This document shows, piece by piece, positions 1 through 64,000 of a stretch of DNA of 64,000 bases. A model generated the notes under the pieces. The model did not search any database, was not told where the DNA came from, and saw only the letters and a list, made by a program, of their open reading frames with translations. The stretch lies in NCBI GenBank assembly GCA_017631885.1, contig JAGBSH010000004.1:1-64000 (forward strand), read 5' to 3'. Source of the DNA: Fibrobacteraceae bacterium. GTDB lineage: Bacteria > Fibrobacterota > Fibrobacteria > Fibrobacterales > Fibrobacteraceae. A program made the position numbers and the translations under genes. Positions within the stretch are counted from its first letter, which is position 1; each line of letters opens with the position of its first letter.

Positions 1-222
1 TAAATTCTCCGCCATCCACACTTGGTCTCCAATAGTTGTGTATTTGTATTCTTGTCCATCGCGCTCATCAACAAATGTTCCACGACCACTTTCTGGGCAA
101 ACTTTTGCGGCATCAAACTCTTCACTTGCACTAGAACTATTGTCAGAGCAAGCAATAAAAACAATGGATAATACACCCATAAACAAATATTTTGCTAATG
201 CAGAGAAACAATAATTTTGCAT
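1..222 (-). CDS. FISUMP-domain lipoprotein, C-terminus off the left edge
   Basis: Only the first 74 codons are present; the gene runs off the left edge. The N-terminus is a lipoprotein signal: a hydrophobic stretch ends in FIAC and is followed by SDNSSSASEE. The segment after residue 48 (TFVDERDGQEYKY, then VWMAENL) is the opening of the Fibrobacter succinogenes major paralogous domain, whose WMAENL motif is diagnostic. The start may be ATG at 222 or the internal ATG at 180 (MGVLSIVF), which gives a more typical signal length. It is a tandem paralogue of the next gene. The domain has no firmly known role; surface attachment is a guess. Confidence 0.8.
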   Translation of the reverse strand, partial: MQNYCFSALAKYLFMGVLSIVFIACSDNSSSASEEFDAAKVCPESGRGTFVDERDGQEYKYTTIGDQVWMAENL

Positions 223-326
223 AAAAAAACTCAAAAAGTGTGCAAGAATTTAGTAAAAAAACACAAAGATTCAATATACACAACACAGTAAAACTATCAC
301 ACTTTACATCCAAATTAAAAAATCAG

Positions 327-977
327 CTAATTGTCTTTTACGCAACGAACAGAACGAGCGTTTCCTTTATAGTGATAACGCAAATAAGCACTTTCAACAG
401 AATAATCTAAAACAAGATAATATGCCATGTATTCATCTTCTTCACTTTCTGTTTCTGTCCAAAAAGACGCATTTCTGCTTATATCTTCAAAACTGCCATC
501 GCTATTACGCATACCTGCAGGAAATGCTGAAAATTTAAAATCATCTGTACCATTTCCCCGAATGGTGTACCAATCAGCTTTTGACTTTAACATTTGCCCA
601 GCAATTGCTTCGCCACCAACATTTTTCATTAAAAGTTCAAATTCCATTTTGCTTGGTAAATGCCAGTAATCAGGGCATACTTCTAAAGCTAATTCCCATG
701 CATAAAGCCTTCCATACTTTTCACAATTTGCTGAGGCATCATCATAGCAATACGAATCCTCAGTTTCATAGTTTAAATTCTCAGCCATCCATGTTTGATT
801 GCCTATTTTTATGTATTTGTATTCTTGTCCATCGCGTTCATCAGTAAATGTTTCGAGCACGGATTCCTGAGGTTCAGAATTTTCTTTTTCAGATTCATTT
901 GCTGAAGAAGAATTACTTTCTGAACAAGCAAAGAAAAAGAATGAAATAAAAAAGATAGAAATGGTAAATCTTTTCAT
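327..977 (-). CDS. FISUMP-domain lipoprotein
   Basis: This 216-residue exported lipoprotein has a signal peptide ending in FFFFAC (Cys18), a Ser/Glu-rich tether to about residue 44, then the Fib_succ_major domain to the end. Visible motifs are TFTDERDGQEYKY, WMAENLNY, YGRLYAWELAL, CPDYWHLPS and a C-terminal ARSVRCVKD. Several Cys residues probably form disulfides. An in-frame ATG lies further upstream (1028), but ATG 977 is chosen because AGGAG sits just before it and the signal peptide starts there. Its closest neighbour is the truncated paralogue at 1-222, so this is a tandem duplication. Family membership is clear; function is unknown. Confidence 0.88.
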   Translation of the reverse strand: MKRFTISIFFISFFFFACSESNSSSANESEKENSEPQESVLETFTDERDGQEYKYIKIGNQTWMAENLNYETEDSYCYDDASANCEKYGRLYAWELALEVCPDYWHLPSKMEFELLMKNVGGEAIAGQMLKSKADWYTIRGNGTDDFKFSAFPAGMRNSDGSFEDISRNASFWTETESEEDEYMAYYLVLDYSVESAYLRYHYKGNARSVRCVKDN

Positions 978-1012
978 GATGACTCCTGAATAAAGAAAAA
1001 ATAATTTTTTAA

Positions 1013-1489
1013 TTATTTCGAAATACACCCAGCAATTGCTTTCACGGCAGAAATCAAATCTTGTGGAGCAACTTTTATTTGAAGGCCGCGCACACCAGCG
1101 CTTACAAAAATATATGGTTGAGAAAGCGCGCTTTCGTCAAAATAAGTTGGAAAATTCTTTTTCATACCAAGGGGCGAGCAACCGCCACGAATGTAACCTG
1201 TTAAAGGCAACAGTTCTTTAACGGCCACGGGCTCTACTTTTTTGTTTTCAGAAATTTTAGCAACCGCTTTTAAATCCACTTCTAAATGGCCTGGAATTAC
1301 ACAAACTAAAAGCCCCTTTTTATCACCACGAAGCAGAATAGTTTTAAAAACTTGTTCTATTGGTTCTGCTAAAGTTTCTGCCACATGAACGGCGCTTAAA
1401 TCAGATTCATCAACATCGTAGGGAATAAGTTCGTATGAAATTTTTTGTCTATCAAGAATTCTTGCGGCATTTGTTTTCACTATTTTCAT
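1013..1489 (-). CDS. ybaK: YbaK/EbsC-type aminoacyl-tRNA deacylase
   Basis: A 158-residue single-domain protein of the YbaK/ProX superfamily. YbaK hydrolyses Cys mischarged onto tRNA(Pro), a trans-editing step in the cytoplasm. The family's catalytic-region lysine is in VFKTILLRG (Lys49), and the GGCSPLGMKK loop typical of YbaK is near residues 102-111. Length matches the family (about 155-160). It lies 35 nt upstream of the FISUMP gene in the same direction and is divergent from the cobalamin-controlled receptor gene. Specificity for Cys-tRNA(Pro) rather than another editing substrate is inferred from the subfamily. Confidence 0.88.
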   Translation of the reverse strand: MKIVKTNAARILDRQKISYELIPYDVDESDLSAVHVAETLAEPIEQVFKTILLRGDKKGLLVCVIPGHLEVDLKAVAKISENKKVEPVAVKELLPLTGYIRGGCSPLGMKKNFPTYFDESALSQPYIFVSAGVRGLQIKVAPQDLISAVKAIAGCISK

Positions 1490-1511
1490 AATACACTAAC
1501 ATAGAATTTTA

Positions 1512-1540
1512 TTGACAATATTTTATCGTGTTATTATTTT
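1512..1540 (+). promoter_or_regulatory. candidate sigma-70-type promoter for the cobalamin riboswitch operon
   Basis: TTGACA at 1512-1517 and TATTTT at 1535-1540 are 17 bp apart, placing a start of transcription shortly before the riboswitch. It sits in the divergent gap between ybaK and the receptor gene. Only the -35 box is a perfect match. Confidence 0.45.
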
Positions 1541-1551
1541 TTCTTACAAAT

Positions 1552-1716
1552 TCCATGCCCTGAAAAGCTCTGCTGTAAGCAGAAGAGAATCCCGTGAAAT
1601 CCGGGAGCGGTCGCGCCGCTGTAAAGGGGGACGAAATCGGCATAAACCAATGTCTAAAAAAGATGTGAAGGAGCCGAAAGTAGAAAGATCCCTGAGCCAG
1701 AAGAACTGTGGAACCT
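1552..1716 (+). promoter_or_regulatory. cobalamin (AdoCbl) riboswitch
   Basis: The leader before the TonB receptor carries the ordered cobalamin riboswitch landmarks: the purine-rich AAGAGAATCCCGTGAAATC segment, GGGAGCGGTCGCGCCGCTGTAA (the conserved GCGGTC...GCCGCTGTAA core), a GACGAAATCGGC segment, and a 3' B12-box-like AGCCAGAAGAACTG. The real start codon follows at 1737 with AAAGGAAACG before it, so the aptamer is close enough to control translation start. An open reading frame runs through the aptamer from 1512, but that is read-through and not the gene start. Repression of the two downstream genes by cobalamin is expected from the family. Confidence 0.9.
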
Positions 1717-1736
1717 TAAACTTTTTAAAGGAAACG

Positions 1737-3728
1737 ATGCGCACGACGTCTTTCTATATTTCTTCTGTTGCCATAGTAACACTCTTTTGGTTTGCTCCAA
1801 CGCTTGCCGGCGAATATAGCGTGCAAGAACTAGGTTCTTCTGAAATCCGCGATAATTCATTTTTTGAAAAGAAAAAAACAGATGTTGAAATTTTGACCCA
1901 AAAAGATTGGGAAGGTAAAAACTTTTCTTTAGCCGATTTTTTAGCCAAACAAACAGGAATTCAATTTTTTAAACAAGGTGGTTTAGGGAGTTTCGAAAGT
2001 GTTTCTATCCGCGGAATTTCAGGCAAAAATATCTTGATTTGCATTGATGGCATTGCACAAAATTCTGCTAATGGAGGAGCTTTTGACTTAAGTAAAATTG
2101 ACTTGAATTTAATAGAAAAAATTGAAATTTATAAAAACAATATTCCGGCAAAATTTGGAAATGGAAAACTGGGCGGCGCCATAAATTTTATAACTAAAAA
2201 ATCACTTCAACATTCAGGAAAAATTCTCGCTTCTTATGGGAGTTATAATTTCTGGGAAACTAGCGCTCAAATTTCGGTTTCACCCAAAGACAGCTTTTAT
2301 ATTTCTGCTGGAATTTCTACAAAACATTCTGACAACGATTACGAATTTAAAAACAGAAACGGAACTTTTTATGACACTTCTGACGACTTTACAGACAAAA
2401 GAGAAAATGCGGAATACACTGAAAATTCTTTTTCTTTACAACTTCGCAAATTACACGCAAATGATTTCTTTTCCACATTTTCAATTTATGGTTTTCACGC
2501 AGAAGGCGGAATTCCTGGCCGCGAAGATTACCAAACCAAAATAGCATCTTTCAACGGCAATTTTTTACAATGGCATTATCGTTTAGAGACTCCTGAAATA
2601 AAAAGCGGCTTTTGGCTTTACCCTGGAATTTCTGGAAAGCTCAATAAAAACATGGGTGAATCTTATTACCCTTTAGACCATATTGGTTACCTTTCTTCAG
2701 ATTTTTTAGAATACGGAATATTGCATTTTTCTTTAACTCCAGAATTTTATGTTGAATGGAATACTAATTATTTCGAAAGTTCTGCGCGTATTGATTTGAA
2801 TTATGAAAATGGAATGCCAAGAGGCAATTCTACTGATTGGGAATTAGAACGATTTTCTTCAAATATCTCTTTTGATTTTTTATACAACTTAAATTCATTT
2901 TTAAAATTTGGCAGTAAAATCGGAACACTTTTCAGACAAGATGAAATCGACAAAGGCAAATTTATTTTACCCACAGGAACAAGAAATTTAGACAAAGAAA
3001 ATCTTGACGATTTTTCTTTTATGGGGAACGCTTTTTTAATTTTTGAAAAAGAAAAGTTTCCGCTTTCAGCAAGCATTTCTTTTGGTAAATTTTTCAGACA
3101 GCCAGAACTTATGGAACTTTATGGCGTGTTTCCCGGCAGCATTTCGAACCCTGATTTAAAAGAAGAAAATGCATTGCGTTTTGAGGCGAGCGCCTTTTTA
3201 GAAATAACACCTAACACCAATCTAAAAACAGCTTACTTTGAAACCCATTCTGAAAATGGTATTTATTGGATTACAAGCGGAACATTTATGAAACCCGAAA
3301 ATATTGGAAAAGCTTTTATCCGAGGCTTTGAAGCAGCGCTTGAAAGTAAACCACTTTCATTTCTAGAAATTTCTTTACGAGCTACATTACAAAAAACAGA
3401 AGACAAATCAAATTCAAAAACTTATAACGGAAACCAATTACCTGGCGAACCAACTCATTCTTATTTTTCACAAATCGGACTTTTATTTTATCCTTTTACT
3501 TTTCATTTTTCCGCGTCATATAAATCTGTAATTTATGGGGACAGGGCAGAAAAATTAAAACAACCGGGAACTCCTCATTACACGCTTTCTGTTTCTTACG
3601 ATTTTTTAGAAAAAAGTCGATTGATTTTTGCTATCGATAATTTAAGCGATGAAACTTACCGACATATTTATACGCCTTTCCCTATTCCAGGGCGAGAATA
3701 CCATTTAACCTTTATCCAAAATTTCTAA
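1737..3728 (+). CDS. btuB: TonB-dependent receptor, BtuB-like (cobalamin uptake)
   Basis: A 663-residue outer-membrane receptor. A signal peptide covers residues 1-24 (ends in LAG). The plug domain follows at about 50-155, with SLADFLAKQTGIQFF, SVSIRGISGKNILICIDGIAQN and the plug end FGNGKLGGAINFITKK. The rest is a beta-barrel of alternating strands ending in FIQNF, a typical C-terminal aromatic. The start was placed at 1737 because the riboswitch occupies the upstream frame and AAAGGA precedes this ATG. The riboswitch and the downstream propeller lipoprotein support corrinoid transport. The symbol reflects function by context; overall barrel identity to BtuB was not measured. Confidence 0.9.
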   Translation: MRTTSFYISSVAIVTLFWFAPTLAGEYSVQELGSSEIRDNSFFEKKKTDVEILTQKDWEGKNFSLADFLAKQTGIQFFKQGGLGSFESVSIRGISGKNILICIDGIAQNSANGGAFDLSKIDLNLIEKIEIYKNNIPAKFGNGKLGGAINFITKKSLQHSGKILASYGSYNFWETSAQISVSPKDSFYISAGISTKHSDNDYEFKNRNGTFYDTSDDFTDKRENAEYTENSFSLQLRKLHANDFFSTFSIYGFHAEGGIPGREDYQTKIASFNGNFLQWHYRLETPEIKSGFWLYPGISGKLNKNMGESYYPLDHIGYLSSDFLEYGILHFSLTPEFYVEWNTNYFESSARIDLNYENGMPRGNSTDWELERFSSNISFDFLYNLNSFLKFGSKIGTLFRQDEIDKGKFILPTGTRNLDKENLDDFSFMGNAFLIFEKEKFPLSASISFGKFFRQPELMELYGVFPGSISNPDLKEENALRFEASAFLEITPNTNLKTAYFETHSENGIYWITSGTFMKPENIGKAFIRGFEAALESKPLSFLEISLRATLQKTEDKSNSKTYNGNQLPGEPTHSYFSQIGLLFYPFTFHFSASYKSVIYGDRAEKLKQPGTPHYTLSVSYDFLEKSRLIFAIDNLSDETYRHIYTPFPIPGREYHLTFIQNF

Positions 3729-3749
3729 CAAATTAAATTAGGAGAAATC

Positions 3750-4853
3750 ATGAAAAAAATCTACTCTCTTTTATTTGCTGCTTTGCTGCTTGTAGCTTGT
3801 AGCGATAATTCTTCTTCGGCTAATGAAGAAGCAGAAAATACACAATCCACACAAGAATCTAAAATTTTTATTTTTGGGTCAGATTACACAACAGGGGAAC
3901 TTTACATAAATTCAACGGAACAAACATTCCTCTTTAACCAAGATTCTAAAGTAATTGCTGCTGGCGAAAACGTTTATGTTTTAGAGCGATATGGCGCCGA
4001 TAATGTTATCAAATTAAGTAAAGAAAAAAATGCTGAAAAATATGAAGTCTCATGGCAAATTGCTTTAGAAGATGCTTCTAACCCTAGCGATATTGTTTCT
4101 ATCGACAAAGAGAAATTATGGCTTTCTCAAGAAGGCGCCGACAACATTTTACAACTTGACGCTAATACAGGAAAAATTTTAAAACAAATTAATATTCAAA
4201 AATTTAAAGATAAAAATGGATTAAGCGCAGGCGCTGTTGATTTAGAAATTAAAAACGATACACTTTTTGTTCTTTTACAGCGCTATGCTTTTGATTCAGA
4301 GATGTTTAGTACGTATTACCCGAATACAGGTTTGCTCGTTTTATATAATAAAAATTCTGGTGAATTTTTAGATACGCTCTTTTTACTTTCTAAAAACCCT
4401 ACTGCAATAAAAATTTCAAATGACAAACTTTACATTGCTTCTCTTGGACCATATAATGATTCGTACGGAACCGATGCAGATTCATTAAGAGGCGTTGAAA
4501 TTTTTGATGCAAAAAATTCTAAATCACATTTTATAATTTCTGGAAAAGAATTAGGCGGCGGCATTTATGCTTTTGCGACAAGTGCAACAGAACCCATTGC
4601 TTTTGCAGCAATTTACAAATCTTTTGGTGACACCCCTTTAATGCAAATTGATTTAAAAAACAGTTCCAATAAAATAATTGAAGGTGTGCAAGATGCAGAA
4701 GGCGGGCTTGCTTTTGATAATGTTAGCGAAACTCTTTATATCGGCGACAGAACTTATGGGAACGAAAAAGTTTATACATGGCAAAATGATTCTCTTGAAC
4801 CCCTTGATTATCAAGGAACGCTCCCGCCTTATAATATGGCGGTGTTAAATTAA
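3750..4853 (+). CDS. beta-propeller surface lipoprotein, BtuG-like candidate
   Basis: This 367-residue lipoprotein has signal peptide MKKIYSLLFAALLLVAC (Cys17) and a Ser/Glu-rich tether. The rest repeats a blade-like pattern of short strands, such as NVYVLERYGADNVIKL, LWLSQEGADNILQLD, TLFVLLQRY and TLYIGDRTYG, consistent with a YncE-type seven-bladed propeller. It begins 21 nt after the receptor stop with AGGAG before ATG, so the pair forms an operon under the cobalamin riboswitch. In Bacteroides, BtuG is a surface propeller lipoprotein that captures B12 and passes it to BtuB; the same role is inferred here from context and fold, not from detected sequence identity. Confidence 0.75.
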   Translation: MKKIYSLLFAALLLVACSDNSSSANEEAENTQSTQESKIFIFGSDYTTGELYINSTEQTFLFNQDSKVIAAGENVYVLERYGADNVIKLSKEKNAEKYEVSWQIALEDASNPSDIVSIDKEKLWLSQEGADNILQLDANTGKILKQINIQKFKDKNGLSAGAVDLEIKNDTLFVLLQRYAFDSEMFSTYYPNTGLLVLYNKNSGEFLDTLFLLSKNPTAIKISNDKLYIASLGPYNDSYGTDADSLRGVEIFDAKNSKSHFIISGKELGGGIYAFATSATEPIAFAAIYKSFGDTPLMQIDLKNSSNKIIEGVQDAEGGLAFDNVSETLYIGDRTYGNEKVYTWQNDSLEPLDYQGTLPPYNMAVLN

Positions 4854-4954
4854 ATCTATAGAATTATGGTATTTTTCCTAGAGTAAGGATTGGTTCACTT
4901 GTATTTATTGAATCTAGTATGCTTATGATTATAGGTTTTGAATTTTAGTTGTAG

Positions 4955-4988
4955 AAAAGGCAAGAACAAATGTTCTTGCCTTTTTTTT
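4955..4988 (+). terminator. rho-independent terminator after the btuB/btuG-like operon
   Basis: Perfect arms AAAAGGCAAGAACA and TGTTCTTGCCTTTT (4955-4968 and 4971-4984) with a 2-nt loop, followed by a T run. Confidence 0.85.
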
Positions 4989-5033
4989 CTGTTTATAAAA
5001 CATTTCCAATTTTTCTGAATAGAAAAATTGCGA

Positions 5034-5064
5034 AAAAAACATACCGCCGAGCTTTGCTCGGCGG
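5034..5064 (-). terminator. rho-independent terminator of metY
   Basis: ATACCGCCGAG/CTCGGCGGTAT arms around a TTTG-type loop. Read on the minus strand the stem is followed by a run of T, so it ends the metY transcript coming from the right. Confidence 0.8.
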
Positions 5065-5091
5065 TATAAAATTTCTCTAAAAAATATTGAA

Positions 5092-6369
5092 TTAAATCTG
5101 AGAAAGAGCTTGCTCTAAATCAGCAATAATATCTTCCACATTTTCAATTCCAACAGAGAAACGAATCAAATCTGGGCGAATACCAGCTTCTAACAATTGT
5201 TCGTCTGAAAGTTGGCGATGAGTATGACTTGCTGGGTGCAACACACAACTTCTAGCATCAGCCACATGCGTTACAATGCAAATCATTTTCAAAGAATCCA
5301 TAAATTGAATCGATTTATCACGACCGCCTTTAACGCCAAAAGTCAAAACACCACAAGGCAAGCCATTCGTAAATTGCTTTTTAGAAAGTTCATAATATTT
5401 ATTACCTTCAAGCCCTGCATAATCTACCCAAGCAACCTTCGGGTGATTTTGCAAATACTTAGCAACAGCTAAAGCATTTTCACAATGACGAGGCACGCGC
5501 AAATGAAGTGTCTCTAAACCAATGTTTAACAAGAAAGCATTTTGCGGAGATTGAATAGAACCCAAATCACGCATTAACTGAGCGGTAGCTTTAGTAATGT
5601 AAGCGCCTTTACCGAAAGCTTTTGTGTAAGCAAGTCCATGGTAAGAAGGATCCGGCTCTGTTAAACCTTTAAATTTGTCGTGATAAGCTTCCCAGTCAAA
5701 ATTTCCGCTATCTACAATTACACCGCCAACAGCACAAGCATGACCATCCATATACTTGGTAGTAGAATGCGTAACAATGTCTGCACCAAATTCAAACGGG
5801 CGGCAATTTACTGGAGTTGCAAATGTGTTATCAATAATCAAAGGAACGCCATGCTTATGAGCAATTTTTGCCATGCGTTCAATATCTAAAACAGAACCAG
5901 CTGGGTTTGCAATTGTTTCACCAAAAAACGCTTTTGTATTTGGGCGGAAAGCTTTTTCAATTTCTTCGTCAGAAGCGTCTTGGTCAACAAAAGTCACTTC
6001 TATTCCAAGCTTACGCATAGTCACTTCGAACAAATTAAAGGTGCCGCCATAAATTGCAGCCGTACTAATAAAATGATCGCCTGCTTCGCAAATATTAAAA
6101 ATGGAATAGAAAGAAGCTGCCTGGCCAGAAGAAGTAAGCATAGCAGCCACACCGCCTTCTAACGCAGCAATTTTTTTTGCAACAACATCATTTGTCGGAT
6201 TCTGCAAACGAGTATAAAAATAACCTTCTGCCTTCAAGTCAAAAAGGTCAGCCATCTGTGCGCTTGTATCGTACTTAAAAGTTGTGCTTTGATAAATTGG
6301 AACTACTCTAGGTTCACCTTTTTTAGGTTCCCAACCACCTTGAACGCAAGTCGTTTCTATTTTGGCCAT
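5092..6369 (-). CDS. metY: O-acetylhomoserine sulfhydrylase (PLP-dependent Cys/Met metabolism)
   Basis: A 425-residue PLP enzyme of the Cys/Met-metabolism fold-type I family. MetY makes homocysteine from O-acetylhomoserine and sulfide in methionine synthesis. The PLP lysine is Lys205 in [10 protein letters not shown]. Other family marks are [41 protein letters not shown] and the late [15 protein letters not shown]. Length about 425 and the [10 protein letters not shown] segment fit MetY rather than the shorter MetB/MetC (about 380-400). It is monocistronic with its own terminator, and ATG 6369 has AAGG a few bases upstream. No SAM riboswitch was seen in the short leader. Confidence 0.92.
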
Positions 6370-6420
6370 AATTTTTAACCTTTGTTTTAATTTTTTGAAA
6401 ATATAACAAACCCACTTACC

Positions 6421-7395
6421 TTAAAGAATATTTTTTACTCGGTATTTTGTGTTTCTGCCTTTTGTTTTTGGATTTTTCTCTAAGATTCCTTTTTCAATCA
6501 TCGATTTAAAATCCCGCAATGCAGAATCATGCGAAATATTTTCTTGATTTGCCCACTTTGACGAAGAAATTTCTCCGCCATTTTTTCTTAAAAATTCTAA
6601 AAGAGACATTTCACGCGGTAAAAGCGAAACATTCCCTAAACGTAAACGCTGTAAAGTTTCAGCGAGAGGAATTTCCCATTCTTTTTCTGCAAAAACCAAT
6701 GCTGATTTTATTTGAGAAAAAAACCAAAGCAGCCATTTTGTGATATTGCCATTCCCCACCCATGTTCTTTCAAGAATCAAAAAATACTCTTCTTTATTTT
6801 TCAAGATTTGTGCAAACACAGAATAAAACCGAAACGCAGAATTTTCACTTCGCGACAAAGCTAAATCACAAAGAATTCGTGCCATACAACCATTCCCTGA
6901 CTGAAACGGCCGAATCGTCAAAAACCAAAAATGAATAATGCCAGCCACTAATACTGGGTCAAGTTCTGCATTATTGAAAAATTCTAACAACAACGAGAGT
7001 TCTGTTTCAACTCGCTCTGCCGAAACACCTGAAAAAAAAGCTTGCTCGCCACTTTTTGTTAAAAAAGAAATTCCGCTAGAAGAATTTTCGCGCAAGTAGC
7101 CGTTATAACCAAGCGAAGCATGCAAACGACAAAGCGCTTTTGTATCTAACGGAGAATCATAATTTTCAAAAGTATGCACAAGGGCAGAACGAATATCTCC
7201 ATGAACACCATCTATTGCTAAAAGAGCTTGCCAATCTCGTAAGCGAACGCTTTTTGACTTTTCTTCTCCAAATGCAAAAAGAAGTTTTCCAGAAAGTTTC
7301 CCTTGGAAAGCGCGCACTTCTGCTAATGCAGAAAGTGTTTTTAACAAATCATAACGAAAGTTTGTCCAATCAGGGTATTGATGAATAAAAAGCAT
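6421..7395 (-). CDS. DUF4172-Fic-HTH protein with degenerate Fic motif
   Basis: A 324-residue protein with three parts: a DUF4172-like N-terminus (FIHQYPDWTNFRYD), a Fic core around residues 120-215, and a C-terminal winged-helix region (about 255-320). Fic enzymes usually transfer AMP to target proteins using a HPFxDGNGRxxR loop. Here residues 162-173 read RPFQSGNGCMAR. The catalytic His is Arg162, the metal-binding acid is Ser166 and the first loop Arg is Cys170, while P, F, GNG and the final Arg remain. AMP transfer is therefore unlikely. Two identical palindromic sites lie upstream (7416 and 7577), so a DNA-binding or autoregulatory role is possible. The reading frame is intact. Confidence 0.85.
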   Translation of the reverse strand: MLFIHQYPDWTNFRYDLLKTLSALAEVRAFQGKLSGKLLFAFGEEKSKSVRLRDWQALLAIDGVHGDIRSALVHTFENYDSPLDTKALCRLHASLGYNGYLRENSSSGISFLTKSGEQAFFSGVSAERVETELSLLLEFFNNAELDPVLVAGIIHFWFLTIRPFQSGNGCMARILCDLALSRSENSAFRFYSVFAQILKNKEEYFLILERTWVGNGNITKWLLWFFSQIKSALVFAEKEWEIPLAETLQRLRLGNVSLLPREMSLLEFLRKNGGEISSSKWANQENISHDSALRDFKSMIEKGILEKNPKTKGRNTKYRVKNIL

Positions 7396-7415
7396 GAGCT
7401 AAATATAATTTATAT

Positions 7416-7434
7416 ACGCATATTTTGCGTAGAA
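7416..7434. promoter_or_regulatory. palindromic operator candidate, copy 1
   Basis: ACGCATATTTTGCGTAGAA, 21 nt upstream of the Fic start codon. With the preceding T it has perfect 6-bp arms TACGCA/TGCGTA around 5 nt. A 19-nt identical copy lies 161 bp away. The likely binder is the HTH domain of the neighbouring Fic protein, by inference only. Confidence 0.5.
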
Positions 7435-7491
7435 TTAAAAAGAAATTCTGCTTTTATTTTTAGATTTTTTTTGAAAAGCCACTTTTAAGAA

Positions 7492-7517
7492 CTCTCCTTC
7501 CCTTAAAAAAGGAGAGA
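7492..7517. repeat. inverted repeat between the two operator candidates
   Basis: CTCTCCTT and AAGGAGAG form an 8-bp hairpin around a short A/T-rich loop. No clear T run follows on the plus strand. It may be a weak terminator or part of the regulatory region. Confidence 0.4.
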
Positions 7518-7576
7518 GAAGTTTGTAAAAATTTTAAGCATAACTAACGGAAAATAAAGGATTTAGTTCTTTATTA

Positions 7577-7595
7577 ACGCATATTTTGCGTAGAA
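7577..7595. promoter_or_regulatory. palindromic operator candidate, copy 2
   Basis: Exact second copy of ACGCATATTTTGCGTAGAA, 92 nt before the aldolase start and 182 nt from the Fic start. Its position between divergent genes suggests that it could affect both. Confidence 0.5.
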
Positions 7596-7686
7596 AATAC
7601 ATTTTTTTATTTTTTATCCATGCAAACCCATTGTTTTTTAAAAAGATGCTTTTATCTTTGTACAAAAATTATCAAAGGAATAAAAA

Positions 7687-8631
7687 ATGTTCTACGAATC
7701 AATTAAAGTTTTGGATTGCACTATCCGTGATGGTGGTCTTGTTAATAAACACGATTTTAGTTTAGAATTTGTTCAACGTTTGTACCAGTTGTTAAACGCT
7801 GCTGGCGTTGACTACATGGAAGTTGGTTATAAAAATTCTCCGGGCATTTTTGACCCTAAAGAATATGGCCCATGGAAATTCTGTGACGATGATTTACTCT
7901 GGAGATTAAAAGAATCTTTAGAAAATCCAAAAATTAAGCTCGCCGTGATGGCTGATGTTGGGCGCATTAACTTAGACGCCATTAAGCCTGCTTCAGAAAG
8001 TCCATACGAAATGGTTCGCATTGCAAGCTATGTGAAAAACATTGACAAGGGAATTGATCTTGTAAATACATTCTCTAATCTCGGCTATGAAACAACTTTG
8101 AATATTATGGCTGTTAGCCGCGACAGAGGCCCAGAACTTGATGAAGCTCTTGACCAAGTTGAAAAAGAATGTAAAGCTGATGTTCTTTACCTAGTTGATT
8201 CTTTTGGTAATTTCTACCAAGAAGATATTGATGAATGTGTAAATAGATACCGCCGTCACACACAAAAAACTCTCGGCTATCATGGGCATAACAACCAACA
8301 GCTCGCTTTCTCTAATACGATTCAGGCAATTATCAAGAGAGTAGATTACTTGGATTGTTCTGTTTCTGGAATGGGTCGCGGCGCTGGTAACTGCACAACA
8401 GAACTTTTACTTGGTTTCTTAAAGAATCCAAAATTCGACATTCGCCCAGTTCTTGATGCGATTACCGAACTTTTCTTACCGCTTCGTGAAAAATTTGAAT
8501 GGGGTTACATTATCCCTCAAATGATTACAGGCGCTCTTAACTTGCACCCAAAAGATGCTATCGAAGTCCGCAAGACTGAAGATAAAGATAACTATCGCAA
8601 GTTCTACGAACGCATGATGAACATGGATTAA
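7687..8631 (+). CDS. DRE-TIM metallolyase family aldolase (HMGL-like)
   Basis: A 314-residue TIM-barrel enzyme of the HMG-CoA lyase / 4-hydroxy-2-oxovalerate aldolase superfamily. The N-terminal metal motif is LDCTIRDGGLVN (about residues 9-20; the family signature has D-x-T-x-R-D-G). GYHGHNN near residue 200 supplies the paired His metal ligands, and GMGRGAGN follows near 225. It lacks the C-terminal communication domain of DmpG and the regulatory domain of isopropylmalate synthase, so it is a stand-alone catalytic domain. AAAGGA precedes ATG. It is a single-gene unit with its own terminator; the substrate cannot be named from sequence. Confidence 0.82.
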   Translation: MFYESIKVLDCTIRDGGLVNKHDFSLEFVQRLYQLLNAAGVDYMEVGYKNSPGIFDPKEYGPWKFCDDDLLWRLKESLENPKIKLAVMADVGRINLDAIKPASESPYEMVRIASYVKNIDKGIDLVNTFSNLGYETTLNIMAVSRDRGPELDEALDQVEKECKADVLYLVDSFGNFYQEDIDECVNRYRRHTQKTLGYHGHNNQQLAFSNTIQAIIKRVDYLDCSVSGMGRGAGNCTTELLLGFLKNPKFDIRPVLDAITELFLPLREKFEWGYIIPQMITGALNLHPKDAIEVRKTEDKDNYRKFYERMMNMD

Positions 8632-8648
8632 TATTTTTTAAAACTTCT

Positions 8649-8681
8649 AAATCAGCCGCCCGTTGGGCGGCTGATTTTATT
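8649..8681 (+). terminator. rho-independent terminator of the aldolase gene
   Basis: AAATCAGCCGCCC and GGGCGGCTGATTT arms around GTT (8649-8661, 8665-8677), followed by a short T-rich stretch. Confidence 0.8.
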
Positions 8682-8720
8682 AATGGAAGAATTCTTTTAT
8701 TTTAGAAATTTAAGCAAACT

Positions 8721-8918
8721 TTACTTACGCTTTTTTCGCTTGCTACTAGGGCAATTTTCCCTTATTTGTTCCTTAGTATACCAACTCTTGTCGCAGAAGT
8801 TACAGCATGTTTCTGTAAATCTTGTTCCATCATCACATTTATACTTCGCAAAAACGCTCCCACCAATATACTCTTCATCTACTCTGTCGCAAAGAACCTA
8901 AGAAACCTGTTCAGACAT
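8721..8918 (-). pseudogene. small Cys-rich protein gene interrupted by an in-frame TAG
   Basis: On the minus strand ATG 8918 reads MSEQVS, then TAG (8898-8900). The same frame then stays open for 59 codons to TAA at 8721. The downstream part looks like a real protein: VDEEYIGGSVFAKYKCDDG, then TCCNFCDKSWYT, an acidic/basic helix, and a Lys/Arg-rich end, with five Cys in about 30 residues. AAAGG lies upstream of the ATG. I do not recognise the family. The simplest reading is a small gene killed by a nonsense change, or a fragment left by decay. The surrounding 8682-9186 holds no other gene I can support. Confidence 0.4.
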
Positions 8919-8960
8919 CAAAATGCCTTTATGGTCATTTTTTACCTTTTATTTTTCTGG

Positions 8961-9005
8961 TAATTTATATTAAAAATACAATTTTAGTAACAGCTTTATA
9001 AAATT
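8961..9005. repeat. 45-nt imperfect direct repeat, left copy
   Basis: This AT-rich stretch begins TAATTTATATTAAAAATACA and matches 10670-10714 at about 36 of 45 positions. The two copies bracket the exported-protein gene, its truncated partner and the repeat cluster. Confidence 0.45.
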
Positions 9006-9186
9006 CTGCCTAGTAACCATTCCCAATAAAAAACAATTTCTAACACAGCGCTCTTTTTCTAATAATTTATAGCATCTCGTTTCACTTTATGAAATTTATT
9101 TTTCCATAAAATCCAAGTAATTTGAGAATAAAACAATTCCTTAATTTTTATTACATTTTTTTCACAAGCGTCTCTTAGAGAAAACC

Positions 9187-10119
9187 ATGAAAAAAATCAT
9201 TTTGTTGTGTATTTTGTTTGCAACTTTGGCAAATGCTACTGTTATTCCATTGATTGCTGAAATAAAAAACGAGCAACCTTATTCATTAGATAATAACGCG
9301 ATAAGAATAAGAATTTTTAATACAAGTACCGACACTTTAAAAGAAATGTCCTTTTGTTACAGATTTCATGCTAAGCAAGAATTTATTTTTGAAGATAATT
9401 GGTATTTGCCTAATTTGAATTATAAAATAGATACTTTAACAGATACCACATATCAAATTCATTTTTGGTTAAAACAAGGTGCTTCAATTGCACCCAACAA
9501 TTATTTTCCAAACACTTCTGGTATAGTATTTGGTTTGCATTATAAAAATTGGTATGCATGGGAACATCAAAAAGACTATTCTTTTTCTGCAAGCACTGAA
9601 TTTGAACCGACAGAAAAGTTGTTTTTATCAATGACAAGCGAATGCAAAGGTTATGTATCAGAAATAGATACAGCAAGAATAAAAATACTTGGTTATGATA
9701 GAGATGGAAATGGTGTAAGAGACGATTTAGATTCATTAATTGATGCAAAAATTCCAGACAATCCAGAACAAAGAGCCGCGTATCGCTATTTTGCACAAGC
9801 AAAACAAAATCAATGGAAGGCATTTTATGAAAATCCAAATATGACGTATGAAGAACTATTTCCTTATGAAGTTTTAACTGCATTAAGTGCTACTCTTCTT
9901 CAAGAAACAAATGCAGAATCAAATTTAAAATGGAACGTATACCAAGCACAAGTACATAATACAATAGATAGAATTTTATTTGAACGCAAAATAGACCGGA
10001 AATTTGCTGGAAAGTTTTTACCTGTTGCCGTAGGAAATACAAAACGTTATCCTAATGAAGTGGCAAAAGGTAGAGAAATATACAATAAAATTTTAGAACA
10101 GGAAAAGGCAAAACAATGA
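9187..10119 (+). CDS. exported protein with an EF-hand-like calcium loop, unknown function
   Basis: A 310-residue secreted protein not assigned to a family. A signal peptide (MKKIILLCILFATLANA) is followed by a beta-rich region (about 20-150) with the feel of a carbohydrate-binding or Ig-like module. LGYDRDGNGVRDDLDSLI (about 175-192) is a DxDxNGxxDD calcium loop like those in dockerins and thrombospondin repeats. The remaining C-terminal part is helical and charged. Its stop overlaps the ATG of the next ORF (ATGA), so the two were once co-translated. The next gene is disrupted by repeats, which suggests that this locus is decaying. A role in polysaccharide handling is a guess. Confidence 0.7.
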   Translation: MKKIILLCILFATLANATVIPLIAEIKNEQPYSLDNNAIRIRIFNTSTDTLKEMSFCYRFHAKQEFIFEDNWYLPNLNYKIDTLTDTTYQIHFWLKQGASIAPNNYFPNTSGIVFGLHYKNWYAWEHQKDYSFSASTEFEPTEKLFLSMTSECKGYVSEIDTARIKILGYDRDGNGVRDDLDSLIDAKIPDNPEQRAAYRYFAQAKQNQWKAFYENPNMTYEELFPYEVLTALSATLLQETNAESNLKWNVYQAQVHNTIDRILFERKIDRKFAGKFLPVAVGNTKRYPNEVAKGREIYNKILEQEKAKQ

Positions 10120-10319
10120 AAAATATTTTAAAAATTTTTGCTTTCTTTTCAGTTCTTTTTTCGTGGAGTTATGGAGATAATTGTCAAATAATTAACTTGA
10201 AAGGTTCGGTTGCCGCGACGCTCGCTTGCTTAAGTTTTAAAGAAACTCTCTGCGCTCGGTCATGTCAGATTGCAAACAAGTTCCTTGTCCGAGAAACTTG
10301 TCATTGCGAGCCGTGCTGA
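10116..10319 (+). pseudogene. secreted-protein gene truncated by a repeat cluster
   Basis: The first 30 codons look genuine: signal peptide MKNILKIFAFFSVLFSWSYG followed by DNCQIINLKG, with ATGA overlap to the upstream gene. From about 10205 the DNA is the repeat found elsewhere in the window; the CGCTCGG...AGATTG...AACAAG stretch at 10254-10290 recurs inverted near 17250-17285. The last ~37 residues, rich in Cys and Ala, are therefore read from repeat DNA. The original 3' part is missing, so I call it a remnant. It could still make a short secreted peptide. Confidence 0.5.
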
Positions 10320-10590
10320 ATGCACGGCGCGGCAATCTCCTTGCCAATTCTACACTTGCCCGCGAACCTTGTCATTGCGAACCCCCAACGGGGTGAAGCA
10401 ATCTCCTCACAAGCAACACTTGTTTTTTTGATTACTTCGCTACGCTCGTAATGACAAAAGCAAGATGGCTGCGTCGTCTTAAAAGATTCCTCGCCATGAC
10501 AATTCACACTACGTTCGCGATGACAACGTGTTGTTAGATGGCCACGAGGCACAAGGCCTCTCGCCATGACAAGTTGTTTTTCTGCCTATG
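10205..10590. repeat. dispersed repeat cluster 1
   Basis: A mosaic of short GC-rich units (TGTCATTGCGAGC, CGAAGTAATC on the opposite strand, GCCATGACAA, GGCACAAGGCCTCTCGCC) with local inverted repeats. The same units recur at about 16915, 22991, 24080 and 52370. Base composition is much richer in GC than the genes around it. There is no ORF with gene-like features. From here to 10772 the only other item seen is the right copy of the 45-nt repeat. Confidence 0.8.
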
Positions 10591-10669
10591 GCGCAATTTA
10601 TGCAAAAAGCATTGTGGTTCACAAAGACACAAAAGTTACTTGGGTAATTTTTCTCTTTCATTTTAATAA

Positions 10670-10714
10670 TAATTTGTGTTAAAAATTCAATTTTACTCAT
10701 GTCTTTATAAGATT
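10670..10714. repeat. 45-nt imperfect direct repeat, right copy
   Basis: Partner of 8961-9005, about 80% identical by eye, and the same strand. It lies just before the PBP promoter region. Confidence 0.45.
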
Positions 10715-10772
10715 ACCTTTTTTATTTAGCCTACAGATATTCTACATTTGTTAAAGTTAAATGGAGAGTTTT

Positions 10773-13700
10773 ATGAGAGTGTTTTCTACTTTGTTGAAAA
10801 TTTTTGCAGCATTCGCTCTTGTTGGCGTTATTGCGTTTGGAATCGGTTATTATGTTTTATTTAATGTCGGGCTAAATAAAGATCCTGATGGGAAATTCAA
10901 TCGCAATACCATTTTAGAAACTCTTTCTGGTGAAACACGCGTATTTTACCGAGATGGTGAAAAACGATTAGGTGCTTTTTTTGACGCAAACCACCGTATT
11001 TATGTGCCTTATGGAGAAATTCCAGAAAATATTGTAAACGCTCTTGTTGCCGCTGAAGACGCTCGCTTTTTTGAACACCATGGTTTTGATTTAAAAGGTT
11101 TTTTAAGGGCAATGCTAGTAAACCTTAAAGCAGGCAGTTTAAGGCAAGGTGGTTCTACTCTCACCCAACAAACTGTTAAAAATATTTTTGGCCGCGAAGA
11201 ACGTTCTGTAATGGAAAAGGTAAAAGAATTACGCGATGCCATTCGTTTAGAACGCCATTTTACAAAAGAACAAATTCTTGAATTTTATTTAAACCAGTTT
11301 CATGTGGCTGGTTCTGGAAAAGGTGTAGCGATTGCCGCACAATATTTTTTCAATAAAGAACTTAAAGATTTAACTCTTGCCGAATGTGCTTTTATTGCAG
11401 GCTCTGTGAAAGGCCCTTTTAATTACGACCCTTTTGCTCAACGTAACGAAGAAAGAAAAGAGCGCGCACTAAAACGCGGCGAAGAACGAGTAAAATACGT
11501 ACTTTCAAGAATGCTTGAAGACGGTTACATTTCTAAAGAAGATTACGAATTGGCTTTAGCAAAACCTCTCTCTTTTGAACATGGAACTTTCAGGTATTCT
11601 GTTTCTACTTCACTAGCTTTAATTGAAGAAAAATTAAATTCTGATTTTTATCAAACCATTTTTGAAAAAGAAGGTATTGAAGATTGGAGACGTGCTCAGT
11701 TAGAAATTATTTCAACTATTGATGCTGACTATCAAGATGCAGCCAAAAGAGCTTTACAAGCTAACATTTCTGATTTGCAATTACGTTTAGGTGGTTTTGC
11801 ATTACCTACAGCTGAAAAACCAAACCGCGCTTTAAAAGCAAGAATCGGAGATTACCTTTATGGTTCTCTTGATTCAGCTACTTATGGAAAAGATGGTTCT
11901 TTAGAATCACTCTACCTTTCTTTTGGACAAATTAAAGGTGTTGTCGAAAAAAGTGCTTTGGATTCTTTAGAAAAAATGGTTAAAAGTAAACCTGAAAAAA
12001 TTCTTGCCGCAAAACTCGGAAAAGGCTCTGTTTTGTTAGTAAGTGTTTTAGATTCTATTGCTGTAAATGGTTTTTTCCGTTGCAAGTTAGAAACAGAACC
12101 TGTTTTACAAGGCGCTATTATTGCTCTTCAAAATGGAGAAGTTCTTGCAAGCCAAGGCGGTTTTCATAATACTGGTTTTGATAGATCTTTTAAAGCAATG
12201 CGCCAATTTGGTTCTAGCTGGAAACCTTTGCTTTTTGCTTTAGCCTTTCAATATGGCTGGAATTATTTGGATGAAATTGAAAACGATTTTAATGTATTTC
12301 AATATGGAAACCAATTTTATTTTCCAAGGCCTGATCACAAAAATAAAGGCGATAGAGTAAGTATTGCCTGGGCAGCTACTCGCTCTGAAAACATTGCAAG
12401 TATCTGGCTTTTAGAACACCTTTTTGATAAGCTTTCTTTAGAAGATTTTGAAAACGTTTTAGAACAAAATAATTATGCGATGCTTTCTGACGAAACTTCA
12501 AAAACTTATTTTGAACGCTTAAGAGATTCTCTTGGACTTATTTTAAAAGAACAAGTCAAACAAGAAATTCAATTTGAAATAGCTAAAGAAAAATTTGTGA
12601 ATAAACTGCTTACTGAAAACAACCTAGAAAAAGCCCGTGCCGTACAAAATCTCTGGTTTGGTTTAGGTGCAGAACTCGCCAAAAAATCTGCTAAAACAAA
12701 TGACTTGAAAGAAAAGCTTTCTCACAATTATAAGCATTATGAAAGTATTTTGCGAACACGTCGTTTAGCTGAAAATGATTCTGCTAATATTTTGCAAAGC
12801 CCTGATTCTATTATGCTTTACCCACATTTTTCTTTAGCTGATTTTACAGAATTTTCTTTACTTGTTGAACCTACAAGCGAAGAAATAAATTATTTGTCTC
12901 CTGAATATTTGCGTTATTGGCCTGATTTTAAACGTTCTCTCGCTATGGCTGATTTTAGTCGCTTTTTACATGAAATAGGTATACAGAGTAAATTGCAGAA
13001 AGTACAAAGTATGGTGCTTGGCGCAAATGAAGTTTCACTTGCTGAAATGACTGTTGCTTATGAAACAATTCTTGGAGGAAAAGTTTTTAAAGGTAAAGAT
13101 AGTGATTGGGGCGAACCTATTTTAATTAAAGAAATTAAAAATAGCGAAGGAAAAATTATTTTCAAAAATGAAATTGAATCTAAAAATATTTTAAGTGATA
13201 CGGTTACCTCTCAAATGGCCGCTATTCTCCATTCTGTTTTTGAAAATGGTACAGCTCGTTCTCAGTATAATAATATTTCATTAACATCTGACGAAGGACG
13301 GCGTTTACATTTTCCTGCTATGGGAAAAACAGGAACAACAAACGATTTTAGAAACGTTGCATTCCTTGGCGCTCTCCCTGAATTCAATGAAACTAAAAAT
13401 GGCTTTGCTGTAGATTCTGTTTTGGCTATCGGGAGTTATGTCGGTTTTGATAATAACAAACCAATGAAATCAGGCCGCACAAGAATTGCGGGGTCTTCTG
13501 GTGGTTTACCTCAATGGAGTGCTTTTGCAAAAGACATTTTGAAACTCAGAAAAGACAAAGAACATGTTGATTTTTTAAGTATTCAAAATTTGAAAACCGG
13601 TAAAATCCCATTGGTCTATACAAACCTCCGTGGCGACTTACAAGTAGATGCTATTTCTGGACTTGCTAGTACTTCTGAAAGTGAAGGTTATAAAACGCTT

Positions 13701-13925
13701 CCGTGGTTAGAAGTTCCAGGATTTGTTCCGCCTAAAATGCAGGAAGCCGCCGCGAACGCGGCGGCTATAGGAGGTTTCTTAACGGCATTGCCTACTCCAA
13801 ATATTCCACAAGATTCTTCTTTAGCGCAAGAAACTTTTGACACAGCATCTTTTATTTTGCCAGAAGAAAATTTTGAGCCTATTGAATCCGAAAATGATTT
13901 TGTTCCTATTGAGGTAGAATTTTGA
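10773..13925 (+). CDS. class A penicillin-binding protein (PBP1-type)
   Basis: A 1050-residue bifunctional peptidoglycan synthase. There is one N-terminal membrane helix (about 5-28). The GT51 glycosyltransferase domain follows (about 70-240), with VAAEDARFFEHHG and RQGGSTLTQQTVKN. The transpeptidase domain has SSWK at about residue 481, SEN near 538 and KTGTT near 852. The SxN-to-KTG distance (about 314 residues) is much longer than usual, because a Lys/Glu-rich helical insertion lies between them. GGAGAG before ATG 10773 decides the start over the ATG at 10761. It overlaps the next gene, a lipoprotein that may be its cofactor. It acts in the periplasm, anchored to the inner membrane. Confidence 0.93.
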   Translation: MRVFSTLLKIFAAFALVGVIAFGIGYYVLFNVGLNKDPDGKFNRNTILETLSGETRVFYRDGEKRLGAFFDANHRIYVPYGEIPENIVNALVAAEDARFFEHHGFDLKGFLRAMLVNLKAGSLRQGGSTLTQQTVKNIFGREERSVMEKVKELRDAIRLERHFTKEQILEFYLNQFHVAGSGKGVAIAAQYFFNKELKDLTLAECAFIAGSVKGPFNYDPFAQRNEERKERALKRGEERVKYVLSRMLEDGYISKEDYELALAKPLSFEHGTFRYSVSTSLALIEEKLNSDFYQTIFEKEGIEDWRRAQLEIISTIDADYQDAAKRALQANISDLQLRLGGFALPTAEKPNRALKARIGDYLYGSLDSATYGKDGSLESLYLSFGQIKGVVEKSALDSLEKMVKSKPEKILAAKLGKGSVLLVSVLDSIAVNGFFRCKLETEPVLQGAIIALQNGEVLASQGGFHNTGFDRSFKAMRQFGSSWKPLLFALAFQYGWNYLDEIENDFNVFQYGNQFYFPRPDHKNKGDRVSIAWAATRSENIASIWLLEHLFDKLSLEDFENVLEQNNYAMLSDETSKTYFERLRDSLGLILKEQVKQEIQFEIAKEKFVNKLLTENNLEKARAVQNLWFGLGAELAKKSAKTNDLKEKLSHNYKHYESILRTRRLAENDSANILQSPDSIMLYPHFSLADFTEFSLLVEPTSEEINYLSPEYLRYWPDFKRSLAMADFSRFLHEIGIQSKLQKVQSMVLGANEVSLAEMTVAYETILGGKVFKGKDSDWGEPILIKEIKNSEGKIIFKNEIESKNILSDTVTSQMAAILHSVFENGTARSQYNNISLTSDEGRRLHFPAMGKTGTTNDFRNVAFLGALPEFNETKNGFAVDSVLAIGSYVGFDNNKPMKSGRTRIAGSSGGLPQWSAFAKDILKLRKDKEHVDFLSIQNLKTGKIPLVYTNLRGDLQVDAISGLASTSESEGYKTLPWLEVPGFVPPKMQEAAANAAAIGGFLTALPTPNIPQDSSLAQETFDTASFILPEENFEPIESENDFVPIEVEF

Positions 13926-15082
13926 AAATAGCGAAATACATTTTTATTCCTGTATTTTTCAGCCTGATAATTTCAGGTTGCGCCTCTTCTGTACCTAAGC
14001 AAGAAGTAGAAATCGCATTACCAGTTGAAAAAAATATTGCCCCTGTTGACTCTTCTAAAGAAAGTCAAATTCACGATTCAGTTTCTACGACTCAAGAAGT
14101 CATTTCAAAAGAAAAACCTGAAATTCTTGCTTTGCCTATTCCGCCTCAGACAGACACGGTTCCTACTATTCAGAAAACACCTAATCCTTTTTTAGACATT
14201 CAAAAAATTGCTGCCGAATCTTTTGCTTATGCACAAACACTTTATTCCGAAGGGAACATAGATTCTGCTATTCACTTTTTAGAAACTTTTTCAATGCTTG
14301 ATCCGCTTTGGAAATCTTGGATGACACATGTCAATGAAGATATAGAAAAATTTAAAAATGCTATTAATCAAGAAGCCGAAAAATACAAAACACTTTCTAT
14401 TGCTATTATAAACGAAATGGCTACTTCTGGTGATTACGGAACAATATGCAAATTAGCAGACAGTTTAATTGCTCTTGCTCCAAATGATTCGTTAAAAGTT
14501 TTTGCTGAAAATAAAAAACAACAAGCTTTCCAAAAAACTTTTTCTAAAGTAAAAGATGAAATGAAAAAAATTGAAAATCAAGCCAAACAAAGTGGCGACT
14601 TTCAAAAAGCAGATTCTTTAGCTAGTCGTTTGCAAATGCGCTATCGCGATTTTTCTGACACGCTCAAATTAAATGAATGGATAAATTCTATAAAACAAAT
14701 CGCTGACTTACAAAATAATGATAAAGATTACTGGGTAAAAAACAATCCAGAAGAACACTTACAAAAAGCAAAAGAATTAAATGCAAATGGTAAAATTGAA
14801 CAAGCTTTAGAAATTTTAAATAAATTAGTTTCTAGCCCGTTACGCGAAAAAGCTTTAGAAGAAAAAAATCTGATTGGCAAAGCTTTTTGTAAAAATGCAA
14901 GACAAAAAACTGCGTCTTTTTACACAAAAGCATTAAAACAAAAAAACAATGACGAAAAGAAAAAACTTATAAATCAAGCTATTGAAAATCTTTCTAGTTG
15001 TATAGAAAAATTTGAATCGCTTGAAGAAGCAAAACAAGCAGAAACAGATAAAAAAATCTTACTTGAAGAATTAAACAAATAA
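13922..15082 (+). CDS. TPR-like lipoprotein coupled to the PBP
   Basis: A 386-residue lipoprotein. Its TTG start at 13922 overlaps the PBP stop (TTGA), with GAGG just before it, giving translational coupling. The signal peptide ends LIISGCAS (Cys20). A Pro/Ser/Thr-rich linker runs to about residue 95, followed by helical repeats: QTLYSEGNIDSAIHFLETF and KELNANGKIEQALEILNKL have the TPR consensus spacing. The C-terminal third is Lys-rich helix. A lipoprotein partner for a class A PBP recalls LpoA/LpoB in Proteobacteria. A PBP-regulator role is inferred from the overlap only. Confidence 0.75.
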   Translation: MKIAKYIFIPVFFSLIISGCASSVPKQEVEIALPVEKNIAPVDSSKESQIHDSVSTTQEVISKEKPEILALPIPPQTDTVPTIQKTPNPFLDIQKIAAESFAYAQTLYSEGNIDSAIHFLETFSMLDPLWKSWMTHVNEDIEKFKNAINQEAEKYKTLSIAIINEMATSGDYGTICKLADSLIALAPNDSLKVFAENKKQQAFQKTFSKVKDEMKKIENQAKQSGDFQKADSLASRLQMRYRDFSDTLKLNEWINSIKQIADLQNNDKDYWVKNNPEEHLQKAKELNANGKIEQALEILNKLVSSPLREKALEEKNLIGKAFCKNARQKTASFYTKALKQKNNDEKKKLINQAIENLSSCIEKFESLEEAKQAETDKKILLEELNK

Positions 15083-15087
15083 ACATT

Positions 15088-15855
15088 ATGGAAGAAACAT
15101 CTCTCTTAATTTATCTTGCTTTTTTTGGTGTTGGGTGTGCTGCAAGTATGCTCAATAGTATCGCTGGCGGCGGAAGCGTTTTTAGTTTGCCTATAATGAT
15201 TTTTTTAGGACTCCCACCCACTATAGCAAACGGAACAAACCGTATCGGCTTGATTGTCGGGAATATTTCTTCGGCTTACAACCTTCATAGGCATGGGCAT
15301 CTCAACAAGAAAATTCTATTCCAATTAGCATTGCCTTCTGTTTTAGGAGCTTTGGCTGGCGTATTTTTTGTTGTGCGATTAAATGACAAAGTTTTTCAAG
15401 CGATTCTTGCGGTTGCTATTGCTCTTGTCGCTATTATGAGTGGTTTAAAAAAAGATATTTTAGGGAAACCTCCACTTTCGCCACCAGAAAAATGCACTAA
15501 AATGGGATTTCTTGGATTTTTATTGGTAGCTATTTATGGTAGCATTGTTCAGGTTGGTGTTGGCTTTTTGCAAATTTTTGCTCTGCGCCGTTATACCGGC
15601 CTTGAACTCATTCAAGTCAATGCGTTAAAAAATACTCTCACAACCATTTTCTTAATTATCAGCACAACAGGACTTGCTATCGCTGGTAAAATTGATTGGC
15701 CTTTAGCTATTGTGACAGCTCTTGGAGCTTATTTCGGTGGCTTTTTAAGTAGTTTATTGCAATGCAAAAAAGGCAATAAATTCATTGAGCGAACCGTTCG
15801 AATTGCTACTGTTGCCGTTGCAATAAAAATGATTTATGATGTTATAGCTTCTTAA
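15088..15855 (+). CDS. TauE/SafE-family membrane permease
   Basis: A 255-residue inner-membrane protein with about seven or eight hydrophobic helices. The family's first repeat begins GVGCAASMLNSIAGGGSVFS, with the typical glycine-rich segment and PTIANGTNRIG. The second repeat is LVAIYGSIVQVGVGF, then NALKNTLTTIF. TauE/SafE (DUF81) proteins export sulfite, sulfoacetate or related anions; the substrate here is not evident. It starts 5 nt after the lipoprotein gene with little visible ribosome site, so it may be coupled. Its C-terminus is followed 17 nt later by hemE. Confidence 0.85.
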   Translation: MEETSLLIYLAFFGVGCAASMLNSIAGGGSVFSLPIMIFLGLPPTIANGTNRIGLIVGNISSAYNLHRHGHLNKKILFQLALPSVLGALAGVFFVVRLNDKVFQAILAVAIALVAIMSGLKKDILGKPPLSPPEKCTKMGFLGFLLVAIYGSIVQVGVGFLQIFALRRYTGLELIQVNALKNTLTTIFLIISTTGLAIAGKIDWPLAIVTALGAYFGGFLSSLLQCKKGNKFIERTVRIATVAVAIKMIYDVIAS

Positions 15856-15872
15856 TATTTAAAGGATTTTTT

Positions 15873-16895
15873 ATGTCTGAATCACTCTTTTTAAAAACTT
15901 GTAATGGATTTATTTCTAACGAAAAACCAGTTTGGTTTATGCGCCAAGCAGGCCGCTATTTACCAGAATATATGGAAGTTAGAAATCAGTTTAAAACATT
16001 TTTAGATTTTGTACACAATTCAGATGCGGCGGCAAAAGTAACGGTTCAGCCAATAGACCGCTTTGGCCTTGATGCAGCGATTCTTTTTAGCGATATTCTT
16101 GTTCTTTTACCCACTCTTGGAATAGATGTAAAATTTTTACCAGGCGAAGGTCCAAGAATTGAAACTCCTTTACAAAACGCAAATGCTATTAAAAATTTAA
16201 AAGACCCGCAAATAGAAAAAGAACTTTTTTTCACAAAAGAAGCTATTGAAAAAACACAACTTCTTTTAAATGGTCGTGCGCCTTTGCTTGGGTTTATTGG
16301 TGGTCCACTCACACTTGCCTCTTATGCAATAGAAGGTAAAACGTCAAAAGATTTACACCAAGTCAAAAAACTTTTTTATCAAAATCCAGAAGCTTACCAT
16401 ACCTTGCTTGAAAAAATTTCAACTACTGCTGGAGAATATTTAGCATTACAAGCCAAATGGGGTTGTGATGCTTTAGTCGTTATGGATAGCTGGGCAGGGC
16501 ATTTGTCAAAAGAAGATTATCAAAAAATGGCTTTGCCTTATTCTACAAAAGTGATTGAAATGGCCAAACAAACAAATGTTCCTGTTTTGCATTACGCAAA
16601 TGGGAGTGCTCATTTATTAAGTGAATTTTTAAAACTCCCTGCATCTGGTTTTGGGCTTGATTGGAGAACACCTTTAAAAACTACTTTAATAGAAAACCCA
16701 ACAACTGTTTTCCAAGGGAATCTTGACCCTGCAATACTTTTTGCTCCACAAGAAACAATAAAAAAACGCGTTCGTGAAATTCTGGATTTAACAAAAAATC
16801 GCGCTCACATTATGAATCTTGGGCATGGGATTTTACCAGGCACTCCAATAGAAGGCGTGAAAACATTTGTCGAAACCGTTCGAGAATATGTTTAA
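15873..16895 (+). CDS. hemE: uroporphyrinogen decarboxylase
   Basis: A 340-residue enzyme that decarboxylates uroporphyrinogen III to coproporphyrinogen III in heme synthesis, in the cytoplasm. The N-terminal signature PVWFMRQAGRYLPEYMEVR is complete. AAILFSDILVLLPTLG contains the catalytic Asp, GFIGGPLTLASYAIEG is conserved, and the C-terminal IMNLGHGILPGTP carries the conserved His. Length matches the family (340-360). AAAGGA lies before ATG. No other heme genes are in the window. A large repeat cluster follows the stop. Confidence 0.96.
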   Translation: MSESLFLKTCNGFISNEKPVWFMRQAGRYLPEYMEVRNQFKTFLDFVHNSDAAAKVTVQPIDRFGLDAAILFSDILVLLPTLGIDVKFLPGEGPRIETPLQNANAIKNLKDPQIEKELFFTKEAIEKTQLLLNGRAPLLGFIGGPLTLASYAIEGKTSKDLHQVKKLFYQNPEAYHTLLEKISTTAGEYLALQAKWGCDALVVMDSWAGHLSKEDYQKMALPYSTKVIEMAKQTNVPVLHYANGSAHLLSEFLKLPASGFGLDWRTPLKTTLIENPTTVFQGNLDPAILFAPQETIKKRVREILDLTKNRAHIMNLGHGILPGTPIEGVKTFVETVREYV

Positions 16896-16914
16896 AATAA
16901 ACGGGCGATAAGTC

Positions 16915-17275
16915 TAAACTTGTCATCGCGAATGTAGTGTGAATTGTCATGGCGAGGAGTCTTTTAAGACGACGCGGTCATCTTGCTTTTGTCATTACGA
17001 GCGTAGCGAAGTAATCCAAAAACAAGTGCTGTTTGCAAAGAGATTGCTTCCACCACGCCACAAGTGTGGCTCGTGGCAGGCTTACATTTAGGCTTCGCAA
17101 AAAAATCTTTTCGTTCCATCGCGAGTGACAAGAACCGCGTGGGAGTAAATTGCCGCGCCGTGTATTCTACACGTCTCGCGAGTGACAAGAACCGCAGAAT
17201 AAAAAACACTCCATCGCAAGTGACAAGTCGCTGGCAAGTTTTTTCGCAAGTGACAAGGGACTTGTTTACAATCTA
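16915..17275. repeat. dispersed repeat cluster 2
   Basis: Contains GTCATGGCGAGGAGTCTTTT, TCATTACGAGCGTAGCGAAG and the roughly 85-nt block CACCACGCCACAAGTGTGGC to GAGTGACAAGAACCGCG (17050-17140). That block is repeated almost exactly at 24200-24288 and 52647-52733. Several reading frames cross it on both strands, but they are translations of the repeat. It fills the gap between hemE and the GtrA gene. Confidence 0.85.
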
Positions 17276-17334
17276 GCATAGCCGAGCGAAAAAAGTTTCT
17301 ATAATAATTCCATAAAAATTTTATATTTAAAAAT

Positions 17335-17781
17335 ATGTTTCATAAACTCGCCACACGCTTTAGAAATTACTTACCAAGACAATCTCTTGTAGGACAATTT
17401 GTGCGTTATTTTTTTACTGGTGGGTTAGCATTTGTTGTAGATTTTGCTTTATTCGCTCTTTGTCTTTATGTATTCCACTGGCATTATCTTTTAGCAAATT
17501 TTGTCGGTTTAATTGTTGGACTTGCTCTCAATTATGCCGTCAGCATTTCTTGGGTTTTTTCTACTTGTGAACGATCTTTAAAAAATAAACAATGCCTTGA
17601 ATTTTCTGTTTTTGCTCTTGTTGGAATTCTTGGCATCGGATTCAATCAATTGATTATGTTTGTTCTTGTTGGAAAACTTGACATTCAAGAAATGATTTCA
17701 AAAATTATTGCCGCAAGTATTGTTCTTGCATGGAATTTTCTTGCTCGTAAATTAATTCTTTTCCGCGATAAAAAGGCCTAA
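17335..17781 (+). CDS. GtrA-family membrane protein
   Basis: A 148-residue protein with four hydrophobic helices and the GtrA pattern: [33 protein letters not shown], then a long segment and a final [11 protein letters not shown]. GtrA proteins are thought to move or flip polyprenyl-linked sugars across the inner membrane. It is the first gene of a three-gene run with an FAD enzyme and a GT39-like protein, 2 nt upstream of the former. That context favours a role in decorating a surface glycan. It begins right after repeat cluster 2, and the promoter is not obvious. Confidence 0.85.
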
Positions 17782-17783
17782 CT

Positions 17784-19382
17784 ATGATTCAAACCAATAG
17801 TGAAAATAAAATCGCAATTATTGCAGGAGCTGGGCCAGCAGGCTTAACGGCAGCTCTTGAACTTTTACGAACAACAAATATCAAGCCTATTATTTTTGAA
17901 GCAGAAAATGTGATTGGCGGAATTTCAAGAACCGCAAAATACAATGGCAATCGTATGGATATTGGCGGGCATCGTTTCTTTAGTAAAAGCGATGTCGTTA
18001 TGGATTGGTGGCAAGAAATTCTCCCCTTGCAAGGCAAAGCAAGTAAAGATGATTTAGCTATCGGAAGACAAGTTCCACTTGCTCCTCTTGGTCCTGACCC
18101 AGAAACATCTGACCTTGTTATGCTTTGCCGTTCAAGACTCAGTCGTATTCTTTTTTTAAGAAAACTATTTGATTACCCTATCACTTTAAATGCTGAAACT
18201 ATTAAAAATCTTGGCTTTACACGAATGTTAAAAATTGGTTTAAGCTATTTAAAAGTCAAGATACTTCCTAAAAGAAAAGAAAACAGCCTTGAAGATTTTA
18301 TGATAAATCGTTTCGGCGTTGAACTTTATAAAACTTTTTTCAAAGAATACACAGAAAAACTTTGGGGTGTTCCTTGTAACAAAATAAGCCCTGAATGGGG
18401 CGGCCAACGCATTAAAGGTTTGTCTATTACAAAAACTGTTTTACACGCTTTAAAACAAATCTTTAAGAAAAATAATTCTTCTAAAAACATTCGGCAAAAA
18501 GATACAGAAACAAGTCTTATCGGACAATTCCTTTACCCGAAATTAGGGCCAGGCCAACTCTGGGAAACTGTTGCCGATAAAATTAAAGAACTTGGTGGCG
18601 AAATACATTTAAATGCCAAAGTCACACAAGTCAAAACAGAAAACGGAAAAATCAAAGAAATCGTTGTTGATAAAGGAACTTATACCGAAACCATTCCTTG
18701 CGATTATTTCCTTTCTACAATGCCTGTAAAAGAACTTGTAGAAGCAATGGAAAATGTCCCTCAAGAAATCACAAGAATTGCAAAAGGCTTAGTTTATCGC
18801 GATTTTATTACTGTAGGCCTTTTACTTGACAAACTTGAAATTAAAAATCCTGCAAAAAATGGCTCGCCAGAAAGTAAATTAAAATTTGTTGCTGATAATT
18901 GGATTTATGTACAAGAAAGTGATGTTAAACTTGGTCGCATTCAAATCTTTAATAACTGGAGTCCTTATTTAGTACAAGATTCTGAAAAAGTCTGGATTGG
19001 CTTAGAATACTTTGTAACAGAAGGTGATTCTATGTGGCAAATGCCAGACAATGAATTCATTCAATTTGCAATTGATGAACTTGATAAAATTCATGTTGCC
19101 AAAAAAGAATCCGTAAAAGATTCTGTTGTATTCCATATCAAAAAAGCTTATCCGGCTTATTTTGGAACTTATAATGAATTCAACAAAATCAGAAAATATT
19201 TAGACCCTATTGAAAATTTATTCCTTATGGGTAGAAACGGCATGCATAAATACAATAATATGGACCATAGCATGCTTTCTGCAATGGAAGTTGTAAAATG
19301 CATTCGTGAAAATATTGCTGACAAAAGCGCTATCTGGAATGTTAATTCCGAAGAAGATTATCACGAAGAAAAAAATAATTGA
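17784..19382 (+). CDS. FAD-dependent oxidoreductase, UDP-galactopyranose mutase / amine-oxidase type
   Basis: A 532-residue flavoprotein. The N-terminal Rossmann motif [17 protein letters not shown] is followed by the family's second motif [13 protein letters not shown] and [10 protein letters not shown]. The last region [18 protein letters not shown] resembles the FAD-closing end of these enzymes. The middle has [20 protein letters not shown]. It lies between GtrA and a GT39-like membrane protein, so it probably acts on a nucleotide- or lipid-linked sugar, but I cannot name the substrate. The downstream gene begins 11 nt after the stop. Confidence 0.78.
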
Positions 19383-19393
19383 TTAAGGTATAT

Positions 19394-21145
19394 ATGCGGC
19401 GTTTAAAAAAAATATTCTTCTTACCTGAATTTTATTGCATTTTACTACTTGCATTGTGCTTAATCTTTTTACACTTAGGCCAAGTTAAAATTGAAAACGC
19501 CATATATTCAAGAGCTTCTGAGACAGAAAGCATTTCTTTTCCTTTTGCAAAAAACATGCGTTCTCAAGAGCATTTTGAAATTTCCTTTCACGTTATCAAT
19601 AAATTCAATCAACCTTATGAATTAAAAGTAATTCCCGATGATTGTGCTGAATCTGTTATCATCAATGGAAACTTTATAAACCTTAAAAATTTCCCTGAAA
19701 ATTGCAATTACACGCAAGGATTTACTTTACCTGATTCTTTAATTTCTCCTTACCTTGTAGGGCAAAAAATCCACTACTCTTTCAATATGAAAAATAAAGG
19801 AGGTCCAGCTGGAATTTATGTCGAGCCAAAATCTAAATCTATTTTATTTTCTATTATCAACATTTCAACCATTTTATTGATTGCATTACTTTCTTTAATG
19901 GTTGCCAAAAGATTGGGCATGCCTAAAAAACTTTACTTATTACTTTTGTTTGGTATTATTATTCGCATTAGTTTTTTCTTGTCGACTCCATACAGCCAAT
20001 ACACACATGATGTTGACGGACATATCGGCTATGTTCAATACGTAGCCAATAATTTTAGTATCCCAGAAACAGATGATTGTTGGACTTGTTATCACCCACC
20101 TGTTTACTATGTCTCTGCCGTAGTCCCATATTTTTTAGGAACCTGGATTCACTATAACGAAATAAGAATGCTTCAAATTTACAGCCTTCTATTTTCACTC
20201 CTGATTCTTTTCTTTGGAATCTTATTTTTCAAAACTTTCCTTGAATCTAAAGCATTATTTTGTGCATCTTGGTTACTAGCTCTTTGGCCATTATTTATTC
20301 TTGTATCCCCAAGAATCGGGAACGATCAATTGTTCTACTTGTTCCACACTCTTTGCCTTTTCGGTGGAGCAAAATATTTATTCAGTGGCAAGGGAAAATT
20401 TTTAATTCTTGCGACTATTTCTACCATCTTCGCTTTATGGACAAAATCAACTGCTGTCGTCACCATAGGAACCTTATTCTTATTCATGATATGTGGCTTT
20501 TTTAAAAATGCCGAAACATTCAAGCCCAATCGCTCTGAACTCCTATCTTGGATACTTTTGATTTTGGCTCTCGTTTTATTTGGCTTACAAAAAATACTTG
20601 CCGAATCTTCTTTAGTTGGCAATGCAAGCGGTTTACATTCTGGCTTGAAAGTAGGTAATGAAGCCATCAATTATTTATTCTTTGACATTCGTTCTTTTAT
20701 TCTTGAACCATTTACCAGCGCTTGGAAAGATGGACTTGGCAGAGAATATTTTTGGAACTATTCTTTAAAAACATCTTTATTTGGAGAATTCACACTTACG
20801 ACAACCTCATTTGGAAAAACGCTTGCCACAATAACAAGCGTTTCATTCCTTGGACTTTGCCTATACGCTTTCCGCGGTTTTTGGAAAACAAAATGCCAAA
20901 CAATTCATTGGATTCTCATTTTACAAGGAATTGCCTTTTTTGCCGCTTCAATGTTCTTAAGAATCAAACACCCTTATTCTTGCAGCAACGATTTCCGCTA
21001 CATATTACCAGTTTTATTTAGCTTTTTCGCATTTATCGCAATCGGTGTAAATCTTGAGCAAGCTTCTTTAAAATGGAAAATATTAGGTTATGCTTTGATA
21101 ACCATTTTCACACTTTCGTCAACAATATTATTGCTTTCGATTTAA
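19394..21145 (+). CDS. GT39-like polytopic membrane glycosyltransferase
   Basis: A protein of about 583 residues with an N-terminal helix, a soluble beta-rich insert (about 30-140), then ten or so membrane helices. The first large loop after the second helix has the acidic pair in THDVDGHIGYVQYVA, the usual GT-C catalytic position, followed by CYHPPVYY, as in the GT39/ArnT/PMT-like family that uses polyprenyl-phosphate sugars. The start is ATG 19394 because AAGG sits 5 nt before it; a TTG at 19379 is also in frame. It shares a probable operon with GtrA and the FAD enzyme, and its stop overlaps the convergent small lipoprotein gene by 4 nt. Confidence 0.75.
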   Translation: MRRLKKIFFLPEFYCILLLALCLIFLHLGQVKIENAIYSRASETESISFPFAKNMRSQEHFEISFHVINKFNQPYELKVIPDDCAESVIINGNFINLKNFPENCNYTQGFTLPDSLISPYLVGQKIHYSFNMKNKGGPAGIYVEPKSKSILFSIINISTILLIALLSLMVAKRLGMPKKLYLLLLFGIIIRISFFLSTPYSQYTHDVDGHIGYVQYVANNFSIPETDDCWTCYHPPVYYVSAVVPYFLGTWIHYNEIRMLQIYSLLFSLLILFFGILFFKTFLESKALFCASWLLALWPLFILVSPRIGNDQLFYLFHTLCLFGGAKYLFSGKGKFLILATISTIFALWTKSTAVVTIGTLFLFMICGFFKNAETFKPNRSELLSWILLILALVLFGLQKILAESSLVGNASGLHSGLKVGNEAINYLFFDIRSFILEPFTSAWKDGLGREYFWNYSLKTSLFGEFTLTTTSFGKTLATITSVSFLGLCLYAFRGFWKTKCQTIHWILILQGIAFFAASMFLRIKHPYSCSNDFRYILPVLFSFFAFIAIGVNLEQASLKWKILGYALITIFTLSSTILLLSI

Positions 21146-21324
21146 ATTTCTTCAATATCAGGTTCAGGTTCTTCCGTTGGAGCGCAACCAGGAGCATTTG
21201 GATCTTCAGTGCAAATATCTGTTGTATCTTCTGCATTGCTAGAATTTGAACTTGAATCAGAGCACCCAAAAGCAAAAAGTGCCAAAAATAGAGACACAAC
21301 TAAAGTCAACCATTTCTTATTCAT
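21142..21324 (-). CDS. small Ser/Asp-rich lipoprotein
   Basis: A 60-residue lipoprotein with signal MNKKWLTLVVSLFLALFAFGC (Cys21), followed by SDSSSNSSNAEDTTD and an acidic end with two more Cys (ICTEDPNAPGC) and EEPEPDIEEI. Nearly the whole mature part is low-complexity acidic tether, with no folded domain visible. GGGAGAATCTT precedes ATG. It shares the Cys-Ser-Asp-Ser-run start with the cellulases. It may be a surface peptide or the remnant of a longer lipoprotein. Confidence 0.75.
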   Translation of the reverse strand: MNKKWLTLVVSLFLALFAFGCSDSSSNSSNAEDTTDICTEDPNAPGCAPTEEPEPDIEEI

Positions 21325-21405
21325 AAGATTCTCCCGTTGTTAAAAGAACTCTAGCATTTAAAATAGTAAAAGCTTTTAATTAACTAATGCAAAAATCATT
21401 TTTTA

Positions 21406-21437
21406 TATAAAAAACAACCGCCTAAAAAGGCGGTTGT
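21406..21437 (-). terminator. terminator of tRNA-Cys
   Basis: ACAACCGCCT and AGGCGGTTGT arms (21414-21437) around AAAA. On the minus strand a T run follows, directly after the tRNA gene. Confidence 0.85.
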
Positions 21438-21440
21438 AAA

Positions 21441-21512
21441 GGTAACGCTCGGACTCGAACCGAGGAATAGGGCTTTTGCAGAGCCGTCCCTTACCAACTT
21501 GGGTACGTCACC
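21441..21512 (-). tRNA. tRNA-Cys(GCA)
   Basis: A 72-nt cloverleaf on the minus strand. The acceptor GGTGACG pairs with CGTTACC, the D-arm has ACCC/GGGA with AAGTTGGTAA, and the T-arm CTCGG/CCGAG holds TTCGAGT. The anticodon loop CTGCAAA gives GCA (21477-21479 on the plus strand as TGC). The first anticodon-stem pair is a C-C mismatch. CCA is not encoded. Confidence 0.93.
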
Positions 21513-21557
21513 AGCATTCCCAATTATACTAAAATTTTTTACTTTTCCAAGACTATT

Positions 21558-22070
21558 ATGCTGAAAGATTCTTTGAAAATGCGTTTTTTCCATTTTTTAG
21601 CCATTTTTTGGTTAAAAAGCCTTCGCATTCATGGTGATAAACTTGAAAATTACCAACCAGGAATTTTAGGTATCTGGCACGAAGATTTAGCCGCAACAAC
21701 CGCCGCATTTGCTCATAAAAACATTCACGCCATGATATCTTCGAGTAAAGATGGTGATATATTCACAAATCTTGCAGAATCTCTCGGTTATAAAATCGTC
21801 CGCGGTTCAGATTCTTTACATGCAGAATCCATACGTCATCTTGTAAAACCGCTCAAAAACAATTCTTTTGTAGCAATGGCTCTTGATGGCCCCAAAGGCC
21901 CAGCTCGCCAAAAAAAGCCTGGAACTGCCTGGCTCTCACAAAAAACGAATCGACCTTTATACGAAGTCAAAGTAACTTATGGCTTGCACTTTCAATTACA
22001 CTCTTGGGACAAATCAAAAATCCCGTTTCCTTTTTCAAAAGTCACCATAAAAATACAACAAAGCTCTTGA
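21558..22070 (+). CDS. DUF374 acyltransferase-like protein
   Basis: A 170-residue protein of the DUF374 family, related to lysophospholipid acyltransferases and found near lipid A/Kdo genes in other bacteria. Visible family features are GIWHEDLAATT (position of the acyltransferase His), ISSSKDGDIFTNLAESLGYKIVRGSDS and MALDGPKGPARQKKPG. It is shorter than the usual 200-230 residues, ending soon after the third motif. ATG 21558 leaves a short amphipathic start. It probably acts at the inner membrane on an envelope lipid, by inference. The gap 22071-22247 shows nothing I can assign. Confidence 0.78.
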   Translation: MLKDSLKMRFFHFLAIFWLKSLRIHGDKLENYQPGILGIWHEDLAATTAAFAHKNIHAMISSSKDGDIFTNLAESLGYKIVRGSDSLHAESIRHLVKPLKNNSFVAMALDGPKGPARQKKPGTAWLSQKTNRPLYEVKVTYGLHFQLHSWDKSKIPFPFSKVTIKIQQSS

Positions 22071-22247
22071 TACAATTCTTTTCAGAATCAAGGGAAAAAT
22101 CTTCTTCGCTTTTTAAAAATCTTTTATCTATATTTCTGCTGGGTTTTGAAAGAAATTCTTAGCGCCTAGCTGTGCCTAGTTGTGTAATCACACTTGCCAC
22201 AACTCTCGCTATTAGATTAAAAGTAACGTTTAATTCAAGAGGGCAAA

Positions 22248-22892
22248 ATGGACGTATTCGCAAAGTTTGTAGCGTTTGACTTAGAAACAACTGGTCTAGA
22301 CAAAGAAAAAGACCAGATTATTGAAATTGGTGCAGTCAAATTCACACTCATCGAAGAAAACGCAACTATAAAGCCCAAAATACTTGGAAAATTCCAGACA
22401 TTTGTAAAGCCCGACCTTTTAATTCCAGCAGAAGCAACAGCTGTAAACCACATCACAAATGAAATGGTTCAAAACGCCCCAGACATAAACACTTGTCTCC
22501 GCAAATTCACAGGCTTCTGCGGCTTAGACACAATCCTTGTCGCTCACAACGCCGCATTCGATGCCGGATTTTTACAAAAAGCCTATACACAAAATCCGCA
22601 ACTTATTCCAGCAAACCCAATCATTGACAGTTTAAAAATAGTCCGCACCATAATGCCAGAGCTCCCCAACCATAAACTCGGTAACATCGCGGAAATGTTC
22701 AAAAAACGCAATCAAATTTCTATGGCAATCACACTAGGTGAAATGCACCGAGCCGTTTACGACTGCGAAATGCTCATGGAAGTTCTCGTTGCCACACTAC
22801 GCCGCCGCATCTCCAAAGAAGATTGGCTCATGCAAAACATCTTAAAAATCCTCCCCAAATACGGCGGAATCTCGCAATCTCTCCGCAAATAA
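22248..22892 (+). CDS. DnaQ-family 3'-5' exonuclease
   Basis: A 214-residue DEDDh exonuclease. Exo I is FVAFDLETTGL (Asp and Glu, residues 9-19), with QIIEIGAV after it; NHITNEMV follows. Exo II is LVAHNAAFDAGFL (Asp near 104), and Exo III is HRAVYDCEM, with the HxAxxD pattern. It matches Pol III epsilon subunits and related proofreading or RNA-processing enzymes. The tail after Exo III is short and basic with no recognisable polymerase-binding motif, so whether it is the true replicative epsilon or an orphan is open. AGAGGG precedes ATG. Confidence 0.85.
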   Translation: MDVFAKFVAFDLETTGLDKEKDQIIEIGAVKFTLIEENATIKPKILGKFQTFVKPDLLIPAEATAVNHITNEMVQNAPDINTCLRKFTGFCGLDTILVAHNAAFDAGFLQKAYTQNPQLIPANPIIDSLKIVRTIMPELPNHKLGNIAEMFKKRNQISMAITLGEMHRAVYDCEMLMEVLVATLRRRISKEDWLMQNILKILPKYGGISQSLRK

Positions 22893-22905
22893 AACCATTT
22901 ATTAC

Positions 22906-22990
22906 AAAGGGAGAAGTCTCTCCCTCGCTTCAACTGGCTTTGTGAACAAAGCCATTTTACGCTACCCTCTCGAGTACTCAAGCAAACACC
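22906..22990 (-). repeat. structured repeat element S, copy 1 (short form)
   Basis: Minus-strand copy of the element also seen at about 51945 and 61993. Read on the minus strand it has GAGAGGGTAGCG, a hairpin GGCTTTGT/ACAAAGCC with a 2-nt loop, CAGTTGAAGCGAGGGAGAGA and TTCTCCC. Copies 2 and 3 have a 48-50-nt insertion with an inner palindrome in that loop; here it is absent. Confidence 0.85.
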
Positions 22991-23135
22991 ATATGAATTG
23001 TCATGTAAATTTTCATCGCAAGCGTAGAGTGGCTTCGCATCGCAAACATAGGACGGTTTGTCATGGCGAGGAGTCTTTTAAGACGACGCGGCCATCTTGG
23101 TTGTTCTCATTACAAGCGTAACGAAGTAATCAAAA
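22991..23135. repeat. dispersed repeat cluster 3
   Basis: Degenerate units: GAATTGTCATG, TCATCGCAAGCGTAGAGTGG, GTCATGGCGAGGAGTCTTTT and TCATTACAAGCGTAACGAAG. They are the same as in clusters 2 and 4 but more diverged. There is no coding sequence here. Confidence 0.75.
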
Positions 23136-23193
23136 CAAACAAGCAAATCGGAACCGTTTTTCCTAATAGCAACCAACCTTAGGAGAAATAGAA

Positions 23194-23490
23194 ATGATTG
23201 ATATTGAATAAACCGAACAAGCAATGGGTTAAAAAGAAAGAACTCAAGACGAAAAGCGACTGATGCATTTGGGCGTTATAGAAATGCTAAAAGTATTGCA
23301 TCCGCAACTTGTAGTCGTTTACGGAGCAAAGCCAAAAATGTCTTTTGCAATTTGCCCTATGAACCAAAATTTTCTCGGTTTGATAATTGGAATAAAGAAC
23401 ATCACGCATCATTTGAGATAAGGAAAATCTTCTTATTATCAATGGTAATGATGCAAGAAAATGTATGAAAGTTTCGTCAGCCATACAGGC
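23194..23490 (+). pseudogene. decayed gene, DUF4417-like C-terminal remnant
   Basis: ATG 23194 has AGGAG upstream, but the frame is cut by TAA at 23209 and 23230. It then reads a protein-like stretch, QDEKRLMHLGVIEMLKVLH, then PQLVVVYGAKPKMSF. A hydrophobic strand ending in VVYG plus KPxxxF resembles the end of DUF4417 proteins, some of which are phage- or plasmid-borne. After 23340 the best continuation shifts frame (LPYEPKFSRFDNW). Two stops and a shift indicate a dead gene. The family link is a recollection of pattern and not a computed match. Confidence 0.4.
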
Positions 23491-23503
23491 TTTAAACTAA
23501 TCC

Positions 23504-24016
23504 TTAAATAAAATCTATCACACCTTTTCTTTCATGCAGTTTGCCTTCAGCTTTTGGGTAACCAAGAGCAGCAAGACCATAAACTATGTGATTTTCTGGC
23601 ACATTTAATTCAGAAAGAATCGGTCGGATTTTTTCGTTATCGCAAATTCCGCAAAGCTGGTTTATCCAAACAGAACCTATGCCTAATGAATGTGCTGCAA
23701 GGAAAATATTTTGTAATGCACACGCATTATCATCTCGCCCCCAAGCACTATCAGGCTTATTGGAAGGGATGATTAAAGCTTGTGGTTTATAAAAGTTGTA
23801 ACCTTCTCTACCAAGGACTTCAGCAATAGCATCTGCTAATTTTTGAATTTTTACTTTATCTGTTAAAACAGTAAAATGCCATGATTGCTGATTCATTCCA
23901 CTAGGCGCATAACTTGCAGCTTTTGCAATGATTTCTAAATCTTCTTTTTTTAACGGTTCTTCTGTAAAAGAACGAACACTACGTCTTGATAAAATAGTTT
24001 CTATAACTTGATTCAT
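23504..24016 (-). CDS. nitroreductase-family flavoprotein
   Basis: A 170-residue FMN-binding protein. The N-terminus ILSRRSVRSFTEEPL provides the usual Arg-Ser-Arg FMN phosphate contacts. APSGMNQQSWHFTVL is the second signature, and IVYGLAALGYPKAE ends the fold. It is short even for the family (170-200). Nitroreductases reduce nitro groups, quinones or flavins with NAD(P)H, and the substrate is not predictable. AGGAG before ATG decides the start. It stands alone between repeat clusters. A second, longer family member is at 27939. Confidence 0.88.
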   Translation of the reverse strand: MNQVIETILSRRSVRSFTEEPLKKEDLEIIAKAASYAPSGMNQQSWHFTVLTDKVKIQKLADAIAEVLGREGYNFYKPQALIIPSNKPDSAWGRDDNACALQNIFLAAHSLGIGSVWINQLCGICDNEKIRPILSELNVPENHIVYGLAALGYPKAEGKLHERKGVIDFI

Positions 24017-24079
24017 AATAACTCCTGTTTTTTTAGTAAAATATAATTACTCTTTTTCAAAAAAAAGAGTAATTAAAAA

Positions 24080-24445
24080 CAAGTTGTCATAGCAAGTGCA
24101 GTACGAATTGTCATGGCTAGTGCCTTGTGCCTCGTGGCCATCTGTTAGCAAGTTGTCATCGCGAACGTAGTGTGGCGATCTGTTGGCAATGAGATTGCTT
24201 CCACCACGCCACAAGTGTGGCTCGTGGCAGGCTTACATTTAGGCTTCGCAAAAAAATCTTTTCACTCCATCGCGAGTGACAAGAACCGCGAGCAAGTCAC
24301 GGGCAAGTCGCGTGCGATGAGATTGCCGCGCCGAGTATTCTGCACGGCTCGCAATGACAAGAGGCGTGCGGCAAGTTTTCTCGCAAGTAACAAGAATCGC
24401 GGGACAAAGAACTTGCGGCAAGTATAAAAGGCGAGTCATCATCAC
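24080..24445. repeat. dispersed repeat cluster 4
   Basis: Contains TTGTCATCGCGAACGTAGTG, the ~85-nt block with CCACAAGTGTGGCTCGTGGC shared with clusters 2 and 5, and several CGCGAGCAAGTCACGG variants. Inverted CCACACTTGTGG-type arms are visible. The reading frames across it match those across the other clusters and are not genes. Confidence 0.85.
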
Positions 24446-24451
24446 AAGTGT

Positions 24452-24631
24452 GTTAGGGATGGAAGCCCGTCAGGGTTCGGACTCGCTGGATTTTTTTTGG
24501 ACTTTTGGGGAGCGAGGCTGAACGGACGAGTGCCGCGCAAGGATTTGATTGCTAAAAATGTGGCGGCACGAGATAACGCAAGAGCCCGACCTACGCGTTT
24601 GAAGTTTATAACGAAAACCGTAGGAACACCC
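24452..24631 (+). ncRNA. structured GC-rich element T, copy A (putative RNA)
   Basis: A 180-nt non-coding stretch with nested hairpins: AAGCCC/GGGTT (24464-24477), CTCGCT/AGCGAG (24482-24487 with 24511-24516), GTGCCGC/GCGGCAC (24530-24536 with 24563-24569) and CCTACG/CGTAGG (24590-24595 with 24619-24624). Conserved single-stranded blocks TTAGGGAT, GCCCGACC and GGAACACCCC are shared in the same order with the minus-strand copy near 58163. The terminal hairpin is kept in both with different bases. No protein frame is plausible. Whether it is transcribed is unknown. Confidence 0.55.
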
Positions 24632-24684
24632 CAAAATTTAACGCATGGCTTTTTTAGAAAAAAGTTTTTTGTTATGTTTAGTGT

Positions 24685-24876
24685 GTGAAAAAATTAATCC
24701 ACAATCGCGATAAGTGTCTTGAATGTGCCGGCTGTGTCGGTATTTGTCCCAAAATGGCTCTCGATATGTATGGTCTGGATTTGCAGATAGATCATGAAAA
24801 ATGTTCTAAATGCGGCCTTTGCGTTAGAGCATGCCCTGCTAATGCTCTGAGTATTTCGGAGGACAATAATGCGTAA
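24685..24876 (+). CDS. 2[4Fe-4S] ferredoxin-type protein
   Basis: A 63-residue ferredoxin with two clusters: CLECAGCVGICP and CSKCGLCVRACP, both CxxCxxCxxxCP. The GTG start at 24685 gives the N-terminus MKKLIHNRDKC. Its end overlaps the next gene by 8 nt, indicating co-translation. It probably passes low-potential electrons to the flavoenzyme made from the downstream gene, as ferredoxin-like partners do for other geranylgeranyl-reductase-family proteins. No strong ribosome site is visible. Confidence 0.88.
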   Translation: MKKLIHNRDKCLECAGCVGICPKMALDMYGLDLQIDHEKCSKCGLCVRACPANALSISEDNNA

Positions 24877-26038
24877 AGAATATGATGCTATTGTTGTAGG
24901 CGCAGGTCCTGGTGGTTCTGTCGCTGCAAGGGAACTAGCAAGACAAGGGTTTTCCGTTTTACTTTTAGAAAAAAGAGAACGCGTGGGTTACCCTGTGCGG
25001 TGTGGAGAAGCAAGCACCACTTTTGCTGATTTGCAAAATTTCGGGCCGATTCCTGACGAATGTATTGAATCTAACATTAATGGCCTTTTTGTTTATGGCC
25101 CGCAAGGCACTGAAATTGACTATTACAAAAAAGATGTCGGCGTTATGCTTAACCGAGAAAAGTTCGACCCGTGCCTTGCAGAACTTGCTAAAAAAGATGG
25201 CGCAGAACTTTTAACGTTTGCAAGAGCTAGTGCATTGAGCGATGTTGAAAATGGTTTTCGAACTGTTACTGTGGTGACTGCTTCTGGAACAGAAAATGTG
25301 AAAGCCCGCGTAGTCATTGCCGCTGATGGGGTTGAATCTTTAATTGGTCGCATGGCTAAAATTCCTAGCGGTCAAAAGCCTGGTTTTTCTTGTTGCGGTG
25401 TTGATATTAAAGTAGAAGGCATTCTCACAAACCCTGAATACCTTACTTTCTGGCAAGGCCACGACTGGATTAATGATGGCTATATCTGGAGTTTTCCAAA
25501 AGTCCGTTCAAACACAACTAATTTTGGCGCAGGGTTTCTTATTCCTAAAACAGAAGGCCCGTCTATTTTAGAAGTGACTATGGATTGGCTGAATCGCTTG
25601 TTCCCCAATGCAAAAATTTTAGGAACTGTTGGTGGCGTTATTCCCGTTTCTGGAAATCTTGAACATTATGTGGCTGATTCTTTAGCACTTGTCGGCGATG
25701 CGGCTCACCATACTAATCCATTAACTGGTGGTGGTATTTCGGCTGCTATGCGCGCAGGGCGCCATGCGGCAAAAATTATTGGTGAAGGCCTCCGGACCAA
25801 TAATCTTTCTAAAGAGTTTTTATTGCAATATGAAACTCTTGTTGAAGAAGATTTTGGCAAATCCCACCGCAAGCAATTAAAATTTAGACGTTTCCTTTTA
25901 GAGCAAAATAAAGAAGACCAAGTAAATACTTACCATTTTTTAAATGCCGCTCTCGGTAAAAATGGGAAAAAACTTGATTTGCTAATACACCCTATGCGCT
26001 CATTAAAAGTTATTCGTGATTATATCAAATTCAAATAA
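24869..26038 (+). CDS. geranylgeranyl-reductase-family flavoprotein
   Basis: A 389-residue FAD enzyme. The Rossmann motif VVGAGPGGSVAARELARQG is followed by LLLEKRERVGYPVRCGEA, then VIAADGVES, and the FAD motif LVGDAAHHTNPLTGGGI near residue 275. These match the GGR family, which saturates isoprenoid chains of lipids, quinones or carotenoid precursors; the PVRCGEA segment is typical. It is paired with a ferredoxin gene by an 8-nt overlap. Menaquinone-side-chain or polyprenol reduction is possible, but the substrate is not shown. The next gene follows after 5 nt. Confidence 0.82.
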   Translation: MRKEYDAIVVGAGPGGSVAARELARQGFSVLLLEKRERVGYPVRCGEASTTFADLQNFGPIPDECIESNINGLFVYGPQGTEIDYYKKDVGVMLNREKFDPCLAELAKKDGAELLTFARASALSDVENGFRTVTVVTASGTENVKARVVIAADGVESLIGRMAKIPSGQKPGFSCCGVDIKVEGILTNPEYLTFWQGHDWINDGYIWSFPKVRSNTTNFGAGFLIPKTEGPSILEVTMDWLNRLFPNAKILGTVGGVIPVSGNLEHYVADSLALVGDAAHHTNPLTGGGISAAMRAGRHAAKIIGEGLRTNNLSKEFLLQYETLVEEDFGKSHRKQLKFRRFLLEQNKEDQVNTYHFLNAALGKNGKKLDLLIHPMRSLKVIRDYIKFK

Positions 26039-26043
26039 TTTTT

Positions 26044-27075
26044 ATGCGCACCTGTTGCCCTAGCTTTTATTTCAAATTTCAATGCCTAGCTTCAAAATGT
26101 TCTGATACTTGTTGCGCTGGCTGGGAAATAGAAATAGATGAAAAAACAGAAACGCTTTATAAAAATGTTTCTGGAGAAATGGGCGATAAATTAAAAGCAA
26201 ATATTGAAAATGGTCAATTCAAACTTTTACCTAATGAACGTTGTCCGTTTTTAACGCCTAATAATCTCTGTGAAATTTATTCTACTCTCGGGGAAAATTT
26301 TCTTTGCGCCATTTGCAAGGAACACCCTCGTTTTAAAGAATGGTTTGGCGATTATATGGAACAAGGTTTAGGACTTTGTTGCGAAGAGGCTATACGATTA
26401 TTGCTTAATGAAACTTCTTTGGAATTTGTTTCTTTTTATTCAGACGAAGCTATTATTTCTCTTTCCGAAGAAGATATTTTTTTCAGAGATAAAATATTTA
26501 ACCACAGAGAAAAAATTTTTTCCATTTTAAAAAATCGCACTATAGATTTTAAAGAACGATTAATAACTGTCTTTCATGAAGTGAAATCTTTTGAAGAAGA
26601 AAATTTTCCTTTGCTTTTAAAAAATAATTCTTCTAAAGAAAATGACTTTTCGATAACCCTTTCGCATTGGGTTAAAATTCTTGGTGAGACAGAAAGCCTT
26701 GGAAAATCTTGGGATAAAGTTTTAGGCGCTATTCAAACTAAAACCATTTCCAATATTTCTTCTCAATCTGTCTTTTCAGATGTGGAAAAAGAAAATATTG
26801 TGATTTATCTTTTGTTCCGTTATTATGCAAAAACTTTATACGAAGGTAATTTTTCAGAGAAATTTAAATTTGCACTTTTCTTTTTAATTATTCTAGAAAA
26901 TTTTGCCAATGAATTAGCCTATGATTCTGTTGGTGACACTAAAATCAATGCCATAAAGATGCTTTCTAAACAACTTGAATATTCTGAAAACAATCTCTAT
27001 TTTCTTTTTGAACATTTTAATAATGATGTTTTCTTTTCAGAAAATTCTTTTTTGAATTTAATACAATATTTTTAA
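26044..27075 (+). CDS. FliB/YkgJ-like cysteine-cluster protein
   Basis: A 343-residue protein with the N-terminal cysteine cluster of FliB-type proteins: CSDTCCAGWEIEID, RCPFLTPNNLCEIY, LCAICKEHPRF and a later CCEEA. FliB in Salmonella methylates lysines of flagellin. No flagellar genes are in the window and Fibrobacter is regarded as non-flagellated, so the family name should not be taken as function. The Cys cluster probably binds a metal or an iron-sulfur centre. The C-terminal two thirds are helical and unassigned. It lies in a tight run between the GGR-like gene and prmA. Confidence 0.72.
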   Translation: MRTCCPSFYFKFQCLASKCSDTCCAGWEIEIDEKTETLYKNVSGEMGDKLKANIENGQFKLLPNERCPFLTPNNLCEIYSTLGENFLCAICKEHPRFKEWFGDYMEQGLGLCCEEAIRLLLNETSLEFVSFYSDEAIISLSEEDIFFRDKIFNHREKIFSILKNRTIDFKERLITVFHEVKSFEEENFPLLLKNNSSKENDFSITLSHWVKILGETESLGKSWDKVLGAIQTKTISNISSQSVFSDVEKENIVIYLLFRYYAKTLYEGNFSEKFKFALFFLIILENFANELAYDSVGDTKINAIKMLSKQLEYSENNLYFLFEHFNNDVFFSENSFLNLIQYF

Positions 27076-27942
27076 ATGAATATCTATATTTCAAATATGC
27101 AAAAAACAGAAATTTGGTATAAAGCTCAAGGCCGCTGTAAAAGCGAAGAATATGAAATCGTTTCTTACCTTCTTTTTGAAGCAGGTGTTCTTACACTAGA
27201 AGAACTTGAATGTGAAAATCCAGAATTAACAGAATTCCGCTTTTATACTGGTAATAAAGAAGAACGCGATTCTATCGTTGAAAAATTCCCTGAATACTTT
27301 TTTGAAATTTCTGAAGAGCCAGCTAAAGATTGGGATAAATGGTGGCGTGATAGAGCAGAACCTGTGGCGGTCAGCCCGCATTTATGGGTAAGACCTCCTT
27401 GGGTCGAATTCACTCCAGACGATGAAAATGCAATTGTGTTAGAACTAGAAGCTAAAACAGCTTTTGGTACAGGCGAACACGAAACGACATCAAGTACAGC
27501 TGCTTTAATGGAAGGTATTGACTTTACCAATAAAACAGTTTTAGATATTGGCACAGGAACAGGAATTTTGGCCATGTTTGCTAGGCGAAAAAATGCAGCC
27601 CTTGCTGTCGGCACAGAAATTGACCCACAAGCTCTTCCTTGTATCGCTGAAAATTTTGAAAGAAATGGTTTTAAAGATTCTTGTGCAGTTCTTGGTTTTC
27701 TTGATGCCTTTGCCGACAATGTCAAATTTGATGTTATTGTCTGCAATATGATTCGTAGTGAACTTTGGCCATTACGTGATGACATTGAAAATCTTCTTGC
27801 AAGTGGTGGTTATTTTGTAGTATCAGGCCAATTAGAAGAAGAAAAACAATATGTTCTAGATTGGTTTTCAGAATGTGGTTTCCAGGTTGAAGAAGAAATA
27901 GTTCGCGGCGAATGGTGGAGTGCACGGGCGAGGGCTTTATGA
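27076..27942 (+). CDS. prmA: ribosomal protein L11 methyltransferase
   Basis: A 288-residue SAM-dependent methyltransferase. The N-terminal ferredoxin-like domain has the WDKWWRDRAEPVAV region, followed by PWVEF and TAFGTGEHETTSST, a hallmark of PrmA. The SAM motif is VLDIGTGTGILAMFARRK. The usual catalytic-loop NIL...PL is here CNMIRSELWPLRDD. The start is uncertain: ATG 27076 directly follows the previous stop, while ATG 27100 (MQKTEIWYK) fits the usual PrmA beginning. It methylates L11 on the ribosome. The following gene overlaps by ATGA. Confidence 0.87.
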   Translation: MNIYISNMQKTEIWYKAQGRCKSEEYEIVSYLLFEAGVLTLEELECENPELTEFRFYTGNKEERDSIVEKFPEYFFEISEEPAKDWDKWWRDRAEPVAVSPHLWVRPPWVEFTPDDENAIVLELEAKTAFGTGEHETTSSTAALMEGIDFTNKTVLDIGTGTGILAMFARRKNAALAVGTEIDPQALPCIAENFERNGFKDSCAVLGFLDAFADNVKFDVIVCNMIRSELWPLRDDIENLLASGGYFVVSGQLEEEKQYVLDWFSECGFQVEEEIVRGEWWSARARAL

Positions 27943-28601
27943 AATTAGATGCAATCGAATGTATGCAAAAGCGTAAAAGCGCTCGTGAATTTTCAGATAA
28001 AAAAATTCCTGAAGAAGTTTTGCAAAGGATTCTTGAGGGGGTGCGTTTTGCCCCTTCGAGTAAAAACACGCAACCTTGGAAACTTTCTCTTATCGAAGGG
28101 GCAAGGCTTTGTGCGCTGCGTAAAGAACTCTGTGAACAATTTGATTTAGGCGCACAAAGCAGGCCGGATTTTTCACAAAATCTACAAGAACTCTACCGGC
28201 CACGCGCCATCGCTCTAGGAAAATCTATTCTCACCTATAAAGGTATTACTCGCGAAGACAAAGAAGGCAGACGCCAACACGACAGAGCAAACTTTGAATT
28301 TTTTAATGCAAAGCAAATTCTCGTATTAAGTGTTGCTAAAGAACCAAACGAAACCACATTAATGGATTTAGGAATTTTTGCTGGCTATTTAATGCTTGCT
28401 ATTGAAAACGAAGGTTTAGCTTGCTGCCCACAAGTCAGCGTCATTAATTACGCCGATTCTTTTCGGAAAATTTTACCAGAACTTCAAGAAGAAAAAATTG
28501 CTATGGTATTCCCTGTAGGCTACCCTTTAGAAAATTCTCATGTAAATAATTTCCGTTCTGAACGAGAAAATATTAACGTCTGGTTCCAAAAAATTTCTTA
28601 A
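27939..28601 (+). CDS. nitroreductase-family protein
   Basis: A 220-residue FMN-dependent oxidoreductase, second of the family in the window. Signatures are CMQKRKSAREFSDKKIPEE, FAPSSKNTQPWKLSLIEG and a late IAMVFPVGYPLE. ATG 27939 overlaps the prmA stop as ATGA, and GAGGG precedes it, so this start is preferred to the ATG at 27912. Length is typical of the larger NfsB/BluB-like branch. Its substrate is unknown. It is convergent with the next gene and their ends overlap by 4 nt. Confidence 0.86.
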   Translation: MKLDAIECMQKRKSAREFSDKKIPEEVLQRILEGVRFAPSSKNTQPWKLSLIEGARLCALRKELCEQFDLGAQSRPDFSQNLQELYRPRAIALGKSILTYKGITREDKEGRRQHDRANFEFFNAKQILVLSVAKEPNETTLMDLGIFAGYLMLAIENEGLACCPQVSVINYADSFRKILPELQEEKIAMVFPVGYPLENSHVNNFRSERENINVWFQKIS

Positions 28602-29581
28602 AAAATATTGCGGTATTTTCCGTAATATCCCATTCTATTCAATTTCTGTAACCTTCTTGCAATAATAGCACTAGGCAATTTAAATTCTTTTGAGAAGAAT
28701 TTTACGGCTCGTTCAGAATAATCTCCAACGGCTAAAATTTGACACTCTCTAAATTCAGATAAAAGTTTATCGTCTGCTTTTTTCTTGTATTCTTGATTTT
28801 CTTTTAACCCTGCAATATCTTTTACAAACATTCCTGTTTTTTCCGTTTCAAAAAATTCTAATGCTTCAAAAAGCATTTCAAGAAAAAGTATTTCATTTGC
28901 ATAACGTTCTGAAAAAATCAACAATGGTTTAGAATTTTTAAAAACACCTACAGCTCCAGAAAATGCTTGTGGAAAACTCGGAACAAATACTAAACTTATG
29001 CCAAACTTTTTGCAAAGTTCTAAAGCTTTTTCTAAAAAATTTTCTTCTTTTAAATAAGAAAGATTTAAAAGTTTTTTCCTTAAAATATCTAAACCTTTAG
29101 CAGAAAATAAATTCTTTTCTTCTTTCGCATCAAGCAATTCTCCACAACGATACCATGCAGCATAAATTTTTGGAAAATCACTTTCTGAAAAATCAACAGA
29201 AACTATTGGCGAATTAGAAGAGAGATAAGCTTTTTCAAAAGCAGATTTTGATCCTATTTGAAAAAATTGAAATAATTGCTCATGTTTTGGAAGATTAGAG
29301 TCTTTATCCAAAAAACCACGAGAAACTAAAGCCCTAAAAGGAAAGCCCTCTGCAAAATCTTGATCTGAATTTCCATAGTGTAAAATATTTTCATCAACAA
29401 GTCCTAAAACTCGATGCATATAAAAGATATCTAACTCTGCTAAAGCTATTTCTGCTTTTGCCCAAGCATAAACTAAATTCTTAGCACGACCTATCCGTGC
29501 TGCAAATTCATACAGCGACAAATTCTTTTCTTTGCGAACAGAATCTAAATTTTTGGAAAAAGAACCTTCTAAAATTTTCAT
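28598..29581 (-). CDS. HTH regulator with ImmA/IrrE-like domain lacking HExxH
   Basis: A 327-residue protein. The N-terminus has an XRE-like helix-turn-helix (KNLSLYEFAARIGRAKNLVYAWAKAE, about 17-42). The region around 205-265 has the ImmA/IrrE layout: KKFGISLVFVP, a strand SGAVGVF, KPLLIFSERYANE and then the helix that should hold HExxH. Here that helix reads MLFEALEFF, with no His pair, so zinc-peptidase activity should be absent. Such fusions are often antitoxins or phage-type regulators. ATG 29581 is the start, and it lies inside an 11-bp inverted repeat. A toxin partner is not recognisable. Confidence 0.68.
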   Translation of the reverse strand: MKILEGSFSKNLDSVRKEKNLSLYEFAARIGRAKNLVYAWAKAEIALAELDIFYMHRVLGLVDENILHYGNSDQDFAEGFPFRALVSRGFLDKDSNLPKHEQLFQFFQIGSKSAFEKAYLSSNSPIVSVDFSESDFPKIYAAWYRCGELLDAKEEKNLFSAKGLDILRKKLLNLSYLKEENFLEKALELCKKFGISLVFVPSFPQAFSGAVGVFKNSKPLLIFSERYANEILFLEMLFEALEFFETEKTGMFVKDIAGLKENQEYKKKADDKLLSEFRECQILAVGDYSERAVKFFSKEFKLPSAIIARRLQKLNRMGYYGKYRNIF

Positions 29582-29601
29582 ACGCAAAAAGTATGAAAAT
29601 T
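29573..29601. promoter_or_regulatory. 11-bp inverted repeat over the regulator start codon
   Basis: AATTTTCATAC (29573-29583) and GTATGAAAATT (29591-29601) are perfect arms with 7 nt between, and the start codon lies in the left arm. It could be the regulator's own operator, or an mRNA hairpin masking the start. Confidence 0.5.
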
Positions 29602-29613
29602 CAAAAAGAAAAA

Positions 29614-29802
29614 TCAATATTTAGTTTCTTGCGTAAGAAACTTTTTTTCCCTCAAACGGTAAATAGAAGATTGTTCATTCTGGTGCATTGCAGCGTGTTT
29701 TTTAGAATAATTCAGCTGAAGCGCTAAATTCTCCTTAGACTTCACAAAAGAAGCCTTCTTGCCAGACATATTCGCTACAATATTTTTAAAATGCTTTGTC
29801 AT
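29614..29802 (-). CDS. small basic ORF upstream of the HTH regulator
   Basis: A 62-codon frame, Lys/Asn/Gln-rich, with no hydrophobic core (MTKHFKNIVANMSGKKASF...). It ends 32 nt before the regulator start, where a toxin gene would sit in a HigBA-like pair, but it is too short and lacks HigB motifs. No ribosome site is evident. It may be spurious or a remnant. Confidence 0.25.
   Translation of the reverse strand: MTKHFKNIVANMSGKKASFVKSKENLALQLNYSKKHAAMHQNEQSSIYRLREKKFLTQETKY
29623..29642. repeat. palindrome AGTTTCTT/AAGAAACT
   Basis: 8-bp arms around GCGT, followed by a T run on the plus strand (29642-29648). It is either a plus-strand terminator facing the regulator gene or a second binding site 41 nt upstream of that gene. 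Confidence 0.4.
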
Positions 29803-29985
29803 TTATCCAAAACCAATGTTTTTAAAACTTTACACAAGATAGTATAAGTATCATAAAAATAAAAGGGTGGAAAAATACATCTGTGAGAAAAAGCACTAAA
29901 AAAAACTCCTTTTCTTGTTTTTTAAGTAAGAAAAAGATATAATTTAGGGTGATTTTAGCCACCATTTAATAAAAAAGAGGCATTT

Positions 29986-30927
29986 ATGAAAAAATATGGT
30001 ATTCTCGCTCTTATTGCAGCAGGTTCATTTATTGGTTGTGCAAGTGCTCCAAAACCAGATGTAAACCCAAAAGAAGCTCCTGTTGTTCAAGTACAAAAAG
30101 ATACTTTAGTATCTGCTACTGATCGTAAAAGTTATGCCCTTGGTATAAATGTCGGTCGTTCTTTAAAAGATGTTCTTTTAACAGGTATTGATTTGGACAT
30201 CATGCAAAAAGGTCTCAAAAGCCAACTTGATACCTCTGCAAAAGTTTTAATGACAGAAGAAGAAATTGAATCCACTTTACAAGATTTAGTTAAAGATTTA
30301 CAAGCCAAACGTGAAGCTGATGCTAAAGCTCTCTTGCAAAAAACTCTTGAAGAACAAAAAGCTTTCCTTGCTAAAAATGCAAAAGATAGTGGTGTTGTAA
30401 CTACATCTAGCGGGCTTCAATATAAAATTGAAAAAACAGCTGATGGCATTGCGCCAAAACGCGAAGATAAAGTAAAAGTTCACTATAAAGGTAGCTTACT
30501 TGATGGCAAAGAATTTGATAGTTCTTACTTGCGTGGCGAACCACTTGAATTCCCTGTTAGCGCAGTTATTGAAGGTTGGCAAGAATTACTTACTAACATG
30601 AAAGTTGGTATGAAAGTTAAAGCCTGGATTCCAAGTGAACTCGGTTATGGTGAAGTTGGAGCTCCTCCGGCAATCCCTGGAAACTCTTTACTTATTTTTG
30701 AAGTTGAATTGTTAGAAGTTCAAGCAGCAAATCCTCCTGCTGACACACTCAATGTTGCTCCTTTAGCAGACTCCACTCAACAAACGCCTGCTCAAGCAGA
30801 AGTTAAAACAGATTCTGCTACAACAACTCCAAAAGCAGAACCAGCTAAGCAAGAAGTAAAGCCTGCTGAAAAGAAAGTGGAAAAAACAGAGCCAACTAAA
30901 ACAGAAACAAAGGCTCAAAAGAAATAA
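29986..30927 (+). CDS. FKBP-type peptidyl-prolyl isomerase, lipoprotein
   Basis: A 313-residue periplasmic lipoprotein (signal to FIGC, Cys18; CASAPKPD). The N-terminal FkpA/Mip-type dimerisation domain (RKSYALGINVGRSLKD to about residue 135) has a helical linker. The FKBP domain spans about 138-246, with KVKVHYKGSLLDGKEFDSSY, VIEGWQELL and IPSELGYGEVG; it ends at LLIFEVELLEV. A Pro/Ala/Lys/Glu-rich tail of about 65 residues follows, unusual for the family and perhaps a wall-contacting tether. It assists folding of proline-containing exported proteins. AAGAGG precedes ATG, and a terminator follows. Confidence 0.93.
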   Translation: MKKYGILALIAAGSFIGCASAPKPDVNPKEAPVVQVQKDTLVSATDRKSYALGINVGRSLKDVLLTGIDLDIMQKGLKSQLDTSAKVLMTEEEIESTLQDLVKDLQAKREADAKALLQKTLEEQKAFLAKNAKDSGVVTTSSGLQYKIEKTADGIAPKREDKVKVHYKGSLLDGKEFDSSYLRGEPLEFPVSAVIEGWQELLTNMKVGMKVKAWIPSELGYGEVGAPPAIPGNSLLIFEVELLEVQAANPPADTLNVAPLADSTQQTPAQAEVKTDSATTTPKAEPAKQEVKPAEKKVEKTEPTKTETKAQKK

Positions 30928-30946
30928 ACTTTCTCTGAAAATTTTT

Positions 30947-30982
30947 AAAGCGGAAACTATGAAGAGTCTCCGCTTTTTTTGT
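30947..30982 (+). terminator. terminator after the FKBP gene
   Basis: AAAGCGGAAACT/AGTCTCCGCTTT, imperfect stem with a 6-nt loop, followed by a T run. Confidence 0.75.
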
Positions 30983-31069
30983 AAATAAAAAAATTACCAT
31001 TTTTTAGTGATAAAATTCTTTTGGATAAGCGTTCTATACTAATAGACACTTTTTTTATAAGGACGCTTT

Positions 31070-31738
31070 ATGCCAAAAACTCAAAAGCCTTTTCGGATAG
31101 GATTTTTTATTGATGGCTTTACTTTACACAAAGTCAATCACTATTACAAATACTATCATAAATTTCATTCCCATATTTCTTTTAGTGGTTTAAGAAATTT
31201 TGTAATGAAACAAGTCAAACCTTATTGCCCTAAAAATAAATCTCTTATTTTAGAAGGGCACTATTACCATTCACGTAAAAATCCTGCATACGATAACGAA
31301 TGCCCTTTTAATACAAGTCTAGAAAGGTTTGAAGAAAAACTTCTTGATCAAGGTATACAAATGCATTACCCAAATGCACCGCTTGATTGGAAAACATCTG
31401 GGAATAGCGATTTAATTAATGACATAAAAATGTATGCCATGTTCCAAGAAATAGATATCGCTGTTTTGCTTTCTACTCAAGGCTTTTATGCTGAAACTGC
31501 AAAAATGTTACGAGAACAAAAAATACCGCTTATTCTTTTAGGCTGGAATTTTGCATACCCTAAAAATCAAAAACTTATTCTTTGGAAAACAGATATAGAC
31601 CTCAAAAATTATGCATTCCAATATATCGCTATGGAAAAAATCATGGATAATAAAAACATGACATCTCTTTTTGAAAAGAAACCTAAATTATTGATAAAAC
31701 CGACTCATAAAATGTCATATCGTTTTCAACGAGCCTGA
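31070..31738 (+). CDS. NYN/LabA-like (PIN-fold) domain protein
   Basis: A 222-residue protein of the NYN (DUF88/LabA) type, a PIN-like nuclease fold. The first acid is in GFFIDGFTLHK. GNSDLINDIKMYAMFQEIDIAVLLSTQGFYAETAKML holds the usual Lys plus acidic pattern, although the expected second acid before the last strand (often SGDGDF) reads STQGF. Nuclease activity is thus uncertain. The C-terminus is basic (KPTHKMSYRFQRA), consistent with RNA contact. AAGGA precedes ATG. It is monocistronic, flanked by two terminators. Confidence 0.72.
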   Translation: MPKTQKPFRIGFFIDGFTLHKVNHYYKYYHKFHSHISFSGLRNFVMKQVKPYCPKNKSLILEGHYYHSRKNPAYDNECPFNTSLERFEEKLLDQGIQMHYPNAPLDWKTSGNSDLINDIKMYAMFQEIDIAVLLSTQGFYAETAKMLREQKIPLILLGWNFAYPKNQKLILWKTDIDLKNYAFQYIAMEKIMDNKNMTSLFEKKPKLLIKPTHKMSYRFQRA

Positions 31739-31760
31739 AACTTCAGTCTATTCTCTTTAT

Positions 31761-31792
31761 AAAAAAAAGACAGGTGTTTAACCTGTCTTTTA
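31761..31792. terminator. bidirectional terminator between the NYN and OMP genes
   Basis: AAAAGACAGGT and ACCTGTCTTTT arms (31765-31775, 31781-31791) around GTTTA, with A/T runs on both sides, between convergent genes. Confidence 0.85.
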
Positions 31793-31814
31793 TCAATAGC
31801 TTTTTAATTAAAGA

Positions 31815-32645
31815 TTAAAGGCGATCGCGTTGTTTCTTTTGCCAAGGTGAAAGGAATGTCCAAGTGAGTCTTGCACCAAGGAAGAAAGTGTCGCCATTCA
31901 CATCGGCACTACCATATTCAACATCTTCAATATCAATTTCGCCATAGCGAATTACACGATAACCACCATAGATACCAATAGAAATCGGGTCAAAAGAAAG
32001 GCGCAATTCTAATTCTGCGTTAAAAGTCATTGCAAATGTGCTGTAGTAACGATTACGCATATCTGTGACTTTGATTTGGTCTTCAAGAGCGCCACCATCA
32101 TAATTCAAAATATCATAAGAATTTACAAAGTGAAGGTTCAATAAATTGAAACCGATACCTGCAGCTGGAATCAAATTGATGAAAGTATTTTCTCCAAATA
32201 ACTTCCAACCAAACATCCAGTCAGCACCATAAGCAAACCAAGCTGCATCTGTTGCGCCAGAGCCTTCAGAAACTTGAGTTGGCATAAAGTTTATGTCAAA
32301 CCAAGTCAAGAACTGCTTGTACTGGGCACCGATGTTTACATGCAGACCAAGATAGTAATCATCAAAATGATCATAAGAACTTAATGAACCATCACCAACA
32401 AACTTAGCATCAGAAGAATCGCCACTAGCTGATTCTTGAATAACTCCTTTTCCACTAGAAAAGAGAAGTCTATTGATATAGTTGATGTGTTCGGAGTTCA
32501 TGTTACGATAATCGCCTCCGATAGAAATAAAGCCGCGGATATGTTCTTTCTCATAGAAAGAAGATTCTGCATCAGCAGATGCAGTAGCTACAAAAAAGCC
32601 AATCAAAATCGCTGTCAAGCGAAAAACTGTTTTAGAAATACGCAT
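31815..32645 (-). CDS. outer-membrane beta-barrel protein
   Basis: A 276-residue exported protein with signal peptide MRISKTVFRLTAILIGFFVATASADA, then amphipathic strands such as HIRGFISIGGDYRN, LGLHVNIGAQYKQ, TWFDINFMP, AWFAYGADWMFGWKLFG and the final GDTFFLGARLTWTFLSPW. The size and strand count (10-12) suggest a small barrel of the OmpA/OmpW-like class. No ligand-binding motif is recognised. It is transcribed alone towards the shared terminator. The final aromatic (F or W) is followed by a basic tail QKKQRDRL, which is unusual. Confidence 0.72.
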   Translation of the reverse strand: MRISKTVFRLTAILIGFFVATASADAESSFYEKEHIRGFISIGGDYRNMNSEHINYINRLLFSSGKGVIQESASGDSSDAKFVGDGSLSSYDHFDDYYLGLHVNIGAQYKQFLTWFDINFMPTQVSEGSGATDAAWFAYGADWMFGWKLFGENTFINLIPAAGIGFNLLNLHFVNSYDILNYDGGALEDQIKVTDMRNRYYSTFAMTFNAELELRLSFDPISIGIYGGYRVIRYGEIDIEDVEYGSADVNGDTFFLGARLTWTFLSPWQKKQRDRL

Positions 32646-32712
32646 TGATAAACTCCACGCATAAAATTTTCCTATTAAAATACATTATATATTTGAATTG
32701 TGTTGGATAAAA

Positions 32713-33888
32713 ATGTATAAATCGTTAAAAATCAATAGGTTGTGTGCATTTTTCTTCTTTTTTTTACTCTTTTTTGCCCTAATTATAGGTTTAAATGGTT
32801 GTTTAAAAGAAGAAATTAAAACGGAAGCGCCTACTCGCTCCCTGTTTTTGCGTTACGCCAAAAACTTCAAAATAGACACCTTACAACAAGGTGCTCTTCA
32901 TGTCTCGGTTCAAGTTTTTATTGGAAAAGATACTTCAACATACGAATATTTGTTGCTAAAAAACGGGGCATCCACCCCTCAAGGTTACACTTCTCTCCCT
33001 ACTATTCATGTCCCGATAAAACGCGCTGTTATTTTATCTGGAAGCCACCATGCGTACTTGAAACTTTTAGATGCAGAAAAGACTATTGTCGGCTTCAGTA
33101 ATAAAAAGTATGCCGCGGATTCATCTTTATTTAATCAAATAACTCTTGGAAATATTTTAGAAATTGGAGATGGTCCTTCTTTACAACAAGAAGCTATTTA
33201 TAATTTAAAGCCAGATGTTATCATTGCTTTTGCGACTGGAAGTGCTTTTGATTCTAATCTTGAAAAATTAAAAAAAGCCAAAATCCCTGTTCTCTATGTA
33301 TCCGAATGGCAAGAAACATCTCCTCTTGGCAAAGCAGAATGGATTTATTTATTTGATGCTTTAGTACAAACTAATAAAGCTCATGATTTATTTGAAACCG
33401 AAAGAATAAGTTATGAAACGTATAAAGATTCTTTGCATGCTTTAAATTTACCTTGTCCGAAAGTACTTTTAGGCGGACCGTCTTCTGGTTATTGGTTTGC
33501 TCCTGGAGATAATAGCTATACAGCTACTTTAATTAAGGATGCTGGTGGTTGTATCGTTTTTTCTCCTGATTCTTCAAGAGAACGTAGATTTTCTTTAGAA
33601 CAAGCATTTCATTTTGCTGAAAAAGCCCAAATATGGTTACACCCTGGTATCTATGAAAATCCCCAAATGTTACTCGCAGAAGAAAGTCGTGTTAAATTTT
33701 TAAATCCTTTTATAAACAAACGCATTTTCAACTTTGATAAACAAAAAGGAAAAGCTGGTGCGCTAGATTTTTATGAAAATGGAGTAACAAACCCATCAAA
33801 AGTACTTTTAGAAGTCATAAACATACTTCATCTAGACACTGCAAAAAAGAATTTGTTCACCTGGTATCGTAATATTTTCTATAATTAG
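32713..33888 (+). CDS. periplasmic binding lipoprotein of an Fe/B12-type ABC transporter
   Basis: A 391-residue lipoprotein (signal ending GLNGC, then LKEEIK) with the Peripla_BP_2 fold used by FecB, FhuD and BtuF. Strands RAVILSGSHHAYLKLL and IVGFSNKK, then ILEIGDGPSLQQEAIYNLKPDVIIAF are typical, as are KAKIPVLYVSEW and GKAEWIYLF. ATG 32713 is preferred to the TTG at 32698. No permease or ATPase gene is adjacent, so the transporter must be elsewhere. Given the cobalamin receptor at 1.7 kb, BtuF is one possibility; ferric siderophore or heme is another. Tandem Phe residues make the signal core unusually aromatic. Confidence 0.82.
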   Translation: MYKSLKINRLCAFFFFFLLFFALIIGLNGCLKEEIKTEAPTRSLFLRYAKNFKIDTLQQGALHVSVQVFIGKDTSTYEYLLLKNGASTPQGYTSLPTIHVPIKRAVILSGSHHAYLKLLDAEKTIVGFSNKKYAADSSLFNQITLGNILEIGDGPSLQQEAIYNLKPDVIIAFATGSAFDSNLEKLKKAKIPVLYVSEWQETSPLGKAEWIYLFDALVQTNKAHDLFETERISYETYKDSLHALNLPCPKVLLGGPSSGYWFAPGDNSYTATLIKDAGGCIVFSPDSSRERRFSLEQAFHFAEKAQIWLHPGIYENPQMLLAEESRVKFLNPFINKRIFNFDKQKGKAGALDFYENGVTNPSKVLLEVINILHLDTAKKNLFTWYRNIFYN

Positions 33889-33891
33889 GGT

Positions 33892-34689
33892 ATGGCTAAT
33901 AATGTTGGTATCGGAGAATGGATTGCCGCTTCTTATGATCACGGAATTCCATTTTTGCAGCAGATTCCTAGAGAATGTGCTGATTTTTTCTTGTTGAATT
34001 CTCAGACTGCTGAATTTGACGCTGGAGAAGTCATTTTATCAGGTGATAGCATTAATCAGTACTTCTGCGTTTTACAAAGTGGACGAGCTCAAATTTGTGG
34101 CCGTATGATGCCTGATGGGCAATATAATGTCATTGCTTATTTAGAAAGTGGTGCTTGCTTTGGTGAAATGTCTCTTATATGCAATGCTCCTACAAGCAAT
34201 ACTATCATTGCTATTGAAGATGCTTGTACAGTTCTTCTTTTACCAAAAGATATTTTTATCAAGTTCCTTGACGAGAATCCAAGTGTTATGGTTTACTTGT
34301 ATAAAGTAACCGCTGATCGTTTACGTGCTAAGAATAAAGCTTTTGATGATTTTGAAAGCCTTTCTTTGCTCGCATCTGCAAAGGTTCTTCCTTTTGTAGA
34401 TTTCGCTCAGACTATGGAAAAAAGCCGTATCACTGGAACCGTTTTATTTGAATCCAATGGTCGTGGTGGCTTTATTGCGTTCCAAGATGGTCAGATGAGT
34501 TGCGCCAAATGCGGTAAACTACTTGGCCCAGATGCCTTAGAAGAATTGCTGTCTTGGGGCGAAGATACTCTTTTCAAATTAGATACCCATGTCATGCCAG
34601 ATATGGTAAATATCAATCAATCATCCAACACAACTAGTTTGATTTTGGATGCTCTTAGAAATATTGATGAAAAACAAAACACAAAATAA
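33892..34689 (+). CDS. cyclic nucleotide-binding domain protein with DUF4388
   Basis: A 265-residue regulator-like protein. The N-terminal cNMP/Crp-type beta-roll (about 20-140) includes FDAGEVILSGDSINQYFCVLQSGRAQI and ESGACFGEMSLICNAPTSNTI; the phosphate cassette (FGEMSL...) is present. After a linker, residues about 175-240 match the DUF4388 (PATAN-like) region: ITGTVLFESNGRGGFIAFQDGQMS. There is no helix-turn-helix, so it is not a Crp-type transcription factor. It probably senses a nucleotide and signals to a partner. It sits between the binding lipoprotein and purM with 3-nt and 15-nt gaps. Confidence 0.8.
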   Translation: MANNVGIGEWIAASYDHGIPFLQQIPRECADFFLLNSQTAEFDAGEVILSGDSINQYFCVLQSGRAQICGRMMPDGQYNVIAYLESGACFGEMSLICNAPTSNTIIAIEDACTVLLLPKDIFIKFLDENPSVMVYLYKVTADRLRAKNKAFDDFESLSLLASAKVLPFVDFAQTMEKSRITGTVLFESNGRGGFIAFQDGQMSCAKCGKLLGPDALEELLSWGEDTLFKLDTHVMPDMVNINQSSNTTSLILDALRNIDEKQNTK

Positions 34690-34704
34690 CCCTATGAGGA
34701 GAAT

Positions 34705-35730
34705 ATGAATTACGCAGACGCAGGGGTGTCGCTTGCCCGCGCCGATGAGGCAATGGTCGGAGTAAAAAAATCTGTTCGCAGTACTTTTAACGAAGGAGTG
34801 CTTGGCGATGTAGGAAACTTCGGAGGCCTCTTTACTTTAAACCATCTTGGAATGAAAGATCCTGTTTTAGTCAGCTCTGTTGATGGTGTCGGTACGAAAT
34901 TAAAAATCGACATTGAAATGGGAACCCACGAATTACCAGGACAAGATATCGTCAACCATTGTTGCGATGATATTTTGGTACAAGGTGCGCGTCCGTTATT
35001 CTTCCTTGATTATGTCGCTACTGGACGCCTAGAACCAGGTGTTATGGATAGCCTTGTTGCTGGTATGAGTAAAGCCTGCCGTGAAAATGATTTGGTTCTC
35101 ATTGGCGGTGAAACAGCTGAAATGCCTGGTTTCTATGGACCTGGTGACTATGACATTTCTGGAACAATCGTTGGTGTTGTTGAACGCGAAAATATTATTG
35201 ATGGCAAAAGTATTAAACCGGGAACCATCATCCTAGGTCTACCTTCTACAGGGCTTCATACTAATGGTTATTCTTTAGCTCGCAAAGCTTTATTTGATGT
35301 AGCTGGTTATACAGTAGATACTCGTATTGATGGTATGGACAAAACTATTGGTGAAGCACTCGCTACCCCACATCGTAGCTACTACAAGAGCCTTATTGAA
35401 CTTTGCGATAAAAAATTATTGCAGGGCCTTGTTCATGTTACTGGTTCTGGCTATCAAGGAAACATTCCAAGAATTCTCCCAGATAATGTAGACGTGGTTA
35501 TTGATCGTTCTGCATGGGAAGTTCCTATGATTTTCAGAGTCATTCAAGAAGCTGGTAGCGTAGAAAAAGACGAAATGTACTCGACTTTCAATATGGGTTT
35601 AGGAATGCTTGTGTTTATTGACCCAGCTAACCTTTCCGTTGTCGAAGAACACCTTAAATCTAAAGGTGAAGTTTTCTACAAAGTCGGCGAAGTTGTTGAA
35701 GGCTCTCGCCAAGTCAAATTCAAAGATTAA
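34705..35730 (+). CDS. purM: phosphoribosylformylglycinamidine cyclo-ligase
   Basis: A 341-residue AIR synthetase, the step that makes aminoimidazole ribotide in purine synthesis, using ATP. The N-terminus NYADAGVSLARADEAM is the start typical of PurM; VSSVDGVGTKLKI, GQDIVNHCCDDILVQGARPLFFLDY and IGGETAEMPGFY are family motifs. The C-terminal TGSGYQGNIPRILP region varies from the usual GGG(L/I)xxN loop. AGGAG precedes ATG. A terminator follows the stop. It may be co-transcribed with the two genes upstream. Confidence 0.95.
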   Translation: MNYADAGVSLARADEAMVGVKKSVRSTFNEGVLGDVGNFGGLFTLNHLGMKDPVLVSSVDGVGTKLKIDIEMGTHELPGQDIVNHCCDDILVQGARPLFFLDYVATGRLEPGVMDSLVAGMSKACRENDLVLIGGETAEMPGFYGPGDYDISGTIVGVVERENIIDGKSIKPGTIILGLPSTGLHTNGYSLARKALFDVAGYTVDTRIDGMDKTIGEALATPHRSYYKSLIELCDKKLLQGLVHVTGSGYQGNIPRILPDNVDVVIDRSAWEVPMIFRVIQEAGSVEKDEMYSTFNMGLGMLVFIDPANLSVVEEHLKSKGEVFYKVGEVVEGSRQVKFKD

Positions 35731-35746
35731 AAACGAATTTGTTTGT

Positions 35747-35780
35747 AATAGCGGCATCTACGATGCCGCTATTTTTTTTG
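35747..35780 (+). terminator. terminator after purM
   Basis: AATAGCGGCATC/GATGCCGCTATT stem followed by TTTTTTTT. It overlaps the end of the convergent glycosyltransferase gene, so the T run is also within that gene. Confidence 0.88.
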
Positions 35781-36728
35781 CTTTATTTTTTCTAAAAGAG
35801 GCACACCTAAAATGCTAATAAAACTTCTCAACAAAATTTTAAATGGTTTTCTTACATGAGGGTAAAGGTGTTTTGAATTTTTTATCGCCCACATAAAATA
35901 TTCTGGCAGAAAAAATCTCGTTAAACGATTTTCTAAATAAGAAATGTAATCTTTCAAAAAATAAACAGATTTTTTTTCAAACTTGCCAGAATTCATTTGA
36001 TTCAGCAATAATTTACTCCACTTTAAATTTTTACAGATTTCCTCTTTCCAAATATGCTTTGCGCCTATACCAATTGCATTATCATCATGTAATCGATATT
36101 TAATAACAGGATTTTTTATCGCTACATAACCATTATTTAAAAAAGCACAAAAACCTATCCATTGGTCATGTACAAAAACATCTTCTGGAATCGGTAAAAC
36201 TTTCTCTAGCAAAGACACTTTAAACAAAGAAAGACACCCCGTAAGATTTGTATAGCCTGTCATTAAATTTTCTAACGAAAGGCTTTCAATTATCTTAGCC
36301 TCTTTTCTCCATGATGTCGAAATAATTTGTCCTTTGGCATCTATTACATTTGCATCGCCAAAAACGAGATCTGGATTTTTATTTTCACTACAAAATACGG
36401 TTTTTTCTAAAATTTCCAACTTTTCAGGAAGCCAGATATCATCTTGATCGGCAAGTGCAATCAAATCACTTGGTAAAAGTTCTGCTTTAGCTATTTCTAA
36501 TATTTTTGAAAAAGCAGCCCTATGCCCTGTATTTACTGAATTTTTCCATAATTTAATGGGAAGTTTTGAACTAAAATTTTCAACAATCTGAACACTAGAA
36601 TCTGATGAAGCATCATCTAAAACAAAAATAATATCAGCAGGGCGTGTTTGCATCACCAAAGAAGAAAGCATTTCTGAAAGAAACTTTTCGCCATTATAAG
36701 TTGCAAGAACGACACCAATTTTTGCCAT
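35769..36728 (-). CDS. family 2 glycosyltransferase
   Basis: A 319-residue GT2 protein. The N-terminal nucleotide-sugar motif is VVLATYNGEKFLSEMLSSL, followed by FVLDDASSDSS. The DxD-like site is ALADQDDIWLPEKLE, and later VHDQWIGFCAFLNNG matches the rhamnosyl-/galactosyltransferase branch of GT2. The C-terminus is basic with no membrane helix, so it is a peripheral inner-membrane enzyme for a surface glycan. It is a single gene transcribed toward purM, and their 3' ends share a terminator. Confidence 0.88.
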   Translation of the reverse strand: MAKIGVVLATYNGEKFLSEMLSSLVMQTRPADIIFVLDDASSDSSVQIVENFSSKLPIKLWKNSVNTGHRAAFSKILEIAKAELLPSDLIALADQDDIWLPEKLEILEKTVFCSENKNPDLVFGDANVIDAKGQIISTSWRKEAKIIESLSLENLMTGYTNLTGCLSLFKVSLLEKVLPIPEDVFVHDQWIGFCAFLNNGYVAIKNPVIKYRLHDDNAIGIGAKHIWKEEICKNLKWSKLLLNQMNSGKFEKKSVYFLKDYISYLENRLTRFFLPEYFMWAIKNSKHLYPHVRKPFKILLRSFISILGVPLLEKIKQKK

Positions 36729-36844
36729 ATCACAAATATAAAAAGATAAAATTTCTTGTTTTTCTTGCTGTTCTTTCTATGTGATAGAAATTTTGCTACC
36801 TGCGGGTTGCGGAAAATAAACTTATTTCTTTATAAAGTTAGTTT

Positions 36845-37171
36845 GTGAATCCATTAGAACACACAAAAAATTGTTTTGGAAAAGCCCTCAGAAAAATCCG
36901 CTGGGAGAAAAAAATAAGCCAAGAACAACTGGCTGATAATAGTGGTATTTCTAGACAACATATTTCTCGTTTAGAATGTAATAACGATATTCCTTCTCTT
37001 GAAACCCTTCGGCTAATCGCAAAAGGGTTAAATATTTCTATGAAAGATTTGATTAATGAATTTGAAACCATATATTATAAGCCAGTATTTAATGACGATT
37101 TAAAAGTTGCTGAGAAGAACCAATCAGAAAAATACTTTTTAGCAAAAAATTCTAACTCTCAAAAGAAATAA
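36845..37171 (+). CDS. XRE-family DNA-binding protein
   Basis: A 108-residue regulator with a GTG start. The helix-turn-helix is at about residues 11-65: LRKIRWEKKISQEQLADNSGI, then SRQHISRLECNNDIPSLETL and RLIAKGLNISMKDLI, a close match to the HTH_3 consensus. A short polar tail follows. There is no visible partner gene. It could act as a lone repressor, and the 116-nt upstream region is AT-rich without a clear operator. The ribosome site is weak. Confidence 0.8.
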   Translation: MNPLEHTKNCFGKALRKIRWEKKISQEQLADNSGISRQHISRLECNNDIPSLETLRLIAKGLNISMKDLINEFETIYYKPVFNDDLKVAEKNQSEKYFLAKNSNSQKK

Positions 37172-37287
37172 AATCCTCTAAAATACCCTTTTTAAAGCTT
37201 TTTTAAAGTCTTTTGATTTCTCTATTAACATCTTCATAACTCGCTTTTACTAAATTGTTGCTGAAAATTTATTTCTCAAGGATTTAT

Positions 37288-40161
37288 ATGAGCATCGTAG
37301 ATAAAGTACTGCATAAAATTTTTGGAACGCCACACGAAAGAAAAGTAAAGCGTTTGCGTCCGGTTATAGCAGAAATCAATAAAGTACGTAAAGAATTAGA
37401 AGTTCTTTCTGATAAAGAACTTGCTCTCAAAAGTTCTGAGTTCAGAACCCGTTTACAAGAAGGCGCTTCTTTAGAAGATATTAAAGTAGAAGCTTTTGCC
37501 GTGTGCCAAGAAGCTTGCGACCGCCGTCTTGGTATTTTCAATATCTTTGATGAATCCTATGGATTTGATTTTGGTCTTTTAGGGCCAGAACTTGCTGGAG
37601 CTGTTCAAAAAGCAAGAGAAGAATTAAAAGCTGGTGTGCCAGAATATGAAGTTTATTTACCAGCAGAGCTTTATGCTAAAGTACGCGAACTTTATCCGGA
37701 ATCTGTAAAACCATTCCGTATGATGCCTTTTGATGTGCAAATGATTGGTGGCCTTGTTTTACACGAAGGCGCTATTGCAGAAATGGCTACTGGTGAAGGT
37801 AAAACTCTTGCTGCTGCTTGTCCTGTTTATTTAAATGGTCTTTCAGGGAAAGGCGTTCATGTTGTTACTGTAAACGATTACTTGGCAGGCCGTGATGCTA
37901 AGCAAATGGGCCGCGTTTATAATTTCCTTGGTTTAAAAGTCGGTCTTATTGTCAATGGTCTTGACTCTGACCAACGTAGAGCAAGTTATGGTGCCGATGT
38001 TACTTATGGTACAAATAACGAATTCGGTTTTGATTACTTGCGCGATAACATGGCAGTCACTCCACAAGAACTAGTTCAGAGAGAACTTAATTTCTGTATT
38101 GTGGACGAAGTGGACTCTATCTTAATTGATGAAGCTAGAACTCCTTTGATTATCAGTGGTCCTGCAGAAGATGCTACTGACAAATATGTTAAAGCAGATG
38201 CATTGGTGCAACAATTAAAGCGCGGCACCGATTACATGGTTGATGAAAAAAATAAAACGGTTCAAATTACAGAACGCGGTGTCAACAAAATTGAATCTAT
38301 TCTTAAAATCACAAACCTTTACGGTGAACATGCTGAATGGGTTCATTTTATCACTCAATCCATGCGCGCTTGGAACCTTTTTGAACGCGATGTAGATTAT
38401 TTGGTTCGCGAAGGTGAAATCGTTATTATTGACGAAAATACCGGCCGCTTAATGGAAGGGCGTCGTTATTCTGAAGGTATGCACCAAGCTATCGAAGCAA
38501 AAGAAAAGGTGCAAATCCGCCGTGAAAACCAAACACTTGCAACCATTACATTCCAGAACTATTTCCGCATGTATAAAAAGCTTTCTGGTATGACTGGTAC
38601 TGCAGAAACAGAAGCAACTGAATTTATCAAAATTTATAACATGCCTACTTGGGTTATCCCAACACACAAGCCTTGTATCCGTAATGACTTGAATGACCTC
38701 GTCTATAAAACAGAAGATGCAAAATGGCGTTCCATTGTTTCTGAAATCAAACGCAGACACAATGCTGGACAGCCAATTCTTGTTGGTACGGCTTCTGTTG
38801 AAAAGTCTGAAAAAATTTCTCAGATGCTTAAACGTGAAGGCATTGAACACGAAGTTTTGAATGCTAAAAACCATGGTCGAGAAGCTGAAATTATTCAGTA
38901 TGCTGGCCACATGTATAAAGTAACTGTTGCTACTAACATGGCTGGTCGTGGTACTGATATTGCACTTGGACCAGGTGCTGCTGAAGTTGGCGGTTTACAC
39001 GTTCTTGGTACAGAACGTCATGAATCAAGGCGTATTGATAACCAGTTACGCGGGCGTTCAGGCCGCCAAGGTGATCCAGGTTCAAGCCAGTACTTCCTTT
39101 CACTTGATGATAATCTTGTTCGTATTTTTGGCGGGGCTAACATCAAAAAAATGATGGAACGTTTTGGTTTAGGTGATGACGATGTTATCGTTCACCCACT
39201 TGTAAGCCGCAGTATTCGTGGAGCCCAACGCCGTGTTGAAGGTCAAAGTTTTGATGCTCGTAAATACTTGCTTGATTACGATGATGTGATGAACGAACAA
39301 CGTAAAGTCATTTATACTTTACGCCGTCGCATTCTTAATGAAGAAGATGTTCGTCAAGATGTTTGGAGCCGAATTGAAGAAGCTGTAGATATTAAAGTTT
39401 CTCAATATGTATTTACAAATACTTTCCCTGAAGAATGGAAACTAGAAGAACTCCATGTAGAACTCGGTCGTTGCTTTGCTATCAACTATAACTTGAGCAA
39501 AGAAGATGCTACAACCAAAACTGCAGAAAACGTTTTAGATGAAATCCTTGACCTTTGTAAAAAGAAATACGATAAACTTGTAGAAATCATTCCAGAAAAA
39601 GATTTCAAAAATCTTGAACGTCATTTGTTATTACGCACCATTGACCAACACTGGAAAGAACACTTGTATGCTATGGACCAATTAAAAGATTCTATTCGCT
39701 TCCATGGCTATGCTCAAAAAGACCCACTCATGGTTTACAAGAGCGAAGGTTTTAGATTATTTGAAAAATGTCTTGAAAGCATCGCAACGCTTGTCACTAT
39801 GCGCATTTTAAACATTCGTATTCAATTACCGAACGGAATGTCTGTTCCTCCTGAAATGCTCGTTAAGCGTGAAGATGCTCCAAAAACAAATAATCCTGAT
39901 GAAGTAGCTCCAGAAGATAAAATGGAAGTTTCTATCGCACAAGAATCCATTCCGCCAAAACCTGAAGCCCCGACTCAGACCGTAACAAATAAAGACCCAG
40001 AACCTTCTACAATGCCTCAATCAGCACTTCCAGGAACACGCCCTCCTATGCGCAGGCCTGCTCCTGTAAAAACAGAAGGTCCAAAAGTAGGGCGTAATGA
40101 TCCTTGCTGGTGTGGCTCTGGATTAAAATTCAAAAAATGTCACGGTAAAAACGAAGAATAA
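37288..40161 (+). CDS. secA: preprotein translocase ATPase SecA
   Basis: A 957-residue motor for export through SecYEG. Walker A is [14 protein letters not shown] (about residues 166-178). The DEAD-type acids are in [21 protein letters not shown], and the second helicase domain has [14 protein letters not shown] and [14 protein letters not shown]. The helical scaffold follows, then a long Pro-rich linker (about 850-930). The C-terminal SEC-C zinc site is [22 protein letters not shown] 37288 has AAGGA upstream and starts the usual [13 protein letters not shown]; an earlier in-frame start at 37255 lacks this. tmk follows after 3 nt. Confidence 0.97.
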
Positions 40162-40164
40162 AAT

Positions 40165-40803
40165 ATGTTCTGTTCCACTAAACACTTTTTTAGCTTAGAA
40201 GGCATTGATGGTTCTGGCAAAACCACTCAATTAGAACTTTTAGCCAATGCGCTAGAAGCTAAAGGCTATAAAGTGGTTAAATTCAGAGAACCTGGTGGTT
40301 CTATTATTTCAGAACAAATTCGTTCTTTACTATTAGACAGAACATTCAAAGGTAAAATGGATAACACCACTGAGCTTTTGCTTTACAATGCAGCAAGAGC
40401 TCAAGTGATTTCAGAAGTCATATTACCGGCCTTACAAGATGGTAATATTGTACTTGCAGACCGTTTTGCTTTTAGTACTTTAGCTTATCAAGGTTATGGT
40501 AGAAACCTTTCTCTCAAAAAAGTGAATGAACTTTCTGCCATCACTTGTGAAAATTGTTTTCCTGAACTTACCATAATTCTTGATATAGATGCCAAAGAAA
40601 GTAAAATCAGAAGAAGTAAACGCGCAGGCACTCCTGATCGTTTAGAAGCTGAAGCCGATTCTTTTTTTACTAAAGTCCAAGAAGGCTATAGACAAATTGC
40701 AAAAGACTACCCTGATTCTGTAGCCTTATTTAATGCCTTACTCCCGAAAGAAGAAATTCACGAAAAAATTTTGTCTGCTGTTCTCTCTAAATTAAACAAC
40801 TAA
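40165..40803 (+). CDS. tmk: thymidylate kinase
   Basis: A 212-residue P-loop kinase making dTDP from dTMP. The P-loop is FSLEGIDGSGKTTQLELL. The dTMP-binding DRFAFSTLAYQGYGR carries the DR(Y/F) motif, and the lid region is DAKESKIRRSKRAGTPDRLE. Length is typical. It starts 3 nt after secA with no ribosome site of its own, so it is probably coupled to secA translation. Confidence 0.94.
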   Translation: MFCSTKHFFSLEGIDGSGKTTQLELLANALEAKGYKVVKFREPGGSIISEQIRSLLLDRTFKGKMDNTTELLLYNAARAQVISEVILPALQDGNIVLADRFAFSTLAYQGYGRNLSLKKVNELSAITCENCFPELTIILDIDAKESKIRRSKRAGTPDRLEAEADSFFTKVQEGYRQIAKDYPDSVALFNALLPKEEIHEKILSAVLSKLNN

Positions 40804-40843
40804 AGTTTTTGTACAACAACCTTTTCGTATTTAGAGGTGTCTG

Positions 40844-41923
40844 ATGTTTCTTCTTATGTTGCTTTTGGGTTTTGCTTTATTATTCTTAAACCTTTCAAAA
40901 GCTTTTTCAAATAAATTGAAATTCATTATACCCTCTATTTTCGTTTTAGGAACATTATTCAGTTTTTTCTTTCGAGAATATATTTTCTTTTGTGCCACAC
41001 AAACTTTCTTTTTCATTTTTACTTGTATTGCCCTTTCATTTTACCTTATTTTCGACCTTCCCCTCCTATTTTTAAAAATCAAAAAAAAGACAAATATTAA
41101 AAAAGAACAAAAAATCAGTCTGACTATTTTCTTTATTTCATTTATTCTCACTATTATATTTTTGATTTTTGGAATACCTAATAACGCCAATTACAAAATC
41201 AGAAATTTATCTATTCCTATTTCTAAAGAACACTCTCCTTTCAGTGTTGTCTTTTTCACAGACCTACATTTAGACCCTCTATTTAAAGCATCAAAACTTG
41301 AACAACTCGCCATACATTTAGATTCTCTTCAGCCAGATTATATTTTCTTTGGTGGTGACTTAGCAGATATGGATATTTCTGCTCTCAATCAAAAAGGTTT
41401 TGATAAATTATTACAAACTATTACTTCTAAAGCTAAAAAAGGAACTTATGCTGTTCTTGGAAACCATGAAGCTTATATGACTAGAAATGGTTCCAATTCA
41501 AAAGAATGGATGCAATATGTCGGCATGAAAGTTTTAGTAGATTCAACTATCTGCAACGAAGATTTCTGTTTAACAGGGAGACAAGATTTTCAAGTGGCAC
41601 GACTTAACGAAACAGAGCGCCTTCCACTAGAAAAATTAGCCCCAAAAGATACAACTCGTCTATGGTTACTTCTTGATCACCAACCACATGGGATAGAAGA
41701 AACTTATCAAGGGCCTTTACCTTTACTTTCTCTTTCTGGACATACCCACAACGGACAATTCTTTCCTGGTACCATTCTAATTGATTTAATCTGGCCTCTT
41801 GATTATGGTTTAGGTACAATCAATAACGCTCCTTGGTTAGTTAGTTCTGGTATTGATTCTTGGGGGCCTCCTGTCAGAATTGGTTCGGACACAGAAATTT
41901 GGTTTTTATCATTCACTCCATAA
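40844..41923 (+). CDS. membrane-anchored metallophosphoesterase
   Basis: A 359-residue protein with four N-terminal hydrophobic helices (to about 115), then a calcineurin-like phosphoesterase domain. Metal motifs are VVFFTDLHLDP, FFGGDLAD, VLGNHEAYM and LSGHTHNGQFFP, all in order, matching the YkuE/YaeI type that acts on phospholipid or lipid-linked phosphates at the membrane. AGAGGTG precedes ATG. The two-domain layout, with a polytopic anchor in place of a single helix, resembles larger members of the family. It is followed after 8 nt by a TM2 gene. Confidence 0.88.
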   Translation: MFLLMLLLGFALLFLNLSKAFSNKLKFIIPSIFVLGTLFSFFFREYIFFCATQTFFFIFTCIALSFYLIFDLPLLFLKIKKKTNIKKEQKISLTIFFISFILTIIFLIFGIPNNANYKIRNLSIPISKEHSPFSVVFFTDLHLDPLFKASKLEQLAIHLDSLQPDYIFFGGDLADMDISALNQKGFDKLLQTITSKAKKGTYAVLGNHEAYMTRNGSNSKEWMQYVGMKVLVDSTICNEDFCLTGRQDFQVARLNETERLPLEKLAPKDTTRLWLLLDHQPHGIEETYQGPLPLLSLSGHTHNGQFFPGTILIDLIWPLDYGLGTINNAPWLVSSGIDSWGPPVRIGSDTEIWFLSFTP

Positions 41924-41931
41924 GGGAATTT

Positions 41932-42123
41932 ATGCCAAAACAAGGTGAACACAACAAATGGATTGCTTTAGCTCTATGTATTTTACTAGGCTATCTTGGG
42001 CTGCATCGTTTCTATGAAGGTAAAATAGCCACAGGTATTCTTTGGCTTTGCACTGGTGGATTATTTGGAATCGGTATTGTTATTGATGCTATTTTAATCG
42101 TTTTAAAACCAGAAAAATATTAA
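41932..42123 (+). CDS. TM2-domain membrane protein
   Basis: A 63-residue protein with the TM2 pattern: KWIALALCILLGYLGLHRFYEG, then KIATGILWLCTGGLFGIGIVIDAILI. Two membrane helices are joined by the short loop with LGLHRFYxGK, a conserved family motif. AAGGGA precedes ATG 41932, which is chosen over an in-frame start inside the upstream gene. TM2 proteins have no well-established function. It lies directly after the phosphoesterase and is probably co-transcribed. Confidence 0.9.
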   Translation: MPKQGEHNKWIALALCILLGYLGLHRFYEGKIATGILWLCTGGLFGIGIVIDAILIVLKPEKY

Positions 42124-42258
42124 TGTCTCATTTTAACATGCCTAAATTTCCCTGTTTTCAAATATTTGTTTATAAATATTTACAAAACTGCAATTCATCA
42201 TTATCCACTGATTTGACTTAAGCAATAACCCCTAGGATTATATACTATATTTGAACTT

Positions 42259-42567
42259 ATGCCTATTTCATTAGACTCAAACCATTTAGAAACCGTTAAA
42301 CGTATTTTAGAACTCCACTTTAATGGCTTGGAAGTTTTAGCTTATGGCTCACGTGTTTCTGGTGTCAACTTAACGCCAGATGCCGATTTGGATATCGTGG
42401 TTGTTTCTGAAAAACCTATTTCGCTTGAAGATATGATTAGTGTTGAACAAGCCTTTGCCGAAAGCGATCTTCCATTCCGAGTTGACATTGTTGATTGGGC
42501 AAAACTCCCCGAAAGTATTCAAAAAGCTATTAAAAAAGAAAATGTAGTCATTCAGGAAGCCGAATGA
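42259..42567 (+). CDS. MNT-type nucleotidyltransferase domain protein
   Basis: A 102-residue minimal nucleotidyltransferase. The active-site pattern is YGSRVSGVNLTPDADLDIVV (GSxxxG then DxD), followed by the third acid in FRVDIVDWAKLPE. Minimal NTases often pair with a HEPN-domain toxin (MNT/HEPN, e.g. MntA, which AMPylates HepT). No HEPN partner is adjacent: the next gene, which overlaps by ATGA, encodes an exported solute-binding-like protein. So it may be an orphan or have a different job. Confidence 0.85.
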   Translation: MPISLDSNHLETVKRILELHFNGLEVLAYGSRVSGVNLTPDADLDIVVVSEKPISLEDMISVEQAFAESDLPFRVDIVDWAKLPESIQKAIKKENVVIQEAE

Positions 42568-44405
42568 AACACTCTATTATTCTTTCCATTTTACTCGCCG
42601 GATTCTTTTCCGTCCAAACATTTGCTCAAGACCCGGTAGCTACTATAATCAAAGCAAAAGGTTTAATAGCTGCTGATAAATGTAATGAAATAGAATCCCT
42701 TTTAAAACCTATTGCCAAGAAAAAATTCCGACAGACTGTTGGAGAGCAAGCTACCACAATGCTTGCCGAATGCGCTCTTCGCACAGGCAATAAAAAAGAA
42801 GCTGAATCTTTAAGTTCTCGCTTTTTAGAATACCATACTGAATCACCTTATCTAGAAAGAATCCAAACCATTTCTGCAATACTACAAATAGAAAATGGCG
42901 CTATTTACGATGGCGTTGAAAAGCTTTTGCAGATTATCACTTATACCAAGAATCCTATTGCCAAAACAAGAGCTCGTGATGTCGCCATACAAACTCTTGC
43001 AGCGTCTTTACTCCCAGCAGAAAAATTGCAAACTCTTTTAGATAAATATCCTGTTGATAAAGATGTCAATGGCTGGCTTGAATTACAAATTGGGCGAGAA
43101 TCTCAAAATGAAAAGCGTTACAAAGCAGCAAGATACTGGTACAATCGTGTTTTAAAACGCTCAGGAATTTCAACAAGATTACAAGAAACAGCACAAAAAG
43201 GTATTGAGTCTTTACAGAATCAAGGTGCAGGCAAACCGGCCATCTTAATTCTTGCACCACTTTCTGGAGAATTTGCTGACTTTGGTGTAGCTGCCATGAA
43301 TGGTGTTTTGCTTGCCATTGAACAATCTGATTTTAAAGATAAAATTCATCTTCGAATTGCAGATACTCGTGCTGATGCTTTTACCGCTTTACGCCAAGCA
43401 CAAAAAGCAATTAGCCAAGATAGCGTTATAGCTATTATCGGTCCAATCATGAGTGCTCCGTCTGCAACTATTGCTGCATGGCTTGGTAGTAATTATCATA
43501 AAATTCCAATGATTACTCCAACAGCTACAGATGATGGCATTTCTCAAATGGGACCAAATATTTTCCAACTTAACATTACAATGAGCCAATTAGCTAAAAG
43601 CATTGCTAATTATGCAATAGATTGTTTTAATGTCAGAGAATTTGCCATTATGAACCCTCTTGGCGATTACGGAAATGCTATGACAGCAAGTTTTACACAA
43701 GCTGTAGAAAATCGTGGTGGAAAAATTATTGCTTACCAAAACTATTTGGAAGGGCGTCCTGATTACAAAACTGAATTTGATCTTTTACGTTCTGTTCGCT
43801 ATAAACAAGTGAATCGCAAAAAGAATATCGCCTATGGTTCAGATAATTTAGATGCCGTAAATCAAAAAGACAGAAAAGCTTATATGCAAGATTCTGTCGC
43901 TAAATACCCAGCCATCTTTATGCCAGCAACAAATCCTACTGATGCAGGCCTTATGATAAGCCAACTTGCTTTCCATAAAATCTCTGGATTACTCCTTGGA
44001 ACATCTGGCTTTTACGGAAGAGATTTATTGATTAACGGAAAAAATCAAGTAAATGGTTCTTTCTTTAGTGTGCCTGCATCTGACATTTATATAGACTCTA
44101 AAGAATACAAAAATTTTGCAGAAGCTTATAAAACAAAATGGGGTGAAGAACCTGGTTCAGATAAAGTAGCTGCTCTCAGTTATGATGCTGCAACTATCAT
44201 TTTAACTTCTGCTAAGACACAAAATCAAAATTTAGCAGAAGTGATTACAAAACAAAGTTCTTTTAACGGGCTCTTTGGCGAAATTAAATTCAAGAAAGGT
44301 GCTAATATCAATTCACAAATTGTTAGTGTTGAAAAGAATCGATTTAAATTCATGAATGGTTGCCCAGTTGAAGAATCAGATACAACGGCAACTAATAAAA
44401 AATAA
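42564..44405 (+). CDS. LpoA-like / periplasmic binding protein with N-terminal helical repeats
   Basis: A 613-residue exported protein. After a signal peptide (to TFAQ), a helical-repeat region (about 25-215) is followed by a type I periplasmic-binding fold (about 220-605), with PAILILAPLSGEFADFGVAAMNGVLLAI and IAIIGPIMSAPSATIAAWLG. This two-part layout recalls LpoA, an outer-membrane activator of PBP1A, and amino-acid-binding proteins of the LivJ type. There is no lipobox Cys, so it is not a standard Lpo lipoprotein. It overlaps the nucleotidyltransferase gene and is followed by a strong terminator. Confidence 0.78.
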   Translation: MKHSIILSILLAGFFSVQTFAQDPVATIIKAKGLIAADKCNEIESLLKPIAKKKFRQTVGEQATTMLAECALRTGNKKEAESLSSRFLEYHTESPYLERIQTISAILQIENGAIYDGVEKLLQIITYTKNPIAKTRARDVAIQTLAASLLPAEKLQTLLDKYPVDKDVNGWLELQIGRESQNEKRYKAARYWYNRVLKRSGISTRLQETAQKGIESLQNQGAGKPAILILAPLSGEFADFGVAAMNGVLLAIEQSDFKDKIHLRIADTRADAFTALRQAQKAISQDSVIAIIGPIMSAPSATIAAWLGSNYHKIPMITPTATDDGISQMGPNIFQLNITMSQLAKSIANYAIDCFNVREFAIMNPLGDYGNAMTASFTQAVENRGGKIIAYQNYLEGRPDYKTEFDLLRSVRYKQVNRKKNIAYGSDNLDAVNQKDRKAYMQDSVAKYPAIFMPATNPTDAGLMISQLAFHKISGLLLGTSGFYGRDLLINGKNQVNGSFFSVPASDIYIDSKEYKNFAEAYKTKWGEEPGSDKVAALSYDAATIILTSAKTQNQNLAEVITKQSSFNGLFGEIKFKKGANINSQIVSVEKNRFKFMNGCPVEESDTTATNKK

Positions 44406-44417
44406 CTCTCTTATACA

Positions 44418-44451
44418 AAAAAAGGTTCAGTTAATAACTGAACCTTTTTTA
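44418..44451. terminator. bidirectional terminator
   Basis: AAAGGTTCAGTT and AACTGAACCTTT arms around AAT, with A/T runs on both sides, between the LpoA-like gene and the convergent small gene. Confidence 0.88.
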
Positions 44452-44640
44452 TTACGAAGCTAAAAGTTCGGCAACAAAATCTGGAGATTCTCCTTGATGA
44501 TATAGCCTAAGCAATATAGCTTCATCAGTACAATCGTCTAAATTAATATCCCAATTGACAATCAGGACTTCGCGTAAACGCTTTTTAAAAGACTGGAAAC
44601 CAGCCAGAGAAGAGTAGGATGCTGCTTTAGAAATAAACAT
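44452..44640 (-). CDS. small conserved-looking protein with strong ribosome site
   Basis: A 62-residue protein. A perfect AGGAGG with 6-nt spacing precedes ATG 44640, one of the best Shine-Dalgarno matches in the window, so it is very likely expressed. The N-terminus is FISKAASYSSLAGFQSFKKRLREVL; the rest is acidic and helical (DINLDDCTDEAILLRLYHQGESPDFVAELL). No signal peptide or known domain is seen. It is isolated, with its own terminator, and convergent to the LpoA-like gene. Confidence 0.7.
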   Translation of the reverse strand: MFISKAASYSSLAGFQSFKKRLREVLIVNWDINLDDCTDEAILLRLYHQGESPDFVAELLAS

Positions 44641-44855
44641 CTTAAACCTCCTTTTTCTTTTGAAGTACAACTATTTTCTTAAAAAAACAATAGCCTAAAA
44701 CAAAAAAGGTTTATCTTGAAAGGCCGCGCAAAAACTAAAATCTTTCTAAGTCATTTTTTGTCAATTACTTAGAAAGTTTAAATTCTATTCTAATCTGGAA
44801 TATATTTTTTAACCTTTTTAAAAGACAAAGACTTTATTTTTTATATTATCAACTA

Positions 44856-45788
44856 ATGTTTCGATTTATTTTATTCACTTTAATTTCTTTTAGCTTTGCG
44901 ACTTCGCAAAATAATGCCTTCTCTTTAGGTGATTTAGATTCTTCTATTTCAAAAGTTATGCAACTGATTGTAAATGGAAAATATAAAGAGGCTAAACAAG
45001 AATCAAAAAGCATTACAGAAAAAAATCAAGGTATTGCCTGCATTTTGGAAGGTATGGTTTTAATAGGACAATATGATGATTTAGGAGATACAACTGCTAT
45101 ACTTACTGCAACAAAGCTTTTAAATAAATGTAAATCCGATGGGTATTGGGAAGCTCTTCGTATTTTTCAATTAGGTTATACTCAAAGCGAACAAGGACAT
45201 TCTTTAAAAGGAGCAATCAATACAAAATCGGCTGCAAAAATTTTTGAAAAATCAAATGACAGAGATTCAAAAGCCTTTTATGCTATTTATGCTTACTATA
45301 TGAATAACGCTTTAAGTTGGTTACCTTTCGTAAATGACAATAGCAATACTTATTTACAAGCTCTCACACAAGGTGCTAAAAATTCAAAATGGTTCTGGCC
45401 TTTATTTACAACATCTTTAATCTGGATGCATTACGACCGCGAAGAATATGATAAGGGTTTACAATTAGCAAATTCTGCTTTGAAACGAGTTCCAAATCAC
45501 CCTGTCTTTTTACAAATCAAAGCCGATATGCTTTATCGCATGAAACAATATAAGCAGGCGGCACAAATTTATGAAGCAAGCGCTTCGGATTATTTAACAA
45601 GAACAGGAAAATCTTTACGTTATTGGTGTGCTGTTGCTAACTTGATTCGGATTTATCATGATGCCAAAAACGAGCAACAGAAAATAAAATGGCAAAAAGA
45701 ATTAAATGCGCCTGAATTCAATGCCATTAAAGATTGGATGCCTGCTTCTTTAATGACTGATTTAAAAGAAAGAAAACTATATAATTAA
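44856..45788 (+). CDS. exported TPR-like protein
   Basis: A 310-residue protein with a short signal peptide (MFRFILFTLISFSFATSQ), then helix pairs with TPR spacing: LIVNGKYKEAKQESKSI, IYAYYMNNALSWLPFVN, YDKGLQLANSALKRVPNHPVFLQIKADML and YKQAAQIYEASASDYL. It probably binds another envelope protein. There is no lipobox. It ends near a bidirectional terminator shared with the cellulase operon. Confidence 0.75.
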   Translation: MFRFILFTLISFSFATSQNNAFSLGDLDSSISKVMQLIVNGKYKEAKQESKSITEKNQGIACILEGMVLIGQYDDLGDTTAILTATKLLNKCKSDGYWEALRIFQLGYTQSEQGHSLKGAINTKSAAKIFEKSNDRDSKAFYAIYAYYMNNALSWLPFVNDNSNTYLQALTQGAKNSKWFWPLFTTSLIWMHYDREEYDKGLQLANSALKRVPNHPVFLQIKADMLYRMKQYKQAAQIYEASASDYLTRTGKSLRYWCAVANLIRIYHDAKNEQQKIKWQKELNAPEFNAIKDWMPASLMTDLKERKLYN

Positions 45789-45880
45789 TTTTTATGCTTT
45801 CTTTTTTTAAACTCTAATGGTTAGCTTTAATAAATGTAAAAAGTTGCCTACTGACAAAGCCAATATTTTCTTTATACAAA

Positions 45881-45908
45881 AAAACTCGCAGTCTTAACTG
45901 CGAGTTTT
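45881..45908. terminator. bidirectional terminator between the TPR and GH45 genes
   Basis: AAAACTCGCAGT and ACTGCGAGTTTT arms with a CTTA loop, T runs on both sides. Confidence 0.88.
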
Positions 45909-45936
45909 TACTTTCTTAATATTTTTTCAAGCAATT

Positions 45937-47391
45937 TTAATATTTTTCAAGCAATTGAGCAGGGCATTCCACTTCTTTATAATTGTGATTAGGATTACCT
46001 GCTGCTTCCATCCAGTTAGCAAGGAACAAGCAACCTTCTTTAGCCTTTGAGTTATTACTGAAAACGCTATTACACTTTTGTGTTAAGCAACTCTTATAAC
46101 TACTTGCATTGTATCCAGAGGATTCTTCGCAATCACTTAAAAGACCACCATATTGTTTTCCTTGACTACCCCAACCAAAACCAGAGCAACCATTGTACAT
46201 ACCAACGCCACCACCAGGAATCATAATATCAAACTGACCCTTTTCTACATCTGTACCAACATTAGAAGCCATAACAATCAAAGTTTTACCTTTGAGTTTT
46301 TTCTGGTTTGCATCACTTGAATATTTTCCAGTACCAGTAAATTCAAGAGCAAAGCAACGACCACATTTACCTCCGTTAGCAGCAGGTACTGCTGCAAATG
46401 CAAGTGCTAAGTTATCATTAATAACCATAGGAATCTGGCTCAAGCATGTACCAGCATTACCGCCATCACACATACTCTTTGAACCAGCGTCATTAATTTC
46501 TTGCTGCTGAACGTTACATTGTTTTGCAGTATTACCACCAGCATTTTCTGTCCAAGAACAACTTGGTTTACAGCAATCCCAATAACGAGTTGCCCAACCA
46601 CTACCACTTTCACCGCCTGGAATGTAGTTAATTACAGGTGTTGTATTACTACTGCTTGCTCTAGAACTTGAAGATTGTTTTTTAGAAGAAGATGAAGAGG
46701 ATTGTGGTTGCTGTTGTTGCTGTCCACCTTGTTGGTTTCCACCATTATTCCAATCAGAAGATGATGATGGAGTTGGATTAGGGTTAACGTTTCCACCACC
46801 ATAATTAGGGTCAACAACACTAGAAGAAGATACAACAGGATTTACAGGCACGCCAGTATTAGGATCAACTACTACGTCGCCACCAGCAGAAGAAAGACCT
46901 GGAACTGGATTAACTGGTAAACCTGTATTAGGATCAACTACTACATCTGCAGAAGAAGATACGATAACAGCAACTGGATTGCCAGCGCCATCTACAACAG
47001 TTCCATTGTCAAGAGCGATGTTTCCTTCTGGAGTTAAAACGCCAACAAGAACACCTGTTCCATCTTTAATAGTTCCATCTGGGTTAATGACGTAACCGCC
47101 TGGAGTAACCAAGACAACTTCATTCCAATCAAAACCGGTTTCAAGAATAGCACCGTTATTAGCAACTAAGTTACCGGCACCATCTAAAACACCAACAGGG
47201 CGTTGCATGGTATCATAAACTTTACCATCTGGATATACCCAATAATGCCCACTTTCAGAAACTGCTGGGTACAATCCCATAACTACTTCAGAAGTAGGAT
47301 TGTTAGAAGCTGATGATGATTCATCAGAACAATTCCAAAAAACACAGGCAGCCAATAAGGCAATCAATGTTTTATAACCATATTTTTTCAT
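45937..47391 (-). CDS. GH45 endoglucanase lipoprotein (second of pair)
   Basis: A 484-residue lipoprotein (signal to FWNC, Cys21, then SDESSSAS). Residues about 40-170 are a run of short Asp-Gly repeats (VYPDGKVYD, VINPDGTIKDGTG, IALDNGTVVDGAG). A Ser-, Asn- and Gln-rich linker follows to about 255. The GH45 catalytic domain then has the signature ATRYWDCCKPSCSW (about 268-281) with the first catalytic Asp in YWD; the second Asp is in GQFDIMIPGGGVG (about 385). Many Cys indicate disulfides. It cleaves beta-1,4-glucan (cellulose) by inversion, probably at the cell surface. It lies 42 nt downstream of its paralogue. Confidence 0.92.
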   Translation of the reverse strand: MKKYGYKTLIALLAACVFWNCSDESSSASNNPTSEVVMGLYPAVSESGHYWVYPDGKVYDTMQRPVGVLDGAGNLVANNGAILETGFDWNEVVLVTPGGYVINPDGTIKDGTGVLVGVLTPEGNIALDNGTVVDGAGNPVAVIVSSSADVVVDPNTGLPVNPVPGLSSAGGDVVVDPNTGVPVNPVVSSSSVVDPNYGGGNVNPNPTPSSSSDWNNGGNQQGGQQQQQPQSSSSSSKKQSSSSRASSSNTTPVINYIPGGESGSGWATRYWDCCKPSCSWTENAGGNTAKQCNVQQQEINDAGSKSMCDGGNAGTCLSQIPMVINDNLALAFAAVPAANGGKCGRCFALEFTGTGKYSSDANQKKLKGKTLIVMASNVGTDVEKGQFDIMIPGGGVGMYNGCSGFGWGSQGKQYGGLLSDCEESSGYNASSYKSCLTQKCNSVFSNNSKAKEGCLFLANWMEAAGNPNHNYKEVECPAQLLEKY

Positions 47392-47433
47392 TTTATCCTC
47401 TCTAGGTTTAACCCTTCTCCAACACCTTGAGTT

Positions 47434-48942
47434 TTATAAATCTCCACCTGTATAAGACTTCCATTCAGAACGATATTGAATATCTGTAATTTTCGTTGTG
47501 TTAATAGTTGTCTTATACTTATCCACCAAATACTGCGGGCAATCAATTTCTTCATAGACGTAAGTTGGGTTGTCTGCTGCCATATACCATTCAGCAAACC
47601 ACTTACAACCACGCAACAAATTCGGATGATTCGGGAACACAAGATCGCATTTTTCAATAATGCAATTTTGGTAAGCTTCAACAGTGTTATCCCAACCAAG
47701 GCTTTGCTGGCATTCTGTTAAGAAACCACCAAATCCAGCACCAAGTTGATCTTTACTTACGCCAATTTGTGTGGAAAGCGCATCAAATGCACCAACACCA
47801 CCGCCTGGAACCATCATATCAAATTGCCCTACTTCTACATCATGGCCAATATTAGAAGCCATAACAATCAAATGTTTCCCTTTAAGTGCTTTGTGAGTCG
47901 CTTTAATATCATTTGCATGGTTACCACCATTATATTGTAAATGGAAACATTTGCCGCAAGCAGCTTGTGAACCAGGTGCTGCAACAAAAGCGTATGAAAG
48001 TGTATCATTCACTGCAATAGGAGCCATATCTGTGCAAGTAAAGGCACCATTTGCACCACCATCACTCGCTTCAGTACAAGCACTTGTTGTGCCTGCATAA
48101 CCTGTCCAATATTCAGAAATGTCTTTACTCAAAGTATATGTTGGAATTTCAACATCATTAATGTTACAATTGCGAGCTGTTGTTAAACCAGCTTGATAAG
48201 TTTCTTCTGATGTAGTATCTACATTACCTGGCCAAGAACAATGAGGTTTACAAGCATCCCAATAACGAGAACTCCAACCTGTTCCTTGTCCACCTTGAGT
48301 CAAAAGATCTTTATAAGAAGCTACCGGATAAGAATTGATATCAGAACCAGGAGAAACTACTTCTTGCATACTACTAGAAGATTCTACTGGAGTTACACAA
48401 TTGCCGGTGTTAGGATCACATTCTAATTCTGCACTACTGGAAGATTCTAGTGAAGGCTCAACACCTGAAGACAAGGTAGGTATTTCTATTAACGCAGAAG
48501 AAGATTCTGGACTTTCAACAGGTTTGCCTGACAAATCAACAACTGTTCCATCACCAAGAACAACATTACCATTAGAAATTGTACCCACTATTGTTCCATC
48601 TGGTAAAGATACATTGCCATCTGGAGCAACGATATAAGTTCCTGTAAAATAAGGAAGATTTTCTTTTACGATATCTGACTCTACAATATTGCCTGCTAAA
48701 TCTACAATAGTACCTTCAGTAAATGTCCCAACTAACTCACCAGACGCATCTTTTACACTACCATCGGCATAAACAAAATAACCACTAGGGGATATAACAG
48801 GATATTGATTAAGAGATTCTACACTTGAAGAAGAAACTAGATCAGAAACACCTGAACTAGAGCTCGAATTATCATCAGAGCAATTCAAAAAGCATACTGC
48901 TAAACTAAAAATTAAGAATATCTTAAAACAAGAATTTTTCAT
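47434..48942 (-). CDS. GH45 endoglucanase lipoprotein (first of pair)
   Basis: A 502-residue lipoprotein. AAGGA before ATG 48942 and the signal peptide MKNSCFKIFLIFSLAVCFLNC set the start, though the frame stays open further upstream. The N-terminal repeat region (VYADGSVKDASGELVG, NVSLPDGTIVGTI, NVVLGDGTVVDLSG) resembles that of the next gene. The Ser-rich linker is shorter. The GH45 domain begins near SSRYWDACKPHCSW (about 225-240), with GQFDMMVPGGGVG near 372. Catalytic Asp residues are kept. Compared with its partner it has an insertion of about 40 residues. Tandem duplication and divergence are the likely origin. Confidence 0.92.
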   Translation of the reverse strand: MKNSCFKIFLIFSLAVCFLNCSDDNSSSSSGVSDLVSSSSVESLNQYPVISPSGYFVYADGSVKDASGELVGTFTEGTIVDLAGNIVESDIVKENLPYFTGTYIVAPDGNVSLPDGTIVGTISNGNVVLGDGTVVDLSGKPVESPESSSALIEIPTLSSGVEPSLESSSSAELECDPNTGNCVTPVESSSSMQEVVSPGSDINSYPVASYKDLLTQGGQGTGWSSRYWDACKPHCSWPGNVDTTSEETYQAGLTTARNCNINDVEIPTYTLSKDISEYWTGYAGTTSACTEASDGGANGAFTCTDMAPIAVNDTLSYAFVAAPGSQAACGKCFHLQYNGGNHANDIKATHKALKGKHLIVMASNIGHDVEVGQFDMMVPGGGVGAFDALSTQIGVSKDQLGAGFGGFLTECQQSLGWDNTVEAYQNCIIEKCDLVFPNHPNLLRGCKWFAEWYMAADNPTYVYEEIDCPQYLVDKYKTTINTTKITDIQYRSEWKSYTGGDL

Positions 48943-49024
48943 AAATCCTTTTCCTTCTACCCAAACTTCCCTAAAAGTAGATTCTTTATAGAGAAAGAAA
49001 TGTAAAAAAATACTTATCCTATCT

Positions 49025-49663
49025 TTAGTGTTCCAAATCTGTTCCCAAATCACACTTTTCTTGCTTTATACTAGAAAAATCCCCATGACCGTAATAAACA
49101 AGAGTCTCTTGAGGCAATTCTAAAATTTTTTTTACAGATTGTTTCATTTGTTCTTTGTCTGAATAGATATACTCTAAAGTCCCCAATTTTGCTTTTTCAA
49201 GAAGATCCCCAACAAAAACCATTTTCAATTTCGGTATATAATAAGACAAACCACCTGGAGAATGTCCTGGTGTTTCTAAAATATGAATTTCATTTTCACC
49301 CACGACTAATTTATCGCCCTCTTTTACGTATCTATCAATTTGTGGTTCTATATCTGCAAAAGGCCAATAACGGCGACGTATTGGTTTCTCTGTAATTTCT
49401 CTTGGAATCTGATCTGAAATATTAGCTATCGATTCTGAAGCAAATAATTCCTTAAGCATTTCATTACCATAAATATGGTCTACATGCAAATGAGTATTCA
49501 GTGTATACCGAACAACTAATTCTTTTTCTCGGATATATGCTTCTAATTCTTGCTTTTCACGCCTAGTTTGACACCCAGGGTCAATAACAACCGCCTCTTT
49601 ATTACCCATGTCAACAACATAGGTATTTTCTAAAAAAGGATTGAAAACAAAACGGTGAATCAT
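49025..49663 (-). CDS. MBL-fold metallo-hydrolase (glyoxalase II-like)
   Basis: A 212-residue metallo-beta-lactamase fold protein with the zinc motif NTHLHVDHIYGNEML (HxHxDH), a later GHSPGGLSYYI with the third His, and FVGDLLEKAKLG with the bridging Asp. A final YYGHGDFSS supplies the last His. It has the size of GloB-like and persulfide-dioxygenase-like family members; the exact substrate is unknown. Its start codon abuts the folD stop with no gap, so the two are co-translated. Confidence 0.87.
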   Translation of the reverse strand: MIHRFVFNPFLENTYVVDMGNKEAVVIDPGCQTRREKQELEAYIREKELVVRYTLNTHLHVDHIYGNEMLKELFASESIANISDQIPREITEKPIRRRYWPFADIEPQIDRYVKEGDKLVVGENEIHILETPGHSPGGLSYYIPKLKMVFVGDLLEKAKLGTLEYIYSDKEQMKQSVKKILELPQETLVYYGHGDFSSIKQEKCDLGTDLEH

Positions 49664-50506
49664 TTAACCAATAAATGCTTCGCCACTTTCAACAGACTGC
49701 CGAATAAGCGTATTAATGGTCATTGGGCCCACACCACCTGGAACAGGAGTGTAAGCACTTGAAACTTCTGCAAGACCTTCTTTTTCGATATCACCTACAC
49801 CACCTGGATGGTACCCTGCATCAATAACGACAGCACCTTTTTTTATCCAAGAAGTTTTAATCAATTCTGGGCGGCCAACAGCGCCAACTAAAATATCGGC
49901 CTGGCCAATAATTTTAGGCAAATTCTGAGTTTTGCTATGACAAATTGTGACAGTACAATTTTCATTTAAAAGCATCATTGCCATAGGTTTTCCAAGAATT
50001 GCACTACGCCCAACAACAACTGCATGCTTGCCAGATAATGGAATATTATAGCTTTTTAAAATTGTCATGATTCCTGCTGGAGTAGCACAACCATAAGCTT
50101 TTTCTCCCATAGCCATACGACCAAAACCTAGACAGGTGACGCCATCTACATCTTTACGTGCATCAATTGCTTCAAAAGCAGCTCTTTCATCTATCTGGCG
50201 AGGAACAGGATGTTGTAATAAAATCCCATGAACATCTGGATTTTCATTTAATTCTTGAATTTTAGCAAGTAATTCTTCTGTTGTTGTAGTTTCTGGTAAA
50301 TGAACACGAATACTTTCCATTCCGACACGAGCGCAAGCATTACCCTTCATTTTAACATAAGTTGCACTCGCTGGATCATCACCAACAAGAATTGTAGCCA
50401 AAATCGGTGTTTTTCCAGTTTTTTCTTTTAATTTTGCCACGCGTACAGATAATTCTTCTTCTGTAGTTTTAGCTAATGCTTTACCATCCAAAATCAAAGC
50501 GGACAT
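49664..50506 (-). CDS. folD: methylenetetrahydrofolate dehydrogenase/cyclohydrolase
   Basis: A 280-residue bifunctional folate enzyme. Motifs are [23 protein letters not shown] (with the cyclohydrolase Tyr and Lys), [27 protein letters not shown] and the C-terminal [13 protein letters not shown]. The NADP region [18 protein letters not shown] is normal. Length is typical. It supplies formyl-THF for purines, linking it to purM elsewhere in the window. The downstream MBL gene begins directly at its stop codon. Confidence 0.96.
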
Positions 50507-50539
50507 AAAAACTCCTATTCAAAATAATTTTTTAATCTT

Positions 50540-51493
50540 TTGATTATTCAATCAAAACTAATTCCATTTCTTAAGCAAAAGATAAAAAATCTATTACCTT
50601 CTTTTGCTTTTATTTTATATAATTTTTATTCCATTAGCTTAAGTTATTTTAAAATGAAATTTTCCTTTCTGCATATTCTGGTTTCAAAAGCATTGAAAAA
50701 TACTTTGCTTTTATTGAAGTGGAAAAAAAATATCATTTATAAAAATCTTCATTTCATTTTTCCAGATTTTTCAGAACAAAAAATTTTAAACATTTATCGC
50801 AACATTATCATTAATATTTCTGAAACAGCAACAGAATTTCTTTTTGGAAACCATTCATACAAAAACTTACCCACGGAATTAAAATTATTTCCATTTAAAA
50901 ACAACAATATCAAATTTTCCATTGAAGATAATTCAATACCTATTATTGAAAAAATGAAAAAAGGGGGAGTCTTTCTAACTGCTCATTTTGGAAATTATGA
51001 AGCAATTGGTCCTTGGCTAATTCGACTAGGAATACCTTTAAAAGCAAGTTATGCTTCTATTAAACCAAAATTTTTAGACTCATTTGTTAAAAATAAATTG
51101 CGCGCTATCAATGGTAATTCTTATACAACTTTTATAAAAAATCCAAAGCAAATTCTAAAAATACTAGATGAACAAAAACTTTTTTGTCTTGTGGCTGATC
51201 AAGATTACCGTAAAAAAAATGCTATGAGCAGCATATTTTTAGGAAAAGAAGTTTGTTGTAATCCTATTCCAAATTTTATTCTGAAACACAGACCAAATAC
51301 TCCTTTTTATATCTGTTGGATTTTAGAAACTAAAAATGAAAAAATATTACACGCAATAGAAATAAAAAATAAAGATATTTACAAATCTTTCCACAATGTA
51401 TTAGAATCTTTAATATATTCACAAATTTCAAATTGGTTTGGCTGGACTCATAGGCGTTTTTTAGGAAAAGAAAATCAATATACAATTTATTAA
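50540..51493 (+). CDS. LpxL/HtrB-type lipid A acyltransferase family
   Basis: A protein of up to 317 residues with the family block HFGNYEAIGPWL (HxxxxE, His near 150), LKWKKNIIYKNLHFIFP upstream of it, and VADQDYRKKNAMSSIFLGKEV downstream, a close pattern to lipid A late acyltransferases. The N-terminal hydrophobic stretch anchors it to the inner membrane. The start is doubtful: TTG 50540 gives the full N-terminal region homologous to LpxL, while ATG 50654 would remove it; neither has a clear ribosome site. Codon use is very AT-rich. It borders the origin-like region. Confidence 0.75.
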   Translation: MIIQSKLIPFLKQKIKNLLPSFAFILYNFYSISLSYFKMKFSFLHILVSKALKNTLLLLKWKKNIIYKNLHFIFPDFSEQKILNIYRNIIINISETATEFLFGNHSYKNLPTELKLFPFKNNNIKFSIEDNSIPIIEKMKKGGVFLTAHFGNYEAIGPWLIRLGIPLKASYASIKPKFLDSFVKNKLRAINGNSYTTFIKNPKQILKILDEQKLFCLVADQDYRKKNAMSSIFLGKEVCCNPIPNFILKHRPNTPFYICWILETKNEKILHAIEIKNKDIYKSFHNVLESLIYSQISNWFGWTHRRFLGKENQYTIY

Positions 51494-51780
51494 CATTTTA
51501 TTAAACATCTATAAAGTTAGATTTTTGTTTATTTTAGCCAAATAACGGACAATCATTTTTCATTTATTGTTTTTTATTCACATATTTTCACATAATAATC
51601 AATAAATAACTTATTCACAATTTTGTTTTTAGAAAAATATTTTTTTAATATTTGTTAATAAGTTTAATGTTTCACGTGAAACATTCTAAAATATTTATCC
51701 ACAACTTTTCAACTTTTATTAACTCAATGATATTCAAATACATATCTCATTTTTAACCCTTGTGGATAGTCCCATTTTTC
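51494..51780. other. probable replication origin region (DnaA boxes and parS)
   Basis: An AT-rich gap with DnaA-box-like sites TTATTCACA (51574-51582 and 51611-51619), TTATCCACA (51695-51703) and the reverse TGTGGATAG (51761-51769), plus a parS 16-mer at 51668. rsmG, parA and parB follow about 1.2 kb away, an arrangement seen at many bacterial origins. No dnaA or dnaN is in the window. GC skew was not computed. Nothing is coded between 51494 and 51900. Confidence 0.65.
51668..51683. promoter_or_regulatory. parS centromere site 1
   Basis: TGTTTCACGTGAAACA is a perfect 16-bp palindrome and an exact match to the parS consensus bound by ParB, which is encoded at 54391. Confidence 0.93.
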
Positions 51781-51944
51781 TGATTTTATTCTGATGAATT
51801 ACTTGAAAAATATTCGCTTTCTCCGCAGGCAGATTTTTTATTACCAATTTATTTATAAGTAAGTTAAAATGAAATGCTAAGACTTTGGTTTGTATTTTAG
51901 TTTTAAATCATATAACTTGAATTCAGATTACTTTTTGAAAATGG

Positions 51945-52079
51945 AGCGGTGTGAGCCTGAGTAGCGAGAGGGTAGCGGAAAATGGCTTTGTGTTTTTTAT
52001 AGGAAAGGTGATTTTCAAAATAAATTTTGAAAATCGTCGACAAAGCCAGTTGAAGCGAGGGAGAGACTTCTCCCTTTTT
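51945..52079 (+). repeat. structured repeat element S, copy 2
   Basis: 135 nt, plus strand. It has GTAGCGAGAGGGTAGCGG, arm GGCTTTGT (51984-51991), an inner 26-nt palindrome GATTTTCAAAAT/ATTTTGAAAATC (52010-52035), arm ACAAAGCC (52040-52047), CAGTTGAAGCGAGGGAGAGA and a terminal TTCTCCC with T run. The same parts lie in the same order in copy 3. It sits 72 nt before the small ORF at 52152. Confidence 0.88.
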
Positions 52080-52151
52080 AGACAAATAAATATTTTTTAA
52101 TTCAATTCCATTTTTAACTATATACATCGCTATTTATCGTTTGGAGAGTAT

Positions 52152-52358
52152 ATGCAGAGAGATATAAATCGTCTAAATCCACTTTATGATTTTTTAAAAG
52201 ATGTTCACCAAAAAAATTTTCCTGACTGGAGATTTTTCCAATTTATAGTAAACTTTTGCAGATGGTATGAAAAAGATCCTTTTTATATGGAAGATGAACA
52301 AGTATATGATAAAATCAATGAATTTATTAGTGAAATAAAAAAAGTTCCTTTGAAATGA
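52152..52358 (+). CDS. small conserved-type protein, unknown function
   Basis: A 68-residue cytoplasmic protein. GGAGAG precedes ATG, so it is probably expressed. The sequence MQRDINRLNPLYDFLKDVHQ, then PDWRFFQFIVNF and EKDPFYMEDEQVYDKINEFI, has an Arg-Asp-Pro/Asn start and a PD(W/L)RF core seen in small unannotated proteins of many bacteria. It is probably a helical bundle. Repeat elements flank both sides. No function can be assigned. Confidence 0.68.
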   Translation: MQRDINRLNPLYDFLKDVHQKNFPDWRFFQFIVNFCRWYEKDPFYMEDEQVYDKINEFISEIKKVPLK

Positions 52359-52369
52359 TATTCTCTAGC

Positions 52370-52820
52370 TAGTCATGGCAAACATAGTACAAATTGCGGC
52401 AAGGGGAAAAAGATGGCTATTTCGAAGGCATTCTAGGTTGTCATGACGAGAGACTTACGACAAGAATCGCGAGCAAGAGCCGCGGACAAGTGTACAAACA
52501 ACTTGTCATGGCGAGAGGCCTTGTGCCTTGCGGCCATCTGTTAGCAAGTTGTCATCGTGAATGAAATGTGGCGATCTTGGCTTTTGTCATTACGAGCGTA
52601 GTGAAGTAATCCCAAAACAAGTGCTGCTTGCAAGCAGATTGCGTCCACCACGCCACAAGTGTGGCTCGTGGCAGGCTCACACTTAGGCTTCGCAAAAAAA
52701 TCTTTTCACTCCATCGCGAGTGACAAAAACCGTGTGGTAAGGAGATTGCCACGCCGTGCTTTCTGCACAGCTCGCAATGACAAGAATCGCGAGCAAGAAC
52801 CGTGGGCAAGTGTAAAAAGA
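52370..52820. repeat. dispersed repeat cluster 5
   Basis: Units include AACTTGTCATGGCGAGAGGC, GCCTTGTGCCTTGCGGCCAT, TCATTACGAGCGTAGTGAAG and the ~85-nt block CACCACGCCACAAGTGTGGC (52647-52733) shared with clusters 2 and 4. It lies between parS sites in the origin-proximal region. There is no supported gene from 52359 to 52939. Confidence 0.85.
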
Positions 52821-52864
52821 TTCTTTTTCGATAAAAAAGTTTATTTTTATTCCGTATTTAAAAC

Positions 52865-52873
52865 TTATCCACA
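52865..52873 (+). promoter_or_regulatory. DnaA box
   Basis: TTATCCACA, a perfect 9-mer match, 67 nt before rsmG and close to parS site 2. Confidence 0.6.
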
Positions 52874-52939
52874 ATCTTATGACAACTTTTTTCGTTTCTA
52901 GAATAAAAAGTGTAGAATTATTTTGATTTTTATTCTAAA

Positions 52940-53596
52940 TTGTTTCACGTGAAACATTTTTTCGATTTAAAACAAGAACAGTTATTAATGGATTTTTTAA
53001 AATCCTATAATTGTGATTTATCCGAAAATCAATTAAGTCTGTTATTTCAATATGCAGAATGTGTTATTAAAGGTAATACTATTACTAATTTGATTTCAAA
53101 AAATGACGCTGGAAAATTTTGTTCAAGGCATTTAACCGATTCTTTGATTCCTGTTTGTTTATTAAAAAATTTATTTGATGACCATTCTGGATTACGTTGG
53201 GCTGATATGGGTTCTGGTGGTGGTTGTCCTGTTTTTCCTTTAGCTATTGCATTACCACATATTCAATTTTATGCTGTAGAACCTAGAAATAAAAGAGTTC
53301 AATTTTTGCAAGAAACAAAAAATATTTTAAAGTTGGATAATTTAGAAGTTGTTGGAAAAAGGTTTGAAACATCTGGATTAAATAATTTGAATTTTATTTC
53401 TTGCAGGGCTTTATCTACTTTTGAAAATGATTGGGAAAGAGCAAAGTTTGCATTAAAGAAAAACGGAACTTTTTTAACATTAAAAAGTTTTGAAACTATT
53501 TCACATTTAGAAAAAGATTCTAGCATTTGTATTAATAAATATTCTTTACCAGAAGAAGAAAAACAATATGCACTTGTTTATAAGAGGTTTGAATGA
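52940..53596 (+). CDS. rsmG: 16S rRNA (G527) N7-methyltransferase
   Basis: A 218-residue SAM methyltransferase (GidB). The SAM motif is RWADMGSGGGCPVFPLAIALP. NLISKNDAGKFCSRHLTDSL matches the N-terminal family block (usually NLT...RH..DSL), and RALSTFENDW follows. The start may be TTG 52940, giving MFHVKHFF, which overlaps the parS palindrome; that same peptide is seen where parS sits at the start of gidB-type genes. ATG 52988 is an alternative. Its stop overlaps parA by 4 nt. Confidence 0.92.
   Translation: MFHVKHFFDLKQEQLLMDFLKSYNCDLSENQLSLLFQYAECVIKGNTITNLISKNDAGKFCSRHLTDSLIPVCLLKNLFDDHSGLRWADMGSGGGCPVFPLAIALPHIQFYAVEPRNKRVQFLQETKNILKLDNLEVVGKRFETSGLNNLNFISCRALSTFENDWERAKFALKKNGTFLTLKSFETISHLEKDSSICINKYSLPEEEKQYALVYKRFE
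52941..52956. promoter_or_regulatory. parS centromere site 2, inside the rsmG start
   Basis: TGTTTCACGTGAAACA again, an exact 16-mer. It encodes the first residues of RsmG if TTG 52940 is the start. Confidence 0.92.
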
Positions 53597-54375
53597 GTAA
53601 AGTTATAGCTATATCCAACCAAAAAGGCGGAGTAGGAAAAACAACAACAGCTGTTAATTTAGCAGCTAGTTTTGCTGCTCTTGAAAAAACAACCCTTTTA
53701 ATAGATATGGATCCTCAAGGAAATGCTTCACAAGGTCTTGGATTTAATGAAACACAAGAAGAAGATATTCATGAACTTCTTGATTTGGCAGCTAATCCAG
53801 AACAGCTTTCTTATGATACTATAAAAAATGCAATATTAGATACAAAACTTGAATATTTAAAAGTTATTACTGCAGCACCTGATTTAGCAGCATTAGAAAT
53901 AGAACTTGTTCAAGCAATGAGCCGTGAATTAAGATTGAAAAGAATTATAGAAATTCTAAAACCTTATTTTGAATTTATTATTATAGATGCTCCTCCAAGC
54001 CTTAATTTATTAACAATTAATACATTGGCTGCTTCAAGTAGTGTTTTAATTCCTGTTCAATGTGAATATTTTGCACTTCAAGGTTTAGCTGAATTATTTA
54101 ATACTATCAGATTAGTTCAAAAGAATTTGAATAGTGGATTAAAAATTGAAGGCGCTCTTTTAACAATGTATGATAATCGTTTGACTTTGTCAAAACAAGT
54201 AGCAGATGAAGTTAGAAGCTGTATTCCTGAAAATGTTTTCCAAACTATTATTCCGAGAAATGTAAAGTTAGGTGAAGCACCATCACATGGAAAACCAGTA
54301 ATTTTGTATGATGTTCAGAGTAGTGGTTCTAAATCATATATGAAACTAGCTGAAGAAATTTTGAATAATGCTTAA
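53593..54375 (+). CDS. parA: chromosome partitioning ATPase ParA/Soj
   Basis: A 260-residue Walker-type ATPase. The deviant Walker A is SNQKGGVGKTTTAVNLA (residues 9-25); the Walker A' segment LLIDMDPQGNASQGLG follows, and Walker B is FIIIDAPPSLNLLTINTL. It lacks an N-terminal HTH, as in chromosomal ParA. It binds DNA nonspecifically and moves ParB-parS complexes. ATGA overlap with rsmG and a 15-nt gap to parB indicate an operon. Confidence 0.97.
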   Translation: MSKVIAISNQKGGVGKTTTAVNLAASFAALEKTTLLIDMDPQGNASQGLGFNETQEEDIHELLDLAANPEQLSYDTIKNAILDTKLEYLKVITAAPDLAALEIELVQAMSRELRLKRIIEILKPYFEFIIIDAPPSLNLLTINTLAASSSVLIPVQCEYFALQGLAELFNTIRLVQKNLNSGLKIEGALLTMYDNRLTLSKQVADEVRSCIPENVFQTIIPRNVKLGEAPSHGKPVILYDVQSSGSKSYMKLAEEILNNA

Positions 54376-54390
54376 TAAAGGATATTAATA

Positions 54391-55260
54391 ATGGGTAAAA
54401 AATCTCAAGCTCTCGCACGTGGTCTTTCTCAAATTATGCAAGATCACCGTATGGAAAAAGATGAAAATGGACAACAATTACAAGTTTCAAAAATTCCTTT
54501 GAATCTTATTGACCCAAACCCTTTTCAACCAAGACGTGTTTTTAATGAAGAAGAAATTACTGAATTAGCCGAAACTATTAAAAAACATGGTTTAATTCAA
54601 CCAATTACTGTTAGAAAATATAATGGTCGTTATCAAATTGTTAGTGGTGAACGTAGAACAAGAGCAGCAAAAGTTGCAGGGCTTACTGAAATTAATGCTT
54701 ATGTTCATGAGCTTCTTTCTGATAAAAATATGTCAGAATGGGCTCTTATCGAAAATATCCAACGAGTTGATTTAAACCCTATTGAACTTGCTGAATCATA
54801 CCAGTCATTGCTTGAAATTCATGGTTATACTCATGAAGATTTATCTGAAACTTTAGGAAAATCAAGATCGGCTATTACTAATGTACTTAGACTTTTAAAA
54901 CTTCCTGAACAAGTAAAAATTTGGGTTGAAGAAGGAAAATTATCTAATAGCGCTGCTAGATCTTTATTAAGTCCTGAAATTACAGATCCAGAATCTGTTG
55001 CACGTGACATTATAGAAAAAGGAATGAATGTTCGTGATATTGAAAATATCACGAAAAAAGTAAAAGCAGAAAAGCAAAAAGATAAAACTCCTGAAATAGA
55101 TGCTGATATGGCTGATTTCCAAAGAAGACTTCAAGAATTTTTTGGAACTAAAACTTCTATAACTCCATCTGCTAAAAATAAAGAAGAAGGAGTTATTACT
55201 ATTCATTATTATTCAATGGAAGACTTAAATCATTTACAAGAACTTATGGAAAAATCGTGA
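54391..55260 (+). CDS. parB: chromosome partitioning protein ParB/Spo0J
   Basis: A 289-residue CTPase/DNA-binding protein. The CTP box contains ISGERRTRAAK (read as IVSGERRTRAAKVAG), preceded by DPNPFQPRRVFNEEEITELA. The HTH region follows with ALIENIQRVDLNPIELA and TLGKSRSAITNVLRLLKLP, and the C-terminus is a dimerisation domain ending LQELMEKS. It loads at the two parS sites of this window. Overlap by 4 nt with the M23 gene extends the operon. Confidence 0.97.
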   Translation: MGKKSQALARGLSQIMQDHRMEKDENGQQLQVSKIPLNLIDPNPFQPRRVFNEEEITELAETIKKHGLIQPITVRKYNGRYQIVSGERRTRAAKVAGLTEINAYVHELLSDKNMSEWALIENIQRVDLNPIELAESYQSLLEIHGYTHEDLSETLGKSRSAITNVLRLLKLPEQVKIWVEEGKLSNSAARSLLSPEITDPESVARDIIEKGMNVRDIENITKKVKAEKQKDKTPEIDADMADFQRRLQEFFGTKTSITPSAKNKEEGVITIHYYSMEDLNHLQELMEKS

Positions 55261-56057
55261 GTAAAAAATACATAAGAATTCAATGGATACCAGAAAATAC
55301 TGGTAAGATAAAAAACTTTAAACTTCCTATATGGTTATGGAAGTTTTTAAAGGTATTTTTCATATTTTTAGTAATATTTTTTATTGCATTTTCCTTTTTA
55401 GCTGGTAATTTATTTCAAAAAGCAATAGAGTTAGAAAATGTTAAAAAAGAAAATAAGAATCTTTTAGAAAAACAAACAAAATATGAAGAATATTTCACTT
55501 CTTTAGATTCATTATTTTTAATAGATTTACAAATTAAAAATATACTTGGGTTATTTTTAGAAGAAGATACTTCTAAAATCAATGCTATTTTAGAAAAAAC
55601 TAGACTTAATCCTACAAAATCTGTTAAAAATGAAATTGATTTTGAAGGAAGATATGGTTGGATTCCTCTTTCTGAAAAAATAAAAGCAGAAAAAATTCCA
55701 GATATTATTCCGGTTTCAGGAGTAATTAGTAAAAAATACTCAGAAAAAGAAAAACATCTTGGAGTAGATTTTGCTGCTAAAAATGAAGACCCTATTTATG
55801 CAAGTGCTTCTGGAATAGTAATATCTGTAAATGAAACTGAAGATTTAGGATTAACTATTAAGATAGATCACCAAAATGGTTATATTACTTCTTATTCTCA
55901 TTTAGGTAAAGCTAGTGTAAAACAAGGGAAAAAAGTTGAAAAAGGTGATTTAATTGGTATTGTTGGTTCTACAGGAAAAACAACTGGACCTCATTTGCAT
56001 TATGTTATCCAGAAAGATGGAAAATATATCAACCCGGAAACTTTCTTTAATTATTAA
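55257..56057 (+). CDS. M23-family peptidoglycan hydrolase, membrane-anchored
   Basis: A 266-residue protein with an N-terminal membrane helix (about 28-50), a coiled-coil-like stretch (ELENVKKENKNLLEKQTKYEEYF) and a C-terminal LytM domain (about 160-266). Metal ligands are HLGVDFAAKN (HxxxD) and GPHLHYVI (HxH). It cleaves peptide cross-links in the wall. Co-expression with the following bactofilin is a pairing seen in shape-control systems such as Helicobacter CcmA/Csd. It is translated from the tail of parB. Confidence 0.92.
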   Translation: MSKKYIRIQWIPENTGKIKNFKLPIWLWKFLKVFFIFLVIFFIAFSFLAGNLFQKAIELENVKKENKNLLEKQTKYEEYFTSLDSLFLIDLQIKNILGLFLEEDTSKINAILEKTRLNPTKSVKNEIDFEGRYGWIPLSEKIKAEKIPDIIPVSGVISKKYSEKEKHLGVDFAAKNEDPIYASASGIVISVNETEDLGLTIKIDHQNGYITSYSHLGKASVKQGKKVEKGDLIGIVGSTGKTTGPHLHYVIQKDGKYINPETFFNY

Positions 56058-56080
56058 CAATAAATTAAAAGGTAAAAATT

Positions 56081-56437
56081 ATGGCTAAATCTGATGAACA
56101 AGATTTTACTCATATCAGTGAAAATATTTCTTTAAAAGGAGATATTTCTGGAAATAGCAATGTGCGTGTTGCTGGAAAAATTATTGGAAGTGTAACCATT
56201 CAAGGCGATTTGGTTATTGAAAAGAGTGGTTATGTAGAAGGTGAAATCCAAGCAAAGAATGCTATTGTTGCTGGAAAAATTCAAGGAAATATTACTTGCC
56301 TTGAAAAATTAACTTTGGAACAATTTTCTATTATGATTGGAAATATGAAAACAAAACAACTTTCTATTGAAAATGGAGCTTGTTTTCAAGGTAATTGTTC
56401 TATGGAAGAAAGAGTTAAAGCTAAACCAACAACTTAA
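56081..56437 (+). CDS. bactofilin
   Basis: A 118-residue polymer-forming cytoskeletal protein. The central beta-helix repeats every ~17 residues: ISLKGDISGNSNVRVAGKI, then GSVTIQGDLVIEKSGYVEG, and IQGNITCLEKLTLEQF. Typical short polar tails are present on both sides. It assembles into membrane-associated filaments, probably positioning the M23 hydrolase made from the gene before it. It is the last gene of the rsmG-parA-parB-M23-bactofilin run; AAAGG precedes ATG. Confidence 0.93.
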   Translation: MAKSDEQDFTHISENISLKGDISGNSNVRVAGKIIGSVTIQGDLVIEKSGYVEGEIQAKNAIVAGKIQGNITCLEKLTLEQFSIMIGNMKTKQLSIENGACFQGNCSMEERVKAKPTT

Positions 56438-56778
56438 TTATTATATCTAATTTATTTATATAAGAAGTTATAGTAATAGTTATGTTTATTGTGGATAAAT
56501 TTAAGTACCATTTTCTTAACTTCTTTTTTATCAATAAGTTAGAAAAATGAAAAAAGAAAGTGAATGTTTAAAATTTGAATTATTGTTCACAATTTTAAAT
56601 GTTTATAAATGTTAAAAGTGAGTTTTTGACGTTTCTAAACTTTTTATTCACTTTTTTTAGTTGAAAAATATTGAAATTTTTGTTGGTTTTGTTATTAAAA
56701 CTCAAATTTTATTGATATAGTTCACTATGCAGAATAATATCGATTAAATGTTTTATAAAAAGAAGTAAATTTTTGGGA
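56438..56778. other. 341-nt AT-rich gap after bactofilin
   Basis: Very AT-rich, with TGTGGATAA at 56490-56498 (a reverse DnaA-box match) and a looser TTGTTCACA nearby. No gene or clear terminator is visible. It could contain the promoter of the next gene and an accessory DnaA site. Confidence 0.4.
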
Positions 56779-57510
56779 ATGGGTGATTTGTTTAAAATAG
56801 CACATATTTCTGATTTGCATATAGGTCAAACTTCTGATGTAATGCAGGGGATTGATGTGCGTTCTAATTTTAAGCAAGCGCTAAATTCTTGTTCAGTAAA
56901 AAATTCAGATTTTATTTTTTTAAGTGGTGATTTGGCAGATAATGGTGAAACGGGAGCATACGAATTTATTAATGAAGAAATGAATAAATTTGGAAAGCCA
57001 TGGGCTTGGATTCCTGGAAACCATGATGATTTAGATAAAGCTTCTGCTGTTCTTTCAATGCCTGATTATGTTCAAGGAACAACTTTCGATTACATTTTAG
57101 ATATTGGTGGAAGACGGTTTATTTGTTTAGATAATTCTTGTGGAGAATTACAACCAAGACAATTTGATTGGTTAAAACAACATGATAATAAACCTTTCTC
57201 TATTTTTATGCATTATCCACCTTGTTTTTGTGGCCATGCTTTTATGGATTCAAAATATCCAATGAAAGATGTTCTTATGGTACAAAATTTTATAGAGAAT
57301 TTAAAAAACCTTGAATATGTTTTTTGTGGGCATTATCATTTTGCTTGTCATATAGAATTGAAAAATAATAAACAGGTTTATGTAGCGCCTTCTACCCAAA
57401 TGCAAATTTCTTCAACTTCAAAAACATTTGAGTTAGAATCATCTAAACCGTCTTGGCAAATTTTGACATTTGAAAAAGATTTGCTTAAAGTTGAAATAAA
57501 AAAAGATTAA
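56779..57510 (+). CDS. calcineurin-like metallophosphoesterase (CpdA-like)
   Basis: A 243-residue soluble phosphoesterase. Metal motifs are AHISDLHIGQ, FLSGDLADNG, WIPGNHDDLD and FCGHYHFACHI, with FMHYPPCFCGH in between. The size and order match the CpdA/Icc class (cyclic nucleotide or lipid phosphodiesterases). ATG 56779 is preferred over TTG 56773. A cNMP-binding protein is encoded at 33892, but no direct link is shown. It precedes tRNA-Met. Confidence 0.87.
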   Translation: MGDLFKIAHISDLHIGQTSDVMQGIDVRSNFKQALNSCSVKNSDFIFLSGDLADNGETGAYEFINEEMNKFGKPWAWIPGNHDDLDKASAVLSMPDYVQGTTFDYILDIGGRRFICLDNSCGELQPRQFDWLKQHDNKPFSIFMHYPPCFCGHAFMDSKYPMKDVLMVQNFIENLKNLEYVFCGHYHFACHIELKNNKQVYVAPSTQMQISSTSKTFELESSKPSWQILTFEKDLLKVEIKKD

Positions 57511-57578
57511 TTTATTGATTTTTTACCATTCCCCTTGATTTTTTTATAAATTTAGTCTAAATTTGTTTTCAACTTAGT

Positions 57579-57652
57579 GGCGGTTTAGCTCAGTTGGTTA
57601 GAGCGACGGAATCATAATCCGCAGGTCCGGGGTTCAAGTCCCTGAACCGCTA
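57579..57652 (+). tRNA. tRNA-Met(CAT), elongator type
   Basis: A 74-nt cloverleaf. GGCGGTT pairs with AACCGCT (G1-T72 wobble), and the D-arm GCTCAGTTGGTTAGAGC is typical. The anticodon loop ATCATAA gives CAT, and the T-arm has TTCAAGT between CGGGG and CCCTG. The acceptor lacks the C1-A72 mismatch expected of initiator tRNA. tRNA-Ile2 with a modified C34 also reads CAT, so identity as Met is likely, not proven. Confidence 0.87.
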
Positions 57653-57677
57653 TTCTTTAAAAAGAGGAGACCTTATA

Positions 57678-58109
57678 ATGATGGTACGAGTTCTTGGAAT
57701 CGCTACAGTTGTTATGCTCTCTTCTTTTTTTATTTCTTGTACTCCAGAAGAGAAAGCAACACCTGTTTTACCTACAAAGTCTGTTGCAGTAGATTCTAAA
57801 AAAACACTTGCATCTGTTAAGTTTGATGCACCTGCTGCAAATACGGTTATTGATGCTGAAAAAGCAAAGAAATATGCTGACGCTAGTTCTGGGTTGTTAT
57901 TGTTAGCTGGACAATGGTCAGAAAAAATTGAAAAAGCAGCTGATCAAGAAAAAATTGAAATTCTCAATAATTATACTAAAGCTCAAGAACAACTTTGTCT
58001 GCGTTTAGGCCTTGCAGGAATGGCAGAATACAATTGGTTAGATTCTGTTGCCATTAAAAATTCTGCTAACGCTAAAGTTTTTGAAGCTGCTGGTGTAAAA
58101 TTACCATAA
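57678..58109 (+). CDS. small lipoprotein, unknown function
   Basis: A 143-residue lipoprotein. A signal peptide ends FFISC (Cys21), then TPEEKATPVL. A Lys/Ala-rich helical region follows (EKAKKYADASSGLLLLAGQWSEKIEKAADQEKIEILNNY), and the end is a short helix (EAAGVKLP). AGAGGAG lies upstream of ATG. No domain is recognised; it might be a small periplasmic helical bundle. The terminator at 58136 closes it. Confidence 0.75.
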   Translation: MMVRVLGIATVVMLSSFFISCTPEEKATPVLPTKSVAVDSKKTLASVKFDAPAANTVIDAEKAKKYADASSGLLLLAGQWSEKIEKAADQEKIEILNNYTKAQEQLCLRLGLAGMAEYNWLDSVAIKNSANAKVFEAAGVKLP

Positions 58110-58135
58110 CGCTAAATTGTAATTTTATTGAAAAG

Positions 58136-58162
58136 AAGTCAGCTTGAATGCTGGCTTTTTTT
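58136..58162 (+). terminator. terminator after the small lipoprotein gene
   Basis: AAGTCAGC (58136-58143) and GCTGGCTT (58150-58157) with one T-G wobble and a 6-nt loop, followed by T7. Confidence 0.82.
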
Positions 58163-58254
58163 GTGGGCGTTCCCCACTAGCGTGGGTCGGGCTATATTTA
58201 ATTCGCTCACCGAGCCTGTAGTCTCAGGCCCCAAGGGGTCACTATCCCTAATGC
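58163..58254 (-). ncRNA. structured GC-rich element T, copy B (putative RNA)
   Basis: Minus-strand relative of 24452-24631. It shares ATTAGGGAT, GAGCGA, GCCCGACCCACGC and GGGGAACGCCC in the same order. The last hairpin is CCCAC/GTGGG around GCTA, where copy A has CCTACG/CGTAGG. An upstream GACCCC/GGGGCC hairpin replaces AAGCCC/GGGTT. The third hairpin of copy A is missing, making this copy about half the length. A frame read through it from 58128 is not a gene. Confidence 0.55.
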
Positions 58255-58289
58255 GATTTATTATTTATTTAAACTGCTATTGGTTACAT

Positions 58290-58547
58290 GTTTATAACAA
58301 CAAAAAATTCCTAATTCTTCCTTTGGGTAAAGACCAGATAGATAATGCCCTTCGCCTTCGTAAATATGGTATTGATAACATGGTTCCAATTGAAAGCATT
58401 ACTCCAAAAGTGTTAATTGATGCAATAGTTAATTTGGAATCTGACCGAAAGACTCTTCAGAATCTTGAAAAATTGAGCGAAGTGTTTCAGAGTGTTGAAC
58501 GGGAAAGTCCGGGAACACAAGTGCTGTTGAGTAATTTGAATTCGTAG
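58290..58547 (+). pseudogene. C-terminal remnant of a UDP-glycosyltransferase-like protein
   Basis: The frame reads FLILPLGKDQIDNALRLRKYG, then ITPKVLIDAIVNLESDRK to a natural stop at 58547. The pattern (L)PLGxDQxxNAxRL, then an amphipathic helix and ITPxxLxxAI, is the acceptor-site end of GT1/GT28-like glycosyltransferases (for example macrolide or sterol types). The upstream 300 residues are absent: element T copy B and a terminator precede it. It is thus a 3' fragment left after a deletion or insertion. I see nothing else in 58548-58713. Confidence 0.5.
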
Positions 58548-58713
58548 TAATAATTGAACCAGATAATTAAACTAAAAATCACAACCAATATGCTTGTGCG
58601 AATTGGTGTTGCTGAGCGTAAAGTTTTTATACAATAATTTTTTTTATAGTTAGTTTACTTTTTTAAAAGTTATATTTGAAAATAGGTGTTTTACTTTATT
58701 TTTTGGATGGATT

Positions 58714-60612
58714 ATGGGTAAAAAAAATATTCTTTTAAAAAGTGCTGTTTGTGTTGGCATTTTTAGTGTAGCTTCTTTTTCTCAGATAAATATTTCTGTT
58801 GATGCAAATGCAGGAATCAAAAAAATTTCTCCATATATTTATGGTAGAAATATTGATAATAATTACATCAGTGATACTAGTCTTGTAAGCACTGATAAAG
58901 AAGATACTTTTATTGCTCAAATGTTAGACGCAGGTATTCACATGATGCGTTCTAATAATGGTAATAATGCAACGCGTTATAATTGGCGGAAAAAATTAAC
59001 AGTACATCCTGATTGGTATAATAACGTATATCCTCATGACTGGGATATTACGGCAAAAAAAGTATTAGATAAAATGCCAGGTGTAGATGCGATGTATGCA
59101 TTTCAATTAACTGGTTATGCTGCTAAAACAAATGAGTATAATTTTGCAGATTGGGATTGGTATGTAGAACATGGTTCAAATGCAAAACAAACTCTTAATT
59201 TAGCAGGAGGTGGTGAACCTTCTGCTGATGGTCAAACGGCAATTAAAGAAGGTGATGGTTTACTTTATAGTGAACCTTGGCCTGCTGATTCTACTGTAGG
59301 AATTGTTCCGCATTGGAGAGATGAGTTAAAATACGATATGAGTCGCTTTCAGTATTGGAGCATGGATAATGAAATGGATATCTGGAAAGGGACTCATTCT
59401 GATTTGAATTTGAATATTACTGGAGATTTTTTAGTAGAGCGTTATATTGATGTTGCAAAGAAAGCTCGTGCTGCTTGGGGCGATATAAAACTTACTGGCC
59501 CTGTTGTTGCAAATGAATGGCAGTGGTGTCATATTGCTGCAACGGCAGAAGATAACCATAGACCTTCCATTGATGGTAAGCAGTATTGTTGGCTAGAATT
59601 TTTTATTAAGAAAGTGGCTGAAGCAGAAAAAGCAAGTGGCGTTCGTCTTTTAGATGTGTTTGATATTCATTGGTATCCATCAGAAAAAGATTATGAGAAT
59701 CGTATAAATTGGCACCGTGTTCTTTACGATACTACTTATTATTATGAAGGCGGAAATGGTGTTCGTTGTGCTTCCGGAACTTGTGATTGGAGTAATGAAA
59801 TTGAAGGTTATAAGGCATACAGGTCTTACATTTTTGTGCGTATTAACCAATGGTTAGAAAAGTATTTTGGTAAAGACCATGGTATTACTCTTGCGATTAC
59901 AGAAACAGATTTAAATGATACTGACCCAATGGTGACAGCCCTTACTTATGCTTCTTTCCTAGGAACGATGCAAGATAATGGCGTTGAAATTTTTACACCT
60001 TGGTATTGGGGAGATGGTATGTATGAAACAGTTCACTTGTTTAGCCGTTACGGTCACCCTAATAGAGTTGAATCTGTTTCTAGTAATGATTCGCTTGTTT
60101 CTGGTTATAGTTCTATAAGTAATGCAGGGGATTCCTTAACAGTAATTTTTGTGAATCGTGCAGAAAATGCCGCACAGAATGTTGAACTTTCATTGAAGAA
60201 TTTTGAAGTAAATCCTGGTGAAGTAACAACACTTACACTTTCTGAACTTGTAGGGGAAACATTTGTTTCTCATACACAAAACGCTTTGAAAAAAGGAACA
60301 GCAGAAGTTTTGAATAATAAAGTTTCTTTAGCACTTCCGGCAAAATCTATTACAGCTGTTTTATTTAAAACAGAAACACCAACAGAGAAGTTGAATCCTT
60401 TTGTTAAAGGAATGGAATATCACGTTGCAACACAAGGAAGAAATATTTTAGTGAGAGGTATTTTAAAACAGACTCATTATACTTTGAGCAATGTGCTTGG
60501 GCAAGTTGTTGCAAATGGTATAGCTGATAATACGTTAAATATAAGTGTTCCTAATGCGGGCAAATATATTTTAAGTATTGATAAAAAGAGTTATATACTA
60601 AATGTGAAATAA
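58714..60612 (+). CDS. GH44 endoglucanase with C-terminal sorting-type domain
   Basis: A 632-residue secreted enzyme. After the signal peptide, ISPYIYGRNIDNN and MMRSNNGNNATRYNW match GH44. The acid/base is Glu220 in YWSMDNEMDIW and the nucleophile is Glu397 in LAITETDLND; the spacing resembles known GH44 enzymes. A beta-sandwich follows (about 450-550). The last ~75 residues, with LSNVLGQVVANG and NAGKYILSIDKKSYILNVK, resemble a type IX secretion-type C-terminal domain. It would cleave cellulose or mixed glucans. A terminator follows. Confidence 0.9.
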   Translation: MGKKNILLKSAVCVGIFSVASFSQINISVDANAGIKKISPYIYGRNIDNNYISDTSLVSTDKEDTFIAQMLDAGIHMMRSNNGNNATRYNWRKKLTVHPDWYNNVYPHDWDITAKKVLDKMPGVDAMYAFQLTGYAAKTNEYNFADWDWYVEHGSNAKQTLNLAGGGEPSADGQTAIKEGDGLLYSEPWPADSTVGIVPHWRDELKYDMSRFQYWSMDNEMDIWKGTHSDLNLNITGDFLVERYIDVAKKARAAWGDIKLTGPVVANEWQWCHIAATAEDNHRPSIDGKQYCWLEFFIKKVAEAEKASGVRLLDVFDIHWYPSEKDYENRINWHRVLYDTTYYYEGGNGVRCASGTCDWSNEIEGYKAYRSYIFVRINQWLEKYFGKDHGITLAITETDLNDTDPMVTALTYASFLGTMQDNGVEIFTPWYWGDGMYETVHLFSRYGHPNRVESVSSNDSLVSGYSSISNAGDSLTVIFVNRAENAAQNVELSLKNFEVNPGEVTTLTLSELVGETFVSHTQNALKKGTAEVLNNKVSLALPAKSITAVLFKTETPTEKLNPFVKGMEYHVATQGRNILVRGILKQTHYTLSNVLGQVVANGIADNTLNISVPNAGKYILSIDKKSYILNVK

Positions 60613-60616
60613 AAAA

Positions 60617-60655
60617 GATTCCGTTGGTTAGTGAAGCTAACCAACGGATTTTTTA
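60617..60655 (+). terminator. terminator after the GH44 gene
   Basis: TCCGTTGGTTAG and CTAACCAACGGA arms with a TGAAG loop, then a T run; it lies between convergent genes. Confidence 0.9.
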
Positions 60656-60665
60656 ATGATGCTTT

Positions 60666-61931
60666 TTAAAATAAGCGAGTAATTGATTTTTTCGTTTTAC
60701 TTGGTTGGACAATTGCTGCTGAAAAATTTTTATAATCAAAAGCAGCAGAGAGTTTGTCTAAGATTTTTTTGTTGTCTAGATTTTGAAAAGATTCTTTGAC
60801 TTTATCAATAGTTTGATAAGAGCCAAAGTGTAATGTGTGTTCGGCAAGGCGTAGTAAACGTTTTTCTGTATTATCAGAACCAATTTCTAAAGAGCCTAAA
60901 ATGCCGCGCTTGGTGCGTTTCAGTTCGTTTTCAGAAAAACCATTTTCCATGAATTTTTGAAATTCATCTTTAGTGAGTTGGAATGCTTTTTCAAGTTTAT
61001 TTGGATCAGTTGCAAGTGCAATGCTGAAGCCATAAGAATCAGAAAATACATCGGTTGTCGAATAAACAGAATAAGCAAGTCCATGTTCTTCACGGATTTT
61101 TTGAAAAAGTCTAGAAGACATCCCTGCTCCAAAGGCAACATTAAAGAGAGAGAGTATATATCGGAAATCTGTAGAAAGATTTTCTTTTTTAAAACTAGTT
61201 CCAAACACAAGGCTAGATTGTTGTAAATCTGGTTTTGAAGAAATGCGTAGTGATGGTGTTATGGAATAATCGTTTTGAAATTTTTTTGCAGCTGATTTTT
61301 TGCTATGAAAGAGTTGTTTACATTTTTCAACTAGTTTTTCATGATTGATATTGCCTGCGGCACAGACATAGAGAGGTATTTCTGAAATAACTTGTTCTCT
61401 ATATTTTAAAAGAGCTTCTTCTGTTAAACGACGGACAGAAGATACTGTCCCGGCGATAGGCGACGACAAGCCACATGTTGAATAATGAGTCGCATAAAAA
61501 AGATCTGCAGCGCATTCTTCTGCGATGTCTTCATAGCTTCTGATTTCTTCAATTATAACTTTGCGTTCTTTAGAAATATCTTTTTTGGCAAAAAGAGGTT
61601 CCATTATCATATCTGCCATAACTTCTAAAGCGAGGAACGTGTCTTTGGGAACGACTTGGGCATAAAATCCAGTTTCTTGCCTTGTGGTGTAGGCTTCGAG
61701 TTGGCCGCCTCTGTCTTCTAAAGCGCTTGCTATTTCAAAAGCCGTTCTATTTTTTGTTCCTTTAAAAACAAGATGTTCGTAAAAATGACTAAGGCCACTA
61801 TTTTCTTTGCTTTCGTGACGAGAGCCTCTAGGAATCCAAATACCTATAGCTACTGAATGAGCGGATGGCATTTTATCTGTTAATATGGTGATGCCATTTT
61901 TAAGTTTTGTTTTTTGGATTTCTTGTTGCAT
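60666..61931 (-). CDS. M16-family zinc peptidase
   Basis: A 421-residue insulinase/processing-peptidase-type protein. The inverted zinc motif HFYEH is at residues 49-53 (GLSHFYEHLVFKGT); the third ligand region is EEIRSYEDIAEECAADLF. GAGMSSRLFQKIREEHGLAYS marks the second half. AAGGA before ATG 61931 sets the start; the frame stays open upstream to 62066, but that part is read from repeat element S. There is no signal peptide, so it is cytoplasmic or leaderless. The substrate is unknown. Confidence 0.92.
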   Translation of the reverse strand: MQQEIQKTKLKNGITILTDKMPSAHSVAIGIWIPRGSRHESKENSGLSHFYEHLVFKGTKNRTAFEIASALEDRGGQLEAYTTRQETGFYAQVVPKDTFLALEVMADMIMEPLFAKKDISKERKVIIEEIRSYEDIAEECAADLFYATHYSTCGLSSPIAGTVSSVRRLTEEALLKYREQVISEIPLYVCAAGNINHEKLVEKCKQLFHSKKSAAKKFQNDYSITPSLRISSKPDLQQSSLVFGTSFKKENLSTDFRYILSLFNVAFGAGMSSRLFQKIREEHGLAYSVYSTTDVFSDSYGFSIALATDPNKLEKAFQLTKDEFQKFMENGFSENELKRTKRGILGSLEIGSDNTEKRLLRLAEHTLHFGSYQTIDKVKESFQNLDNKKILDKLSAAFDYKNFSAAIVQPSKTKKSITRLF

Positions 61932-61992
61932 GAATTCCTTAGTTTTTATTCGATATTCTTTAGAACAAAGATAATATCTTTTCAGTAAGTGT

Positions 61993-62126
61993 CGGTGTTT
62001 GCCTGAGTAGCGAGAGGGTAGCGGAAAATGACTTTGTGCTTTTTTTTTCGGAAAGGTGATTTTCAAAACGCGTTTTGAAAATCGTCGACAAAGTCAGTTG
62101 AAGCGAGGGAGAGACTTCTCCCTTTT
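61993..62126 (+). repeat. structured repeat element S, copy 3
   Basis: 134 nt in the gap between the M16 and GH10 genes. Arms GACTTTGT (62030-62037) and ACAAAGTC (62088-62095) replace the GGC/GCC pair of copies 1 and 2. The inner palindrome GATTTTCAAAACGCGTTTTG (26 nt in all, 62058-62083) is perfect. GAAGCGAGGGAGAGACTTCT and CCC plus T run close the element. Confidence 0.88.
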
Positions 62127-62252
62127 GTTATCAAATCTTTACTTTTAAGGTGGGGGTATGGATATATTGTCAATGGAAATTTATTCCAGCTTGGAATAAA
62201 AGGAGTTTTTAGAAAATATCTTTTTGTTAATTCATTAAAAAAGGATGAGATT

Positions 62253-64000
62253 ATGAAGAAGTTATTTCTTTCAGCATTGGCTTTATCTTGCGTTTTTTCT
62301 ACGCAAGCTTTGGCAGGGTTGGCTGATAATGCAGCTAAATTCGTGGGTAATATCACTACCCGTGGGCAAGTTCGCTCTGATTTTGGAGATTATTGGAACC
62401 AAATTACCGCAGAAAATGAATGTAAATGGGCTTCTATCGAAGGGACTCGCGGTAATTACAATTGGAGTGGTTGTGATGCTGCGTATAACTGGGCAAAACA
62501 GAATGGTGGACATTTTAAATTTCATGCTCTTGTCTGGGGCTCGCAATACCCTAATTGGTTGAATGGTTTGAGTGTTGAAGAAACCAAAAAGGCTATTACG
62601 GCATGGTTTGATGCAGTTGCTGAGCGCTATCCGGACCTTGAAATGATTGACGTGGTTAACGAAGCTATCAGAACTGGAAATGGTCAATACCATTCTGGTT
62701 ATGGTAACAATAACAATATTATTCCTGCACTTGGTGGCGATAATAATGGCGATTATAACTTTGTAACGACAGCATTTAAAATGGCTCGTGAACGTTGGCC
62801 GAATGCTATTTTGATTTATAACGATTATAATACGGTTCAATGGCAAAAGAACGAAGGTATTCAATTGATTCAGACCATTCTCAAAAATGGTGCTCCAGTT
62901 GATGCTTATGGTTTACAAGCTCACGATATGATGAGCCAAGGTGGTGGCGCTGGCGGTACTGGTGGCGGCGGCACTTGCTTGAATATTAATACGCTTAAAT
63001 CTGTTATTGAAGAAATTTGGGAAAAGACTCAGATTCCTATGTACATTTCAGAATATGATATTGCGACAAGTGATGATAATGTCCAAAAGCAATGTTATCA
63101 AGAGCAGATTTCTTACTTTATGGAAAATGAACATATTGCTGGTATTACTCTTTGGGGCTATATCTATGGCGCTACATGGACAACTGATGGTAACTCTGGT
63201 ATTATCAGAGATGGTCAAGATCGTCCAGCTATGACTTGGCTTAAAGAATATTTGTCTAAAAATACTGGTAATAATACTACAGGCCTTACTGGTGGCGAAC
63301 CTGTTGAACCTGTGCCACAAGCTCCTTATAATGGTAGTGCTGCTAAAGCTCCTGGAAAAATTGAAGCGGAACATTTTGATATTGCTGGTGTTGGTAAAGG
63401 CAATAACTCTTATAGCGATGGCAATACAGAAAACCAAGGTGATGCTGATTTCCGTGTAGATGAACCTATTGATATTTATAAAGGTGGAACAGGCATGGTT
63501 CTTGGTTATACAGAACCAGGTGAATGGTTAGAATATACTGTAAACTTTGATACAGAAGGTGCTTATTCTTTCTTTGCTAATGTTTCCGCTGGTAATGAAG
63601 GTTCTAGCTTGAATCTTTATATTGACGATGCTTTGGTTATTGAAGAACTCGCTATTCCACAGACTGGCGAAGAAAATTGGGATACATATGAAAAAGTTGG
63701 TGCTCAAATTGCAAAAATTTCTAAAGGCGAACATGTTGTGAAGTTAGAAGTTGTTGGTGGCTATTTCAACATTGACTACTTGACATTTGTTGCTGGCGCT
63801 AATGCTGAAGATCCAGAACCAAATCCTGGTGTCGGCGGAGGTGCTAATGAAGATCCATCAGCTATTGCTGGCCAGTTGCATTTGAATGTGAATAAGCTTG
63901 GTCAATATGATGTCTTTGATATGCAAGGTGTTTATGTTGGTCGCTTAAGTGCTTATTCTATGGAACAAGCTGTTTCTACAGTAAAACATAGCGACTTTAT
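62253..64000 (+). CDS. GH10 endo-1,4-beta-xylanase with CBM6-like module, 3' end beyond the window
   Basis: An open frame of at least 582 residues, running off the right edge. A signal peptide (MKKLFLSALALSCVFSTQALA) precedes a GH10 barrel: FVGNITTRGQ, ITAENECKWASIEG, FHALVWGSQYPNW, the acid/base Glu137 in DVVNEAI, and the nucleophile Glu267 in YISEYDIA. A GHx-like Gly-rich loop (GGGAGGTGGGG) is unusual. CBM6-like residues about 367-510 begin KIEAEHFDIAG. After a Pro/Gly linker comes a start of a sorting-type domain (QYDVFDMQGVYVGRL). AAGGA lies before ATG. It degrades xylan; a binding module and sorting tail suggest secretion and cell-surface or substrate attachment. Confidence 0.92.
   Translation, partial: MKKLFLSALALSCVFSTQALAGLADNAAKFVGNITTRGQVRSDFGDYWNQITAENECKWASIEGTRGNYNWSGCDAAYNWAKQNGGHFKFHALVWGSQYPNWLNGLSVEETKKAITAWFDAVAERYPDLEMIDVVNEAIRTGNGQYHSGYGNNNNIIPALGGDNNGDYNFVTTAFKMARERWPNAILIYNDYNTVQWQKNEGIQLIQTILKNGAPVDAYGLQAHDMMSQGGGAGGTGGGGTCLNINTLKSVIEEIWEKTQIPMYISEYDIATSDDNVQKQCYQEQISYFMENEHIAGITLWGYIYGATWTTDGNSGIIRDGQDRPAMTWLKEYLSKNTGNNTTGLTGGEPVEPVPQAPYNGSAAKAPGKIEAEHFDIAGVGKGNNSYSDGNTENQGDADFRVDEPIDIYKGGTGMVLGYTEPGEWLEYTVNFDTEGAYSFFANVSAGNEGSSLNLYIDDALVIEELAIPQTGEENWDTYEKVGAQIAKISKGEHVVKLEVVGGYFNIDYLTFVAGANAEDPEPNPGVGGGANEDPSAIAGQLHLNVNKLGQYDVFDMQGVYVGRLSAYSMEQAVSTVKHSDF

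Follow-up and report, generated by a model that had tools for sequence, protein, structure and literature searches.

A putative surface-export signal directly after the lipidated cysteine of Fibrobacteraceae lipoproteins

Lipoproteins of the Fibrobacteraceae which work outside the cell probably bear a surface-export signal directly after their lipidated cysteine, and this is most likely a signal similar to the LES, the acidic export signal of Bacteroidota, in another phylum. In the putative signal, +2 is a small residue (Ser, Gly or Thr), Asp or Glu stands at +3 and/or +4, and Lys and Arg are absent up to +6; a tether rich in Ser, Thr, Pro and Asn follows. Sec export, lipidation and cleavage would precede the reading of the acidic triplet by a sorting machinery, which would then direct the lipoprotein to the outer rather than the inner leaflet of the outer membrane, as for the LES in Bacteroidota; the tether would keep the catalytic or binding domain clear of the membrane.

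Motif-bearing lipoproteins of the window

We analysed a stretch of 64,000 nucleotides ("the window") in which six lipoproteins begin their mature part with CS[DE] and a Ser-rich stretch and four periplasmic-type lipoproteins lack this motif (Table 1). Both sets of N-termini are exactly as the first-pass annotation had claimed, which was established by translation of the genes. In all six motif-positive proteins a hydrophobic signal peptide containing Lys or Arg, then a lipobox, lies upstream of the motif. Gene 1 was assigned to FISUMP by a sequence block common with gene 327, where PF09603 matched; as genes 1 and 327 form a pair of FISUMP paralogues and genes 45937 and 47434 both encode GH45, the six cases amount to about four independent families. 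The Ser codons of the motif are mixed (TCT, AGT, TCA, AGC and TCG), which rules out a DNA microsatellite as the origin of the Ser-run.

Table 1 Features of the window, with positions counted from its first nucleotide.
Feature	Position	Strand	Mature N-terminus and details	Basis
FISUMP-type lipoprotein, truncated by window edge	1..222	-	CSDNSSSASEE; Cys codon 148-150	translation, lipobox call
FISUMP lipoprotein	327..977	-	CSESNSSSAN; Cys codon 924-926	PF09603, translation, lipobox call
TonB-dependent receptor, BtuB-like, partner of gene 3750	1512..3728	+		Pfam Plug; weak tblastn to btuB records; riboswitch
Cobalamin riboswitch	1536..1727	+	precedes TonB receptor and BtuG-like pair	Rfam RF00174, 79 bits
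BtuG-like beta-propeller lipoprotein	3750..4853	+	signal peptide MKKIYSLLFAALLLVA; mature CSDNSSSANEE; Cys codon at 3798	translation, lipobox call, orthologue profile
Motif CSDNSSSA of gene 3750	3798..3821	+		translation, codon inspection
TPR lipoprotein, motif-negative	13922..15082	+	CASSVPKQ	translation, Pfam
60-aa lipoprotein, orphan	21142..21324	-	CSDSSSNSS; Cys codon 21262-21264	translation, lipobox call
FKBP lipoprotein, motif-negative	29986..30927	+	CASAPKPD	translation, Pfam
Periplasmic-binding-protein lipoprotein, motif-negative	32698..33888	+	CLKEEIKT	PF01497, translation
GH45 lipoprotein	45937..47391	-	CSDESSSAS; Cys codon 47329-47331	PF02015, translation, lipobox call
GH45 lipoprotein	47434..48942	-	CSDDNSSSSS; Cys codon 48880-48882	PF02015, translation, lipobox call
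Lipoprotein without known domain, motif-negative	57678..58109	+	CTPEEKAT	translation, Pfam

The label "BtuG-like", given earlier to gene 3750, is supported by two lines of evidence: a profile built from 14 orthologues matched YncE/BtuG-type propellers in the PDB, including 8okv, 8p97 and 3dsm, and a cobalamin riboswitch lies ahead of the neighbouring receptor gene. 8OKV and 8P97 are solved BtuG structures, and 3DSM is the molecular-replacement model (PMC10404256). Phmmer with the gene 3750 sequence alone found no match among the structures, and a single-sequence fold of the protein was set aside as too poor (pLDDT 46). Matches to gene 3750 were present in 34 of the 41 genomes searched. As expected of a BtuG/YncE-type protein, the propeller is encoded with a TonB receptor (Plug domain) under the cobalamin riboswitch, and given this riboswitch the two genes are likely to be a B12 uptake pair. 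It should be noted that the riboswitch overlaps the start of the listed receptor ORF, which probably places the true start of the receptor further downstream. The BtuG of Bacteroides is a surface lipoprotein (PMC10404256).

Association of the motif with predicted function

The window is contig 9 of a 2.37 Mb assembly (32 contigs), which is assigned to the Fibrobacteraceae through its FISUMP and GH45 families and its relatives. Lipoproteins were sampled from stretches covering about 1.21 Mb, about half, of this assembly, and were called with a custom lipobox script rather than SignalP, which gave 95 candidates, 81 of them above the working score. Domains were assigned by Pfam, and each lipoprotein was placed in a class according to what its domain does, so that "extracellular" is a prediction from the domain. 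The periplasmic-type class comprised Pal, TPR, LptE, LpoB, LytR_C, HlyD, solute-binding, redoxin, FKBP, TraB, metallo-beta-lactamase, M16 and lipocalin proteins, and the extracellular-type class GH5, GH8, GH45, DUF4832/GH42-like, esterase, LamG and BtuG-like proteins; FISUMP was kept apart as a class of its own. Most GH5 cellulases carry SPase-I signals and no lipobox, and GH5 was nearly uninformative as a positive class; a search with PF00691 returned mainly OmpA proteins which are not lipoproteins. The core rule, B, asks for S/G/T/D at +2, D/E at +3 or +4 and no K/R at +2 to +6. A slightly different rule, M, was written down with its prediction before any stretch of two genomes of other genera (G017 and G003) was fetched; from these, 0.8 Mb was taken, 53 lipoproteins were called and Pfam was run on 40. 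A scan of public genomes added 114 GH45 lipoproteins, 84 of which were left after a redundancy filter. GH45 and FISUMP are large paralogous families, and many of the sequences in the counts are non-independent.

Most of the glycosidase, BtuG-like, CotH and FISUMP lipoproteins surveyed bear the motif. Within the genome itself, rule B was fitted by 7 of 10 glycosidase, esterase, lectin and BtuG lipoproteins and by all six FISUMP proteins, compared to none of the 17 Pfam-defined periplasmic-type lipoproteins (P = 1e−4 without FISUMP). Among orthologues across the family the counts were 26/39 for GH45 and BtuG-like proteins vs 0/48 for BamD, FKBP and LptE, and after collapsing to families 7/9 vs 0/20 (P = 2e−5). 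Across three sets none of 73 periplasmic-type lipoproteins fitted the rule (0/17, 0/8 and 0/48, with classes assigned by domain), and a random draw of residues from mature lipoproteins gave a fit in 5% of cases. The motif is present in seven or more unrelated domain families.

In G017 and G003, rule M picked out 8 of 15 extracellular-type and none of eight periplasmic-type lipoproteins (two-sided P = 0.02). The eight were Pal, TPR, LptE (recognised through a near-identical sequence), a transglycosylase, PPIC, two solute-binding proteins and HlyD. Altogether 13 of the 53 lipoproteins fitted M: six FISUMP, one GH5, one CotH, two carboxypeptidase-regulatory-like proteins and three without a family. 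With rule B the figures are 11/15 vs 0/8, which are not strictly held out since this rule was finalised only after the data from these genomes had been seen.

Between about a quarter and a third of the extracellular-type lipoproteins are without the full motif, including GH8 (CTSSDSSE), LamG (CTTSSSGT) and some BtuG-like and FISUMP proteins; such exceptions suggest that the putative signal is loose or that other routes exist. Two observations had been named in the first-pass annotation as fatal to its claim, namely periplasmic lipoproteins with the motif and exposed cellulases without it. None of the surveyed lipoproteins with the motif was clearly periplasmic, and no case of the second kind was found, as the SPase-I cellulases without the motif are not lipoproteins. 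The claim that surface lipoproteins are marked by what follows the lipid Cys held at the genome scale, among orthologues and in the test written beforehand, with "surface" predicted from domain function, but its Ser-run turned out not to be the conserved part.

Two histidine-phosphatase-related lipoproteins also carry the motif: one (L387, 6557-7591, minus strand; CSDDSSST) has weak phosphoglycerate-mutase similarity and adjoins a type IV pilus operon, and the second is a histidine-phosphatase lipoprotein (L011, 4549-5472) which begins CDDSSSST. Outside the Fibrobacteraceae, BtuG-like lipoproteins (L043, L049, L050 and L051) start with C-[ILA], with the acid mostly later; from these few sequences, the code may be limited to the Fibrobacterales.

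An acidic core, a Ser-rich tether and rival explanations

The acidic residues are confined to particular positions. In 55 extracellular-type sequences, 65 acids were observed at +3/+4, compared to 25.9 ± 4.2 after within-protein shuffling of +2 to +15, and acid content was 59% at +3/+4, 10% at +5 to +8 and 19% beyond. Conservation follows the same boundary: in the 84 GH45 lipoproteins, information is 2.7, 2.1 and 2.0 bits at +2, +3 and +4 and at most 1.2 afterwards, with S/G/T at +2 in 82 sequences and D/E in 75% at +3 and 73% at +4. From +5 to +8 Ser is common yet not conserved, and Thr, Ala, Pro and Asn alternate with it. The conserved core can therefore be read as C-[S/G/T]-[D/E]-[D/E], with the acid at +3/+4. 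The signature proposed initially (CS[DE] with at least three Ser) was too narrow, being found in 8 of 39 extracellular orthologues and 2 of the 53 G017/G003 lipoproteins, and its Ser-run has to be reclassified as a common but replaceable tether, with conservation ending sharply after +4. As +2 to +4 are conserved and the later Ser are variable, the signature is two things, an acidic code and a hydrophilic tether which in the window is Ser-rich.

This division bears on the suggestion that the N-terminus has no targeting role and serves as a flexible and soluble tether, perhaps with O-glycosylation, of the acidic, Ser-rich kind which extracellular proteins have as linkers. Such a reading does account for the Ser-run half of the earlier signature, and it is in keeping with the 157 internal Ser-runs which act as linkers in the surveyed lipoproteins and with the variable Ser/Thr/Pro content past +5. 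As an explanation of the whole N-terminus we think it improbable, since acids cluster at +3/+4 far above shuffles, conservation stops after +4, and Ser-runs in the surveyed lipoproteomes are preceded by an acid in 82% of N-terminal cases vs 31% of internal ones. An origin in shared ancestry, or in the swapping of signal-peptide modules among paralogues without selection on the motif, would suit the size and non-independence of the FISUMP and GH45 families. It is hardly credible for a motif found in so many unrelated domain families, and within GH45 conservation is limited to +2 to +4, the remaining tether having diverged. Proteobacterial Lol sorting is governed by residues +2 to +4, and the motif might accordingly mark outer- as opposed to inner-membrane lipoproteins and no more: LolA is present, and in most solute-binding and thioredoxin-type lipoproteins the +2 residue is N, K, L or D. 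We regard this as very improbable, as Pal (CSNPPP), LptE (CYSFTA) and BamD (CSS/CANT), which are outer-membrane and periplasm-facing, are without the motif, so that the dividing line runs inside the outer membrane, between two groups of its lipoproteins. An Asn at +2 is seen repeatedly among solute-binding, thioredoxin, PPIC and transglycosylase lipoproteins (CNEE, CNDN, CNEQ, CNDQ, CNGI and CNAC; L067, L078, L019, L294 and L286), which makes these a candidate inner-membrane retention class in Fibrobacter.

The main rival is a type II secretion route, in which the acidic, Ser and Gly residues would serve as a Lol-avoidance and sorting motif and the lipoprotein would be kept in the inner membrane for later transfer to the surface by a T2SS-like machine, as for pullulanase of Klebsiella and InvL of Acinetobacter. 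The Fibrobacter lipoproteins do have a stretch rich in Asp, Asn, Gly or Ser after the Cys, and the mature N-terminus of pullulanase, CDNSSSSSTSG (PDB 2fgz), is strikingly similar to CSDNSSSA. Acinetobacter T2SS lipoproteins bear GGG or ND(N/D), others a hybrid G/D motif, the Gly/Ser or Asn/Asp motifs after the Cys need GspN, and in Pseudomonas Lol avoidance is signalled by GDD (PMC12802150). A type II pathway was also reported in the S85 genome paper (PMC3079729), and of the two secretins in our genome the second has pilin-like neighbours. However, GspN (PF01203) was found in none of 25 Fibrobacterota genomes with the E. coli control positive, although its fold is AsmA-like and a divergent copy could be missed. 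Both secretins of the genome score better as PilQ than as GspD and their neighbours gave no T2SS family matches, and an acid at +2, which PulA has, occurs in just 2% of GH45 lipoproteins. On balance we consider this route unlikely, if less so than the other alternatives, and prefer the LES-like surface-export signal. The second secretin locus itself (L388, 7791-12656 on contig C11 of the genome, G000) has the secretin gene at 7791-9572 with pilin-like and unassigned neighbours, lies apart from a PilMNOPQ-like operon on C4 and may represent either a minimal T2SS or a second pilus.

The Fibrobacter envelope and known surface-lipoprotein systems

How cellulases are held on the Fibrobacter cell is a long-standing question. 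None of the S85 cellulases had a membrane-anchoring domain according to the genome paper, which spoke against their attachment to the membrane and marked GH45 Fisuc_1425 and Fisuc_1426 "No" in a column which is apparently for signal peptides (PMC3079729); nor did a later paper on the proteome name a typical one for the enzymes (PMC6851124). GH45 FSU_1893 was detected in the S85 cell envelope, slightly up on cellulose (PMC6851124), and the FISUMP protein Fisuc_2249 was detected in S85 by surface biotinylation (PMC4619616). It should be noted that BamD (YfiO) was in the same biotinylated fraction (PMC4619616), so this dataset is not surface-specific. A lipid anchor with a surface-type code would explain both the envelope GH45 and the biotinylated FISUMP detections, and the predicted GH45 lipoproteins with the motif offer a concrete anchor for part of the cellulases. 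More broadly, and more tentatively, with odds that we put a little below even, the Fibrobacterota may have a surface-lipoprotein pathway with essentially the N-terminal code of Bacteroidota, either FCB-wide, and so older than Bacteroidota, or re-invented, which anchors some of their cellulases. If the sorting code were common to a second phylum, it would open a new way to the machine by which surface lipoproteins of the FCB group are flipped, and could be used to predict surface proteins in a phylum which has been little studied. Our literature search found no paper which links a lipoprotein export signal with Fibrobacter.

Several known systems can be compared with this putative signal. The basic terminal domain (BTD/FPm-1) and T9SS-type tails have likewise been proposed to attach Fibrobacter enzymes to the surface (PMC3079729, PMC6851124) but are C-terminal and on other enzymes, and GH45 FSU_1893 is listed with neither (PMC6851124, Table 1). 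The T2SS/GspN lipoproteins PulA and InvL share the Asp/Asn/Gly/Ser-rich motif after the Cys and a polysaccharide-degrading cargo (PMC12802150), and differ in the motif itself (acid at +2 in PulA; GGG or ND(N/D) in Acinetobacter) and in GspN, which was not found in Fibrobacter. The Slam family (PF04575) had no match in 25 genomes, and the control genomes gave no match either. Slam-dependent lipoproteins of Neisseria are also surface lipoproteins of a diderm, but their signal lies in the folded cargo and not in the first residues.

A close likeness is that to the LES, which takes the forms QKDDE in Capnocytophaga, SDDDD in Bacteroides fragilis and SDDFE in Flavobacterium (PMC5080379). An FKBP lipoprotein of another genome (L223, G006), of the periplasmic class, has the mature start CKDDSVKKE, which resembles the Capnocytophaga-type K-(D/E)2 signal; the BAM complex of Bacteroidota includes a surface FKBP (PMC12578637). 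The export machinery which reads the LES in Bacteroidota is unidentified (PMC11885536). The Fibrobacter motif differs from the LES in belonging to another phylum, in having usually one or two acids followed by Ser/Thr rather than by more acids, and in often having Gly or Thr at +2. Like the LES, it lies within about six residues of the Cys, has D/E at +3/+4 after a polar +2, and is absent from periplasm-facing lipoproteins (as assigned by domain). Both stand directly after the lipid Cys, and the B. fragilis form is built in the same way: in SDDDD, which is borne by proteinase K-sensitive lipoproteins of this species, +2 is Ser and the Asp are mostly at +3/+4, and the sequence acted as an export signal for a reporter once transferred to Capnocytophaga (PMC5080379). 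The analogy with the acidic signal of Bacteroidetes drawn in the first-pass annotation is thus closer than had been stated there, and it extends to the cargo, since the LES is borne by surface glycosidases and B12 lipoproteins (PMC10404256).

Follow-up and report, generated by a model that had tools for sequence, protein, structure and literature searches.

The Flavo-1 RNA ranks with the commonest small-RNA families of bacteria, and we know of no function that has been assigned to it. It is entry RF01705 of Rfam (Weinberg 2010; PMC2864571), where it is filed as an sRNA. At the level of DNA, the systems to be compared with the family described here, element T, are the REP sequences of REPtrons (TnpA-REP, RAYT), the MITEs of DD(E/D) or IS200/IS605 transposons and the attC sites of integrons. 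T resembles the REPs in being short, folded and intergenic, with many copies, genome-specific variants, no target duplication and free orientation, while it differs from them in forming a three-way junction of 60-180 nt, instead of a hairpin of 20-40 nt, and in having neither a GT[AG]G foot nor a linked RAYT gene. With MITEs it shares its non-coding and dispersed nature, its short complementary ends and, presumably, movement in trans, although target duplication was not found, nor was a full-length partner sharing its ends in the fetched loci. As regards attC, both may fold as single-strand DNA and end in a variable hairpin, whereas T has no RYYYAAC/GTTRRRY core, carries an extra arm (P3, see below) and does not form cassette arrays.

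The window, that is, the whole stretch of 64,000 nucleotides analysed from a Fibrobacteraceae bacterium (contig JAGBSH010000004.1), holds two members of this family, at 24450-24631 (+) and 58165-58254 (-), the consensus of which is GCGTnAGGGAUn…nAGCCCGACC…GGnACGCCC. A preliminary description of this DNA had reported two stretches with shared blocks and hairpins, all of which were found in their place when the sequence was re-read. Folding and alignment of the copies collected with the family pattern gave a longer unit than the one first drawn, namely GCGTTAGGGATAGTnACCC(loop)GGGC, a second hairpin, GAGCGAAGCGAGTATAGCCCGACC, a further hairpin and GGGGAACGCCC, the two ends being complementary. 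Two covariance models were used: R1, built from copies of the genome collection without any Fibrobacteraceae sequence, and R2, a Fibrobacteraceae model including copy 2 and excluding copy 1. R1 recovered copy 2 (E=3.6e-7), while R2, which contains copy 2 as one of its rows and scores it at E=5.6e-20, recovered copy 1 (E=0.0065) as its sole other match in the window. Moreover, the ordered pattern TAGGGAT…GAGCGA…GCCCGAC was present in 30 of 111 Fibrobacteraceae genomes, whereas the reversed control was absent from all 111, which speaks against a chance likeness of the two copies. Their parts are as follows.

24450..24631, plus strand: element T copy 1, the long, derived form (R2, E=0.0065, copy not in the model)
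24450..24454, plus strand: copy 1, 5' arm GTGTT of the outer stem P1, pairing with AACAC at 24625-24629; compensatory to GCGTT/AACGC
24456..24461, plus strand: copy 1, 5' side of P2, GGGAUG; GGG pairs with CCC at 24585-24587 and U24460 with A24583 (sequence, R2 and own-genome count)
24463..24477, plus strand: copy 1, hairpin H1, AAGCCC-GUCA-GGGUU (sequence and R2; helix 3 in the own-genome count)
24530..24569, plus strand: copy 1, extra hairpin GTGCCGC...GCGGCAC, the 7-bp stem of the preliminary description (sequence)
24583..24589, plus strand: copy 1, conserved AGCCCGA, comprising the P2 3' arm and the GA linker (sequence and R2)
24590..24624, plus strand: copy 1, hairpin P3, CCTACG...CGTAGG (sequence and R2)
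24625..24631, plus strand: copy 1, P1 3' arm AACAC and CC terminus (sequence and R2)
58165..58254, minus strand: element T copy 2, the compact form (R1, E=3.6e-7; R2, E=5.6e-20)
58250..58254, minus strand: copy 2, P1 5' arm GCATT, with the 3' arm AACGC at 58167-58171 and one A-C mismatch (sequence and R1)
58243..58248, minus strand: copy 2, 5' side of P2, GGGAUA, pairing with UA.CCC at 58189-58194 (R1 and R2)
58173..58186, minus strand: copy 2, hairpin P3, CCCAC-GCTA-GTGGG (sequence and R2)

Copy 1 is a diverged member of which the outer stem GTGTT/AACAC is itself compensatory; in the pair table of its own genome, the P1 pair C-G is replaced by U-A in two copies. Copy 2 lies directly behind a terminator-like hairpin of the upstream gene. 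Copy 1 is immediately preceded, at 24260-24440, by short repeated blocks of the GCGAGTGACAAG / CGCAATGACAAG type, which apparently belong to another Fibrobacter repeat. The Rfam scan of the whole window returned a cobalamin riboswitch at 1536-1727 (RF00174, 79 bits) and two tRNAs, and nothing beyond these.

The top strand of T forms a three-way junction that includes an A•G mismatch and a small internal loop. It consists of the outer stem P1 (GCGTn/nACGC), the stem P2 (GGG.A.Un / nA.G.CCC) with its variable inner hairpin domain, a GA linker and the hairpin P3 (CC...GG), the invariant letters being GCGTnAGGGAT...AGCCCGACC...ACGCC. The preliminary description had the hairpins right and missed the junction, which is closed by pairing of the P1 ends (GTGTT/AACAC in copy 1, GCAUU/AACGC in copy 2); likewise, the block TTAGGGAT is not single-stranded throughout, as it had been drawn, given that its GGG pairs with the CCC of AGCCCGACC. 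When 51 copies were laid on the hand-drawn junction, 94.6% of the cells were paired and 89 cells carried double changes, against 30.5 in shuffled data and at most 16 when the partners were slid; many letters of this set are fixed by the search pattern, the decisive pairs not being among them. In fact, the fifth pair of P1 was UA in 26 copies, GC in 21 and AU in 2, and a pair inside P2 was AU in 23, UA in 19, GC in 3 and CG in 2. In 75 copies collected with the model, 97.7% of the pair cells were paired, with 186 double-change cells against 50.6 shuffled, a signal destroyed by sliding the partners, and the 12 copies of the window's own genome gave 34 against 10.4. The claim that conserved blocks are joined by stems which change in step was thus borne out at all three scales, and the further copies and covariation in relatives, the search for which had been proposed as a check, were both found. 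The covariation of the T fold is decisive.

The terminal inverted repeats formed by P1 comprise five of five pairs, with 99.6-99.7% of the cells paired, and occur as GCGTG/CACGC, GCGTA/TACGC and GCGCG/CGCGC. P2 changes in step between GGG/CCC, GCG/CGC and AGG/CCT, and in copies of the GCG type the otherwise invariant A•G mismatch is sometimes G•A (e.g. L290, L292). Compensated changes affect both stems of a Microcystis phage copy, with P1 GCGAT/ATCGC and P2 GTG/CAC. As the inner and P3 loops are free, other repeats accumulate inside them: the apical loops of T hold other dispersed palindromic repeats (GTCATTGCGAGGAACGAAGCAATCT, CCTTCGACTACGCTGCGCTCCGCTCAGGATGAC), nested in the inner loop in L249, L239 and L245 and in the P3 loop in L008, L010 and L017.

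When the Rfam structure line of Flavo-1 is set against the hand-drawn structure, it corresponds to the P2 domain of T without P1 and P3: both share a layout of three pairs, a single mismatch, two pairs, a symmetric 3x3 loop, two pairs and an inner hairpin. T differs in adding P1, P3 and the conserved ends GCGTn/nACGCCC, all unmodelled in Rfam, in extending beyond the Bacteroidetes and, within Fibrobacteraceae, in having the extra hairpin H1. RF01705 gave no match at its gathering cut-off across the whole window and nothing meaningful at E<=10 around copy 2, and Rfam made no Flavo-1 call on compact T copies in the scanned Bacteroidota and other loci. Four Arenibacter copies with full T ends that overlap R1 matches (L426, L427, L428, L429) reach 54.6-55.6 bits for Flavo-1 against a cut-off of 42, and T-ended variants from the sucA-sucB spacer of the Polaribacter/Tenacibaculum group (L231, L233, L235) reach 52-61 bits against the same cut-off. 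In this spacer, within one genus-level group, some genomes carry T and others GCGTTAAGGATTGAAACGGCATCC…GATATAGTGGAAAGCCTGTTAAAACGCCC, the latter passing the Flavo-1 cut-off. Since T-ended copies pass it as well, T can be placed as an extended form within a Flavo-1 superfamily. The preliminary description could name no known class; this holds for the window copies, for which the Rfam scan it had proposed returned no family match, and not for the class as a whole, which has a named relative because intermediate copies match Flavo-1. T and Flavo-1 are one superfamily, of which the Rfam model covers one branch and is blind to the window copies, and T is an undescribed, larger, extended form of Flavo-1. 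At one locus, a canonical Flavo-1 (L231:830-905) and a T-ended Flavo-1-like copy (L231:2256-2347) stand on opposite strands, 1.4 kb from each other, on the two sides of one gene region, and similar pairs are seen in L235 and L246. A literature search for the sequence blocks of T found none in a relevant context.

A wider search used the outer parts alone (AGGGAT…AGCCCGACC…ACGCCC), true copies being recognised by the complementary GCGTn/nACGC pair. Among the matches listed, these came mostly from Flavobacteriia and other Bacteroidota, and also from Fibrobacterales and Schlesneria; a Treponema copy was confirmed by covariance model, and further copies lie in viral contigs, a Moraxella catarrhalis plasmid and a Microcystis phage. 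The range of T therefore covers Bacteroidota, Fibrobacterota, Spirochaetota, Planctomycetota, a Moraxella plasmid and phages. In the R1 census, copy number varied from 1 to at least 143 per genome, with 8 matches in the window's genome, 53 in Flavobacterium sp. WG47, 66 in a Bacteroidetes MAG and at least 143 in Arenibacter sp. 6A1. By R2, the window's genome has 12 copies, where two had been supposed. An apparent cluster of T on small Arenibacter contigs was discarded: at least one contig ends in 16S rRNA sequence, and the copies lie upstream of that shared repeat. On a viral contig (L039:302-3535), about 3 kb hold at least four T-like copies, which lie on both strands and overlap open frames; their P1 is sometimes GCGCG/CGCGC or GCGCA/TGCGC. 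Elsewhere, T copies form facing pairs within 150 nt (G128:C1:1216039-1216258, L391:12615-12839), an arrangement which recalls REPIN/BIME pairs.

T is gained and lost at fixed sites. The gene beside copy 2 is kept in 101 of 111 Fibrobacteraceae genomes, and in the loci read from 29 relatives T was never within its reach. The orthologous site is empty in both congeners, one of which (G002) has the same letters across the upstream terminator hairpin and the T-tract behind it, after which the element is absent. In the sucA-sucB spacer of the genus-level group mentioned above, T is present in six genomes, the site is empty in eight and a Flavo-1-like variant occupies it in more than ten; one decayed remnant was also found. 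In several Flavobacteriaceae genera, a further shared site lies upstream of the tmRNA gene ssrA, namely in Allomuricauda, Flagellimonas, Maribacter and Ulvibacter loci, where the stems differ between genera yet remain paired (ends of L053, L139, L163, L129, L156 and L128, upstream of GGGGCCGACYGGTTTTGACAGC); L163 seems to hold an old left end together with a newer T copy. The ssrA copy may go back to an old insertion whose pairing was maintained by selection or by copy-to-copy conversion, or it may mark a preferred site.

The preliminary description took T to be a structured RNA. Such a reading, in which T would be a small RNA or a processing or protein-binding element within transcripts and its spread would be incidental, draws on the strong covariation, on the invariant loop letters, on the listing of its relative Flavo-1 as an sRNA in Rfam and on the fixed-site copies which keep their pairing in several genera. 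The covariation stood, and the RNA status did not fare as well. T has no preferred orientation to genes, since all four classes, resting on mechanically called ORFs, are populated (28/19/17/14 in Bacteroidota and others, 7/4/4/5 in Fibrobacteraceae), and one phage contig carries copies on both strands that overlap mechanically called frames. In a published F. psychrophilum transcriptome, Flavo-1 matches are reported to lie sense or antisense to transcripts indifferently, many of them outside transcripts (PMC9723704). The element is gained and lost between congeners. Moreover, RNA helices normally drift through G·U, while among the variable pairs of T, G·T (4/821) is no commoner than A·C (4/821), so that neither strand's wobble is preferred; the tRNA control from the same loci gave 15/318 G·U, a comparison to be read with the fact that the deficit of T is partly shaped by the search pattern and the model. 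Finally, the top (structured) strand lies on the C-rich strand in a ratio of 79:41 over four complete genomes, in the same direction in all four; with replichores set by the GC skew of sampled 20-kb pieces, p=0.0007 if the genomes are independent, a value which is nominal because they are related and have common insertions. Gene context, pair types, gain and loss and replication orientation together favour a DNA-level element, and the T family is probably a relic of, or an actor in, mobile DNA rather than an RNA gene. The fixed-site copies at ssrA nevertheless keep an RNA, or a local function, alive as an unlikely explanation which retains some weight.

The reading we prefer, and hold to be rather likely, is that T is a dispersed REP/MITE-like repeat, probably non-autonomous and mobile, which acts as folded single-stranded DNA. 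The fold would be exposed as a single strand during replication or transfer, and a putative enzyme supplied in trans would recognise the folded strand, copying or inserting T without target duplication. Insertion would often be into AT-rich 3' intergenic DNA, in some cases directly behind the T-tracts of terminators. The flanks of T show a pyrimidine as the 5' neighbour and, on the 3' side, CCC followed by A-rich DNA; repeats between the two flanks were no more frequent than in shuffled flanks, whichever offset was tried. In the fetched loci, 5' ends without a 3' partner within 220 nt were 4 of 231. Terminators pointing at the 3' end of T are in mild excess (19 vs 7 of 185), and general targeting of terminators was rejected as the excess is only mild. 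Against mobility stands the fact that no mobilising enzyme was found: T flanks no RAYT or IS200 gene of the T-rich genomes, the fetched loci contain no autonomous element that carries a gene between T ends, and T has no recurrent neighbour, only housekeeping genes, some at shared sites. Besides, fixed-site copies in different genera, such as those upstream of ssrA, still form all stems, which could mean function in place or conversion between copies.

A more specific source of mobility, that T is the REP of a RAYT (a REPtron), would fit the taxon and is attractive because Bacteroidetes RAYT genes of subclass 2.6 have unusual flanking structures, without GT[AG]G, which recur in the genome (PMC6006769). 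We nevertheless consider it very unlikely. In T-rich genomes, T lies within 1.5 kb of only 2 of 23 Y1_Tnp genes, both in the genome with at least 143 copies, and flanks none on both sides, while the genomes with 53 and 66 copies (G118 and G119) have no Y1_Tnp gene, and the RAYT of L123 is flanked by its own AGACCTCACAGG palindrome. GT[AG]G at the hairpin foot is not among the invariant letters of T. In the window's genome, a RAYT link was tried and rejected, the only Y1 transposase being an ordinary IS200-like copy with no T nearby. As a separate observation, the RAYT-like gene at L123:1340-2200 (NHFH...YVHTNP) is surrounded by numerous AGACCTCACAGGTTTT...CCTGTGAGGTCT palindromes, which probably make up a REP family of its own. 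That T is a passive transcription terminator or mRNA-end hairpin, as intergenic GC-rich hairpins sometimes beside terminators might suggest, is more doubtful still, for its 3' flank is A-rich and not T-rich, convergent genes enclose only 14 of the 78 copies outside Fibrobacteraceae, and the conserved letters exceed what a terminator needs. Least probable of all is an attC-like integron recombination site, in spite of the folded single-strand site with a variable terminal hairpin and of novel attC-like DNA motifs having been reported (OTH-22-1, PMC8632094), because the core GTTRRRY/RYYYAAC is not kept (the 5' end of T is GTTAGGG, and P1 changes to the GCGTG/CACGC, GCGTA/TACGC and GCGCG/CGCGC forms) and the copies are dispersed among housekeeping genes, with no cassette arrays.

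A broader proposal, which we put forward tentatively, is that T and Flavo-1 might constitute a mobile-DNA class of their own, a three-way-junction single-strand element found in several phyla, plasmids and phages, which would be moved by a putative enzyme recognising hairpins and would long have been filed wrongly among the small RNAs. This family also carries a lesson: covariation alone is no proof of an RNA. The T model allows the annotation of copies that Rfam misses, those of the window included. Placing Flavo-1 in a larger family, whose ends are conserved, whose copies come and go and whose pairs are of DNA-like types, makes of an "RNA of unknown function" a question about mobile DNA that can be tested.
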